The notes: generated from the sequence alone by a model not told the origin. A DNA stretch of 45,933 nucleotides from Candidatus Nezhaarchaeales archaeon (GCA_038853715.1 JAWCJE010000015.1:1-45933); one strand, 5' to 3'. Positions 1-45,933 are shown, counted from the first letter of the stretch. Numbers and translations are program-made.

Positions 1-616
1 CGTACGGGACGTACCTGCCGCAGCTAAGGTACGCTTTAGGGTTTAACCCTAAAAACCTAGGGTCAACACTAAACCAAGTGGTCCAATTTCCTTGGAAAGT
101 GGCGTTTTCGCCAGGGGGTGGATCGTACTTCTCATCCACGTATATGAAGCCTGCCCCAGACCTTGAACCCCCACCCCTAACATCCGTTGTCCAATCCCCG
201 TAGATGCCGTACTCAACCCCCGGAGGCATCTTCCTGGAGAAGGTCCATCCATCACTCCCCGTTGCGAAGTACATATTATTAACCGGGTAGTAGTAGGTGG
301 TTACTTGGCTTGCTGTTACCGTAACCGGGTACGTAGGGTTACGAATCCACCCTGAAGGCACGCCGTTAACAACGTATACATCCGGGTTCGCGTAAGTTTG
401 ATACGAGCCGAAGTAAACGTCCGTTACCTCGATAACCTCCTGCCTCCGCTCCTCATCGAGCTGATGCATTCTATCAACGGTTTTAACGTATTCGCCGTAG
501 CGCATCATGCTCCAAACCATGAGGTTGCCGACTATGAAGGCCGCGATGAATATGAACGCTACAGCCCCTATAACGTTAGCTATACCCCGCTTACCAAGTT
601 TAAAGCGTTGACCCAA
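1..616 (-). CDS. Pilin-like membrane-anchored protein, partial (C-terminus beyond window edge)
   Basis: The reading frame runs leftward off the window edge, so only about 205 codons are seen. The N-terminus reads GQRFKLGKRG followed by IANVIGAVAFIFIAAFIVG, a short basic stretch ending in Gly and then one hydrophobic helix. That is the layout of archaeal class III (type IV pilin or archaellin) signal peptides, where cleavage falls after the Gly. The rest is a Tyr-, Pro- and Gly-rich extracellular-type sequence of unknown fold. I chose the TTG at 616 because GGAGG lies 8 bases upstream, directly behind the stop codon of the preceding gene, and because it starts just before the signal. It is the third gene in a row with this N-terminal design, so all three probably form one surface-structure operon. 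The precise role (pilin, adhesin or archaellin) cannot be told. Confidence 0.6.
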   Translation of the reverse strand, partial: MGQRFKLGKRGIANVIGAVAFIFIAAFIVGNLMVWSMMRYGEYVKTVDRMHQLDEERRQEVIEVTDVYFGSYQTYANPDVYVVNGVPSGWIRNPTYPVTVTASQVTTYYYPVNNMYFATGSDGWTFSRKMPPGVEYGIYGDWTTDVRGGGSRSGAGFIYVDEKYDPPPGENATFQGNWTTWFSVDPRFLGLNPKAYLSCGRYVPY

Positions 617-630
617 GCCCTAAGCCTCCT

Positions 631-3600
631 TCACTTTTCAACCTTTAGCTCAACCTCATCTATTAAGAGGTCGTACCGGATCGCGGTATCCTTAACCCCG
701 TGGATGCGGAGGCGCGCCTCCCCATTACGCAGGTATTTTCCGACGTCGCTGGTTATCGTTAAGAGCTTAACTTCGTCAGCGGGCGGATCGGCGGATTCAT
801 ACGTGATCTTAGCCGTATCGCTCCAACCATTTAGGCTGTAGTCCCAGGCCTGAATGACGGTGTTGACACTGCCTAGGCTGTACTTACTTACAACCTTAAA
901 CGTAAGCTTACCGGGCGTGAAGGGAGGCGTAACGTTGGTGAAGTTGAAGTCAACCGTAACCTCGTATCGAGTATAGTACGTTGGCTCATACTTCACCCAG
1001 TCAACTTTAAGCTCAAAAGACGCGTCCTTAACAGCTTTAACCTTAAGCCTCCAGCCACCAGTAGCATTCCTAAAACGCTCCGGGCTTGTAAGTATTGTTT
1101 GATTCCTGGTTTCATCTTGGTTAGGGGGGCCCGACGTATAGTGTATGTAGCCGTCGCCGCTAGAGGGATAGCCTCCAGCGGAGTAGTTGTAAAGTTGAAG
1201 CGTAACGTCAACGCTGGAAACGTTAAACGCCAAATCGGTAAGCCAGTTAAGCTGCGTCCACGTATAAGTATTGCTAACGCCCTCGAACACTACTTCAGCT
1301 ACGTAGGCGGCAACCGTAGGCTTATACTCAACCCAGTCAACCCTAAGCTGAAACGCTTCACTAGATTGCTTAATAGCAGTTATTTTAAGCTTCCAGTTTC
1401 CAGTAGCGTCGCGGAAGCGTGTAGGGTTCATGTTAATGAGCTGCCACTTAACCTCGTCAACAGTTCCACCAGTATAGTGTATGTAGCCGTCGCCGCTAGA
1501 GGGATAGCCTCCAGCGGAGTAGTCGTAGAGTTGAAGCGTAACGTTAACGCTGGAAACGTTAAAACCTGCTTCAACAGTCCACTTCAACACGCTCCAAGGA
1601 CTCGTATTACTACTACCGCGAAACTCCACCGAAACCTCCTGCTTTATCGGAGTTCTAAAGCGTTCATACTCCACCTCAAAACACTCATACGCGTAGGTGT
1701 CAACCACCTCGGTAGCTTTAAAGAGGTTTCCTAAGGAGTTTCCGTCCCAATAAAGCATGGTCAGGTCATTCGCACCGTCTATTACCCCAAACATGACCCT
1801 AGCTATACCCTCATCCAGCGGGCAACCTCTAGCCTGAACCCAGTGCTGTGCGGGATCAAAGCCTGAAAGGCTATTAATAGAACCCCATCCCGTAGAGAGA
1901 TCCCATACCCTATACCTTAAGTCGTTAAAAAGGCTCACTCCCCAAGCTAGGACGAAGCGATTAAGGGTAGGCTCCCAATCACCATCAGCGCAGCGCCTAT
2001 CCACCGTCTCCACGTTGTCCTCGTGCCTTGTACTTAGCGACCACGCGGAGCCACTCCATAGGGCTGTGCTAAGATCGTTGCCACCGTCTACGCACGTCAG
2101 CATAATCCTGTTGGATGCTGGATCTGCTTTAAGCGTTAACCAGAATATTTCATCGTCAAGGTCCGGATTCGGGTCTACATAGCCTATCCCCGACCAAGAG
2201 GAGCCAGTCCAGATCGCGTACGCTACTTGATAGGGATAGTAATCAACACCGGTAACCACAAGGCGCTTAGACGCTTGCTCATACGCTAAGGCGCATATCT
2301 CCTTAGGACTGCCAGAGACTCCGCTTCTATATGAAATTAGTACAGAGTTTCCCCAAGACGTGCCGTTCCAGATCCACGCCCTTACGTACCTATCAGACCC
2401 TCTTTGATGAGTGTAAACTAGCCCCACCTCGTTGCTGCCTGGTTTTGCTGCAAGGCTTACCCAGTAGACCGTGGTATCGCTAGTGTAAGGGTCATTTATG
2501 TACTGTTCAAGAAGCCAAGAGGAGCCAGTCCAGATCCTGTACGCTAAATCACGAACGGCGCTCGATGGGGAGTAGCTGTACACTAGGATGGCTCTGCCGC
2601 TGTTTTGCTCGTAGACTATGTCGAAGCAACGTGTATTGTAGGTTTCAGTTCGCCCCAGGTTTGAGTACTTGGTCCATGTAGCGCCGTTCCATACGTACGC
2701 GTCTAAGTAGCGGTCGGCGGACAACGTTACGACTATCTTTTCATCCTTCCAAGGGTGGGTTGCTACGCGAACCCAGCGTACTTCGCTCTCGGCTGAGGCC
2801 AACTCCTGCTCCTCCTCCCACTGGATGCCGTTCCAAACGCGAACCTTCGGGTAGTTCACCCCTGATCCTGTTGCACTTCTATATGCAAGTAGCGCCCTGA
2901 CTAAGTATTTTACTGGGGCGCTTTCAAAAACCATGTAGTTGTCGTCGCTGTTTTTCACATCGTTTAAGCCTCCGCTTAACCAAGTACCGGTTATGACGCT
3001 GTAGCCGGTGGGATTGTATGGGGACGGGGATTGATGGGTGGCGCTTTCAAATGTTATGTAGTTGCCATCGTTGCTTCGCGCATTCTCTATGGTGCCGCTT
3101 TTAAGGCTTCCGTTTAGAATCGTGTAGGAGGATGGGTTGTAAGGGGTTGAAGAGGTAGTTGTCCCAGCCGATTTAACTACGAGGTAGTTTAAATCCCTAT
3201 AACGAAGGCTGTCCAGGTTGCCTGAGAGGTAGGATCCTAGGGTTACGTTGTAGGAGGATGGGTAATAGGTGTAGATGAAGAGCCTGGGTATGTAGGCGTA
3301 GTCGCTAACCATGGTGGCTCTCGTGGTTGCGAGCGTTATGAGGGCGTAGCCCGCCTCCATGCTTGGGAGGGTGACGTTTACTGTTGCGCTGTTTTTCAAC
3401 CCTATGAGTACGGGGGGCTCAACCCTGATGAGTGTCCCGTTTACGTATACGGCGTCAACGCTTACGGGTATTAATCCTACGTTTCTAACGTGTAGGTGTA
3501 GTATTCCGTCGGGCGTTACCCATGCGTGTTCGATTACTACTTTCTCCTCGGCCTTCTCCTTTAAGGACGTAATGGCTTCCCCGTACGCGCTTTGTCCTAG

Positions 3601-3729
3601 GAATGTTTGCGATATACCCCAGCTTACTACGGCGGCCATAAGTACGCCGACTACTACCGCCATTATTAGCATGGATACTAGGTAGCTTACGCCTTCGCTA
3701 CGGGACGACGAAGTAGGCTTCATACTCAT
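631..3729 (-). CDS. Large pilin-type surface protein with propeller-like and sandwich-like repeats
   Basis: This is a 1032-residue protein with a pilin-type N-terminus (SRSEG then VSYLVSMLIMAVVVGVLMAA), expected to leave one N-terminal helix in the membrane and the body outside. Residues about 45-150 resemble the beta-rich head of small archaeal pilins. About 158-265 hold three copies of an SYN/SYT-type repeat. About 270-690 hold roughly eight units with a W(N/T)G..W signature, probably a beta-propeller. About 694-800, 806-912 and 918-1032 are three related domains, the first two nearly identical and the third diverged. There are many N-x-S/T sites. The start overlaps the end of the upstream pilin-like gene by 32 bases, indicating co-transcription. 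The size is far above a normal pilin, so an adhesin or sheath role is more likely. Function is inferred from architecture only. Confidence 0.7.
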   Translation of the reverse strand: MSMKPTSSSRSEGVSYLVSMLIMAVVVGVLMAAVVSWGISQTFLGQSAYGEAITSLKEKAEEKVVIEHAWVTPDGILHLHVRNVGLIPVSVDAVYVNGTLIRVEPPVLIGLKNSATVNVTLPSMEAGYALITLATTRATMVSDYAYIPRLFIYTYYPSSYNVTLGSYLSGNLDSLRYRDLNYLVVKSAGTTTSSTPYNPSSYTILNGSLKSGTIENARSNDGNYITFESATHQSPSPYNPTGYSVITGTWLSGGLNDVKNSDDNYMVFESAPVKYLVRALLAYRSATGSGVNYPKVRVWNGIQWEEEQELASAESEVRWVRVATHPWKDEKIVVTLSADRYLDAYVWNGATWTKYSNLGRTETYNTRCFDIVYEQNSGRAILVYSYSPSSAVRDLAYRIWTGSSWLLEQYINDPYTSDTTVYWVSLAAKPGSNEVGLVYTHQRGSDRYVRAWIWNGTSWGNSVLISYRSGVSGSPKEICALAYEQASKRLVVTGVDYYPYQVAYAIWTGSSWSGIGYVDPNPDLDDEIFWLTLKADPASNRIMLTCVDGGNDLSTALWSGSAWSLSTRHEDNVETVDRRCADGDWEPTLNRFVLAWGVSLFNDLRYRVWDLSTGWGSINSLSGFDPAQHWVQARGCPLDEGIARVMFGVIDGANDLTMLYWDGNSLGNLFKATEVVDTYAYECFEVEYERFRTPIKQEVSVEFRGSSNTSPWSVLKWTVEAGFNVSSVNVTLQLYDYSAGGYPSSGDGYIHYTGGTVDEVKWQLINMNPTRFRDATGNWKLKITAIKQSSEAFQLRVDWVEYKPTVAAYVAEVVFEGVSNTYTWTQLNWLTDLAFNVSSVDVTLQLYNYSAGGYPSSGDGYIHYTSGPPNQDETRNQTILTSPERFRNATGGWRLKVKAVKDASFELKVDWVKYEPTYYTRYEVTVDFNFTNVTPPFTPGKLTFKVVSKYSLGSVNTVIQAWDYSLNGWSDTAKITYESADPPADEVKLLTITSDVGKYLRNGEARLRIHGVKDTAIRYDLLIDEVELKVEK
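1137..1227. repeat. 91-bp direct repeat, copy 1, inside the large surface protein gene
   Basis: This stretch matches 1473-1563 at 88 of 91 positions by eye, at an offset of 336 bp (112 codons), so the frame is kept. It encodes the core of a sandwich-like domain (NVTLQLY, AGGYPSSGDGYIHYT). Such high nucleotide identity inside otherwise more diverged domains suggests recent duplication or gene conversion. Confidence 0.85.
1473..1563. repeat. 91-bp direct repeat, copy 2, inside the large surface protein gene
   Basis: Partner of 1137-1227, with three base differences visible. The flanking parts of the two 112-residue domains are less similar, so the homogenised part is limited to the strand pair containing the SSGDGYIHYT motif. 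Confidence 0.85.
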
Positions 3730-4138
3730 TACCCCTACTCGTTGAAACCGTTATTAACTGCGTTGCCTTCCTAGCGAAGGGGGTTTGGGGGCTTACGTTT
3801 ATGCCTTTCACTTCGCCTGGCATAATTGTTTCGTATAGGTTTAGTGATGCCGCGGTGTGGTTTACGTAGATGCTGGCCACATTCACACTGATGCTCCCAT
3901 AGTTCCTTACGTAGACCGTTATTTTCTGGTTTTCCAGGTCAAACTTAACGTTTTCAATGGTGAAGGCTTCCTTCAACCTTTCATGGCTAGCCTCCAGTAT
4001 GGATGAGAAGCCTGTCTGCTGCGTGGAGACGAGGTTTTGGCCCCAGTTAATTATTATGGTGGCTATTATCGATACTAGGAGCATCATTAACATTACACTC
4101 ACTATGTAAGATACTCCTATAGGTCGGCTCCTTAACAT
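3698..4138 (-). CDS. Small archaeal pilin-like protein
   Basis: This 146-residue protein begins RSRPIG followed by the hydrophobic helix VSYIVSVMLMMLLVSIIATI, a typical archaeal pilin layout with probable cleavage after Gly. The remaining 110 residues are a beta-rich head (KFDLENQKITVYVRNYGSISVNVASI) closely related in pattern to the head that follows the signal in the downstream 1032-residue protein. Length and design fit minor pilins of archaeal type IV pili. Its stop lies inside the next gene, so the two are translationally linked. No prepilin peptidase, assembly ATPase or platform protein is seen in the window. Confidence 0.65.
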   Translation of the reverse strand: MLRSRPIGVSYIVSVMLMMLLVSIIATIIINWGQNLVSTQQTGFSSILEASHERLKEAFTIENVKFDLENQKITVYVRNYGSISVNVASIYVNHTAASLNLYETIMPGEVKGINVSPQTPFARKATQLITVSTSRGNEYEAYFVVP

Positions 4139-4594
4139 TAGTCACTCAAGCCCGGTTAACGGTTTTAACCTATCATAGTCTTAAGGCCTAGAGGATTAAA
4201 ACCTTCCGGTTTAGTTTAATGTCCGTAACGCTTCATTACGAAGCGTCTACGGGGGGCTTAAGCCTTGGTTTTAAGTGGATTGTTAAAGAAGCTTAAAGGC
4301 TATCTATGTAGATGCCCATAATACTCGTAGGGTTTACGCGACATATGGGTATGGAGTAAGGATCTGAAGGCTAAGGTCTTGGAGTGCTGTAGGTTATCCC
4401 GCCGCTTAAACGTCTTGAAGGCTTGAGGTGAAGCTCCGCGGTTTAAGCTGGATCGCCCGTTATAGCTATGATTAGAGCCTTAAAGGGTTTAGGCGAAGGT
4501 GGGGAAGGTATGTTTTTCCACTAATCGAAGATATACTAGAACCTTGAGGCCCCTACTAGCTTCGGTTGGTCTGCCTTCCTGCTATGAAGCCGGC
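4139..4594. other. 456-bp stretch without a recognised gene
   Basis: It lies between the starts of the pilin-like operon and the stop of the zinc-ribbon gene. I see no tRNA, no long ORF and no strong inverted repeat. A short coding-like frame (DIWVWSKDLKAKVLECC) around 4340-4430 could be a gene remnant but cannot be assigned. The pilin operon promoter should lie near 4160-4200, where the minus strand is T-rich, but no clear TATA box stands out. Confidence 0.4.
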
Positions 4595-5533
4595 CTAAGA
4601 GTATTTGCTTAGTATGTTTTCGATGGCTAATGATAATTCGTCGGGTGTTGATGCATTCACGATGATAGCGTTATACCTGTTAATCATGTTTTTAGCTTCA
4701 GCCGGCGTCTCCGGGATCATGGCTATGATGTGTGTAACGGAGGAAGTATCGTAGAGGGATGCTAATACCGATACTAGTAGAGGTGATACGTCGTTGAATA
4801 GTAGTTCTACGGCTATTACGTGTTCCCCCTTCCTTAGGATGAAGTCAAACCTATGCTCTACTCCGGATGTCCCTTTAATCGTCCCGTTAAACTCGGAGGT
4901 GAAGCCGGTTTTTTCAGCCGCTTTTTCAACGGCGTATGCGAAGCTTACCCGTTTAGCTACTTCAACTCCTTTCGAGGTTATCGTATGCTTATTGACGTCT
5001 TCGTATATGGAGTTTCTATAATCGAAGTCAAAGCCGCAAGCTACGCAGCGGTGGGATATACTAGGTGCTTCAAACGTTTTATTACACGCGAGGCATTTAA
5101 ACCAAACCCCTGCGATGGTGTAGTCTACGCCTAGAGCTCGTAGTTCACGTTTACAGGTTGGACATATGAGTTTACCGTTTGACTTAAAATATCCACGCCT
5201 ATTTAACGTTCCACATGAGAAATGCTCCAAAAGAGCATCCTTTTCGACGTTCTTTGAATTGCAGAAGGGGCATGAGTAGAAGGTTAAAACCTTAAATGAT
5301 CTACAGGAGGGGCAAAGTATGGACTTCGTTACAGGCTCCGTAACGATTAAGCCTTTATTGATTAGGCTTTTTAACGTTTTTTCAACCTCCTCCCTACCTA
5401 GGTTTAGCTTGGTTAGTGGTGGATAGTACCATCCCGCTTCAAAACTGAACGCTAACGCTTCAGGCTGGCTTTTAATGGTTAAAGCCGTTAAAACCGTTAG
5501 TTCAGTCTTACTTAACCCTTCCAGCATCAACAT
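4595..5533 (-). CDS. Winged-helix / multi-zinc-ribbon protein resembling TackOD1, with a nuclease-like C-terminus
   Basis: This 312-residue protein starts with a probable winged-helix region (residues 1-65). Then come CxxC knuckles CPSC, CPFC, CPTC, CLAC and CVAC between about 74 and 170. The middle (H-F-S-C-G, L-I-C-P-T-C, G-V-D-Y, F-K-C-L-A-C) matches my memory of the TackOD1 metal-binding output domain found fused to signalling modules in TACK archaea. The C-terminal third contains RFDF and, after a short gap, VIAVELLF. That arrangement of acidic residues before a beta strand recalls PD-(D/E)XK nucleases, but the catalytic Lys is not obvious, so this part is inference. A GGAG lies about 10 bases before the ATG. 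Transcription is probably monocistronic. A regulatory role is as likely as a nuclease role. Confidence 0.55.
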   Translation of the reverse strand: MLMLEGLSKTELTVLTALTIKSQPEALAFSFEAGWYYPPLTKLNLGREEVEKTLKSLINKGLIVTEPVTKSILCPSCRSFKVLTFYSCPFCNSKNVEKDALLEHFSCGTLNRRGYFKSNGKLICPTCKRELRALGVDYTIAGVWFKCLACNKTFEAPSISHRCVACGFDFDYRNSIYEDVNKHTITSKGVEVAKRVSFAYAVEKAAEKTGFTSEFNGTIKGTSGVEHRFDFILRKGEHVIAVELLFNDVSPLLVSVLASLYDTSSVTHIIAMIPETPAEAKNMINRYNAIIVNASTPDELSLAIENILSKYS

Positions 5534-5732
5534 TGAGTAGACTCCTCTATTAGAGCGGTTAACTAAGGGGGGTACTTAACCTTACCTACAATGTAGGCAG
5601 TAGGCTACGCCCGGTTATATATTTCTTTATGTATTTAACGAACCTTAAAGGTTAAAAATGTTAAAGGTTGTTTTTTTCAATTTTTTGCTTTGTGGCTTAA
5701 TTCTTTAAGTTTCTTATGCGTTGCTTTAATCT

Positions 5733-6332
5733 ATGTATTGGTCTGTTGTTGATGGGAGGCTTATTAGGCGTGGTGAGCTTCTTCCTAGCCTAGACTTTCT
5801 TGAAAAGCGTATCCCAGCACCTATAGATAACGACGAAAAGCTTTACAACGTACTCGGCATAGCCATTGACGCCGAGGGGTCGGTGTGTGCGTGGAGCCAT
5901 AAAGGAAGAGTCGCGAAGTTCAAGGTTGTACTATACAATGAGAAAATATACGTCCTTAAGCCGTTGTACAATGCTCTTAAACAGCGCGGGTACAGGGTAC
6001 ACCTGTACACAACGCCTAAAGGAAGGGTAACAAACTATGGATGTCTTAATAATGATTGCCACCACATCAAAGTCTACACTAAAGCCCACGTTAAGCGCCT
6101 TTTAGAGAACGTTGAACTAACGCTTCCACATAAACAGCTTAAGGCATTACTAATCAAGCACGCCTTGAGGGATCCGAGTAAACCGGTATACTGGAATAGT
6201 ATGGAACCAATCTACAGCGAGATTGAAGCCGTTCACGAGGAAATGCTGAGGGAAAGCAAGCTTATCGTAAAGAGCCTTTACAAGCCTTGGCAAGCGCTGA
6301 AACGTAGGCGGAAGGAGGTTGCGCGTACATAA
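5733..6332 (+). CDS. LAGLIDADG-type homing endonuclease-like protein, C-terminally truncated by a stop codon
   Basis: The 199-residue ORF contains LGIAIDAEGSV at about residues 41-51, the Gly-Asp-x-x-Gly pattern of a LAGLIDADG motif. Downstream is the beta-strand-rich KFKVVLYN and LKPLYNALKQRGYRV typical of the single-motif fold. Such enzymes cut long DNA sites as homodimers and spread as free-standing genes or inside introns and inteins; no intron or intein context is seen here. The frame does not end naturally. Directly after the TAA at 6330 it continues open for 22 codons to a second TAA at 6399 and then to 6515. The continuation is homologous to the tail of the ORF at 36932-37237, so this gene is probably decaying. 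Alternatives are a regulatory protein of the WhiA/LAGLIDADG class. Confidence 0.6.
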   Translation: MYWSVVDGRLIRRGELLPSLDFLEKRIPAPIDNDEKLYNVLGIAIDAEGSVCAWSHKGRVAKFKVVLYNEKIYVLKPLYNALKQRGYRVHLYTTPKGRVTNYGCLNNDCHHIKVYTKAHVKRLLENVELTLPHKQLKALLIKHALRDPSKPVYWNSMEPIYSEIEAVHEEMLRESKLIVKSLYKPWQALKRRRKEVART

Positions 6333-6515
6333 TACGAAGAGGAAAGGGCTCGGCTTATAGCTGAGGCTTGGAGGGCTCTTGAAGCGTTGAAGGCGAAGTA
6401 AGATGGAAAGTTCAAAGAGATTGAAAGGCGTATCGAGGCTTACTTCCGAGCCCGTAAGCCCCTTAAACACTGCGAGGTGCGTTTTAACTTCCTTGAGTTT
6501 ATCTTCCCACACTAA
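6333..6515 (+). pseudogene. In-frame C-terminal extension of the LAGLIDADG ORF, separated by TAA stops
   Basis: In the frame of the preceding ORF the stretch reads YEEERARLIAEAWRALEALK, AK, stop, DGKFKEIERRIEAYFRARKP. The uninterrupted copy at 36932-37237 has VWMALERLKAKYDGKF, ELEEHIKARFRALKPSK at the same place. Tyr in the intact copy corresponds to TAA at 6399-6401. Both stops are TAA, so pyrrolysine readthrough is not expected. Confidence 0.65.
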
Positions 6516-6722
6516 GCTGTATACAGCTTCTGGGAAGCACTTTAAAAGGGTTGGTAGCAGTATTACTTAGTAGCTTCGAGTTGGAGGTGCGCGTTGAAAT
6601 TATTGTAGTACGGCTGGTAAACGCGTTAGAATGGTTTAAGGGTTAGCAAGCTTTAACTTAATAGGGATGGTGAGGTAGTAGGCGGGGTTCCAAACCTAGG
6701 ATATCCGGTAACGGTGTTCCGT

Positions 6723-8072
6723 ATGGAGGTTTATGATTTACTCGTGGTTGGTGCTGGCCCTGGAGGCTGTATAGCTGCTAAAACTGCTTCTAGGCTCGGC
6801 TTAAAGGTCTTAATACTTGAAAGGCTGCCTCGGGAAAGGGTAGGGGATAAGGTTTGCGGGGATGCTGTTGGTAGGCATCACTTTGACGAGCTGGCGCTTA
6901 GCTATCCGAAGGGTGATGAGCTGGCGCTTAGGATTAAGGGTATTGACGTGTTTTCGCCTGACGGCGAGGTTAGGTTTAGGGTTGAGGGTGAGGGTCTTCA
7001 CGGCTTTATGATTAATAGGCTGTTTTTCGGTCAACGGCTTCTAAACGAGGCGTTAAACGCTGGAGCTGAGCTAATGGATAAGGTTCTAGTTGAAGACGTC
7101 GTAGTTAAGGATGGCTACGTGGTCGGAGTTAGGGGGAGGAGGGACGGGTTTAAGGTTGAGTTTAAGGGTAGGTTAACCATTGACGCAAGCGGGTACGTGG
7201 CGAGGCTCCGTCGGAGGCTGCCGCGTGAATGGGGCTTTGAGGAGGTTGCCGACGAGGACATGGTCTCCTGTTATAGGGAGATTAGGTTGTTAGATGGAGA
7301 GGTTGAAGACCCCGATTACTGTAAGGTTTACTTAAGCCACGCTTTAGCCCCCGGAGGCTATATTTGGGTATTTCCGAAGGGTGGAAGGGTGGTTAACGCT
7401 GGTTTAGGGGTTCAAATGAGGAGCGGCTTCCCGAATCCTCGAATACTTTTCAGTAAGGCCGTATTAGGAAGGGAGGGGTTTAGGGGGTCTAAGCTTATTC
7501 ATGGGGGCGGCGGCGTAGTACCGACTCGTAGACCTCTTAACTGCTTGGTTGCTAACGGCTTCATGGTGGTCGGCGACGCGGCGTGTCAAGCCAACCCGCT
7601 TCACGGTGGGGGTATAGGCCCATCCATGAGGGCTGGTAGTATAGCCGCTAGGGTCGCTGCTGAAGCGCTTAGGAGGGGTGATGTAAGTAGGGAGGGGTTA
7701 TGGGGCTATAACGTTGAATACGCTAAAAACTACGGGGCTAAGCAAGCGGGTCTTGACCTGTTTAGGATGCTTCTTCAATCCATTAGCGATGAAGACATAA
7801 ACTACGGGATGAAGCACCGCTTAATAACGGAGCAGGACCTCCTTAAAGCTAGTATGGGTGATAGGGTTAGGTTAAACCTAACCGAGAAGGTTGAACGCCT
7901 ATTTAAAGGCGTAGGCCGGTTAAGCCTCCTTAGAAGGCTTGAAGCCATGTCGAAGGCCGTAGATAGCGCTAGAAGCCTCTATCAAGCTTATCCTCCGCCT
8001 AGCGGATTCATTGAATGGTGTAAAAACGTAGAGGGCCTAATCGAAGGCTATAGGAGGGCCCTTAAGGGCTAG
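6723..8072 (+). CDS. Geranylgeranyl reductase family FAD-dependent protein (probable digeranylgeranylglycerophospholipid reductase)
   Basis: This flavoprotein of about 449 residues should saturate the isoprenoid chains of archaeal membrane lipids, using reduced FAD. It opens with the dinucleotide-binding motif VVGAGPGGCIAAKTASRLG, has the family motif KVCGDAVGRHHF near residue 45, GGYIWVFPKG in the substrate-binding region, and VGDAACQANPLHGGGIGPS, the second FAD-binding motif. The length fits the family (about 390-460). The frame is open from a GTG at 6714, but the ATG at 6723 directly precedes the conserved EVYDLLVVGAG and is preferred; no clear ribosome binding site is seen. It stands alone. 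Members also reduce other prenyl chains, so the exact substrate is inferred. Confidence 0.85.
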   Translation: MEVYDLLVVGAGPGGCIAAKTASRLGLKVLILERLPRERVGDKVCGDAVGRHHFDELALSYPKGDELALRIKGIDVFSPDGEVRFRVEGEGLHGFMINRLFFGQRLLNEALNAGAELMDKVLVEDVVVKDGYVVGVRGRRDGFKVEFKGRLTIDASGYVARLRRRLPREWGFEEVADEDMVSCYREIRLLDGEVEDPDYCKVYLSHALAPGGYIWVFPKGGRVVNAGLGVQMRSGFPNPRILFSKAVLGREGFRGSKLIHGGGGVVPTRRPLNCLVANGFMVVGDAACQANPLHGGGIGPSMRAGSIAARVAAEALRRGDVSREGLWGYNVEYAKNYGAKQAGLDLFRMLLQSISDEDINYGMKHRLITEQDLLKASMGDRVRLNLTEKVERLFKGVGRLSLLRRLEAMSKAVDSARSLYQAYPPPSGFIEWCKNVEGLIEGYRRALKG

Positions 8073-8604
8073 CTTAATTCGCTTAAGGAATGTTTAAGCC
8101 TTCCACCATCCTATACCTAACGTAGGTTTGACGCCTTTAAGCTTTCATCTACCATCGCCCCAACCTCCTATAGCCCTCGGCTTAACGAGTAACGCCTCTG
8201 AAACCTACCTAAGCTCGAAGCTCCTACTATTGGAGGAGGACACCCCTACATTAAGGGGGCTCGGTAAGCTGCTTTAAGCGGGAATAGTTTTAAACGTCGG
8301 CTTCGGCGGGCCGTGGATCCCGATGGAGGCTAGGGGGAGGCTGAAACGGTGAAGGACGCGTACGATAACGCTCTCCGGCTTTAAACGTGGGTGGCGTTGG
8401 AACGATTAATAGAGTAGGCGGAAGGTTTAAGGAAATGGAGAAACGTATTAAGGCTTACTTCGAGCCCTTAAGCCTCCCTACGTGACTTGTTTAAATAAGC
8501 CTAGGCGAAGTATGTAGCTAACTCCTTTAAGGAGTTACTGTAACGTCTTTAAGCCGCCTATTTCTTTCCTCGCGTCCATCGATGGGTGTTAACTTGTATG
8601 GGCG
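8073..8604. other. 532-bp region without an intact gene; coding-like debris
   Basis: The rightward frame around 8100-8276 stays open for almost 60 codons and reads like protein (IALGLTSNASETYLSSKLLL, then LEEDTPTLRGLGKLL) before a TAA. A further stretch, AGIVLNVGFGGPWIPMEARG, follows in the same frame. There is no plausible start and I cannot name the family. Positions about 8370-8480 are a decayed copy of the LAGLIDADG tail, listed separately. No RNA gene is visible. Confidence 0.4.
8370..8483 (+). pseudogene. Decayed copy of the LAGLIDADG-protein tail
   Basis: Translating from about 8388 gives VGGVGTINRVGG, RFKEMEKRIKAYFEPLSLP then TGA, which lines up with the intact tail at 36932-37237. 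At DNA level GTGG(A/G)TGGCGTTGGAA and GAGCCCTTAAGCC are shared. Several indels are present. It is the most degraded of three copies in this window. Confidence 0.55.
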
Positions 8605-9498
8605 TTAACTGTAAGCGGGGGTTCCTTCCTCGGGGTTTCGTACTATTTTCTTAAATTCCTCCATTAGCCTCCTTGTAACTTCGCCGGGTTTACCGTTACC
8701 TATAACCCTACCGCTTATCTTAGTTACTGGCGTTATTTCAGCCGCGGTACCAGTAACGAATACTTCGTCGGCTGTTAGTAGTTCGGTGACCGTTATATCC
8801 CGTTCGTATACCTCTATGCCTAAGCTCTTACATAGTTGTATAACCCTGTTCCTTGTGATTCCGGGCAGTATCGCCGCGGTTCGAGGCGGGGTGTATATTT
8901 TACCGTTTTTAACGATGAAAACGTTTTCACCTGTACCCTCCGATACGAAGCCTCTCGAATCAAGCATTATGGCTTCATCGGCCCCTACTTCGTTAGCTTC
9001 TATTTTCGCTAGTATGCTGTTTAAGTAGTTCATCGATTTTACCTCGTGGCTTGTAGCGTCTACGGAATCCCTTCTAACTGAGGATATGATGGCCGTTAAC
9101 CCTTTCTCGAGGACTTCGGGCTTATAGAGCTGGATGGAGCCAGCTATTATAACCACGGTGGGCTTAGGGCATTTACGCGGGTCGAGTCCTAAGTCGCCTA
9201 CCCCTCTCGTCACGATGACCCTGACGTAGCCGTCTTTAACGTTATTAGCTCGAACCACTTCTAGTATCTTATTGGTTATCTCCTCCTTACTCATGGGGAT
9301 TTCGAGCTTTAACACCTTGGCGCTATCATATAGGCGGTCCACATGCTCCTTAAGTTTAAAGACCACGCCTCCATAAACCCTAATACCCTCGAAAACCCCA
9401 TCGCCGTAGAGGAATCCGTGGTCGAAAACTGAGATCTTAGCTTCACTTTTAGGGTAAAGCCTACCATCTATGTAGACTTGTTCCTCCAACTCGGCCAC
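8605..9498 (-). CDS. ilvE: Branched-chain amino acid aminotransferase (class IV, PLP)
   Basis: This 297-residue enzyme transfers the amino group between glutamate and the 2-oxo acids of valine, leucine and isoleucine. The fold type IV pattern is clear: [19 protein letters not shown] near residue 24, the PLP lysine in [10 protein letters not shown] at about 152, [20 protein letters not shown], and a phosphate-binding loop [18 protein letters not shown]. The length matches archaeal IlvE. The GTG at 9498 is preferred because it lies about 9 bases after the transcript start predicted from the TATA box at 9527-9538. No other branched-chain genes are adjacent. D-amino acid transaminase is an alternative within the family, but the overall pattern is that of IlvE. 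Confidence 0.9.
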
Positions 9499-9526
9499 CG
9501 AGAAGCCAACCTTAATTTAGCCTCAT

Positions 9527-9538
9527 CTATATATTAAC
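9527..9538 (-). promoter_or_regulatory. TATA box of ilvE
   Basis: The minus strand reads AGTTAATATATAG, centred near 9532. A start about 25 bases on falls near 9507, leaving a very short leader before the GTG at 9498. Confidence 0.5.
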
Positions 9539-9729
9539 TTTTACGTAGTGCTCTATGGCTTAATTATCGTTATGTATTTTACGTCGTTATTTTTGTTTGT
9601 CTTTGAACTCGTCTGAAAACTCATTAGTCGCTTTTGAGGCTTTTACTGGTAAAGGTATATTGAGGGCTTTATCGCTAGGCGGAAACTAAATGCCTATCTA
9701 CTTAGAGACTATCGATAAGCCGTTAAAGC

Positions 9730-10527
9730 TTAAGTTATGATTTCTCTTCCGTATAGTATTTTTACTTCGAGTTTTTCTGCCTCTGTTTTTAGGTATTCTA
9801 ATGCTTGTTTTGAAGCGTTACCTATCGCTAATATTTTTAGTTTAGTCTTCTTACCCGTAGTTTTTTCAGCTACCTCTACCCTTCTTAGAAGTTTTTCTAA
9901 CTCCCTCCTAGCTTCATCTACGTCGCCTATGTAGAGTGTAGCTTCACCGATCGTTAAAGGCTCATCGCAGAAAATATTTATCTCGTAAAGGCTTCCTTCG
10001 TATAGTAGTATCTTTCTTCCTACTTCAGCCTTAGGGAATCCCATACCTTCAAGCATTAACCTAATAAATGAAGCAGTATAATGCTCTAAAGTAACACCTA
10101 GAGCCTTACCAAAACTCTCAAAAGAAGCTCTAAGCTTCAACTGTTCCTCCCTAAGCTTCTTAACCTCCTCCCAAAGCCTATTCTGACCCTCCCAAAGCTT
10201 TGTTTGATTCTCCCAAAGCCTATTCTGACCTTCACGAAGAGCCTTAACCTCCTCCCAAAGCCTTACCTGTTCCTCCCTAAGCTTCTTAACCTCCTCCCAA
10301 AGCTTTGTTTGATTCTCCCAAAGCCTATTTACGCTATCCCAAAGCTTGTTTTGACCTTCACGAAGAGCCTTAACCTCCTCCCATAACCTGTTTAAGCTTA
10401 ATTCCATTGCGTCAAGCTTCTTCAATAGTTCCAGGATACCGAGCCTACCCGCTACAGCATACCTAAACTCGGCATCAACCTCCAACAACTCTAAAAGCTT
10501 CGATTTAAGCTCCAACCCTGAGACCAT
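9730..10527 (-). CDS. Coiled-coil DUF3782-type protein with a nuclease-like C-terminal domain
   Basis: This 265-residue protein has three parts. Residues 1-40 form a short helical N-terminus. Residues about 45-140 form a long coiled coil built of seven-residue units of the type LWEEVKK, LREEQ.R, LWENQTK, visible as a direct DNA repeat at 10140-10390. From about 145 on comes a domain with YEINIFCDEPLTIGEATLY, which fits the DUF3782 family often described as PD-(D/E)XK-like and common in Thermoproteota. The biological role is unknown. The ATG at 10527 lies exactly where transcription should start from the TATA box at 10547-10557, so the message is probably leaderless. A TTG two codons upstream is less likely. 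It is monocistronic, and the neighbours give no clue. Confidence 0.7.
   Translation of the reverse strand: MVSGLELKSKLLELLEVDAEFRYAVAGRLGILELLKKLDAMELSLNRLWEEVKALREGQNKLWDSVNRLWENQTKLWEEVKKLREEQVRLWEEVKALREGQNRLWENQTKLWEGQNRLWEEVKKLREEQLKLRASFESFGKALGVTLEHYTASFIRLMLEGMGFPKAEVGRKILLYEGSLYEINIFCDEPLTIGEATLYIGDVDEARRELEKLLRRVEVAEKTTGKKTKLKILAIGNASKQALEYLKTEAEKLEVKILYGREIIT
10140..10390. repeat. Short tandem and interspersed repeats encoding the coiled coil
   Basis: Blocks such as AACCTCCTCCCAAAGC and TTGATTCTCCCAAAGC recur four to six times with 21-base spacing (seven codons). This explains the heptad units with Trp at a core position in the overlying protein. Confidence 0.75.
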
Positions 10528-10546
10528 AAACAAACGAATAGTTAAA

Positions 10547-10557
10547 GGTATAAAAAG
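10547..10557 (-). promoter_or_regulatory. TATA box, probable leaderless promoter of the DUF3782-type gene
   Basis: The minus strand reads CTTTTTATACC, centred at about 10552, which is 25 bases before the ATG at 10527. Confidence 0.55.
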
Positions 10558-10682
10558 CTTTACGTTGGAGGAAGCGAACTTAGCAACTTAAGGTATTTAA
10601 GTTGTGGGAAAGCTTATTTAAGAAGTTCGTGTAAGTCTTTCAGATAACTTATGAAGCTAAGCTTGAGAGGGGTCAAAGCTAG

Positions 10683-11712
10683 GTACTTAGTAATTTATGC
10701 CTAATATCAATCCTAGAACTAAGCTTAGGCTTTAGAAGAGTAACCGATGACCCGTCAATGTATACATCGGTAAGCCTATTTTTGGCTGGGAGGGCTCGAG
10801 AATATCACCCAATAGGCATTTATCGTCCACTAGTACCCTTTCTGTCTTCCCTTCTCTTGTCATTTATAGAGCTTAATGTGGCCTTCGGAATCGTAAACTC
10901 CTACCTATGGTTACTGGCGACCTTATTACTCTTTTATTTTTCTCGAGCCCTCCTTCTTGACGACGGGCTTGCCTTCTACTCCTCCCTTATGTTTACCTCG
11001 GCCCCAATCCTCATAATATTCGGATCAGCCGTCATGGTGGATATGGGATGCTATTTCTTCCTTCTCCTTTCCCTCTTCCTCATAAGGTATGCTGACCGAA
11101 GCAGGCGTGCTCGTGATCTGCTCATGACGTCCCTCGTCATGGGACTTGCCATTTAACGAAAGAACTACTTTACTGTGTAATGTTGATTTTTTGCTTATGG
11201 AGTTAAGCGGCTCTAAAAATTGGAAGAAAGTGGTTGTCGTTATGGCTTTAACTTCATCGCTCGTTGCGCTTTGGTACCTTCCCCTTCACCTGAACCCGCT
11301 TAGCAGATGGCTTGAGTAGCACTATTCCTCATTGGTTAGCGGTACTAGGCCGTCGAGGTTCCTTGGTTTTGGAAGGCTATCTGCCTCGGTCCTCAAATTC
11401 ATGGGCATGGCCGCGCCATTAGCCTTACTGGGGTTCATCGTTGAGCCGGGTAAGGAGAATTTACGGCTCTACTACGCTTTCTTCGCTTCCGTCTTCTTAA
11501 CGTTGGCGGTATGCCCCGTCCATGAACGATTTACCTTCATGCTCTTCCCGTGCGTGTTCACGCTAGCTTCTCGAGGCCTTAGATGGTTCTCAGGGAGGCT
11601 CGCGGAAAAGCCTGTATTCAACGCAATTCCAAGCAGGGGTTACGAGCTACTGATCTTAGCTATCTACCTCATCACCTCAAATCATCAGGCATACGCGGCT
11701 CTTCACTCTTAG
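10683..11712 (+). pseudogene. Decayed multi-membrane-span glycosyltransferase-like gene (GT39/ArnT type)
   Basis: Three frame-shifted segments read as one integral membrane protein. The first (10683-11156) contains DDPSMYTSVSLFLAGRA, YRPLVPFLSSLLLSFIELNV and several transmembrane helices, like the first half of dolichyl-phosphate-sugar-dependent glycosyltransferases. A frameshift follows near 11150 (LTKELLYCVMLIFCLWS in the next frame), then a third frame from about 11205 to 11712 with an in-frame TAG near 11317 and more helices, including VHERFTFMLFPCVFTLASRG. No start codon is obvious. At least two frameshifts and one nonsense codon make it a pseudogene. The family call rests on topology and the Asp-Asp near the N-terminus, so it is moderate. 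Confidence 0.5.
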
Positions 11713-11764
11713 CGAGACCCTTACTTAGTTCAATGACGGACTTAAACAATTGATACTGAGCTTA

Positions 11765-11820
11765 TTGCAAAACTCCATTACTTAAGTTGACTAGTAAAGT
11801 ATTCATTAAGAGTTTTGCAA
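11765..11820. repeat. 11-bp perfect inverted repeat with 34-nt spacer
   Basis: TTGCAAAACTC at 11765-11775 and GAGTTTTGCAA at 11810-11820 are exact reverse complements. Position, 40 bases before a broken ORF, suggests the end of an insertion sequence or two adjacent ends. A transcription terminator hairpin is less likely because of the long loop. Confidence 0.6.
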
Positions 11821-11860
11821 CGTCTTTACCGTCAAGTTTTTAGTTGATGTTTTTCTATGT

Positions 11861-12211
11861 TTGTTAAATTTTTCTTCTAAGCCTCTTACTGTTTTAACTT
11901 TAATTCATGTGGTTTCTAGGTTTGTTGGGGAATGCTTGGTTCAAGTCCTACTAGGTATTCTGCCTTTGGTTAAACCATACGGCGATTATAGTTCCTTCAT
12001 AGGTATGGTTGAAGTATTAATGGATTATTATCTAAGTTTATCTTATAGGGCTGCCTCGTCTAAGTATAACTTCTCCTTCATGAGCTTATGCCGTTATTGT
12101 TATTCCCTATCTAAGGCTCCTTCCAGGATTAAGTTTAGGCTCGTAGCTCGTAGGTGTTTCCCATCTATCCATAGGCTACGCGGCTACACATGCGACCCAT
12201 CCACAATCTAA
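11861..12211 (+). pseudogene. Possible transposase N-terminal fragment
   Basis: This 116-codon ORF (TTG start) reads VLTLIHVVSRFVGECL, LVKPYGDYSSFIGMVEVLMD, YYLSLSYRAASSKYNFSFMS. It ends by running 36 bases into the convergent 3' end of the ribonucleotide reductase gene. The residues about 45-80 look like the helical N-terminal DNA-binding part of archaeal IS transposases, but I cannot fix the family. No DDE motif follows. With the inverted repeat at 11765-11820 it could be the left end of an IS truncated next to the reductase gene. Confidence 0.35.
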
Positions 12212-14827
12212 GCATTTAACGCATTTCTCCTCATATACTAGCCTCTTGCTTCCGCATTCGGGGCATACCTCTGGTTGTCGGGCTACTTCTTTTAACGTTA
12301 TGGTTGGGGGCGGTTTTAAGGGTTCAGCTTTAAGGTATACTGCTTCCTTGACCTCAGGCTTTAAAACTGGCTTAGGTGGTTCTATGCCTAGTTTAACCAT
12401 CAGGTTTAACGTCTCGTTTTTAGCTGTAGCGACGTAGCTACCTCTTCTCTGGGAGGGGGTTACTAGTACTTGAACCCCTTTGGATCCATCCCTGTAGATG
12501 GTTAAACCTTTAAGGTTGAGCTTGTAGGCGAAGAGGAAGGCTTTTTCAACGTCTTCAACGGTTACCCAGCTAGGCATATTTATTGTTTTACTAACCGCCG
12601 CGCAAATCCATTTAGCGATTTCGCTCTGCGCTCGAACATGGTCATACCACGGTATATCGTAGGCAACGACGAAAAACCTACGGAGCTCCTCCGGTATTTC
12701 GTTTAAGCCTTGAACCGATCCTCCATTATCCGCTACTTTTTTCAGGAGGGTTTCATCGTAGAGGCCGAGCCCCTTAAGCTGACGTTCAAACTCGACATCC
12801 ACGTAGAGGAACTGGCCGATGGTAACCCTTTTCTCGTAGACTAATGCGAACTGCGGTTCTATACCTGAGGAGGTGTCGGCTATCATTGATATTGTTCCGG
12901 TTGGGGCAATAGTCGTAACCTCGGCGTTCCTTATCCCCCACCTCTTAATTAACTCGACGAGTTCGTTCCAGTTTAGCGTCCACCAATCCTTATGGTAGTA
13001 TCCTTCAACTGGTAAATCTCCATTTACGTACGACGAACTGGGGAATAGGGGGAAGGGGCCGCGTTCAGCGGCCATTAGCGCTGAGGACCTCATAGCGTAG
13101 TACGTTAAATGCTCGGAGACCCTCCTCATGAAGCTAAAGCCCTCCTCATCGTTATAGGGTATTCTTAACGCGAAAAGGGTATCCGCAAGCCCCATTAACC
13201 CTAAACCTATCTTCCTAGAGTTTTTCGTCCTCTCCTCTATGGTCTTTAGGGGGAAATTGTTTACGTCGATAACGTTATCGAGGAACCTTTGAGCAAGCAT
13301 AACGACCTCGTCAAAGCTGTTCCAATCGAAGTAGGGCCGGTCGCCTTCAAACGCTACGAAGGCGTAGAGGTTTATGGAGCCTAGGTTACAGCTTTCGTAA
13401 GGGTATAGGGGCTCCTCACCGCATGGGTTTGTGGACCTTATATCCCCTAAAGCCTTCCTTAACACGTTCACCCTGTTAATGTTATCTAGGAATAGTACGC
13501 CCGGATCCCCGGAGGCCCAAGCCATTTCAGCTATTAAGCGTAGAAGTCTTCTAGGGCTTACCTCCCTCCAAATCCTACCGTCCCTAGGGTTTCTTAACGG
13601 GTACGGCTTATCGTTCTCGTAGTACTCCCAGAAGTCGGGCGTTATTAGGACGGAGAGGTTGAAGTTTGTAAGGAAGCCTTCAACCGATTTAGCCGTTATA
13701 AACTTCTCGATGTCGGGGTGCCATACCTCGAGTATGCCCATGCAGGCTCCACGCCTCTTCCCACCCTGTTTAACTACGTCGGTTACTACGTCGATAATCC
13801 TCATGAAGGATAGGGGGCCACTAGCAGTACCTTGGGTTGTGGAGACCACGTCGCCTTCAGCGCGTAGCTTACTATAGTTCATACCGATACCTCCTCCGGA
13901 CTTAAAGATTAAGGCGGCGTCGCTCGCAGCTTTCATTATGGAGTCCATGCTATCGTCTATGTCGAGGACGAAGCAAGCAGATAGTTGCCCTAGCCTCGTA
14001 CCGGCGTTAAAAAGGGTCGGCGAATTAGGGATGAACTTCTTCTCGACCATGACCCTATAGTACCTTGTATAGGCGTCGTAGAAGCTATCAAATTCGCCTT
14101 TAACGAGCTTAGCCCAGAAGTCGCTCCATTTAAGCTTCATCTTTCCTTGAGCGTTTAGCTCATCGTATAACGCCTTCAGCCTTTCTAGGTGCCACTGACT
14201 CCACGTTACGTTAAAACCGCCGTCAATACGCTTACCTAGTCCAACCTTCCCATCCCATTCGCTAGGGTTAAACAATTCGAAGGGATGTACCGGTTGCTTA
14301 CCCTCCTTATCGAATATTGTCGAGCTATATAGTATATCCGGGATAACTACGAGGGCGGCTACCCTTTCAAATAGCTGTTTCGGCGATTCAATAATCCTAC
14401 CCGATCTATCCTTAAGCAGGTACCTAGAGGCTAAAACCCTAATCGCGTTAACCGAGAAGGCCTTATCAACCTCGTCGATAGAGGCCTTCCCGAGGATAGC
14501 CATCTTCTCCTTCCTTATACGCTCCCTCTCCTTCCTATACAGTATGTAGGCCTTGGCGACTTCGTAGAGGTCGAATTTAACTAGCGCTAACTCAACTATG
14601 TCCTGAATATCCTCAACGTGGGGGGTTTTACCGTCGCCATACTTTTCATTAACCGCTTTAATAACGTAGTTAACTACTTCTTCAAGCACTTTTTCATCGT
14701 ACTTACGGACGCTCACCATAGCCTTCCTTACGGCGTTCCTAATCCTATTAACGTCGAAGTCAACTACTCTTCCATCACGCTTTACAACCTTGCTAACCCT
14801 AAGGAGGATCGTATCCAAGCGCTTCAC
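12176..14827 (-). CDS. nrdJ: Adenosylcobalamin-dependent (class II) ribonucleoside-diphosphate reductase
   Basis: This 883-residue enzyme makes deoxyribonucleotides using a B12-generated radical, so it needs neither oxygen nor an NrdB partner. Residues about 10-105 are an ATP-cone (VVKRDGRVVDFD). The barrel carries LGQLSACFVLD near 282 with one redox Cys, FKSGGGIGMNYSKLR, the active-site NPCGEEPLYPYESCNLGSIN near 467 and APTGTISMIADTSSGIEP. The C-terminus from about 857 has CPECG, CVKC and CLDCGWVACVAA, the zinc-ribbon and swinging-arm cysteines. There is no intein. The start is GTG; a TTG four codons on is also possible. No nrdB, nrdD or thioredoxin is nearby. A gap of about 210 bases separates it from the hdr operon upstream. 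Confidence 0.92.
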   Translation of the reverse strand: MKRLDTILLRVSKVVKRDGRVVDFDVNRIRNAVRKAMVSVRKYDEKVLEEVVNYVIKAVNEKYGDGKTPHVEDIQDIVELALVKFDLYEVAKAYILYRKERERIRKEKMAILGKASIDEVDKAFSVNAIRVLASRYLLKDRSGRIIESPKQLFERVAALVVIPDILYSSTIFDKEGKQPVHPFELFNPSEWDGKVGLGKRIDGGFNVTWSQWHLERLKALYDELNAQGKMKLKWSDFWAKLVKGEFDSFYDAYTRYYRVMVEKKFIPNSPTLFNAGTRLGQLSACFVLDIDDSMDSIMKAASDAALIFKSGGGIGMNYSKLRAEGDVVSTTQGTASGPLSFMRIIDVVTDVVKQGGKRRGACMGILEVWHPDIEKFITAKSVEGFLTNFNLSVLITPDFWEYYENDKPYPLRNPRDGRIWREVSPRRLLRLIAEMAWASGDPGVLFLDNINRVNVLRKALGDIRSTNPCGEEPLYPYESCNLGSINLYAFVAFEGDRPYFDWNSFDEVVMLAQRFLDNVIDVNNFPLKTIEERTKNSRKIGLGLMGLADTLFALRIPYNDEEGFSFMRRVSEHLTYYAMRSSALMAAERGPFPLFPSSSYVNGDLPVEGYYHKDWWTLNWNELVELIKRWGIRNAEVTTIAPTGTISMIADTSSGIEPQFALVYEKRVTIGQFLYVDVEFERQLKGLGLYDETLLKKVADNGGSVQGLNEIPEELRRFFVVAYDIPWYDHVRAQSEIAKWICAAVSKTINMPSWVTVEDVEKAFLFAYKLNLKGLTIYRDGSKGVQVLVTPSQRRGSYVATAKNETLNLMVKLGIEPPKPVLKPEVKEAVYLKAEPLKPPPTITLKEVARQPEVCPECGSKRLVYEEKCVKCLDCGWVACVAA

Positions 14828-14947
14828 AACCCCTCGAACCCTAAGGGCTCAAGGTAAACGGGTTTAAGAAGGTATTTAAGCTTCAATGCTTAACGCGTTA
14901 ACTCCTTCCATAGGCTTCGGGTCCTGATTTATACGCCCCTAAGCTTT

Positions 14948-15014
14948 AACAGCTTCTCTCCGGCATAAAGGATGATGTAAGCTTATACGTATATCTATCC
15001 ATCCTGAAGCTGTT
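14948..15014. repeat. Nested inverted repeat between hdrCB and nrdJ
   Basis: The right arm CATCCTGAAGCTGTT (15000-15014) pairs with AACAGCTTC (14948-14956) and AGGATG (14969-14974), which are separated by a 12-base bulge. It lies 25 bases beyond the hdrCB stop codon on the same transcript and upstream of nrdJ. It could be a 3' end structure or a small RNA. A GATGATG (C-box-like) and a CTGA (D-box-like) sit in it, but the match to a C/D RNA is incomplete. Confidence 0.4.
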
Positions 15015-15038
15015 GATAACGGCGGGCTTAACCCAGCT

Positions 15039-16157
15039 TTAAGTGTCGGTACTCTGTATCGCCATAGATACTACTTCTGTTAGATCGTAAATCCTTAATG
15101 GAAGCTTCCTCTTAGTGGAGGTTAGCTTAAAGTTCATGTAGCATAAGGGGCAACACGTCGCTAATCCCTCCACGTTAAGGGGTAATACTTCCTTTACGAG
15201 TTTCTTGTAGGCTATCTCCATAGCCATCTCGTAGTTTAAAGGCCAAAGCCCGCCTCCACCTCCACAACAGGTTGCGTAGTCCCGCGTAGGGTTTATTTCT
15301 ACTAGTTTAACTCCATCTATGGAGTTAAGGGCTTTACGTGGGGCGTCGTAAACCCCGGAATGCCTACCTAGCGAGCATGGATCGTGGTATGTGAGGGTTA
15401 ACGGCTCGTTAAGCCTTAAGCCAGCGCCCTTTAAATTCTGCTCTAGTAGTTGTGATACGTGCATTACTTTAACGCTAGGAAATTCGACTCCTAGGGTTTC
15501 GGGGTATAGCTTTATGAAGGCGTTGTAGCAGCCTGAACAAGGCGTAACGATAGCTTCAACCCCGGCCTCCTCCACGGCTTTAACCGTTTTAAGCGCGACT
15601 AGCCTCGCTTCATCGATTAACCCGAGCCTTATTAATGGTTCACCGCAGCAGGGCTCATCGTTTAAAAGCTTAAACTCTAAGTTAAGCCCCTTTAACGCTT
15701 TAAGGGTTGCTTCAGCTATCCCCCTAGCCTTAATGGAGGGCGTACAACCAACCCAGTAGAGTAGGTGTACGCGCGTTGATAGTTGGAAGGGCTGTTTAAG
15801 CCAAGAGGTCTTAGTCCTTGTTAATGATCGGTAGGGGCTATTAAACTTCCTAATCGCTTCAAGCGCCTCGTAAACCTGGCTTGGAGCCATACCGCTTTTT
15901 AAAGCTAACTCCCTAAGCGCTAAAACCAGTTTAGGGATTTCAAGCTCCTCGGTACATAGTACTTGGCATCTATAGCATTGGGTACATAGCCATGGATACC
16001 TAGCTAGAAATTCTCTAGTATTGAATAGGTTTAGCTGTACGCGTCTAACTAGCTTCCTAATATTGAAGTCGCTTACATCCTTTAATGGGCAGGAGGCTGT
16101 ACAGGTTCCGCATTGCGCGCAACGCCTAATAAGCTCCTTAAACCGCTCTTCTATCAA
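15039..16157 (-). CDS. Heterodisulfide reductase HdrC-HdrB fusion (HdrD-like, CCG protein)
   Basis: This 372-residue iron-sulfur protein combines an HdrC-like part and an HdrB-like part. Two 4Fe-4S motifs lie near residues 13 (CAQCGTCTASCP) and 57 (CTQCYRCQVLC, followed by Thr-Glu rather than Pro). Two CCG domains follow: VGCTPS with EPCCGEP and PCSGCY, then HDPCSLG with TCCGGGGG and TCCPLCY. In methanogens this domain pair carries the noncubane clusters that reduce CoM-S-S-CoB; in other lineages it acts on different thiols or passes electrons. The TTG start follows GGTGAAGCC, 4 bases after the preceding gene, so it is the last gene of a three-gene operon. GlpC and lactate-utilisation LutA are alternatives by family, but the HdrA neighbours decide for Hdr. 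Confidence 0.85.
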   Translation of the reverse strand: MIEERFKELIRRCAQCGTCTASCPLKDVSDFNIRKLVRRVQLNLFNTREFLARYPWLCTQCYRCQVLCTEELEIPKLVLALRELALKSGMAPSQVYEALEAIRKFNSPYRSLTRTKTSWLKQPFQLSTRVHLLYWVGCTPSIKARGIAEATLKALKGLNLEFKLLNDEPCCGEPLIRLGLIDEARLVALKTVKAVEEAGVEAIVTPCSGCYNAFIKLYPETLGVEFPSVKVMHVSQLLEQNLKGAGLRLNEPLTLTYHDPCSLGRHSGVYDAPRKALNSIDGVKLVEINPTRDYATCCGGGGGLWPLNYEMAMEIAYKKLVKEVLPLNVEGLATCCPLCYMNFKLTSTKRKLPLRIYDLTEVVSMAIQSTDT

Positions 16158-16161
16158 GGCT

Positions 16162-18210
16162 TCACCCTAGCCCTAACTTCCTAACCATTTCCTTAACGGT
16201 GGCGGCGAACTTAGGGCCGTCAGCGGCTGAAAGCCACACCGTCCAAAGCCTACTTGGATCTATACCTTTACCGGTTAGTACCTTTTTAACGCGCTCCATT
16301 CTCTCCTTACACTTGTAGTTACCGGTTATGTAGTGGCAGGTTGGAAATTCGCAGCCAGCTACTAAGACGCCTGCTGCTCCAAGCTCGAAGGACCTGTAAA
16401 TGAAGGATGGGTCAATGCGCCCCGAACACATAACCCTTATTACGCGTATGTTTAAAGGGTATTCAAGCCTACTAACCCCCGCTACGTCGACGGCCCCTAA
16501 GGCGCACCAGTGGCAGCAGAACGCTATTATCTTATCCCGAGGCTTCTCGGCTAAAGCTGCTTCTACCTGTGCTAGTATCTGTTCATCTGTGAAGTGGGTT
16601 ATGTCTATGGCGTTCATGGGGCAGTCCGCGGCGCAGGTTCCGCAGCCTTTACATAATGCTTTTATGAGGTGTGGCTCCTTATCGATTAGCTCGATAGCTC
16701 CGAAGGGGCAGTTCTTAGCGCAGAGGCCGCATTTAATGCATTTCTCCAGGTTTATGTGTGCGATTACTCCCTCGCTTTCTACGTAGCCTCGCTCCATGGG
16801 TATGGAGGCCCTCATAGCTGCTCCTAAGGCTTCCTCTATTGACTCCTTTACGCTTTTAGGCGATCTAGCGCAGCCGCATACGTATATGCCGTCAGTGGCG
16901 AAGTCGAGGGGCCTTAGCTTAATGTGTGCCTCCTGGAAGAAACCTTCGGGGTTAATTGAAACCTTGAGTAGACCTCGAAGCTTATCGGCTGCTTCACCTC
17001 CTTGGAGGGAGGTGGTTAAAACCACTAGGTCCGCGGGGATCTTTAACTCTTCACCTAGGAGGATGTCGTAAACCTTAACCGCTAGCCTTCCATCCTCCTC
17101 GTAAACCTCGGGTTTTAGCGCTTCGGAGTACCTAATCAGTTTAATATCGTACTTTTCAACGGCCTCCTTAAGGTATAGTTCCTCGAACCCTTTAACGTTC
17201 AAATCCCTGTATAGTAGGTAGATGTTAACGTCACCTTTTAGCTCCTTAGCGTGTTTAGCGCTCTTTACTGATGCTAAGCAGCCTATGTTGCAGCAGCCGC
17301 GTTCCTTGCTCCTTGAATTAACGCAGTTTATAATTACGATGTCTTTAACGCCGTTTAGCTTATTCCCTTTTAAGAGCTCTTCGAACCGTAGTAGTGTAAC
17401 TACGTTAGGATGCCTTCCGTAACCGTAGAGGCCTATTGGTTTTAGCTCCGTCATGCCCGTGGCCACTAGGATTGTTGAGGCTTCAAGCTCTTCACTTATC
17501 CCGCCTCTTCTAACCCTAACCTTGAAGCTTCCGACGTAGCCTTTAACATCCTCCACCTCTGCCTCGGTGTATACCTCGATGTTTTTATGGCTTGTTACCT
17601 GCTTCACCTTATCCTTAACGATTTGATCCGCGTCTTGATCGTAGGGGGCTATTTTATATAGCCTGTTTAGAAGCCCGCCGAGCTTATCTTCCTTCTCAAC
17701 TAGCTTTACTTTGAAGCCTCGATCGGCTAAGGCTAAGGCGGCGGTCATACCGGCTATACCACCACCTATAACTAGGCAGGTCCTTCCGACTGGGAGGCGT
17801 ATTTCCTCAGCTGGTTCGAGGAGTAATGCTTTAGCTACACCCATTTTTACTAGGTCTTTAGCCTTCTCTGTTGCTAGTTGAGGGTTAAACCTATGAACCC
17901 ATGAGCATTGCTCCCTAATACTTACGAATTCGAGTAGGTAAGGGTTTAACCCCGCCTCTTTAAGCGTTGACTTAAAGGTTGGCTCATGGGTTCTAGGGGT
18001 GCAGCAGGCTACGACGACCCTTTCAAGGTTGTTTTTAGCTATAAGGTCCTTAATCCTTGAAAGGTAATCGACCGAGCATATCCATTTACCTTCCTCGGCT
18101 AAAACTACTCCTTTAAGCTTTTTAGCGTATTCGACAACCTCGGGTACGTTTACGACGCCGCCGATGTTGGTTCCGCATCTACAGATGAAAACGCCGACCC
18201 TAGCGTTCAA
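16162..18210 (-). CDS. HdrA-MvhD fusion flavoprotein (QmoB-like)
   Basis: This 682-residue protein starts with the HdrA-specific N-terminal domain (GVFICRCGTNIGG, VVVACCTPRTHEPTF). A thioredoxin-reductase-like FAD domain follows (VIGGGIAGMTAALALADRG near 147, then ERGCCNIGCLASVKSAKHAK). Two ferredoxin motifs lie near 490 and 520 (CIKCGLCAKNCP, CKGCGTCAADCP). From about 560 comes an MvhD/FrhD-type 2Fe-2S domain (AFCCHWCALGAVDVAG, VMCSGRIDP, GCEFPTCHY). In known Hdr complexes HdrA holds the bifurcating FAD, and MvhD passes electrons from the donor enzyme. The fused form is seen in QmoB of sulfate reducers and in HdrA2-type proteins. The TTG start is preceded by GGTGAAAG just after the stop of the upstream gene. 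It is central to the proposed electron-transfer complex. Confidence 0.88.
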   Translation of the reverse strand: MNARVGVFICRCGTNIGGVVNVPEVVEYAKKLKGVVLAEEGKWICSVDYLSRIKDLIAKNNLERVVVACCTPRTHEPTFKSTLKEAGLNPYLLEFVSIREQCSWVHRFNPQLATEKAKDLVKMGVAKALLLEPAEEIRLPVGRTCLVIGGGIAGMTAALALADRGFKVKLVEKEDKLGGLLNRLYKIAPYDQDADQIVKDKVKQVTSHKNIEVYTEAEVEDVKGYVGSFKVRVRRGGISEELEASTILVATGMTELKPIGLYGYGRHPNVVTLLRFEELLKGNKLNGVKDIVIINCVNSRSKERGCCNIGCLASVKSAKHAKELKGDVNIYLLYRDLNVKGFEELYLKEAVEKYDIKLIRYSEALKPEVYEEDGRLAVKVYDILLGEELKIPADLVVLTTSLQGGEAADKLRGLLKVSINPEGFFQEAHIKLRPLDFATDGIYVCGCARSPKSVKESIEEALGAAMRASIPMERGYVESEGVIAHINLEKCIKCGLCAKNCPFGAIELIDKEPHLIKALCKGCGTCAADCPMNAIDITHFTDEQILAQVEAALAEKPRDKIIAFCCHWCALGAVDVAGVSRLEYPLNIRVIRVMCSGRIDPSFIYRSFELGAAGVLVAGCEFPTCHYITGNYKCKERMERVKKVLTGKGIDPSRLWTVWLSAADGPKFAATVKEMVRKLGLG

Positions 18211-18217
18211 TAGGCTT

Positions 18218-19564
18218 TCACCCTAATGATGCTGCTTTTAAGCTAGCGGCCACGGCTTGAACCACGGATTCCGAGATATCTATAGGGCCTGTGGCGCCGC
18301 CGCATACGTAAATCCCCTTAACGCTGGTTTCGAAGGGCGCGTTTAACGGATCCTTCTCCTTGAAGAAGCCGTATTCATCGAGTTCCACCTTTAAGGTCTT
18401 AGCTAGCTTCTCGTTACGCTCATTAGCGACAAGCGGCATGGATAAAACTAGTAAATCAACCTTTAACTCCTCGACTTCACCCTTATCCAGGTCTTCGTAC
18501 CTAACGGTTAAGCTCTTCGTGGCCTGATCCTCTAAAACATCTGACGGCCTACCCTTTACGTATTTAACGCCTAACTCCTTAGCCTTCCTGTAGAAGTTGA
18601 AGAAGCCCTTACCGTAGGTTTTCAGATCCCTATATAGTATGTAGGTGTCGACTGCCGGGTCGTGCTCCTTGGTTATGATGGCTTGCTTAGTGGCGATCAT
18701 ACAGCATACCTTCGAACAGTACGGTATGCCTACCTTTTTATCGCGGCCAACACATTGAATCCAAGCTATCCTTCTAGGGCGGGATCCATCTGATGGCTTA
18801 ACTATTTCGCCTCGGGTTGGTCCACCGGCGTTCATCATCCTCTCGTATTGAAGGTGCGTGATAACGTCCTTATACACTCCGTAACCGTAGAGTCCCTGCG
18901 GGGGTTTAAGTACCCCTAATCCTGAAGCTATTATTATACTAGCGACCTCTATATCGATGAACCTATCCTTCTGCCAAAGCGTTACAGCGTTAGCTCCTTC
19001 ATCCCTACAGGCTTTAACGCATTTCGCTATTGGGCATTCGCGGCATTGACTACAGTCGACGATACACTTACCTACACAGGCGCCTACATCCTTCATTTTT
19101 CCGTAGCGGCATCTAGGGTCTACGAGGTAGCTGTTCGGAACTGCTTGAGGGAAGGGTATGTAGATTAGCTTCCTCGTACCGCCGATCCCACCGTCCACCT
19201 CGTCGGGAACGGTGACTGGGCATACTTCAACGCACTTCCCGCAGCCCTTACACTTCCCCTCATCCACGAAGCGCGCCTTCTTAACCAGCCTCACCTTGAA
19301 GGAGCCGGCCGACCCTTCAACCCTTCTAACCTCGCAGTAGGTTAACAGCTTTATGTTGGGATGCTTTTGAACCTCATACATTTTAGGGGCCTCTATACAT
19401 ATTGAGCAGTCGTTAGTAGGGAAGGTCTTATCGAGCCTAGCCATTAACCCGCCTATGCTAGGGGCTTCATCAACTAGGTACACCTGAAAACCGTAGTCGG
19501 CTAGGTTTAACGCCGCCTCAATACCGGCTATACCGCCACCTACTACGAGTATGGAGCGAGGCAC
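18218..19564 (-). CDS. HdrA/QmoA-like FAD iron-sulfur protein
   Basis: This 448-residue flavoprotein carries VVGGGIAGIEAALNLADYG at the N-terminus and PTNDCSICIEAPKM, the HdrA cysteine motif. A ferredoxin motif lies near residue 105 (CKGCGKCVEVCP). It also has a Cys-rich insert CVGKCIVDCSQCRECPIAKC near 165, then YCSKVCCMIATKQAI and a closing FAD motif GIYVCGGATGPIDISES. It lacks the N-terminal HdrA domain and the second ferredoxin pair, so it resembles QmoA more than a full HdrA. It is the first gene of the operon. The GTG start lies about 11 bases after the start predicted from the TATA box at 19595-19604, with GAGGGTGA in between. No aprAB or qmoC is in the window, so a sulfate-reduction role is not supported. 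Confidence 0.85.
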   Translation of the reverse strand: MPRSILVVGGGIAGIEAALNLADYGFQVYLVDEAPSIGGLMARLDKTFPTNDCSICIEAPKMYEVQKHPNIKLLTYCEVRRVEGSAGSFKVRLVKKARFVDEGKCKGCGKCVEVCPVTVPDEVDGGIGGTRKLIYIPFPQAVPNSYLVDPRCRYGKMKDVGACVGKCIVDCSQCRECPIAKCVKACRDEGANAVTLWQKDRFIDIEVASIIIASGLGVLKPPQGLYGYGVYKDVITHLQYERMMNAGGPTRGEIVKPSDGSRPRRIAWIQCVGRDKKVGIPYCSKVCCMIATKQAIITKEHDPAVDTYILYRDLKTYGKGFFNFYRKAKELGVKYVKGRPSDVLEDQATKSLTVRYEDLDKGEVEELKVDLLVLSMPLVANERNEKLAKTLKVELDEYGFFKEKDPLNAPFETSVKGIYVCGGATGPIDISESVVQAVAASLKAASLG

Positions 19565-19594
19565 GATTCACCCTCTGAAAAGGCTTCATCGTCA

Positions 19595-19604
19595 CTTATA
19601 TATT
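19595..19604 (-). promoter_or_regulatory. TATA box of the leftward hdr operon
   Basis: The minus strand reads AATATATAAG, centred near 19600, putting transcription at about 19575 and giving an 11-base leader holding the ribosome binding site. Confidence 0.55.
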
Positions 19605-19646
19605 GGGCTAATAGAGCTTATGAATATTATTTGCATTATCTGTATA

Positions 19647-19669
19647 AAGTATAAAAACTTAAAGTATAA
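19647..19669. promoter_or_regulatory. Direct repeat AAAGTATAA between the divergent operons
   Basis: AAAGTATAA occurs at 19647-19655 and again at 19661-19669, 14 bases apart start to start, between the two divergent TATA boxes. It may be an operator or upstream promoter element shared by both operons. This is an inference. Confidence 0.3.
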
Positions 19670-19686
19670 GGGTTGCTTGCTTCTCC

Positions 19687-19694
19687 ATATATAA
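19687..19694 (+). promoter_or_regulatory. TATA box of the rightward flavin reductase operon
   Basis: ATATATAA lies about 67-74 bases before the preferred ATG at 19761; the implied start is near 19716. Confidence 0.45.
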
Positions 19695-19760
19695 CCTTAA
19701 GAGGTAAGCTATAACTAAGTATCCCTGTTAAAGACTGGGGAGGCTTTGAGGTCGGTTTGT

Positions 19761-21749
19761 ATGCCTAACCTAGCTATAAGCTGGGATTACACTGGACAGC
19801 CGGGCTATAAGATGTTTCCCCACTTATTCCAGCCGGTAAGGATAGGTAGGCTAACCGTACCTAATAGGATAAAGTACGCAGCTACCGAGGATAACTTCAA
19901 TACGCATGACGGCTTCGTAACCGATGTGGACGTGGCTTACATTAGGGAGCGCGCGAAGGGCGTCGTCGGAGGTATATGTACTATTCAGGGGGTTTACATG
20001 GATCCTAAGGGTGAAGGTAAAGGCTACGTAGGGCAAGCCGCCGCGTACGACGATAAGTTCATACCGGGGTTAAAGAGGCTTGCTGACGCTATTCACGGCG
20101 AGGGCGCCATAGCCAACATCCAGCTAATGCACTGTGGAAGGGTAGGTGGAATAGAGCTACCATACTGCGTAGGCCCATCGGCTATCCCTCAACGTTTACG
20201 TATATTTAGGCCGGTGAAGGAGATGAGTAAGGACGATATTAAGCAATGTATAAAGGAGCATGCCGATGCTGCTAGGAGGGGTATTGAAGCCGGGTTCGAC
20301 ATCATTGAGATATCGGGCATCGTCGGCTACCTAATATCAAACTTCCTATCTAAGTACACCAATAGGAGGACCGATGAGTACGGCGGCGATATTGAGGGGC
20401 GCTGTAGGTTTATGGTTGAGGTTATTCAAGCGGTTAGGGACGTGATCGGTAAGGACGTACCGATAATTATTAGGTTATGCGCTGAGGAACTGCTCGACGA
20501 CGTAAACGGTAATACTCCTGAGGAGTGCATGATAACCTATAAAATGGCTGAGAAGGCAGGAGTGGATTGTATAAGCGTAACGCAGGGTTGGCAGGAATCA
20601 GTGGTTCCAGTTATAACTAGGGATGTACCTCAGGGTAGTTGGCTTTATAACGCTAAACGCGCTAAGGAGGCAGGGATTAAGGTACCGCTTAGCATGGCTT
20701 ATAGGTTGTTTAAGCCTGAAATAGCTGATAAGGCTATAGCTGATGGCATAATAGATATATGGGAGATGTGTAGGCCAATGATAGCTGACCCCCACCTACC
20801 GAAGAAGGTGTTAGAAGGTAGGCTTGAGGATATAAGGCCATGCATAGCTTGCAACCTATGTTTAGCGAGGTTATTCCGAGACGCCCCCATGACCTGCTCC
20901 GTAAACCCGCTCGTTGGACATGAATGGGACCCTGAATGGCAGGTTAAACCAGCTGAAGCCAGAAAGAAGGTTATGATAGTGGGCGGCGGCCCGGCAGGCC
21001 TTGAATGCGCGAGGGTTGCCGCGCTTAGAGGCTATGAGGTACACCTCTACGAGAAGCGTGATATCTTGGGGGGACAACTAGTAGCAGCGAGTAAAGGGCC
21101 CTTCGGGGAGGATGAACTCTACGGCGTAATAACATGGCTCATAACCCAATGTAGGAAGGCCGGGGTAAACTTCCACTTAAATACGACGGTTACACCGAGC
21201 ATGATGGAGGAAGAGGCTCCAGACGTAATAGTGATAGCTACTGGGGCTAGGTTTACCGCTGAAAAGGTCCCCGGCTTCGATAGGCCTAACGTGGTGTCAG
21301 CCGTCGACGTACTTGAGGGGAGGGTTGAAACCGGTGAAAAAGTAGTTGTATGGGGTGGGAAGGGCGCTGGCATTGTAACCGCGCTATACCTAGCTAATAA
21401 GGGTAGGAAGGTATCCATGGTATGCATGGATAGGAGGGTCGGTAGGGACGTAAACCCTTCATACGTATGGAGGTATATTCAAAAGCTTAACCAGCTAGGG
21501 GTAAGGGTTTATAGGAATAGTAGCATCGAGAGGATAACGGAGGACGGCGTCATCGTTAAAGCCCCCTACGACGTAAGGATACCTATCGCCGCGGATACCG
21601 TCATATACGCTGAAAGGGAGGCCGTCGCCGATCTCGTTGAGGCGGCTAGGGCCGTATGCCCCGAGGTTTACGTTATCGGCGATGCGCTAGTACCGCGTAG
21701 GCTACAAAACGCGATCCACGACGGGTATCGTATCGGAATAAGGATGTAG
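19761..21749 (+). CDS. Old yellow enzyme / 2,4-dienoyl-CoA reductase-like FMN-FAD-4Fe4S oxidoreductase
   Basis: This flavoenzyme of about 662 residues has the three-part architecture of bacterial FadH and trimethylamine dehydrogenase. It opens with an FMN TIM barrel (LFQPVRIGRLTVPNRI, GYLISNFLSKYTNRRTDEYG, TFIIRLC-type strands). A 4Fe-4S motif follows near residue 360 (CIACNLCLARLF then CSVNP), and then two dinucleotide folds (GGGPAGLECARVAALRG near 408; GGKGAG near 531). The segment before GYLI reads EISGIV, as in FadH-type enzymes rather than the His-containing classical OYE pattern, so an enoyl- or dienoyl-thioester substrate is plausible but not proven. The frame is open from a TTG at 19746, but that is only 2 bases from GGAGG. 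GAGGT lies 8 bases before the ATG at 19761, which I prefer. It heads a three-gene operon divergent from hdr. Confidence 0.85.
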   Translation: MPNLAISWDYTGQPGYKMFPHLFQPVRIGRLTVPNRIKYAATEDNFNTHDGFVTDVDVAYIRERAKGVVGGICTIQGVYMDPKGEGKGYVGQAAAYDDKFIPGLKRLADAIHGEGAIANIQLMHCGRVGGIELPYCVGPSAIPQRLRIFRPVKEMSKDDIKQCIKEHADAARRGIEAGFDIIEISGIVGYLISNFLSKYTNRRTDEYGGDIEGRCRFMVEVIQAVRDVIGKDVPIIIRLCAEELLDDVNGNTPEECMITYKMAEKAGVDCISVTQGWQESVVPVITRDVPQGSWLYNAKRAKEAGIKVPLSMAYRLFKPEIADKAIADGIIDIWEMCRPMIADPHLPKKVLEGRLEDIRPCIACNLCLARLFRDAPMTCSVNPLVGHEWDPEWQVKPAEARKKVMIVGGGPAGLECARVAALRGYEVHLYEKRDILGGQLVAASKGPFGEDELYGVITWLITQCRKAGVNFHLNTTVTPSMMEEEAPDVIVIATGARFTAEKVPGFDRPNVVSAVDVLEGRVETGEKVVVWGGKGAGIVTALYLANKGRKVSMVCMDRRVGRDVNPSYVWRYIQKLNQLGVRVYRNSSIERITEDGVIVKAPYDVRIPIAADTVIYAEREAVADLVEAARAVCPEVYVIGDALVPRRLQNAIHDGYRIGIRM

Positions 21750-21761
21750 GAGGTGTATGAA

Positions 21762-22280
21762 GTGATTGATGCGGAGGCCGAGTTAAGGAAGCTCCTATCC
21801 AAGTTCGACACCCTATGCTCAATAGTTAGAGCCACCTGGTACGAGTGGCGTGAAGCAGCCTTAGCATACGCCCGTCCGGACGTAAAGCCGTTGGACCTAG
21901 TCCTTAAAGCTTGGGAGATAGTGGGGCATGATACCGCTAAAGCCTACTTCCCCCTCCTTAATAGGGCTAGTCCGACCTTCCTAGAGGACGTCGCTAAGCT
22001 AATAGTTATGAGTTCGACCTCGATGGGTGAGGACGCTAAAGTTGTTAAAAGCGATAAGCCGAACGAGGTTTACGTACAGTGGGATCACTGTCCGTGGCCC
22101 GAGTTCGCCCGCCGCTACAAAGCCCCAATGGAGGAGGATGTGTTAGGCTGTGATAAGTGGTTTACGACGGTCATCGACGATATTAACGCTCTGTTTAACA
22201 CCAAGATAAGGCTTAAAACCCTTAAGGCCATACCCAGAGGGGATGGTATCTGCCTTAGAAGGCTTTGGATTGAGGGGTAG
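21762..22280 (+). CDS. Small protein resembling the ATC-hydrolase (L-2-amino-thiazoline-4-carboxylate hydrolase-like) family
   Basis: This protein of 172 residues has a helical first half and a second half with VYVQWDHCPWPEFARR, EDVLGCDKWFTTVIDDINA and a C-terminal GICLRRLWIE strand. The Trp-x-His-Cys and Gly-Cys-Asp motifs and the alpha-beta order resemble proteins annotated as ATC hydrolases, many of which occur beside anaerobic oxidoreductases and have no proven role. I give family resemblance only. The frame also allows a GTG at 21753, but GGAGGT at 21749-21754 is correctly spaced (7 bases) for the GTG at 21762. It sits between the flavin reductase and a ferredoxin with almost no gap, so it probably serves the same pathway, for example in substrate handling or as a chaperone. 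Confidence 0.5.
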   Translation: MIDAEAELRKLLSKFDTLCSIVRATWYEWREAALAYARPDVKPLDLVLKAWEIVGHDTAKAYFPLLNRASPTFLEDVAKLIVMSSTSMGEDAKVVKSDKPNEVYVQWDHCPWPEFARRYKAPMEEDVLGCDKWFTTVIDDINALFNTKIRLKTLKAIPRGDGICLRRLWIEG

Positions 22281-22490
22281 GTGGCGGGATTGGTAGCTGA
22301 AATAGATTACGATAAGTGTAGGATGTGTGGAGCCTACGATAAACCTATCTGCGTAGACGTATGCCCAACTAGCGCTATTTCGCAGCGCGATAAGAAAATA
22401 GAGGTTACCGAGTTCCTATGCGAAGATTGTAACGAGTGCGGCTTTCATTGCCCGGATAAAGCCATAAGGATAAGGAAGCTAACCTTTTAA
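22281..22490 (+). CDS. 4Fe-4S ferredoxin-like protein
   Basis: This is a 69-residue protein with two cluster motifs. The second is a regular CEDCNECGFHCP. The first is CRMCGAYDKPICVDVCP, with an insertion between the second and third cysteine, as in several dedicated ferredoxins that partner one enzyme. The GTG start follows the upstream stop immediately. It is probably the electron carrier or small subunit of the flavin reductase upstream, linking it to the Hdr proteins or to the por enzyme that converges from the other side. Confidence 0.8.
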   Translation: MAGLVAEIDYDKCRMCGAYDKPICVDVCPTSAISQRDKKIEVTEFLCEDCNECGFHCPDKAIRIRKLTF

Positions 22491-22517
22491 ACTTAAACCC
22501 AGCTTTTTCCTTCCCCT

Positions 22518-23414
22518 TCAGCTAGGCTGTTTACACCTCGCTTGGAGGGCTTTCCAAGCTTCGTCGACCTCCTTCTGTATACGATCGACTTCTTCAGCCG
22601 TTAAATGGTTAAACCTACGCTGAACCATTAGGTACTCCTTAACCGGTTTAGGCTTCTTAACGTCTACGGTTAGCCTCCAAACTCCACCTTCCACTTCGTA
22701 TAGGGGCCAAACCCTGGATTCAACGGCTAGCCTAGCCATTTCAACGGTCTTCGACTCGTGGAAGCCCCAACCCACCGGGCATGGTGTTAATACGTGTATG
22801 TATTTAGGCCCCTTAATCCCCATCGCCTTCTTAACCTTGTTTACGTAGTCCAAGAGGTAGCCGATGGAAGCGGTGGCTACGTAGGGGGCTCCATGATCAG
22901 CTATTAGCAGCGGCATATCCTTTCTAGGCCTATCCTTACCCCTCCAAATACTACCAACCGGCGTTGTAGTAGTATACGCGTTAAGGGGGGTTGTACCGCT
23001 ACGTTGACCGCCCGTATTCATGTATGCTTCATTATCGAGGCATACGTAGATGACGTTATGGCCGCGTTCAACCATAGCTGAAAGCGATTGAAAACCTATA
23101 TCGGCTGTGCCTCCATCACCTATAAAGCCGACTACGTTAACGCGGCCGCCTAATCCCTTAGCTTCAAGGGCTGCTTCAATCCCTGAAAGTATGGCTCCAC
23201 CAGCTGCGAATGGGCCTACGTGTAGCGGGAGGGTTGATGCGCCCATCATTAAGGCGGCTGAGGCGCAGCCGGGGACGGATGCTACAATAGTGTTCCTACC
23301 TAAAACCTTAAGCGCTAGCCTCATCGCTAGGCTTTCACCGCAACCAGCGCAGAGGATATTACCTGGGGCGTAGTATTCCTCTTCGGGTAGAGTTTTTAAG
23401 GTGAGTGTATACAC
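22518..23414 (-). CDS. porB: 2-oxoacid (pyruvate-type):ferredoxin oxidoreductase beta subunit
   Basis: This subunit of about 298 residues binds thiamine diphosphate: NILCAGCGESLAMRLAL near the N-terminus carries two cluster-ligand cysteines, and VGFIGDGGTADIGFQSLSA is the GDG motif, followed by EAYMNTGGQRSGTTP. The enzyme oxidises a 2-oxo acid with CoA to acyl-CoA, CO2 and reduced ferredoxin, or runs in reverse. The frame is open from an ATG at 23441, but GGAGGGAGG in the tail of porA sits 7 bases before the GTG at 23414. That start yields VYTLTLKTLPEEEYYAPG, the normal N-terminus. Order delta-alpha-beta is usual; the gamma subunit is not present here. Pyruvate is the probable substrate but 2-oxoisovalerate cannot be excluded. 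Confidence 0.88.
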   Translation of the reverse strand: MYTLTLKTLPEEEYYAPGNILCAGCGESLAMRLALKVLGRNTIVASVPGCASAALMMGASTLPLHVGPFAAGGAILSGIEAALEAKGLGGRVNVVGFIGDGGTADIGFQSLSAMVERGHNVIYVCLDNEAYMNTGGQRSGTTPLNAYTTTTPVGSIWRGKDRPRKDMPLLIADHGAPYVATASIGYLLDYVNKVKKAMGIKGPKYIHVLTPCPVGWGFHESKTVEMARLAVESRVWPLYEVEGGVWRLTVDVKKPKPVKEYLMVQRRFNHLTAEEVDRIQKEVDEAWKALQARCKQPS

Positions 23415-23416
23415 GG

Positions 23417-24607
23417 TTAAAACCTCCCTCCAAACGACCATTCAACCTCGGTTTCAACCCTACCGGTTCTAGCCGCCTTTAAGGTTTTAATGGCTATTCG
23501 CTCGATATCGCTAGGCGTTACATCCCTACCGCCTAAGCCTGTTATAAAGCTTAGTACGGAGGGCCTTTGATCTAGGTCGTAGAGGGTTGAACGTAGCTCT
23601 ACGAATACCGCGCCTCCTTGACCTACTGAGTAATCCCTCTCAATAACGCCTATGGCGCGTACGTTTACCGCTACCCTCCTTAACTCCTCCTTCGGGAAGG
23701 GCCTGAAAGCCCTTAGGTTTAATAGCCCAACCTTCTCCCCCTGCTTCCTAAGCCTATTAATTACCATCTTAGCTGTTTCGGTTATACTCCCCATGGCGAT
23801 TAGGATTGCCTCCGCGTCATCGCATAGGTATTCTTCGATTAAGCCTCCATAACCCCTACCGAACCTAGTTCGGTATTCACGGTCAACCTCCGCTATAACG
23901 CGTTTAGCCTGCTCCATGGCCTCGTCGTGCTTACGTTTAAACCCAGCCCACCAGTCCGCCGGTACGAAGGTTGTAAGGATTAATGGGTCTTCCACGTCGA
24001 GCTTATAGATAGGCTTAAAGGAGGGTAGGAAGGAGTCTACCTCCTCCTGATCGGGTATTACTACGTTCTCGTAACAGTGGGAGAGTACGTAGCCTTCGAA
24101 GCAAACCATTACCGGCAGCATAACCCTATGGTCCTCGGCTATTCGATATGCTTGAATCACGGTGTCTAGGATCTCCTGGTTATTCCTACAGTAGATCTGT
24201 ATCCATCCGGTATCGCGTTGGGCTATGCTATCGTCGTGGCCTGTTAGAATGGTCCAGGGTACGCCTATGCTACGGCTTACTACAGCCATTACCACTGGGA
24301 GCCTACTACCGGAGGTGTAGAAGAGCCCTTCATGCATGTAGGCTAACCCTTGCGAAGATGTAGCGGTAAACGTACGTGCTCCAGCCGTCGCGGCAGCCGC
24401 GCAGGCGATGATCGCGCTATGCTCCCCTTCTATCGGTATATATTTTGATTTAAGTAGGCCGTTAGCTACAAATCCGGCTAAAGCTTCAACGATAGGCGTC
24501 TGCGGGGTTATTGGGTAGGCGCAAATAACGTCGGGCTTAGCAAGCTTTACGCCGTAGGCGGCAGCCGTATTACCATCTATGAAGGCTTTCGTAGGCAACA
24601 CTTTCAC
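23417..24607 (-). CDS. porA: 2-oxoacid (pyruvate-type):ferredoxin oxidoreductase alpha subunit
   Basis: This 396-residue subunit contains the PYR domain (YPITPQTPIVEALAGF, EGEHSAIIACAAAATAGART, TATSSQGLAYMHEGLFY) and the C-terminal domain II region (EAILIAMGSITETAKMVI, GLLNLRAFRPFP). The Thr in YPITPQTP and the Glu in EGEHSA are typical of pyruvate enzymes. Its GTG start overlaps the porD stop by 4 bases (GTGA), so the two are translationally coupled. Together with porD and porB it forms the catalytic core. Confidence 0.9.
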   Translation of the reverse strand: MKVLPTKAFIDGNTAAAYGVKLAKPDVICAYPITPQTPIVEALAGFVANGLLKSKYIPIEGEHSAIIACAAAATAGARTFTATSSQGLAYMHEGLFYTSGSRLPVVMAVVSRSIGVPWTILTGHDDSIAQRDTGWIQIYCRNNQEILDTVIQAYRIAEDHRVMLPVMVCFEGYVLSHCYENVVIPDQEEVDSFLPSFKPIYKLDVEDPLILTTFVPADWWAGFKRKHDEAMEQAKRVIAEVDREYRTRFGRGYGGLIEEYLCDDAEAILIAMGSITETAKMVINRLRKQGEKVGLLNLRAFRPFPKEELRRVAVNVRAIGVIERDYSVGQGGAVFVELRSTLYDLDQRPSVLSFITGLGGRDVTPSDIERIAIKTLKAARTGRVETEVEWSFGGRF

Positions 24608-24894
24608 CTAGCCATGGTTATAGCTTTAACCGGGCATTCATTAGCACAGATACCGCAACCCTTACAGTGAGCGTAGTCGATGGATGGCTTACCGTCCTTC
24701 ATTCTCACTACGCCTTCGGGGCAGTAAAGCCAGCAGAGCTTACATCCAGTACACTTCGCCTTATCCACTTCAGGCCTTCCGTGTAGGAGCCATGAAGTCT
24801 CGGTAAGTATCGATACGCCCGCTTTAAGCACGGGGGTTATGGGTAGATCTTCATAGGATTCGTACTTTATTTTTATGCTATCGCTAACCTTCAT
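24604..24894 (-). CDS. porD: 2-oxoacid:ferredoxin oxidoreductase delta subunit (2x 4Fe-4S)
   Basis: This 96-residue protein carries CTGCKLCWLYCPEG and CKGCGICANECPVK, the two 4Fe-4S motifs of PorD, after a leader with TSWLLHGRPEV that is typical of the family. A GGAGG lies about 12 bases upstream of the ATG. It is the first gene of the visible operon. Between its start and the next ORF no gamma subunit gene is found. Confidence 0.9.
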   Translation of the reverse strand: MKVSDSIKIKYESYEDLPITPVLKAGVSILTETSWLLHGRPEVDKAKCTGCKLCWLYCPEGVVRMKDGKPSIDYAHCKGCGICANECPVKAITMAR

Positions 24895-25093
24895 AATCCT
24901 CTAACTCCTCCTTAAAGTCTAGAAAATCATGACTCCGCCGATTTAAACCTTAACCTAAGGGGCTGTTGTACTACTCCTAGTAAATGCTGTTTGACTGTAG
25001 TGGGTTTTGCGGTGGGCTCCTAACTAAGGATGAGCTTAAGTTATTTGTTCTTCACGCCTTTTAAGGAGGCGTTAAACCCGTTTAGCTAATGCT

Positions 25094-25771
25094 TTGAAGT
25101 TAAACATCGACGACGAGCAGAGGGCCTCCCTGATTAGGGAGGCCGCGTCGCTCATTAGGAGGACTAGGAAGCTTAACAGAATAAGCGGTCGCCCCCCACA
25201 CGTAGTGGTGTCCGCCGCACTATACGAGGCAGTAGCTAGGAGGAGACTTAACGTTATACAGCGTAAGATTTACAAGATCTCCAATATAGCGACGGTAATA
25301 CTAAGAAACGCCGTTAAGATATTCCAGTACACGTTCGATAAGCCTAAGGTACAGCTCACGATAACGATGTTCATGGATGGGTTAAGCCTAGAAGCACGCT
25401 CAGAGGCCCCGGTGAAAGCATTAGGGTTCGGCAGGAGTAGCATTACCCTAGCAACGATGGTAGGTGAACTAAGGCGATTCAAGAAAGGCGTTAAGGCATT
25501 AAAACAGTACGCCGGATTCATTAACACGCGCTCTAAATACAGGCCGAAGGAGCATAGATGTTCCGAGGCCTGCCAGCATGGCGAGTACAATAGACTGTTG
25601 CACGGCGTGGTGTTTTCGCTAGCCACCATGGCGGTAATGAACAAGGTTGAACCGTGGCTTTCAACATACAACAAGTTAAGAAACAAACGAGGGCTTAAAC
25701 GTAAACAAGCGTTAAACAGGGCGGCGACAAAGATCCTCGTAGCCGTCTTCAAGGCGCTCCGAGCCGGCTAA
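25094..25771 (+). CDS. Chimeric ORF: TFB cyclin-fold fragment joined to an IS110-type transposase C-terminal domain
   Basis: The 225-codon ORF (TTG start, open from 25076) has two unlike halves. Residues 1-75 read as the second cyclin repeat of transcription factor B: LANALKLNIDDEQ, SGRPPHVVVSAALYEA, RRLNVIQRKI, ILRNAVK. From about residue 108 it reads as the Transposase_20 domain of IS110/IS1111 enzymes: ALGFGRSSITLATMVGELRR, FKKGVKALKQYAGF and a final YNKLRNKRGLKRKQALNRAA then KILVAVFKAL. The RuvC-like catalytic half of IS110 is missing. The TFB part also seems to have lost its start; LNP in another frame at about 25072-25080 may continue it. A remnant formed by insertion and deletion is most likely, although the frame stays open across the junction. 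Both half-identifications rest on pattern recognition. Confidence 0.55.
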   Translation: MKLNIDDEQRASLIREAASLIRRTRKLNRISGRPPHVVVSAALYEAVARRRLNVIQRKIYKISNIATVILRNAVKIFQYTFDKPKVQLTITMFMDGLSLEARSEAPVKALGFGRSSITLATMVGELRRFKKGVKALKQYAGFINTRSKYRPKEHRCSEACQHGEYNRLLHGVVFSLATMAVMNKVEPWLSTYNKLRNKRGLKRKQALNRAATKILVAVFKALRAG

Positions 25772-25865
25772 TGGTAAAGGTAAGCTAAAAGAGGACCATC
25801 CTCCTTTGAGGGGGTTAAGCCCCTCTAGAGGTAGGACTGATACCCGTAGCCCTTACCTTAACCAT
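25771..25865 (+). ncRNA. Candidate structured RNA next to the IS110-type remnant
   Basis: ATGGTAAAGGTAAG (25771-25784) and CTTACCTTAACCAT (25852-25865) pair in 13 of 14 positions and enclose three small hairpins: GAGGA/TCCTC with a 3-base loop (791-803 of this kb), GAGGGG/CCCCTC with a 6-base loop (808-825) and GGTA/TACC (830-844). The result is a closed multibranched fold of 95 bases directly behind the transposase-like stop codon. IS110-group elements encode a bridge RNA in their non-coding ends, which makes this a candidate remnant. It could also be a terminator. Confidence 0.4.
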
Positions 25866-25965
25866 TAACTGGTTCAGGACGTTTTGAAGGCGGTTACGGG
25901 GATCGTCGCGCTCACTCCGAGCCCCAAACCCTTTACGAGTCATTAAACGCAAAAGAACTCTAGCA

Positions 25966-27186
25966 TTATAGTGTTGTAGCGTAGTCCTCTTTAAGTAGTT
26001 TTGCTATGCTTTTAATAGCGTTAGGTATATCGTCGAGCTTAGGCCTTGAAAAGTTAAGCCTTATAGTGTTTACGCCGCTTCCATCTATGAAGAACGGTTC
26101 TCCAGGTACTATTGCTACGCGGTATTTCTCGATTAACCTATTGAAGAAGTCCCAGCCTTTAACGTTGCTGGGTAGCCAAAGCATTAAGAACATACCTGCT
26201 ACTGGTTTTGTTGATTTAAGGTTTGGCAGGTAATCCTCTATGCTTTTAACCATGAGGCTCATCTTCTCCTCGTAGCTTTTACAAGCGACGTTTATCACGT
26301 CGTAAACGTACCCTTTTACGATTAACTCCTCGAAGAGTAGTTGGCTAGGTGAAGGGGCGCACATATCCATTGGCATTTTGGCTTGTAGGCTTTTCTCGAA
26401 AACCTCGCCTTTAGCTATAAGCCACCCGGTTCTCCAACCGGTCCCCATGATTTTACTAGCGGTGCTTTCATGGATTACCCTTCCATCCTTATCCATACTT
26501 ATTAACGGTTTTAACCTCGCTCCGTATTGAAGCGGTAGGTAGGCGGCGTCCTCGAAGACGAGGAAGTCGTACTTGGAGGCTAGCTCTAAGAGGTACTTAC
26601 CTCTATCCTCGCTTAAAGTAATACCGGACGGATTATTACCCGGAGTAACCGTATAGACGAATTTAACGCGTTTCCCCTCCGACTTAAGCCTTTTTAAGGT
26701 TTCCTCTAATAGGTCCATCCTCATGCCGTTGTCGTCCATCGGTACGCCGACCATCTGAACCGCGTAATGCTTCCAGCAGAGAATCGCGTTCGTGTAGGAA
26801 GGGTTTTCAAGTACGACTACATCGCCCGGATCGCATAGGACCCTCGGTACTAGGTCTAAGGCTTGTTCACCCCCAGTCGTTATAATTATATTGTCCGACG
26901 ATACGTTTAAGCCGTACTGCTTCCCATAGAATTCGGCTATAGCCCTCCTCGCGTTAGGCCATCCTTGCGTAGGAGCGTAGATAACGGATCTAGGGTCGTC
27001 TAAAACCTTTAACATTAATTGCGCGAGCAACCTCCTAGGTATAACGTCCGGATCCGGATCGCCGGCCGCTAAGGAAATTACCTTAAAACCTCGATCCGTA
27101 AGTTCAGCTATCTTCGCTACGGCTACGCGTATAGGTGAAGCCTCTATTAGGTTTGCTCTACCAGCTAGAAACCGCTCATAACCCAA
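25966..27186 (-). CDS. PLP-dependent class I/II aminotransferase (aromatic / 2-aminoadipate type)
   Basis: This is a 406-residue fold type I aminotransferase: ISLAAGDPDPDVIP, YAPTQGWPNARRAIAEFYG, TTGGEQALDL, TPGNNPSGITLS, FEDAAYLPLQYG, the probable PLP lysine near 243 in STASKIMGTGWRTGW, and NTIRLNFSRP with the carboxylate-binding Arg. The pattern is close to archaeal multi-substrate enzymes of the LysN/ArAT group that act on aromatic amino acids, 2-aminoadipate, alanine or glyoxylate. The exact substrate cannot be read from sequence. The TTG start at 27186 is supported by GGTGAT upstream. No amino-acid operon surrounds it. Confidence 0.82.
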   Translation of the reverse strand: MGYERFLAGRANLIEASPIRVAVAKIAELTDRGFKVISLAAGDPDPDVIPRRLLAQLMLKVLDDPRSVIYAPTQGWPNARRAIAEFYGKQYGLNVSSDNIIITTGGEQALDLVPRVLCDPGDVVVLENPSYTNAILCWKHYAVQMVGVPMDDNGMRMDLLEETLKRLKSEGKRVKFVYTVTPGNNPSGITLSEDRGKYLLELASKYDFLVFEDAAYLPLQYGARLKPLISMDKDGRVIHESTASKIMGTGWRTGWLIAKGEVFEKSLQAKMPMDMCAPSPSQLLFEELIVKGYVYDVINVACKSYEEKMSLMVKSIEDYLPNLKSTKPVAGMFLMLWLPSNVKGWDFFNRLIEKYRVAIVPGEPFFIDGSGVNTIRLNFSRPKLDDIPNAIKSIAKLLKEDYATTL

Positions 27187-27265
27187 CGCTTATCACCAGT
27201 AAGCTACAATACCTCTTGATTTTAAACCACTTAAATAAAGCTATAGCTAACTTTTTAGCTCCTTC

Positions 27266-29335
27266 CTAAGTTACCCGCTTAACCCTATTCTTACGCTTAA
27301 TACGTTGAAGGTACTTACTTAACGCGTACGTAGTAGGACCTCCAACTATTAGGCTTAACGTAAACACCATTAATAGGTAGCCGGGGACTTCCGGTTCAAG
27401 GGTTAGATTGGAGGCCTCGGGTTTTAACGGTTTAACTGGTAGTGTCGGTGTAGAGGCCTCCCGCTGTTCGATGGCTTTAAGCGCGTTAAGCGCCTGGTTT
27501 AACGCTTCAACCGCTAGGTTTAAAGCTTGAAGGTAGTTCATCCCCTCATAGTTTTCCTGAGCTAGCTTTAAGAGCTGCTCCGCTTTACCCGTAGCTTCTC
27601 GAACTTCCTCCGTCATGGTCCTCCCAATGGTTAAAAGCTTAATCTTGTTGAGTACCTTCTCGGTTTCTATTACATACTTATCCACATGCGCCCTTAATAG
27701 GGCGTCCTTATCGAATTGGCTAAATCCGTACTCGTAAGCGAAGTAGCTCATGGCTGAAGCTACGAAGTCCCCCACATCGCTATAGGTATGTGGATGCGCT
27801 AAGCCTAGCATATGGCCTACTTCATGGATTATAACCTGGGTGAAGCCTAGCCCTTTCCCCTCCTGCCTAGGGGTAACGTAATTGCCGCGTAAAAGGTCCT
27901 TCTGACTTAAACCTATTAATACTAGTTCTTTTAGTGCGGCGCCCCATATGGTTCTGGATTCTGGATCCCTCCTTAAAATAAACCATTTATACTTGAAGCT
28001 GAAGTGTGTATCGTTGCTTAACGCGAAGGCAAATACTGGTATTAGGTGTTCATCGCCCTCGTATCGGACGAAGGCTTTAAGGTTATTCTTTAGGAGCTGG
28101 TAGACCGGTTGGAAGTCGACGAAGGTGACGTTCTCCGTTAATAGTAGCTTCGTATATATCCAAGACTCAGTTAATGAGCCTTCGCTTCTCTTTAATACGG
28201 ATTGAAGCTCAGGGTGATCCGTTACGTTTGAGAAGGACGCTTCAACGCTTAACTCTACGTGGGGTAGAAGCGATTTTAAAGCATCCCTTATTAACGTGGT
28301 GTTTAGGGTAGTGATTATTGGAACCGCTAACCGCTCTGAGGGCTCTCTAGCGTCTAAAACGTGTATGAACACCTTATACTTACTACTTACCGGTGGAACG
28401 TAGGTAAAGTACGGTAATGCTACGCTATAGACGAAGTCGTTTACGTAATCGGCTATTAGCTCGGTTAACCATAATACTCCGCGTTCACTATATAGGTTTA
28501 CCCCCTGGTCTTCAAGCGTTATTTGAAGTGGTAAATCGAGTAGCTCGGAAACGAAGGTTGGCCCCGCGCTTAAATCAATAAACCACATCCGGTATCGTCC
28601 ACCCCAACCAGTAGCGTAATCTCTATGTCGAATCCTGTAGCCTCGATCCTTATCGCTATAGTTCACCGAGTAGTAATGCGCTACTATCCTACTTGGATAA
28701 CGTTCCGCTAACTCGGGCTGGTTAACGTAGAGGGTGTGACGGGCCTCTAGGAAGCTTTTAAACTGATCGTAGGTTATGGAGGGAAGTTCGCGTAGATCCA
28801 TTATTATTATGGTGTAACCATCCTCAGGGATACCGCCGTAGCTATTACTATTGTTGTAGAGCCATTCCTCCACTTTTCTAGCGTCGTAAAGGTAGTTATC
28901 CACGTTACGACGTATCTTCTCCTTAAACCATTCACCGCTCCATACGTAGTAGTAGAACCAAGGGTTCTCCTCTACCTTATGGGTTTCTATGCTCTTTAAG
29001 TACTTTATTAGCTTAATTTTAAACGTTTGAGGGGCCGTAACGACCTCGTAAGTTAGGTTGTAGAAGACTTCTAGATCCTTTTCATCGACGAGGGCTAAGC
29101 AAGACCTATACTTAGCTAATAACTCCTTTAGTAGGGGGAGGTCTACCATTTCCTCGTCAAAGCCTATGAGGACGACCTTCACCTTAATAGGGACAATCCT
29201 AACCTTCTCGTCGTAATCGGCGTTCACATCGTGCGTTAAACAACACGTTAAAACGTTTACTAGTATAATTGTGAAAACTACGTAGCTTAATCCTTGGAGG
29301 CGGCAACTTAAAGGTTTAAGGTATCCAACCTTCAT
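27266..29335 (-). CDS. Secreted, membrane-anchored zinc metalloprotease
   Basis: This 689-residue protein has an N-terminal hydrophobic signal or anchor (YVVFTIILVNVLTCCLTHDV), a long extracellular part, and HEVGHMLGLAHPH near 502. That is the HExxHxxGxxH zinc motif of metzincins, with a following Met in ASAMSYFAYEYG as a probable Met-turn. After about 560 comes a helical segment with repeated leucines (AEQLLKLAQENY, ALNLAVEALNQALNAL), then a Pro-rich linker and a C-terminal helix VPGYLLMVFTLSLIVGGPTT with basic residues behind it. It is thus probably anchored at the C-terminus and faces outward. The TATA box at 29369-29380 and GGAG 10 bases before the ATG support the start. The substrate is unknown; surface-protein turnover or peptide feeding is plausible. 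Confidence 0.78.
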   Translation of the reverse strand: MKVGYLKPLSCRLQGLSYVVFTIILVNVLTCCLTHDVNADYDEKVRIVPIKVKVVLIGFDEEMVDLPLLKELLAKYRSCLALVDEKDLEVFYNLTYEVVTAPQTFKIKLIKYLKSIETHKVEENPWFYYYVWSGEWFKEKIRRNVDNYLYDARKVEEWLYNNSNSYGGIPEDGYTIIIMDLRELPSITYDQFKSFLEARHTLYVNQPELAERYPSRIVAHYYSVNYSDKDRGYRIRHRDYATGWGGRYRMWFIDLSAGPTFVSELLDLPLQITLEDQGVNLYSERGVLWLTELIADYVNDFVYSVALPYFTYVPPVSSKYKVFIHVLDAREPSERLAVPIITTLNTTLIRDALKSLLPHVELSVEASFSNVTDHPELQSVLKRSEGSLTESWIYTKLLLTENVTFVDFQPVYQLLKNNLKAFVRYEGDEHLIPVFAFALSNDTHFSFKYKWFILRRDPESRTIWGAALKELVLIGLSQKDLLRGNYVTPRQEGKGLGFTQVIIHEVGHMLGLAHPHTYSDVGDFVASAMSYFAYEYGFSQFDKDALLRAHVDKYVIETEKVLNKIKLLTIGRTMTEEVREATGKAEQLLKLAQENYEGMNYLQALNLAVEALNQALNALKAIEQREASTPTLPVKPLKPEASNLTLEPEVPGYLLMVFTLSLIVGGPTTYALSKYLQRIKRKNRVKRVT

Positions 29336-29368
29336 TAAGACGGCTCCAAGTAAATCAGGGTAAACACT

Positions 29369-29380
29369 ATATATAAATAC
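29369..29380 (-). promoter_or_regulatory. TATA box of the metalloprotease gene
   Basis: The minus strand reads ATTTATATATAG, centred about 40 bases before the ATG at 29335. Confidence 0.5.
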
Positions 29381-29476
29381 CTACATAATGTTCCGCGTCA
29401 ATCGCGCTGAAACCGGTGAAACCCGGAATTAAGCGATAAAGCTAAGGTAGGTTAACTCTATACGTTTAAACGCGGC

Positions 29477-29677
29477 TTACGTTTTACGGAGGCTTCGTGA
29501 AGTCTGCCTTAAAGCTGCTTTAACCCACTCAGTGTAACCGCAGGATCCACAAGCCCATCTATCAGCGTGTTTAGCCATCACCTTACTACACCTCGGGCAA
29601 GTTTTATTCTTAAGCTTAATCGTTCCCTTCTCGTAATCCACCTCATACAGCTTATGCCTTTCCGCCACGCCAACCAT
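29477..29677 (-). CDS. rps27ae: 30S ribosomal protein eS31 (S27ae)
   Basis: This 66-residue zinc-ribbon protein has [39 protein letters not shown] and GYTEW, the complete signature of S27ae with a four-cysteine zinc site. It is part of the small ribosomal subunit head. In eukaryotes the homologue is fused to ubiquitin; here it is free-standing, as in all archaea. Unusually, no other ribosomal gene (often S24e) is next to it. A TATA-like ACTTATATAGC lies about 50 bases upstream. Confidence 0.93.
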
Positions 29678-30010
29678 CCCTAACGTCCGACGCGTATTAA
29701 CTAAGCGGTAGTTAGGTTGAGCTATATAAGTCGTTAGTATTTTACGCGTTTATAGCGGTTCATCAGCCTCTACAGCCCAGCCTACAATGCCTAGTATAGT
29801 TGTAGAGCCCCTTTTAATTTACGTTTTACTTAAGCCCGCTTTGAAATAGCCGAAGGTTTCTACAGGGTTCTTCGGTGGAAGCGCTTAACGATGATCTGGA
29901 AGCTTAAAGGTTAAACATGGCTAGGTGGCTATGATGTAAGGCTCCTTAAACTCCTCCTTAGGTTAGCAAAGTAATTATATTTCACCATCGTAGTAAGATT
30001 AGCCGTGCGA
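29678..30010. other. 333-bp intergenic region between divergent genes
   Basis: It contains the TATA-like element for eS31 near 29726 and a T-rich stretch (AATTATATTTCACC near 29970) that may be the promoter of the rightward membrane protein. I see no RNA gene, long inverted repeat or ORF remnant that I can name. Confidence 0.35.
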
Positions 30011-30913
30011 ATGGTGGTCGAAGTGTTTGAAGCCTTAAGGATTTACATGGCTCAGGGGAGGAACCTGAGGAACCTCGGCTTAATCATTCTTGCTTCCACC
30101 TCGGTTATGGTGGTTTTAACGTACTCCTCGGATTGGTTCGGGGTGCCGAGTTTAAATCCTTGGATGCGTAACGCGTTGCTTTTAGCGGCTCCGATCCTCT
30201 TCGCTATTAGCGTTACGCTCATACTTACCTGGTTTCAAGCTGAAAGGTTTGAGAGGAGCGTTAAAAGCTACCTCGGCGAGGTTGAGGTTGAACGTATAAC
30301 GCTCGACGTTAAACGTAGGATACCGGCCGATCTACCTGAACGCCGTAAAAAGGCTTGGTACGTGTTTGAGCTTAAACGGGCCTTAAGGGAGGCCTACTAT
30401 AGGAAGGCGGAGCAGGAGGGTTTAGAGCGGATTAAGAGGAGCTTAAAGCTTAGACCCGGCGAGGAAGTAATAGAGATGCTTAGGGTTTATAGCCCTTCAA
30501 GCCCGGGCTACTTGATGTTGATAGTTATTTTAATGGCGGCGTCCATAGCCCTCCTAAACCCTAGCCTCGGCTTCATGATGGTGCTTACAGCGTTTATATT
30601 CATGGCCTTCATGCCTACCGGGTCCATGTTAAACCTTTACGTCTTAACGAATAAGCGAATCATTAAGCGGACGGTGGCTTCATCCATGTTTTATAGGGGC
30701 ATTCGGAGGGGTGACGAAATCAAGGTTAGCTCGTTAACTAAGCTCGACGTTAAACGTAGGAAGTCCAAGTTATCCGTAATCGTTAAAGACGGAACAGATA
30801 CCTTAACCCTTGATAAAATCCCGATCGGACAGGGGGAGAGGTTCGTTAGCCTAATTCAACGAGTTTTAGAGGAGAGGAGGAAGTCTAAGGAGTTAGAGGC
30901 CGGCCGTTATTGA
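30011..30913 (+). CDS. Membrane protein with a bacterial PH-like C-terminal domain
   Basis: This protein of about 300 residues has two N-terminal membrane helices (residues about 22-75), a charged helical segment rich in Arg and Lys (85-160), two more helices (168-205), and a soluble C-terminus. That C-terminus has YVLTNKRIIKR, a run of beta strands (EIKVSSLTKLDVKRRKSKL) and a final helix. This matches the bPH domain seen in DUF304-type membrane proteins. Function is unknown; such proteins are thought to act at the membrane in stress or lipid-related roles. Start is uncertain: GTG at 30005 or ATG at 30011, with no clear ribosome binding site for either. Confidence 0.6.
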   Translation: MVVEVFEALRIYMAQGRNLRNLGLIILASTSVMVVLTYSSDWFGVPSLNPWMRNALLLAAPILFAISVTLILTWFQAERFERSVKSYLGEVEVERITLDVKRRIPADLPERRKKAWYVFELKRALREAYYRKAEQEGLERIKRSLKLRPGEEVIEMLRVYSPSSPGYLMLIVILMAASIALLNPSLGFMMVLTAFIFMAFMPTGSMLNLYVLTNKRIIKRTVASSMFYRGIRRGDEIKVSSLTKLDVKRRKSKLSVIVKDGTDTLTLDKIPIGQGERFVSLIQRVLEERRKSKELEAGRY

Positions 30914-31022
30914 GGGCTTTAGGGGCTTGAAGCCGTAGGGGGCACGCTAAGTAAGGAATGGTTACGGTTTAAACGCTTGGTTAAAGGCGTTAAACTAAAG
31001 GGCTAAAACCAGTATTTCCGGT

Positions 31023-31577
31023 TTAGCTAAGCCTCATTTTGAGGTTGATTAACTCCTTACTAGTGACGATCTTAGCCCCGTAGACCCTCCTCATGTAGTC
31101 CAACCCGGATTTTTGGTTATCCTCCGATATCGACTCAACGCAATCCTCCGGAACAACTACTTCGTAACCTCTAAAGAAGGCATCAGCGGCGGTATGCTGA
31201 ATGCATATATCGGTAGCAACACCGGTTAAGATTAACGTAGTAATGCCTAGCTCCCTAAGTAGGAGGTCGAGGTCGGTCCCGTAGAAGGAGCTATAGCGGC
31301 GCTTCCTAACTATGAAATCGCCATCCATCGGTTTAAGTTCGTCTATTACTTCAGCACCCCAAGAATTAGCTATAGCGTGATTACCCCAAAGTTTAAGCTC
31401 CTTATCCACCGGCGGTATGTGGGTGTCGCAGACGTATACCACTGGAACCCCGTTAGCTCTAGCCGCGTCTAGTAGGTCTTTAATGCGTGGAATAATATGT
31501 TTAGCCCTTTCAATTTTAAGCGAGCCTTTAATGAAGTCGTTAACCATATCTACTACGATTACCGCTACACCTTTCAT
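31023..31577 (-). CDS. Nicotinamidase / isochorismatase-family hydrolase
   Basis: This is a hydrolase of about 184 residues. The catalytic triad is visible: Asp in VIVVDMVNDF, Lys in FIVRKRRYSSF and Cys in TGVATDICIQHTAADA. The metal ligands DTH and a later WGNHA fit nicotinamidase better than other family members. The enzyme would convert nicotinamide to nicotinate in NAD salvage. AGGTGA lies 5 bases before the ATG at 31577, which I prefer to the GTG three codons upstream at 31586. It is divergently transcribed from the Cys-rich gene at 31679 from a shared 90-base region. Confidence 0.8.
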   Translation of the reverse strand: MKGVAVIVVDMVNDFIKGSLKIERAKHIIPRIKDLLDAARANGVPVVYVCDTHIPPVDKELKLWGNHAIANSWGAEVIDELKPMDGDFIVRKRRYSSFYGTDLDLLLRELGITTLILTGVATDICIQHTAADAFFRGYEVVVPEDCVESISEDNQKSGLDYMRRVYGAKIVTSKELINLKMRLS

Positions 31578-31658
31578 ATGGGTCACCTATACCTGCAATT
31601 AACCTTATTGGAGGGAAAAATTTTTTTATCGTAGGCTCTCAATACTATACTGGAAGAG

Positions 31659-31669
31659 CTAGGTCCTAG
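31659..31669. promoter_or_regulatory. Palindrome CTAGGTCCTAG before the Cys-rich gene
   Basis: The 11-base palindrome CTAGG-T-CCTAG lies 10 bases before the TTG start at 31679. The same 11 bases occur 17 bases before the TBP gene (39973-39983). It could be a regulator site in the 5' leader; this is inference from the shared sequence and position. Confidence 0.35.
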
Positions 31670-31678
31670 GGGCTTAAG

Positions 31679-32032
31679 TTGTCTAAGAAGCCATGTAGCG
31701 TTAATTGCCCCTTTTTCCGTTGCGCGCAAAGAGCATTAATGCGGGGAACGCGTAGTGATAAGGGTAGACGATACCAAATACCGGGTAGGCCTATCCTTAC
31801 GGCCAGCTTCTCGACGCCCTACTGTTCATGGGTAAACGACGCGTGTAGAGGGGCTGGATGCAACTACGCCTTCTGCGAAAGAAAGTTATTACTCCCTGAC
31901 GGACGCTGCGGTTTAGTTGAGGCCGTGCCACCTAAATCGGTAAGCATTGAAAGTGTAGCCGCTAACTTAAGTAAGGGATTAGAGGGTTTGAAGGGGAAGC
32001 TTAAACGTAAAGGCCTTGAGGACGCGCTTTAA
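31679..32032 (+). CDS. Hypothetical cysteine-rich protein
   Basis: This 117-residue protein has eight cysteines: CSVNC, C at about 15, and then C, C, CNYAFC and C up to about residue 77. Spacing suggests one or two metal sites. The C-terminal 30 residues are a basic helix. I do not recognise the family. The start is a TTG, with AGGGGC upstream. It is followed after 67 bases by the nucleotidyltransferase gene on the same strand, so it may share its transcript. A zinc or iron-sulfur protein of archaeal distribution is the best guess. Confidence 0.55.
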   Translation: MSKKPCSVNCPFFRCAQRALMRGTRSDKGRRYQIPGRPILTASFSTPYCSWVNDACRGAGCNYAFCERKLLLPDGRCGLVEAVPPKSVSIESVAANLSKGLEGLKGKLKRKGLEDAL

Positions 32033-32099
32033 ACTAAAGCGTCACGGTATTTAAGCAACCCTAACCATTTTTTCCCTTAACCCTTAAGGAGGGCCTAGA

Positions 32100-32810
32100 T
32101 TGGGAGGTGTGGCTGTAGTTTTAGCCGGTGGGCTTGGAACTAGGCTCCGCCCATTAACGTACACGATGCCGAAGCCCATGCTACCATTAGGAGGTAAACC
32201 GTTATTGGAGAGAACTATTGAAAAGCTTAAAGCTTCTAGAATCGAGGATATAGTAGTGGCAACCTTCCACCTTGGAAGGGTTATTAAGCACTACTTCGGC
32301 GATGGGTCCGAGTACGGTGTAAAGATAACCTATGTCCGCTCAGATAAACCGTTAGGAACGGCGGGTCAGCTTAAAACTGTTGAAAGATACGTAGATGAGG
32401 ATTTCATCGTCATATACGGGGATGTCTACGCCGATATGGACTACCGATCGCTATTAGAATGGCATAGGAGGAGCCGCGGTATTGGAACGATAGTTCTACG
32501 CGAGGTTAAACAGAGGTTAAAGTTCGGCCTAGTAAAACTAAACGAGGAAGGACTGGTAATGGAATGGGTTGAAAAACCCGAAGTAGGCTACCTCGTAGCG
32601 GCGGGGGTTTTCGCCTTTAACCGTAGGATCTTTAACTACATATACGCCGATAGGCCGGATAGTATGGATAAAGCGATCCTACGCGCCATGGAGAAGGGTG
32701 AAAAGGTTTACGGATACCGTTCAAACGCTAAGTTCGTAGACGTCGGCGACATAGATTCCTACGTTAAAGTTAATGAAGAGTTTGAAGCAGCCTTCGGGGA
32801 TCTCGCTTAG
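32100..32810 (+). CDS. Sugar-phosphate nucleotidyltransferase (mannose-1-P guanylyl- or glucose-1-P thymidylyl-type)
   Basis: This is a 236-residue enzyme with the nucleotide-binding LAGGLGTRLRPLTYTMPKPM and LGGKPLLERTIEKL at the N-terminus, the metal and sugar site IYGDVYADMDY, VEKPEVGYLVAAGVFAF and a late VDVGDIDSY. It joins an NTP to a sugar 1-phosphate to give an activated sugar for glycan or cell-surface synthesis. The length covers only the catalytic domain, without the left-handed helix acetyltransferase part. GGAGGG lies 6 bases before the TTG start. The sugar and nucleotide cannot be told from sequence alone. Confidence 0.82.
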   Translation: MGGVAVVLAGGLGTRLRPLTYTMPKPMLPLGGKPLLERTIEKLKASRIEDIVVATFHLGRVIKHYFGDGSEYGVKITYVRSDKPLGTAGQLKTVERYVDEDFIVIYGDVYADMDYRSLLEWHRRSRGIGTIVLREVKQRLKFGLVKLNEEGLVMEWVEKPEVGYLVAAGVFAFNRRIFNYIYADRPDSMDKAILRAMEKGEKVYGYRSNAKFVDVGDIDSYVKVNEEFEAAFGDLA

Positions 32811-32947
32811 CTGAAGCGATGCATCTAAGTATACTTAGATCATCCCCCTAACGGGCTTCGAATACTTGAACCTAACGTTCGTATCTGAGGCGGCGGAAAA
32901 TCCTTAAGCCTATTTAAGCGGTTTAAGCGTTAAAGAGAGGTTTAAGG

Positions 32948-33649
32948 ATGCCTGGTAGGGCTACGCATACGTTGATCGCCGTCGCTTTAACGTTAGCGTT
33001 AACCCTTAACCTTGAACGTGTTCAAGGAGGGGCTGCTAGCGTTTTAATTGCCCTACTGTTAACCTATACGGTGTTTTCGCTAATTGGCGTTAGGTGGAAG
33101 GGTTTATGGGCTGGGGTATTAGGGGGCTGCTTGACGTGGTTATGGTCGACGCGCGACTTCCCATGGTTAATTAAGGCGCTTAGGGGGTTATGGTCTTCGC
33201 TCGACGATTATGCCCAGCTAGGGTTAATCTTATTGGCTTGCTTAATTGGCGCTAGGATCCCCGACTTCGACCTTTATAGCGGTCATAGGGTTAGGCTTCA
33301 CAACCTAGCGGCTATGCTAGGATCTGCTTTATGCTTCTGGATCGCGTTATCAATACTTAGCGAAGGCGTTAACTTAGCGATTAACGTCGGGCTTAGCGCT
33401 ACTATCTCGAGGGCCATGATACTTAGCTACGGCCTACACCTAGCCGTTGATCTACTCACGCCTAGGGGTATGGCGCTACTATACCCTTTAAGCGGCCGAA
33501 TGTTCCATGCGCCGGTACGTGGCCTGAATAAAGCCGTAGCTCCCGTAGCGTTAATAGCGCTACTGGCATTGGTATTGACGCATTGGGCTACGTTACCAAC
33601 GCTTAAAGGCCTTATAAGTATACTGGAGGGGCTATTTAGGTTCGTTTAA
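32948..33649 (+). CDS. YdjM/DUF457-like membrane-bound metal-dependent hydrolase family protein
   Basis: This 233-residue protein has about six hydrophobic segments. The family signature residues are visible: RATH at the N-terminus, GARIPDFD near 100, HRVRLHN shortly after, and LHLAVDLLTPRG near 160. These His and Asp residues are thought to bind a metal within the membrane. No substrate is established for the family. GAGAGG precedes the ATG. It stands between the nucleotidyltransferase and ThrRS with gaps of more than 100 bases on both sides. Confidence 0.65.
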   Translation: MPGRATHTLIAVALTLALTLNLERVQGGAASVLIALLLTYTVFSLIGVRWKGLWAGVLGGCLTWLWSTRDFPWLIKALRGLWSSLDDYAQLGLILLACLIGARIPDFDLYSGHRVRLHNLAAMLGSALCFWIALSILSEGVNLAINVGLSATISRAMILSYGLHLAVDLLTPRGMALLYPLSGRMFHAPVRGLNKAVAPVALIALLALVLTHWATLPTLKGLISILEGLFRFV

Positions 33650-33742
33650 AATATTATTAAATACGCTCATCCGGAGACGCGGTATTACTTCTCCTCTACG
33701 CCCGTTTCTTAACCTGTTTGGAGGGTTTGACCGCTACGTGAA

Positions 33743-33751
33743 TATAAATAA
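33743..33751 (+). promoter_or_regulatory. TATA box of thrS
   Basis: TATAAATAA lies 39-47 bases before the TTG at 33790. The implied transcript start near 33772 leaves about 18 bases of leader. Confidence 0.5.
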
Positions 33752-33789
33752 ATACTGCGTGTTTAACCAGTATCCCGGTGCGGTCGCGT

Positions 33790-35646
33790 TTGAAGCTGCT
33801 CTTCATTCATTCCGACTACTTAGAGTATGAGGTGAAGGAAGAGGCGATACCTAGCGCTGAGGATGTAGCTGAGGGAGATAGGAGGGTTAAGGTTGATGAG
33901 GTGTTGGTCGTTTTTTGTAGCGTTGAAGGTAGGGATGAAGAGGACGAGGGCCGGGTTATTGAGGAGGCTGTAAGTGAGGTTATTGATGTAGCCAAGCGGA
34001 TTAACGTCAATAACATCGTGCTGTATCCCTACGCCCATCTATCGAGCGAATTAAGTAGGCCTGAAGTAGCGATCCGGGTGCTTAGAGGCGTTGAAGACGG
34101 GTTGAAGGAACGTGGTTTTAACGTTAAAAGGGCTCCCTTCGGCTGGTATAAGGCCTTCAGCTTAAGGTGTAAGGGGCATCCTCTTAGCGAGCTTTCAAGG
34201 GTTATAAGGGTTGAAGGGGTTAAGGGGGGGAAGGCGGATGAAGCTAGGGTTCATGGGGAATACTTAATCATAAGCCCTGAGGGATTAGAGGAACGTTTAG
34301 ACTTAGCCAACTTGGAGGCTTACGACGTTTTGAATCGTTACCCGCTTCTAAAGCAGTTCATAGTTAGTGAGGAGGTCGGCGGGAAGCCTAAGGAGGCTCC
34401 GCCGCATATTACGTTGATGTCGAAGCTTGGACTCGTCGACTACGAGCCGGCGTCCGATATTGGACACTTCAGGTTTTACCCTAAAGGAGCCTTAATTAAG
34501 GATTTGCTGGAGGCGTACGCAAACGATATAGCTGTAAGGAGGTTGGGCGCTCTTAAGGTTGAAACACCCCTCCTCTATAGGTTGAGTAGGCCTGATATTG
34601 CTGAGCAGGCTTCAAGGTTCCTTGAGAAGGACTATAGGTTAAGGGTTGGAGGCGAGGAGTTAACGTTAAGGTTTGCCGGCGATTTCGGGCTTTTCAGCAT
34701 GTTGAAGGACGCCCTTATAAGTTATAGGCAGCTACCGTTAAGGGTTTACGAGCTTTCGAAGTCCTTTAGGCTTGAGCAAAGTGGTGAATGCGTAGGGTTG
34801 AAAAGGCTTAGAAGCTTTACGATGCCAGATGTTCACTGCTTCTGCGCCGACTTAGAACAGGGGATGCAGGAGTACGTAGAGTTATTTAAGGTATACACGG
34901 AGGTAGTGGAGTCTATGGGTATTGATTACGTGTTGGCCTTTAGGGTTGTTAAAGAGTTTTACGAGGGGAATAAACGTTGGCTCGTAAACCTAGTGAAGAC
35001 GGCCGGTAAACCGGCGCTTATCGAAGTATTACCGGAGAGGAAGCACTACTGGATCGTGAAGCACGAGTATCAATTCGTAGACTCCGTAGGCGGTAACGCT
35101 CAACTATGTACCGTTCAACTGGATGTGGAGGACTCGGAGCGTTACGGGATCTACTACGTTGACGTTAAAGGCGAGAAGAGGGGATGCATAATAGTCCATA
35201 GCTCGATGGGCTCTATTGAACGCTGGATCTACGCGTTATTAGAGCAAGCCGCTAAGATTATGAAAGCGGGGAAGACGCCTGAGCTACCCCTCTGGATTGC
35301 TCCTATCCAAGTTAGAGTAATACCGGTTTCGACCGAAAACCTTGAAAGCGCGGTTAAAATAGCTAATACGCTTCAAAACGCTGAAATACGGGTAGACGTA
35401 GATGACCGCGATTTAACGCTACCTAGAAAGGTGAGGGATGCTGAGGTTGAATGGATCCCCTATATAGTGGTAGTAGGTAAGGAGGAGGAAAGCACGGGTA
35501 GGCTTTCAGTTAGGGTTCGGAGGCTTAGGATGGTTGAAGTTATGGATGTTAACGCGTTAATCGATACCGTGAGGAAGCAGGTAGCTGGTAAGCCGTTTAT
35601 ACCTTCATATACGCCTATCATGCTTTCCAAGAGGCCTACGTTTTAG
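33790..35646 (+). CDS. thrS: Threonyl-tRNA synthetase, archaeal type
   Basis: This class II synthetase of about 618 residues charges tRNA-Thr. The N-terminal 145 residues are the archaeal editing domain (KLLFIHSDYLEYE, NIVLYPYAHLSSE, RAPFGWYKAFSL), related to D-aminoacyl-tRNA deacylases, which removes mischarged Ser. The catalytic core contains RVYELSKSFRLEQSG (motif 2 region), the zinc or substrate-binding region with MPDVHCFCADLEQG, HYWIVKHEYQFVDSVG and a motif 3 region HSSMGSIERW. The C-terminal anticodon-binding domain starts near 510 (PIQVRVIPVS). The frame opens with GTG at 33778, but homologues start at KLLFIH, so the TTG at 33790 is preferred. Confidence 0.92.
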   Translation: MKLLFIHSDYLEYEVKEEAIPSAEDVAEGDRRVKVDEVLVVFCSVEGRDEEDEGRVIEEAVSEVIDVAKRINVNNIVLYPYAHLSSELSRPEVAIRVLRGVEDGLKERGFNVKRAPFGWYKAFSLRCKGHPLSELSRVIRVEGVKGGKADEARVHGEYLIISPEGLEERLDLANLEAYDVLNRYPLLKQFIVSEEVGGKPKEAPPHITLMSKLGLVDYEPASDIGHFRFYPKGALIKDLLEAYANDIAVRRLGALKVETPLLYRLSRPDIAEQASRFLEKDYRLRVGGEELTLRFAGDFGLFSMLKDALISYRQLPLRVYELSKSFRLEQSGECVGLKRLRSFTMPDVHCFCADLEQGMQEYVELFKVYTEVVESMGIDYVLAFRVVKEFYEGNKRWLVNLVKTAGKPALIEVLPERKHYWIVKHEYQFVDSVGGNAQLCTVQLDVEDSERYGIYYVDVKGEKRGCIIVHSSMGSIERWIYALLEQAAKIMKAGKTPELPLWIAPIQVRVIPVSTENLESAVKIANTLQNAEIRVDVDDRDLTLPRKVRDAEVEWIPYIVVVGKEEESTGRLSVRVRRLRMVEVMDVNALIDTVRKQVAGKPFIPSYTPIMLSKRPTF

Positions 35647-35656
35647 CTTGGCGATG

Positions 35657-35890
35657 TTAGGATGAAATTAGCGTGGTTGTTTTCACGACGCCCCTCGTAT
35701 TCCTAACCTTGGTGATTACCTCGTCAAGCTCCTTCATACTGTTAACTTCAACCTTGGCGAGTACGTCGAACTCGCCGTATAGTAGCCTAGCTTCAACGAC
35801 GCCGGGGATACGTAAAACCTCCCTTACTACTTCCTGCTCCTTGGCTAGCTCCGTTACCATTAATATGAAGGCTGTTATTTGAACAGCCAT
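35657..35890 (-). CDS. Stand-alone Lrp/AsnC ligand-binding (RAM) domain protein
   Basis: This 77-residue protein has the complete alpha-beta RAM fold (AFILMVTELAKEQEVVREVL, VEARLLYGEFDVLAKVEV, MKELDEVITKVRNTRGVVKT) and no DNA-binding helix-turn-helix. Such small proteins bind amino acids and may pair with full-length Lrp proteins or other enzymes. It converges on thrS with a 10-base gap. A TATA box (35928-35936) is centred about 42 bases upstream of the ATG. Confidence 0.85.
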   Translation of the reverse strand: MAVQITAFILMVTELAKEQEVVREVLRIPGVVEARLLYGEFDVLAKVEVNSMKELDEVITKVRNTRGVVKTTTLISS

Positions 35891-35927
35891 CTAGACACCG
35901 CTTAAAGATTAATGGATACGCGTACAG

Positions 35928-35936
35928 GTATATAAA
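35928..35936 (-). promoter_or_regulatory. TATA box of the RAM-domain gene
   Basis: The minus strand reads GTTTATATACC; the implied transcript start near 35907 gives a leader of about 17 bases. Confidence 0.45.
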
Positions 35937-35948
35937 CGGTTGCTTACT

Positions 35949-36353
35949 TCATAAGGGTTTTAATAGCTTTAACGCTCCGTAACCTTTCAGCTTATCCACC
36001 ACTACGCTTAACGGTTCCTCACGTTCATCCTTGAAGCCGACGCAGGAAACACCTTCAGCGTGAACCCTTACGTACCGATCTAAGTTAAATCTAAGTATAA
36101 ACTCGTTAGGGCCGAGTGTTACTTTAAAGGGTATACGTGCGTCGATCAGCGTTCCGGATAGGCTTTTAAGTAGTTCTAGCTGGCTTTTCAGAAGCGTTTT
36201 CACGCGGTAGCTTCGAAGGCCCGTGGTTTTAATCTTAGTCTTAGATACTCCTTTAACCTCGGAAATAACCACTTGACCGTTTCGAAAAGAGACTTCGAAG
36301 CCCTTCTTACGCTCTATGAAGGCGTTTATAGCTTCGCGCCAATCCCCACTCAT
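35949..36353 (-). CDS. Hypothetical protein
   Basis: This 134-residue protein is of mixed alpha-beta character with no membrane segment, cysteine cluster or known catalytic motif. It contains KGVSKTKIKTTGLRSYRVK and a central FKVTLGPNEFILRFNLDRYV. I do not recognise the family. An AAGGGT lies 4 bases before the ATG. It is separated from the RAM-domain gene by about 60 bases that hold that gene's own promoter, so it is transcribed independently. Confidence 0.5.
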   Translation of the reverse strand: MSGDWREAINAFIERKKGFEVSFRNGQVVISEVKGVSKTKIKTTGLRSYRVKTLLKSQLELLKSLSGTLIDARIPFKVTLGPNEFILRFNLDRYVRVHAEGVSCVGFKDEREEPLSVVVDKLKGYGALKLLKPL

Positions 36354-36551
36354 GAATACCCTTTAAATACTTACGTTTAAAGCTTTAAAACGTTAATTAT
36401 CCGCTATGAAGCGTTCGTGTTAAAGGGCTTATAGCCCTACATAAAGCCTATTTACTTACTTCCACTATAACGGTTATAAGGCGGCGTAAATCTTTGATCG
36501 TGAAAAGCCCGCGTCTATAGTTAATGGTTAAACTCTTTAGGGTGGCTTTAA

Positions 36552-36938
36552 GTGAAGTTGGATGAGGAGGTAGCTTTAGCCTCGGTTTTCGCGGGCTTCA
36601 TCGCGATAATGGTGGTAGCTGCCAACGCTAAAGGCGAGATCCAATGGGGTTTAATATACGTTAACCCTTTAAATCCGCTTTTAACCATGCTGGTCCGCGG
36701 GTTTATGGTTGTCCCGCCGATACTAATGCTGATAGCCGGATTACATGAAAAGCACGGTTTAATGCGGAGCGTTAGTGAAGCCATAATAACCCTTGGGGTT
36801 TACTCCGTATCAATATCAGTGGTGCTTGAATCCTTCCTAAAGCCCGATGTAACGGCCTCCTTAAGCATACCCATAGGGTTAGTAATACTAGCCTTCGGCT
36901 TAGCTCTAAGGTTGGTAGGATTCATGAGGAAATGTTAA
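36552..36938 (+). CDS. Hypothetical small membrane protein
   Basis: This 128-residue protein has four predicted membrane helices (residues about 8-26, 40-62, 72-92 and 98-122) and short loops. No functional motif is seen. The GTG start follows GGTGGC. Its last bases overlap the start of the ORF at 36932, which is a fragment of a mobile-type gene, so the overlap is probably accidental. Confidence 0.5.
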   Translation: MKLDEEVALASVFAGFIAIMVVAANAKGEIQWGLIYVNPLNPLLTMLVRGFMVVPPILMLIAGLHEKHGLMRSVSEAIITLGVYSVSISVVLESFLKPDVTASLSIPIGLVILAFGLALRLVGFMRKC

Positions 36939-37237
36939 GTGAAAGTAAAGCTATGGTTGAAGCCTTCCATCAGCTTTGGCGGAAGCTACCGGAGAAGCGG
37001 CGAGAGAAAGAAATATCGAATAAGGCTTGCGACAAGCTACGCCTCGCTCTTCGGCGTCAGGTGTGGATGGCGTTGGAAAGGCTAAAGGCGAAGTACGATG
37101 GAAAATTTAACGAGCTAGAAGAGCACATCAAGGCTCGCTTCCGAGCCCTTAAGCCTTCAAAACGCATAATTAATAGTCTTTACCTCTCATCCCAATTTAG
37201 GTTGGTTGAGGATTTTAGGTTGTTTGATCTAGGTTAG
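36932..37237 (+). pseudogene. C-terminal fragment of the LAGLIDADG-protein family (third copy)
   Basis: This 101-codon ORF aligns with the C-terminal part of the gene at 5733-6515: MLSESKAMVEAFHQLWRKL against MLRESKLIVKSLYKPWQAL, then VWMALERLKAKYDGKF against AWRALEALKAK-stop-DGKF, and HIKARFRALKP against RIEAYFRARKP. The part with the LAGLIDADG motif is missing. The frame is open and starts with ATG, so it may be expressed by chance, but it is best read as a 3' remnant. Confidence 0.6.
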
Positions 37238-37268
37238 AAAGACCGTTAAGTTCCGTTGCTTTCAGGCT

Positions 37269-37364
37269 TTATAACGCTTCAACGGTTCTAGGTGCTAAAA
37301 CCCTAACTGCTTCACCCTTAACAACCCCGTATCCTTCAAACTCGAATAAGACTTTAAAGCCGTA
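37269..37364 (-). pseudogene. Fragment of a cyclophilin-like (DUF369-type) gene
   Basis: On the minus strand 31 codons read YGFKVLFEFEGYGVVKGEAV, RVLAPRTVEAL, then TAA. The end resembles the LVR...P.TVEAL motif near the N-terminus of archaeal cyclophilin-like proteins. There is no start codon and the rest of the domain is missing. Confidence 0.4.
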
Positions 37365-37400
37365 TCAACGAGTACACCAATAAGGAGCCCGTGAAGCATC

Positions 37401-37496
37401 ATGATCGACCTAGCCGGCCTTCTCCACTCGTTCTTTACGCTCTTCATAATCTTCGATCCGCTCGGCAACGTCCCTATATTCTATGCTTTAACCTAG
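37401..37496 (+). pseudogene. Fragment of a MarC-family membrane protein gene
   Basis: The frame reads MIDLAGLLHSFFTLFIIFDP, LGNVPIFYALT, then TAG. The FxxxDPLGNxPIF motif is the hallmark of the first membrane helix of MarC-family proteins, which normally have about 200 residues. Only this first helix remains. Confidence 0.6.
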
Positions 37497-37531
37497 TTAA
37501 GCGCTTTAAACCCGGGTTTTCCTTCGGATTT

Positions 37532-37605
37532 ATCCGAAAACTCTTAAGCTATTATTAGGGCTTCGATACGTTGGCCGACCAACCGATTATTAAGAGTTTT
37601 CGGAT
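37532..37605. repeat. 16-bp perfect inverted repeat with 42-nt spacer
   Basis: ATCCGAAAACTCTTAA (37532-37547) and TTAAGAGTTTTCGGAT (37590-37605) are exact reverse complements. The right arm covers the stop codon and last codons of the DUF488 gene. It may be the hairpin ending that transcript, or the ends of a small mobile element next to the fragment cluster. The core AAAACTC...GAGTTTT is shared with the repeat at 11765-11820. Confidence 0.65.
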
Positions 37606-38021
37606 GGGTTCCTTAGGTAGTCGATTAGAGTTTTCTGCCCTTTACTCACTATATGAAAGACCTTAACCCCTCTATCCTCAAGTAGTATGGATAGGATGTA
37701 TCTATGGCAACGCCGTGGTTCACGTTCAGCGCAGCAAAGACATACCTTGTGTCTGGACGCCATGTTTATTAGCTCGTTTAAAGCTAGCTCGAAAGCTTCT
37801 AAGCTGGTTCGACTATAGCCTCCTAGCTTATCTCCCATCCATACGTAGCTAATTCCAGCCTCCTTAAGCCATTTCTCCATGTTTTCCCGCTTAAAATGTT
37901 CCACTCTGGATGTTGGATAGGTTCTTACGTCGCATAGGACTTCGATTCCATGCTCCTTAAGGAGCTCTAGGAAGCGGTCTTTCTGAATCCGGCCGTATCC
38001 GATCGTCCATAGCTTAACCAA
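37590..38021 (-). CDS. DUF488 family protein
   Basis: This 143-residue protein shows the DUF488 pattern: LWTIGYGRIQKDRFLELLKE at the N-terminus, VLCDVRTYPTSRVEHF with Arg, WMGDKLGGYSR, and a late VCLCCAEREPRRCHRYILS. The conserved Cys-Cys and Cys-His residues suggest a metal- or nucleotide-related role, but the family has no proven function. The start is a TTG at 38021. Its 3' end is part of a perfect inverted repeat, listed separately. Confidence 0.75.
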   Translation of the reverse strand: MVKLWTIGYGRIQKDRFLELLKEHGIEVLCDVRTYPTSRVEHFKRENMEKWLKEAGISYVWMGDKLGGYSRTSLEAFELALNELINMASRHKVCLCCAEREPRRCHRYILSILLEDRGVKVFHIVSKGQKTLIDYLRNPSENS

Positions 38022-38057
38022 GGCTAATCCGTGAGTACGAGGTTAAAAAAGTGGAGG

Positions 38058-39062
38058 TTATGGTTTTTGAAAGCTCGGTATTATCTTTTCGCCTATCAGG
38101 TTTATGGAGTTTTTCTTATCGGAGCCTATAGGTGAACCTACAACTATTTGTGTAACCCCGGTTTTTAGTAGTTCCTCGATCCTTGAAATGCAGTTTTCAG
38201 GAGTTCCGCATATGGAGAAGGCGTTTAACATTTCACTGGTTACGGACTTAGTGGCTGTCTTAAAGTCGCCTTTACCTATTGCCTCCTTAATTGTTTTAGC
38301 GCCTTCTAAGCCTATGCCGTGTCTTTCAAGTATTTGATCTGGGGCTCCGGCAACTATGAAGGCGACTACGATCCTAGCGGCTTTTTCAGCTTTATTTGGA
38401 TCCTGGTCTATGGAGAAGGAGGTATAAGCAGCTACGTCTATATCCTCCATTCTCCTACCGGATTTCTCAACCCCCTCCTTAACGTAGCTAATGGCCGCTT
38501 GGAAGTCCTTTGGATGCGACGCGTTAATAAGTACGCCATCCCCTATTTGTCCGGCGGTCCTTAGCATTACTGGTCCTTGAGCCCCTACATAGATCGGTAT
38601 AGCCGCCTTAGGCTTCACCGCTAGCTTAGCCCCGCTGAGCCTTATTACTTCTCCCTCAAACTTAAGCCTCTCGCCGGCGATAAGCCTCCTTATCACTGTT
38701 ACTGCTTCAACTATGGTTTTAACCGGTTTAACCCACTGGATACCTAAGGTTTCGAAGGTTGCTCTATCGCCCGGCCCTATACCTAGGACGGCCCTTCCGT
38801 TTGAAAGTTCGTCTATAGTTATTATGGCTGAAGCTATCTGCGCCACGTTCCTAGTGTAGGGGTTTGTTACGCCGCTTCCAAGCTTTATCTTCTCCGTCTT
38901 TAAGGCTAGTATGGAGAGCGTCGACCAAACGTCCCTATTATTATAGTGATCGGTTATCCAAGTGTATTTAAAGCCTCTCTCCTCGGCTAGCTTTACGTAG
39001 TCGGCTATGCTTAGTATAGGCTCCTGGGGGACGAACTCCACGCCGAAGCTTAAACCCGCCAA
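38058..39062 (-). CDS. mer: F420-dependent methylene-tetrahydromethanopterin reductase
   Basis: This luciferase-like barrel enzyme of about 334 residues interconverts methylene- and methyl-H4MPT with coenzyme F420. The match to Mer is close over the whole length: SFGVEFVPQEP, YTWITDHYNNRDVWSTL, GSGVTNPYTRN, AVLGIGPGDRATFETLGIQW, YVGAQGPVML, LINASHPKDF, FSICGTPENC and VVGSPIGSDKK. The frame extends to an ATG at 39104, but the 14 extra residues have no counterpart in Mer. A TATA-like TTTAAGTAATATT lies immediately before that ATG, so the TTG at 39062 behind GGGAGGA is preferred. It is monocistronic. It implies an H4MPT C1 pathway (acetyl-CoA pathway or methanogenesis); no other C1 gene is in the window. 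Confidence 0.85.
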   Translation of the reverse strand: MAGLSFGVEFVPQEPILSIADYVKLAEERGFKYTWITDHYNNRDVWSTLSILALKTEKIKLGSGVTNPYTRNVAQIASAIITIDELSNGRAVLGIGPGDRATFETLGIQWVKPVKTIVEAVTVIRRLIAGERLKFEGEVIRLSGAKLAVKPKAAIPIYVGAQGPVMLRTAGQIGDGVLINASHPKDFQAAISYVKEGVEKSGRRMEDIDVAAYTSFSIDQDPNKAEKAARIVVAFIVAGAPDQILERHGIGLEGAKTIKEAIGKGDFKTATKSVTSEMLNAFSICGTPENCISRIEELLKTGVTQIVVGSPIGSDKKNSINLIGEKIIPSFQKP

Positions 39063-39174
39063 TCCTCCCACCCCTACAGGGCGTAGACAAGTCGTTACAC
39101 GCATAAAAATATTACTTAAAGCACTTAAGGATGATTAGGCTTAATTAGTTAATCGTTGGGGGCGTCGAAGCGTA

Positions 39175-39774
39175 ATGGGCGTGGTTAGCTTAATGCGTTT
39201 AAAGCTTTCAAGGTGGGAAATAGTAATGATAGCGGTTTTAGCCTTCGGTATCCTATATCAAGGCTTAGTAGCTGTTCACGCAAGCCCTATCTTCATGGCG
39301 CGCGTTGAAGGTAAAAGCATGATACCAGCGCTTTACGACGGGGACCTAGTGGTTATAATGAGGGTTGGAGGGGGGAGTATTCATGCAGCGCCTAAATATG
39401 CGTCTACACCGGGCGATATTATCGTTTACTACAGTAGGAGTGATGGCTACTTAATCATCCATAGGGCTATAGCTAAGGCCTACCTTGATGGGAAGTGGCG
39501 ATTTCTAACGCAGGGTGATAACGTTGCCGTACCAGACGCTGGGCAAGATCCTAAGGATCCTTCAACATGGATTACTGAGGATCGGGTGGTAGGGAAGGTG
39601 GTAGTTAGGGTACCTAAGGTAGGCTTATTAACGTTACCGGTTGTTAGGGCGTTCATATTGATAGCACTAGTTATAGCCGTTCTAGTTTATTTAAGCGAGC
39701 GGAAGAAAAGTTCTTCTAGCTTGTTTAAGGGTCGGATTAAGGCTACGTTTAAGAGGCTATTATGGGTGGGCTAA
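39175..39774 (+). CDS. Signal peptidase I, archaeal/ER (S26B) type
   Basis: This 199-residue membrane protease has an N-terminal helix (EIVMIAVLAFGILYQGLV), the catalytic Ser in VEGKSMIPALYDGDLV near residue 49, and IIHRAI with His replacing the bacterial Lys. It has FLTQGDN with the third catalytic residue Asp, and a C-terminal helix followed by a basic tail. It removes Sec signal peptides outside the membrane. The insert between GGGSIHAAPKYAS and TPGDII is typical of archaeal Sec11. It is divergent from mer. No secretion gene is next to it. Confidence 0.88.
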   Translation: MGVVSLMRLKLSRWEIVMIAVLAFGILYQGLVAVHASPIFMARVEGKSMIPALYDGDLVVIMRVGGGSIHAAPKYASTPGDIIVYYSRSDGYLIIHRAIAKAYLDGKWRFLTQGDNVAVPDAGQDPKDPSTWITEDRVVGKVVVRVPKVGLLTLPVVRAFILIALVIAVLVYLSERKKSSSSLFKGRIKATFKRLLWVG

Positions 39775-39939
39775 GACCCGTTTATCTCGAGTTTTTACGT
39801 AGTTACCTATTCGGCTCTCTATAGCCATGTATCGTGTAAGCTTACGATAACCCTTACATCGGTATTTATGGCTTTAACTCCCATACCATTTAATTTTACC
39901 ACCCGACCCTTGAAGACGTAGCGGGGTAAAGATGGGGGA

Positions 39940-39955
39940 AAAGCTAATTAGCTTT
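39940..39955. promoter_or_regulatory. 16-bp perfect palindrome upstream of the TBP gene
   Basis: AAAGCTAATTAGCTTT is a perfect palindrome 45-60 bases before the TBP start, where an upstream operator or the promoter would be. An AGCTTTAGATTAT follows and may be the TATA element. Confidence 0.4.
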
Positions 39956-39972
39956 CTAAGCTTTAGATTATT

Positions 39973-39983
39973 CTAGGTCCTAG
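39973..39983. promoter_or_regulatory. Palindrome CTAGGTCCTAG before the TBP gene
   Basis: Second occurrence of the 11-base palindrome also found at 31659-31669, here 17 bases before the ATG at 40000. Same orientation-independent sequence and similar distance to the start suggest a common regulator. Confidence 0.35.
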
Positions 39984-39999
39984 CTTTAAAGTGGTTATT

Positions 40000-40557
40000 A
40001 TGCTCTCTAAGCCTAGGTATCGGATTGAAAACGTGGTTGCATCGGTTACCTTGGATCAAAATCTGGATCTAGACGTTATAGCCGGCGAAATACCTAGAAC
40101 CGAGTATAACCCTGACGCCTTCCCAGGCTTAATATATAGGCTTGAAAAACCGAAAACCGCCACCCTAATATTTAGCTCTGGTAAGATGGTTTGTACCGGG
40201 GCTAAGAGTGAAAAGGAGGTTTATAGGGCCGTTAGGAAGATTGTTCAGGAGCTTAAACAGCATAGAATAGTTATCCTTAAGGAGCCGAAGGTTCAGATTC
40301 AAAATATAGTTGCATCGGCAAACCTTAACGCCGAAATAAACCTTGAGAAGGCGGCCTACCTCCTAGAAAACTCGATGTACGAGCCTGAACAATTCCCAGG
40401 CCTAATAACTAGGCTCGAGGATTTAGGCGTAGTATTACTACTATTTAGCTCTGGTAAGATGGTTTGTACTGGGGCTAAGCGTGAAGAAGATGTTAAAATA
40501 GCTGTTGAGAGGATCTATGAAAAACTAAGGGAGCTAGGCGTACTTTATAGGGCTTAA
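40000..40557 (+). CDS. tbp: TATA-box binding protein (TBP)
   Basis: This 185-residue general transcription factor has the two symmetrical TBP repeats: [49 protein letters not shown], and again [41 protein letters not shown]. It binds the promoter TATA box together with TFB. The second ATG at 40000 is preferred over the upstream GTG. Its stop TAA overlaps the stop of the convergent pyrB: the two share the palindrome TTAA at 40554-40557. Two palindromes lie in its 60-base upstream region. Confidence 0.95.
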
Positions 40558-41513
40558 AGGCTCGATTCTTTTATTTTTCCCTTCAATATTAAGGATAGAA
40601 GGGCCATCCTGACGAATAGGCCGTTTCTAGCCTGCTGAAAGTACTTAGCGTAGGGAAGTAGGTCTACTTCGCGGGGTAGTTCGTCGAGCCTTGGGAGGGG
40701 GTGTAGGATGATCATGGAGCTTTTAGCTCCACTTAAAACCTCGGCATTAACCATGTAGGAGCCTTTAACCCTCTCGTAATCCTCAAACGATTTAAACCTC
40801 TCCTTCTGCACCCTTGTTACGTATATAACGTCTACGCCGCTAATAACATCCTTATCTATCTGTTCTACCTCTACGATCTTCATCCCTTCATCTTTAAGAC
40901 GCTGTTTAACTTCGCTTCTAAGCTTAAGCTCCTTAGGTGAAACTAGTGTAAGGCTTACGTCCTTAAACCTTGAAAGCCCTAAAACGAAGGAAACAGCCGC
41001 TCTACTATGGGCTAAGTCGGCTACCACCGCGACCTTTAACCCGTCTATTCCGCCGAGCTCCCTCCTTATGGTGTATAGGTCTATCATAGCCTGCGTTGGA
41101 TGCTCATTAATCCCGTCGCCAGCGTTTATAACGGGAGCTTTGGCGATGTCGGCCGCCAGTTTAGCCGTCCCTTCAACTCTATGCCTTATCACTATTACGT
41201 CGGCGTAGCCATCCACCACTCTTATGGTATCCTCGAAGGCCTCACCCTTAGCCATAGACGTGGTGGATGGATCCGTAAAACCTATTACTGAGCCACCTAA
41301 CCTAAGCATTGCCGCCTCGAAGCTTAACTTAGTCCTAGTGCTAGGCTCGAAGAAGAGCGTCGCCATCACCATGCCCCTTAGGATGTTGCTTCTAGCGTCC
41401 GCCTTCATTAAGTCGTCGGCGGCGTTAAAGAGGAGCTCTAAATCGTACCTGTTAAAGTCGAGGATGGAAATCACATCCCTACCTATATAGGAGGAGCCGG
41501 AAATAGCCACCAA
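40554..41513 (-). CDS. pyrB: Aspartate carbamoyltransferase catalytic subunit
   Basis: This 319-residue enzyme makes carbamoyl-aspartate in pyrimidine synthesis. The motifs are clear: [15 protein letters not shown] for carbamoyl phosphate, [35 protein letters not shown] and [11 protein letters not shown]. It follows pyrE by 29 bases on the same strand. The TTG at 41513 behind AGAGGGG, or the GTG next to it, is the start. The regulatory subunit pyrI, which usually follows pyrB in archaea, is absent: the next gene is the convergent TBP gene. The enzyme may lack allosteric control or its pyrI lies elsewhere. Confidence 0.93.
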
Positions 41514-41542
41514 CCCCTCTATTAAGGTTTAACCCCATGAGC

Positions 41543-42169
41543 CTACCTATCCTTAATGAAGCCTCCAGCCTCTATGTATTTAACTATTAGCTCCAACTTT
41601 TCCTTCTCAAGTAGGCCTAGATCGTAGAGCGCCTTCGCTATCTCGGTAATCGTGGCTACCGAGTGTAGCCTTACCCCCTCCCTTATTAGAAGCTCGGAGG
41701 CTCCCTGCTCCCTATCAATTAAAACTACGCTGTCACTTACTGAGCCGCCGCTCATCCTTAAGCTTTCAACAGCCTTAAGGATGCTGCCGCCCGTAGTGGC
41801 GATATCGTCAACCACTAGGACTTTATCCCCGGGTTTTATGATGCCTTCAATAATTCTCCCACGCCCATGATGCTTTAAGGCCTCCCTCACGTAGAGGAAG
41901 GGCTTACGGAGCTTATGGGCCACCATTACCGCGTACGGTATACCAGCCGTAGGTACGCCGGCCACCCTGTTAAACTCCTTAACCTTGGACTTGATTAATT
42001 CCACGTAGAAACCGCATAACTCGTTAAACTGATCGGGGTAGCTTGGGATAAGCCGCATATCTATGTAGTACGGTGAGTAAGCACCTGAGGTTAGGGTGAA
42101 GTGGCCGAACGATATAGCTCCACAAGAGTATAATATCCTAGAAACCTTCTCAATAAGGCTTTTATCCAT
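41543..42169 (-). CDS. pyrE: Orotate phosphoribosyltransferase
   Basis: This enzyme of about 208 residues attaches ribose 5-phosphate from PRPP to orotate. FTLTSGAYSPYYIDMR is the orotate site, GVPTAGIPYAVMVAHKLRKP the flexible region, and KVLVVDDIATTGGSILKA the PRPP motif. The frame extends to a GTG at 42214, but the TATA box at 42217-42225 would start transcription near 42196. The ATG at 42169 is therefore the likely start, giving the usual length. It heads a pyrE-pyrB operon. Confidence 0.92.
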   Translation of the reverse strand: MDKSLIEKVSRILYSCGAISFGHFTLTSGAYSPYYIDMRLIPSYPDQFNELCGFYVELIKSKVKEFNRVAGVPTAGIPYAVMVAHKLRKPFLYVREALKHHGRGRIIEGIIKPGDKVLVVDDIATTGGSILKAVESLRMSGGSVSDSVVLIDREQGASELLIREGVRLHSVATITEIAKALYDLGLLEKEKLELIVKYIEAGGFIKDR

Positions 42170-42216
42170 AGCTTCCGTCCCTACCGTCTTTTTCACGGTG
42201 TGATGGAGCTTCACGC

Positions 42217-42225
42217 GATATAAGG
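42217..42225 (-). promoter_or_regulatory. TATA box of the pyrE-pyrB operon
   Basis: The minus strand reads CCTTATATC, centred near 42221. It excludes the upstream GTG at 42214 as start of pyrE. Confidence 0.5.
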
Positions 42226-42270
42226 TTTTTGAGGCGATGATATTGAGCAGCGATCCTCCTCTAAACTCGT

Positions 42271-43326
42271 TTATAGGAAGTAGACGGATGAAGCCTTGAA
42301 GGCTAAGAATACCTCTGAGCCTACGTTAATTCCCAGCTCGATAAGGGACTTCTTCGTTATTTGAACGGTGAAGAGGGCTTTACCCGTATCCACCTTAAGC
42401 CTTACTGCTCCATTTAGATCTGAAATCTCCAAAACCCTACCTTTAAACGCGTTTCTAGCGCTTAGCTCTACGGGCCTCTTAGAGACCATTACGTCTTCGG
42501 GCCTTATGAAAACCGTTACCCTCCCAGTACGCTTCCCTACCGCTTCAATTGTTAACCTCTCGCTTAACCTTATAGAGGTGGAACCATCTTCGTTAGGAGT
42601 GGCTTCACCGATGAAGACGTTTTCCAACCTTGTGAAGGCTTTAAGGGGGGCTTGTAGCTGTTTAAGCACGGTGTAAGTATGGCCTACGCTGATAAGCTCA
42701 CCCCCCATGAGGAGGGCTACTTTATCCGTTAAAGCCATAGCTTCAACCGCGTCGTGCATTGCTACCACCATGGTTAACCTCCGCTCTTTACTAATCCAGT
42801 TTAACAGCTTCCCGATGATGGTGGAGCTTTCGGAATCCAGATTCGATAGGGGTTCGTCTAAAAGCAGTAATTCCACGTCGAGGGCTAAGGCACGGGCTAA
42901 AGCAAGCCTTTGCTGTTGTCCTCCTGATAGTTTTTTAGCCTGCTTATCCTCGTAGCCCTCCATTTTAACCATGCTTAAGGCCTCCTTAACCCTCCGATCG
43001 GTTTCAGCCTTAGAGTAGCCTCGAACCTTAAGCCCATAGGCAACGTTCTTGTAGACCGTAGCGTTAAAAACCTCGGGCTTTTGGAAAACCATGGTTGCTA
43101 CACGCCTTAATAGGCTTGGCTTAGCTTTAACCCCTCTATAGAGTACTTCACCGCTTGAGGCTTGCTCAAGGCCAGCTATAACCCTGAGAAGCGTGGTTTT
43201 CCCGGCGCCATTAGGGCCTATGAGGGCTATGCATTCACCCTTATCAATGGATAGGCTTACCCCTTTAAGGGCTAGAGTATCACCGTACCTCTTAGTTACG
43301 CCTTTAAGTTCTAGTAGGTGTTCCAA
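42271..43326 (-). CDS. tupC: Tungstate/molybdate ABC transporter ATP-binding protein
   Basis: This is a 351-residue ATPase: Walker A GPNGAGKTT near 37, Q-loop VFQKPEV, signature LSGGQQQRLALARAL near 135, Walker B LLLLDEPLSNLD and a switch His in AMHDAVEA. The C-terminal 90 residues form a TOBE-like domain (FIRPEDVMVS, GRVLEISDLNGAVRLKVDT), which binds oxyanions in Mod/Tup/Wtp transporters and may sense substrate. The TTG start behind AGGGGT follows the permease stop by 5 bases. The substrate is inferred from the binding protein two genes upstream. Confidence 0.88.
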   Translation of the reverse strand: MEHLLELKGVTKRYGDTLALKGVSLSIDKGECIALIGPNGAGKTTLLRVIAGLEQASSGEVLYRGVKAKPSLLRRVATMVFQKPEVFNATVYKNVAYGLKVRGYSKAETDRRVKEALSMVKMEGYEDKQAKKLSGGQQQRLALARALALDVELLLLDEPLSNLDSESSTIIGKLLNWISKERRLTMVVAMHDAVEAMALTDKVALLMGGELISVGHTYTVLKQLQAPLKAFTRLENVFIGEATPNEDGSTSIRLSERLTIEAVGKRTGRVTVFIRPEDVMVSKRPVELSARNAFKGRVLEISDLNGAVRLKVDTGKALFTVQITKKSLIELGINVGSEVFLAFKASSVYFL

Positions 43327-43331
43327 AGGGT

Positions 43332-44015
43332 TTACCCCTTTTGAAGTAGGTTAACGGCTAGGTTTAACGCGAACACTATCGATAGCAGTATTATCGTTAA
43401 GGCTATGCTTATCGCTATTTCGCCCTTAGCGGTCTCCAGGGCTATGGCCGTCGTTAATACGCGGGTAAGGCCTTTTATATTACCTCCTATCATAAGTGCT
43501 ACGCCGAGCTCAGCTATAGCCTTATTAAAGCTCGCTATTACCGCTAAAAGTATACCTCCCTTAGCTTCTCTACAAAGCGTTAATGATACTTGAAGCCTTG
43601 AAGCGCCCAAGGTTTTAGCTAGATCCTTAATTTGGGGATCTAATGCTTCAATGGAGTTTAACGTGAGGCTTATAGCGATAGGTACAACTAGGAGCGCTTG
43701 CCCTATTATGATTCCCAGCGGGTTATATAGGAGGCGGAGGAAGCCTAAGGGCCCACTTCGGGAGAAGAATAAGTAGAGGATTAAGCCTAAGGCTACCGTT
43801 GGTACGCCGAGTAATGCGTTGAAAAACGCTTTCACTAAGCGTTTACCCTTAAACTGTGTTAGCCCGATAACCACTCCTAGAGGGAGGCCGCAGAGCGTTG
43901 CGATAAGTGTAGCTACCCCTGAAACCTGAATTGATCTAAGCGTAATCTCCATAACGGCTGGGTCCGCCATTAGGAGAATGGCTTGCATTAAACCTTCCAC
44001 GAACCCTATACTCAT
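43332..44015 (-). CDS. tupB: Tungstate ABC transporter permease
   Basis: This permease of about 227 residues has six hydrophobic segments and the ABC-coupling EAA-type loop (LAKTLGASRLQVSLTLCREA then KGGILLAV). The short length and GLPLGVVIGLT-type helix fit TupB rather than ModB. The ATG at 44015 with GGTGGT 4 bases before it is preferred to the GTG at 44024. It is translationally close to both tup neighbours. Confidence 0.87.
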   Translation of the reverse strand: MSIGFVEGLMQAILLMADPAVMEITLRSIQVSGVATLIATLCGLPLGVVIGLTQFKGKRLVKAFFNALLGVPTVALGLILYLFFSRSGPLGFLRLLYNPLGIIIGQALLVVPIAISLTLNSIEALDPQIKDLAKTLGASRLQVSLTLCREAKGGILLAVIASFNKAIAELGVALMIGGNIKGLTRVLTTAIALETAKGEIAISIALTIILLSIVFALNLAVNLLQKG

Positions 44016-44026
44016 CGAAACCACCG

Positions 44027-45028
44027 TTAACTATGATTCAATAACTGGTATTGCGGTGGGCACTCATAGCCTTCAAGGAAGGCGTATTCCCTAATCCAGT
44101 TGGCTAGCTCCGAAGTACCTTTAAGTAGTTCTACGGCGGGGTAAAACATGGAGCATTCGTACCGCTGTTTACCGTAGGATTCGATTAAGGATTGCCCTTC
44201 CTCCGAGGTAAGGAACTCCGCGAAGGCCATGGCCCCTTTAAAGTTAACGCCACCAACCTTACGAGGGTTTACGATGATTACGCTATAAACGTTTAATAGC
44301 TCTACGCCTTTACCTACTAAGTCCTTTAGGCGTATCCTTCCCTCCTCGAAGTACCTTAGGTAGGTACTGGCATCAGCTAAGGTGTAAGCCTTTTTTTCGT
44401 TAGCTATTAACAGCGTTTTACCCATATCAGCCCCGGCTTCAACGTACCAGTACTCATTGACTATTGATGAGGGGTCTAAGCCTAATGATCTCCATAGCTC
44501 CTTCTCCTTCGAATGGGTTCCTGATTCGTCGCCCCTCGAAACCCATAGAGCCTTACCGCTCCTCCCAGCTTCAACGATCCTACGTAACGCGTCCAGCGGC
44601 GGTAAACCTTCAATTTGCGCAGGGTCTTCCGGTGGACCTACTAATACGAAGAAGTTGTAAGCTACAATCCTCCTATTAACCCCGAAGCCCTCCCGCATGA
44701 AGCTTAACTCCTTAGGAGGATCATGTACTAAAACCACGTCCACATCGCCCCGCTTGCCGTATTGTAGTGCGAGCCCCGTACCTAACGGTATGAAGTATAC
44801 GTTAACATCATACCTACGTTTAAAATACTCCCCAAGGTAGTCGAGGAGCCCCGTATCATACAAGCTTGTAGTAGTAGCTACTATTATACGAGGGTTAAAG
44901 GCGCTTGAATATAGGAGGATTAAGGTTAACGCTACCGCTACGACGATTAACGCCACTAGTAAATAGGGTTTAATCGTTAAGGCCGGCCTTAAACCTATCA
45001 TTTTCACGTTAAACCTAGCCGCCATCAT
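44027..45028 (-). CDS. tupA: Tungstate-binding protein of the TupABC transporter
   Basis: This 333-residue protein has an N-terminal membrane helix (PYLLVALIVVAVALTLILLY) that anchors it outside the cell. The mature domain shows the TupA signature: VATTTSLYDTGLLDYL with the TTTS oxyanion loop, FIPLGTGLALQYGKRGDVDV, VLVHDPPKEL, YNFFVLVGPPEDPAQI and SRGDESGTHSKEKELW. TTTS is the tungstate signature that separates TupA from ModA and WtpA. It is the first gene of the operon; a CCTATAAAGG lies about 55-65 bases upstream. Tungsten supply fits aldehyde-ferredoxin oxidoreductases or formate dehydrogenases, which are not in the window. Confidence 0.9.
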   Translation of the reverse strand: MMAARFNVKMIGLRPALTIKPYLLVALIVVAVALTLILLYSSAFNPRIIVATTTSLYDTGLLDYLGEYFKRRYDVNVYFIPLGTGLALQYGKRGDVDVVLVHDPPKELSFMREGFGVNRRIVAYNFFVLVGPPEDPAQIEGLPPLDALRRIVEAGRSGKALWVSRGDESGTHSKEKELWRSLGLDPSSIVNEYWYVEAGADMGKTLLIANEKKAYTLADASTYLRYFEEGRIRLKDLVGKGVELLNVYSVIIVNPRKVGGVNFKGAMAFAEFLTSEEGQSLIESYGKQRYECSMFYPAVELLKGTSELANWIREYAFLEGYECPPQYQLLNHS

Positions 45029-45251
45029 CCCACCGGGAACACCTAAATAACTGATGAAGAATTTAAAGAAGGCCTAACTTAAACCTTTATAGGTTAGCCT
45101 TCTTAGGAAAAACTCTTAAACACCAATACGGCTGACGGGTCCATTAAGGCTTTAAACGGCCGTGAACGTCATTCTTCAACCGCGTAAACTCATGTGGAGT
45201 TGATGTAGGGTTAGGAATTAAGCCACAAAGCATTCGTTGAGCAACTCAATA

Positions 45252-45302
45252 CCGTTAAGTTAAATCATTAGTTAAGCTTACTTTCACACACTAACTTAAC
45301 GG
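45252..45302. repeat. 11-bp perfect inverted repeat with 29-nt spacer
   Basis: CCGTTAAGTTA (45252-45262) and TAACTTAACGG (45292-45302) are exact reverse complements; inner GTTAAG extends the dyad partly. It lies in AT-rich non-coding DNA between tupA and the repeat array. A folded RNA or the relic of an insertion is possible. Confidence 0.5.
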
Positions 45303-45425
45303 CACCAATAATACTGAACAATTAAAGTAAACCCATACTCCTCATAGAAACAAGTAATCACTATTTGGCTTCAGAGCCTAACTCCTCGTAGAGTTCCCGG
45401 TTAAAATTATACAACCTTAACCCCT

Positions 45426-45633
45426 TTTCCTGTGGAAACTCCACTAGAAGCCTAGGTTACTTAACCATTATTTCTACTGTAGTTTCCACTAGAAATACTG
45501 GTTCTGAAGCTAGCTTATGAGGCTCGTTTCCTCTGGAAACTCCACAGGAAATATAGGTATTTAACCAATATTTCTACTGAAAACTCCAGCGGAAATTAAG
45601 GTTTCATAACCTCTATTTCTACTGGAGAATTTT
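45426..45633. repeat. Degenerate tandem array of 45-bp palindromic repeats
   Basis: A core of about 26 bases of the type TTTCTACTGGAAACTCCA followed by C.(G/A)GAAAT starts at 45426, 45471, 45527, 45571 and (cut short) 45616, i.e. with steps of 45, 56, 44 and 45 bases. Cores are partial palindromes (CTGTGGA-AAC-TCCACTAG). Most linkers carry a second dyad (GGTT...AACC). Linkers are also conserved, and the cores differ at many positions, which separates it from a CRISPR array. A more diverged unit may lie at 45380-45420. Confidence 0.6.
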
Positions 45634-45660
45634 TAAGGTAAAAAAGAAGGGATGGTTTTT

Positions 45661-45792
45661 TTACTCCTCACTAGTTATGAGGCTTCCACAGTAACAGTAG
45701 AAAAGTACGCCTTGGTAGTTGCTTGGAACGTAGAACTTGCCGTTGCAGTTTCCGCGTTTAACCCAGTCGGGCTTACCGGTCAAGCCTTTCAT
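45661..45792 (-). CDS. Small (43-residue) zinc-ribbon-like protein
   Basis: This short frame reads MKGLTGKPDWVKRGNCNGKF, YVPSNYQGVLFYCYCGSLIT and SEE. Three cysteines (C-x-N..., then C-Y-C) and the charged ends suggest a small metal-binding protein, but a fourth ligand is not evident. ATG at 45792 or TTG at 45798 may start it; no clear ribosome binding site is seen. It could also be the C-terminus of a broken zinc-ribbon protein. The 45-bp repeats lie directly downstream of its stop. Confidence 0.4.
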   Translation of the reverse strand: MKGLTGKPDWVKRGNCNGKFYVPSNYQGVLFYCYCGSLITSEE

Positions 45793-45812
45793 CTTCAATT
45801 AACGTGTATGCT

Positions 45813-45933
45813 TTAATAAGTGAAGTGTATGCCTAGCCTCTCCTCAACCCTTTTCAGCTTCTCCTCCGGGTATTTGCCTTTAGCCTCGGGTTTAAGCGTC
45901 AAAGTGGTGTTGAGGTAGTTATGGTAGCACTCG
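45813..45933 (-). CDS. C-terminal part of an unidentified protein (cut by window edge)
   Basis: The minus-strand frame entering from the edge reads ECYHNYLNTTLTLKPEAKGK, YPEEKLKRVEERLGIHFTY and then TAA. The composition is protein-like (charged amphipathic helix near the end), but 39 residues do not suffice for a family call. It ends 21 bases before the start of the small zinc-ribbon-like gene, so the two may form an operon. Confidence 0.4.
   Translation of the reverse strand, partial: ECYHNYLNTTLTLKPEAKGKYPEEKLKRVEERLGIHFTY

Follow-up and report, generated by a model that had tools for sequence, protein, structure and literature searches.

Type III aryl-CoA reductases, which include 2-naphthoyl-CoA reductase (NCR; 6qkg) and AprB-E, are three-domain FMN/[4Fe-4S]/FAD enzymes of the old yellow enzyme (OYE) family. 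They operate at about –500 mV, and their assays have used only artificial one-electron donors, ferredoxin being the likely donor (PMC6502838, PMC12093976, PMC13365417). NAD(P)H is not a donor for NCR, which probably takes its electrons from a ferredoxin; its E341 is the glutamate said to lower the FMN potential, and its Y197 is the proton donor (PMC6502838). In NaphS2, BamGHI-like genes (NPH_5472-5474) adjoin the ring-reductase OYE genes NPH_5475/5476 (PMC2988823), so a ring-reductase OYE beside an electron-input module has precedent. In class II benzoyl-CoA reductase, BamB-I, HdrA-like and MvhD-like parts serve a ring reductase without ATP (PMC12016498). "Type II" QmoAB pairs, which are HdrA-like, also occur without Dsr or Apr, and their function is listed as open (PMC10504309). 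K409 and E356 of Methanothermococcus thermolithotrophicus HdrA, next to FAD N5, have been proposed to mark bifurcating HdrA (PMC12054007). Our literature search, of incomplete coverage and thus leaving priority unproven, found no paper that pairs HdrA or Qmo proteins with an OYE or a dienoyl-CoA reductase.

The window analysed here is a stretch of 45,933 nucleotides from a Candidatus Nezhaarchaeales archaeon (GCA_038853715.1 JAWCJE010000015.1:1-45933), whose genome, 1.55 Mb in size and 95% complete, shares its order with genome G003. The original prediction placed six genes in two head-to-head operons at 15039-22490, sharing one gap of ~180 bases, and all six ORFs were confirmed as follows.

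15039..16157, minus strand: HdrC-HdrB fusion, 372 aa
16162..18210, minus strand: HdrA-MvhD fusion, QmoB-like, 682 aa
18218..19564, minus strand: short HdrA, QmoA-like, 448 aa
19565..19745, no strand: divergent intergenic region, 181 bp separating the divergent starts of both operons
19746..21749, plus strand: OYE-family FMN/[4Fe-4S]/FAD enzyme of the 2-naphthoyl-CoA reductase clade, 667 aa from TTG
21753..22280, plus strand: small conserved protein, distant PF14196 relative, 175 aa
22281..22490, plus strand: dedicated 2[4Fe-4S] ferredoxin, 69 aa

The three plus-strand genes nearly abut, and POR genes lie directly downstream of the ferredoxin gene (22518-24894; Pfam/NCBIfam). The domain calls were backed by Pfam/NCBIfam and PDB searches and are firm except for the 175-aa small protein. 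The OYE gene probably starts at ATG 19761 rather than TTG 19746, because its orthologs begin there. Alignment of the intergenic region among head-to-head loci revealed little common sequence that would speak for a conserved promoter.

The OYE had been described as dienoyl-CoA-reductase-like, which holds for its domain architecture and fails for its closest kin. Pfam recovered Oxidored_FMN (E 2.2e-65) and Pyr_redox_2, in the three-domain layout of an OYE barrel (FMN), a [4Fe-4S] linker and FAD/Rossmann domains. The best solved relative was NCR (6qkg; E 2.8e-162, 45% identity), compared to E 4e-87 and 34% identity for E. coli 2,4-dienoyl-CoA reductase (DCR/FadH; 1ps9). In a tree with a single NCR-type reference, 13 close OYE relatives, the window's included, formed one clade with NCR (support 100/100), separate from DCR and from the other OYEs of the sampled genomes. 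Scores fell well under the NCBIfam cut-offs for BaiCD, BilR-long and mycofactocin OYE. A structure model built from a three-row alignment had a mean pLDDT of 46.6 and was set aside.

The cluster cysteines C366, C369, C372 and C384 align with NCR C367, C370, C374 and C386, and Y195, Y94, T279, G281, Y319, E340 and R243 correspond to NCR Y197, Y82, T280, G282, Y320, E341 and R245; residue mapping also found NCR I194/V195 and F379 kept. The E341 equivalent was present in 14 of the 14 members examined and absent from DCR and the other OYEs checked, and DCR also lacks an NCR-type Y320. DCR has the second Rossmann motif, the NAD(P)H GxGxxG, in intact form (GCGGIG), but the motif is degenerate in the OYE members (GGKGAG, GGRGPG, GNRKPG and similar) and lost in NCR too. 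NAD(P)H binding by the OYE is therefore doubtful, and its operon encodes a ferredoxin of its own. The tree, the degenerate motif and the active-site residues spoke against identity as a FadH/dienoyl-CoA reductase, which we rejected. From NCR kinship, the kept residues and the degenerate motif, the OYE reads as a low-potential, ferredoxin-fed CoA-thioester reductase, and the chemistry expected of an NCR relative, rather than a FadH, is very-low-potential, ferredoxin-dependent reduction. The acyl part need not be naphthoyl. Compared to NCR, the window enzyme carries V38 to E, N247 to C, H284 to Q and W459 to L replacements together with changes in the Phe cluster (F375 and F573); with several NCR active-site features lost, its substrate may not be aromatic. 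The window system also differs from NCR in being archaeal and in having its own ferredoxin and an Hdr module.

The ferredoxin carries CX2CX7CX3C and CX2CX2CX3C motifs (motif scan), matches Pfam Fer4/Fer4_7, and is retained in close orthologous operons. The small protein had been called ATC-hydrolase-like, a name that Pfam did not uphold: against PF14196 (ATC hydrolase) it scored 19.2 bits (E 0.0023), under the gathering cut-off of 28.1, and the best small-protein member reached E 1.1e-6. A model from 12 homologs was confident (pLDDT 92), and its nearest PDB folds were TRAPPC3/Bet3, H-NOX and the phenol-sensing domains of PoxR/MopR, at TM about 0.4-0.6. The modelled fold thus resembles V4R/TRAPP-like domains. 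Invariant residues were C113, P114, W115, E127, D129, C133 and C167, which include a CPW motif and three Cys. A ligand-binding or assembly role would fit this protein.

On the minus strand, the short HdrA is without the N-terminal and C-terminal HdrA domains and has one inserted [4Fe-4S] motif (C105). Its PDB matches were 9sfi_A (E 4.4e-123) and 5odc_A (E 1.6e-122), and its orthologs share 70-73% identity in order-mates and 62-64% in bacteria. Some bacterial HdrA matches contain an apparent stop, which is a selenocysteine-type TGA and not damage. The HdrA-MvhD protein comprises the HdrA N-terminal domain, the FAD domain, two ferredoxin clusters (C491, C520) and a C-terminal MvhD/FlpD domain (Pfam FlpD, E 4.1e-46; 5odc_A, E 6.1e-136); a motif scan found the MvhD cysteines and both C-terminal clusters intact. 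The K409/E356 equivalents are K293/E241 in the short HdrA and K316/E277 in HdrA-MvhD, and they are conserved in the aligned orthologs. On the published residue criterion (PMC12054007), the electron bifurcation originally proposed for this locus thus gained indirect backing as to competence, since both HdrA modules retain the pair. The same pair marks most HdrAs and alone is no proof of bifurcation.

The HdrC-HdrB fusion has two [4Fe-4S] motifs, at C13 and C58. Its two CCG motifs, of the non-cubane cluster type, are both intact (CX31CCX35CXXC at position 138; CX35CCX37CXXC at position 261). It matches Pfam CCG (E 2.6e-25) and Fer4_8, with partial NCBIfam matches to HdrB/HdrC. Orthologs were found at L090:550-1671 (60%) and, in part, at L040:2489-3007 (52%). 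This third subunit varies among the linked loci. Two HdrB motifs of the type CX31-39CCX35-37CXXC are present in the window and G001 HdrCB proteins; G003 has an HdrCB paralog with one CCG motif. In G003 the Hdr genes are followed by a NarI-like gene and an HdrD/DsrK-like gene, and in G001 by a gene for a 249-aa protein without a Pfam match and an HdrD/DsrK-like gene. The bacterial versions have no HdrB part; their HdrC is joined in one protein with an NAD(P)H flavoprotein of the GltD/NfnB type. A thiol/disulfide half, as first proposed, is therefore doubtful as a general feature. The CoM-S-S-CoB heterodisulfide is an unlikely substrate, because McrA was not found in the window genome or the seven others searched.

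The Hdr side resembles the QmoAB-HdrBC/QmoAB-HdrD systems and "type II" QmoAB in combining a short HdrA, an HdrA-MvhD and a soluble HdrC/HdrB-type third subunit, and the way that subunit varies matches the modularity reported for QmoAB-HdrBC/HdrD (PMC10504309). It differs from them in that the pair is coupled to an OYE operon and AprAB is not in the window; neither QmoC nor AprAB was seen around the cluster, and the NarI-like gene that follows in G003 is no more than a separate gene. With methanogen HdrABC-MvhAGD it shares an HdrA with K409/E356, an MvhD domain and HdrC/HdrB with CCG motifs, but the window has two HdrA chains split in Qmo fashion, and MvhAG or FdhAB do not adjoin.

We examined whether the two operons keep company elsewhere, as the original prediction required. 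The head-to-head block recurs in L022/L037 (G003) and L023 (G001), which represent two other genera of another family in the same order, with OYE, small protein and ferredoxin at 67-82% identity. The Hdr sides of these loci are clipped by contig ends and continue in L089 and L090. At L040, an HdrCB gene (52%) adjoins the ferredoxin gene in convergent orientation. Among bacteria, G451 (L133) encodes OYE-small protein-ferredoxin and short HdrA-HdrA-MvhD-HdrC in one direction within about 11 kb, G421 (L135, L155) has the OYE and Hdr blocks on the same strand of a single contig with about 7 kb between them, and G402 and G593 have them on separate contigs.

In 294 bacterial genomes from the phylum of G402, the OYE (E<=1e-200) was found in 6 and the short HdrA (E<=1e-150) in 4, all four among those six. 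In the archaeal phylum, 3 of 398 genomes had the OYE, and the short HdrA occurred in those 3 plus G091 and G171. In the latter two, NfnAB-like genes come after the HdrA pair, and these NfnAB-linked HdrAs fall outside the separate clade made up of the OYE-linked ones. Naive hypergeometric probabilities for this co-occurrence were about 5e-8 (bacteria) and 1e-6 (archaea), values that are optimistic given the relatedness of the genomes. The co-occurrence is nevertheless seen in Bacteria and Archaea alike. Over seven genomes, the trees built for OYE, short HdrA and HdrA-MvhD were in agreement, with (G001,G003)+G000 and G402+(G451,(G421,G593)). The predicted linkage is thus borne out by conserved neighbourhoods, co-occurrence and congruent trees in Archaea and Bacteria. 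Because the pairing is co-inherited in distant archaea and some bacteria, the Hdr and OYE operons are probably one working system, functionally coupled.

The coupling has exceptions. In three Hecatellales loci (L038, L039, L042), OYE-small protein-ferredoxin occur at about 60-75% identity with no Hdr adjoining, and no short-HdrA ortholog was detected in the three genomes, which are small, probably incomplete MAGs. Nor do G440 and G413 have the short HdrA, although they retain the OYE, the small protein and a ferredoxin. This Hdr module is therefore not obligatory and other ferredoxin reductants can suffice, which favours ferredoxin as a shuttle over a complex that must always form.

Neighbouring genes point to a CoA-thioester catabolic pathway, possibly an aromatic one. 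Directly upstream of the OYE operon in L038 are genes for an HCDH/ECH fusion, a thiolase, DUF35 and an LLM-type F420 enzyme; L039 has thiolase and DUF35 genes near the operon, and L023 has LLM, DUF35 and thiolase genes about 9-12 kb from the cluster. An orthologous thiolase (74%) with ECH, LLM and DUF35 genes is found on contig C25 of G000. Near the bacterial cluster, L133 has genes for an acyl-CoA synthetase, ECH and thiolase, and a further locus of G451 (L156) has IorAB, a 4-hydroxybenzoyl-CoA-reductase/XDH-like molybdoenzyme, caprolactamase-like HyuAB and a methylmalonyl-CoA-mutase-type subunit. IorAB is also present in L136, by sequence appearance.

Combining the gene content, linkage, co-inheritance, NCR kinship and conserved residues established by these computations, we favour a scheme, with a probability of roughly 55%, in which a QmoAB/Hdr flavin module makes low-potential electrons that pass through the operon's ferredoxin to an NCR-type OYE reductase. 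The short HdrA, HdrA-MvhD and an electron-entry subunit would generate these electrons, and the 2[4Fe-4S] ferredoxin would carry them from Hdr to the OYE. The OYE would accept them singly at FAD and relay them over [4Fe-4S] to FMN, from which a hydride would go to an acyl-CoA, unsaturated or aromatic, that is beyond the reach of NAD(P)H as reductant. Beta-oxidation may then take up the product; relatives have thiolase/DUF35, hydratase and LLM-type F420 enzyme genes nearby. Different entry subunits would be able to serve: the window has HdrC-HdrB, an order-mate has HdrC/HdrD-like proteins together with a NarI-like membrane partner, and bacteria have the HdrC-GltD/NfnB-type fusion, giving NAD(P)H entry. 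If this were true bifurcation, there would be a second, high-potential acceptor besides ferredoxin. The fuller version, an electron-bifurcating complex whose QmoAB/Hdr core drives a type III aryl-/enoyl-CoA reductase through a dedicated ferredoxin in both archaea and bacteria, is one we put forward tentatively, at somewhat short of even odds.

The electrons could also reach the OYE from a 2-oxoacid:ferredoxin oxidoreductase (POR/IOR), with Hdr/Qmo acting as a separate, co-regulated sink for beta-oxidation electrons. Thauera benzoyl-CoA reductase receives ferredoxin electrons from KorAB. The POR genes downstream of the window's ferredoxin, IorAB beside the bacterial cluster and the Hecatellales OYE operon without this Hdr all fit such a supply. 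We nevertheless consider it unlikely, because POR, unlike the HdrA genes, does not adjoin in L022 or L023, and the exclusive co-occurrence and congruent trees fit a direct Hdr-OYE link better. Ranked just after it, and likewise improbable, is flow in the reverse direction, in which the OYE would oxidise its substrate and QmoAB/Hdr would receive the electrons from ferredoxin, with a disulfide, NAD(P)+ or a membrane carrier as the acceptor. Trimethylamine and histamine dehydrogenases (1djn, 3k30) are three-domain OYE-superfamily dehydrogenases, the gene setting is catabolic, and the NarI-like (G003) and HdrD/DsrK-like (G001, G003) genes after the Hdr genes suggest a respiratory sink; but in the tree the OYE sits with NCR rather than with histamine dehydrogenase, and like a low-potential reductase it retains the proton-donor Tyr and the Glu that lowers the FMN potential.

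The favoured scheme may also take a specialised form, in which a CoA-activated heterocycle or hydroxyaromatic undergoes ring (de)hydroxylation, ring reduction and lactam opening. The L156 molybdoenzyme, whose best family is 4-hydroxybenzoyl-CoA reductase alpha (621 bits), the L156 HyuAB, which is caprolactamase alpha/beta-like, and XdhA-like genes in L039 and L138 suggest it. These family matches are all sub-cut-off, and such genes were not found adjoining the archaeal window cluster; we regard this form as quite unlikely. A standard FadH, using NADPH as a 2,4-dienoyl-CoA reductase in the breakdown of unsaturated fatty acids and adjoining an unrelated Hdr, is very improbable: the three-domain architecture is shared and the genome carries beta-oxidation genes, but the tree sets the OYE with NCR apart from DCR at 100/100, the NAD(P)H motif is degenerate, the ferredoxin is dedicated and the OYE is co-inherited with the HdrA genes.

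By analogy, the OYE-Hdr module is best read as the OYE counterpart of the Bam complex. It differs from BamB-I in that the catalytic subunit is an OYE and not tungsten BamB, no AOR-type gene being present beside the cluster, and in that the bacterial OYE-linked NAD(P)H entry is GltD-like rather than NuoEFG-like. NCR-clade enzymes are now placed in archaea, including lineages from Guaymas Basin sediment, and the Hdr/Qmo pair, ferredoxin and OYE together offer a concrete, testable candidate for making the electrons that type III reductases need without ATP. They also offer a candidate role for "type II" QmoAB pairs in genomes without sulfate-reduction genes, a group whose function is open (PMC10504309). 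If the fuller, bifurcating version is true, the module would be a further architecture for ATP-independent ring/ene reduction beside the Bam complex, and it would explain where type III reductases obtain their electrons in the cell.

The short HdrA of the window carries Cys where three bacterial HdrA paralogs (loci L157, L158 and L163, from genomes G440 and G413) have TGA in frame, at the DCS(I/T)-U-I or DCAI-U-I position. At the matching site, the solved HdrA structure 9sfi has a non-standard residue, and the three paralogs are probably selenocysteine HdrA.

Outside the six-gene block, the following genes were noted in the window, together with those adjoining the bacterial OYE-Hdr cluster (locus L156):

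Window 1-4138, minus strand: three proteins, each archaeal pilin/flagellin-like at its N-terminus as judged by eye only.
Window 12176-14827, minus strand: adenosylcobalamin-dependent ribonucleotide reductase, immediately downstream of HdrCB.
Window 38058-39104, minus strand: F420-dependent LLM/Mer-type oxidoreductase-like protein, from sequence appearance only.
Window 42271-45028, minus strand: the ATPase, permease and binding protein of an ABC transporter, tungstate/molybdate uptake-like, by eye only.
L156:1285-11199: 4-hydroxybenzoyl-CoA-reductase/XDH-like, methylmalonyl-CoA mutase-type and caprolactamase-like HyuAB genes.

The ribonucleotide reductase appears unrelated to the adjoining HdrCB gene. 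HyuA/B-like proteins, judged from sequence appearance, are also present at L090, the Hdr-side locus of a relative in the order Nezhaarchaeales. The Candidatus Kuenenia stuttgartiensis label of the bacterial G402 record (L041) looks doubtful; its contig has a GC content of about 62%.

Judged from sequence appearance and BLAST, a single stretch of the window's own genome (L092, G000:C1:74000-93000) holds EtfBA-like genes, a second HdrA, an HdrCB and a protein of 903 aa that is HdrD-like in part, along with acyl-CoA synthetase, HCDH, ECH, acyl-CoA dehydrogenase and thiolase. It is a separate, putative Hdr/Etf-linked beta-oxidation cluster. In the archaeal genomes G091 and G171 (L152, L153), NfnA- and NfnB-like genes follow the QmoAB-like HdrA pair, and [NiFe]-hydrogenase-like genes lie near the pair in L153. 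The NfnA/NfnB-like proteins of these two loci are another partner for the QmoAB-like HdrA pair.
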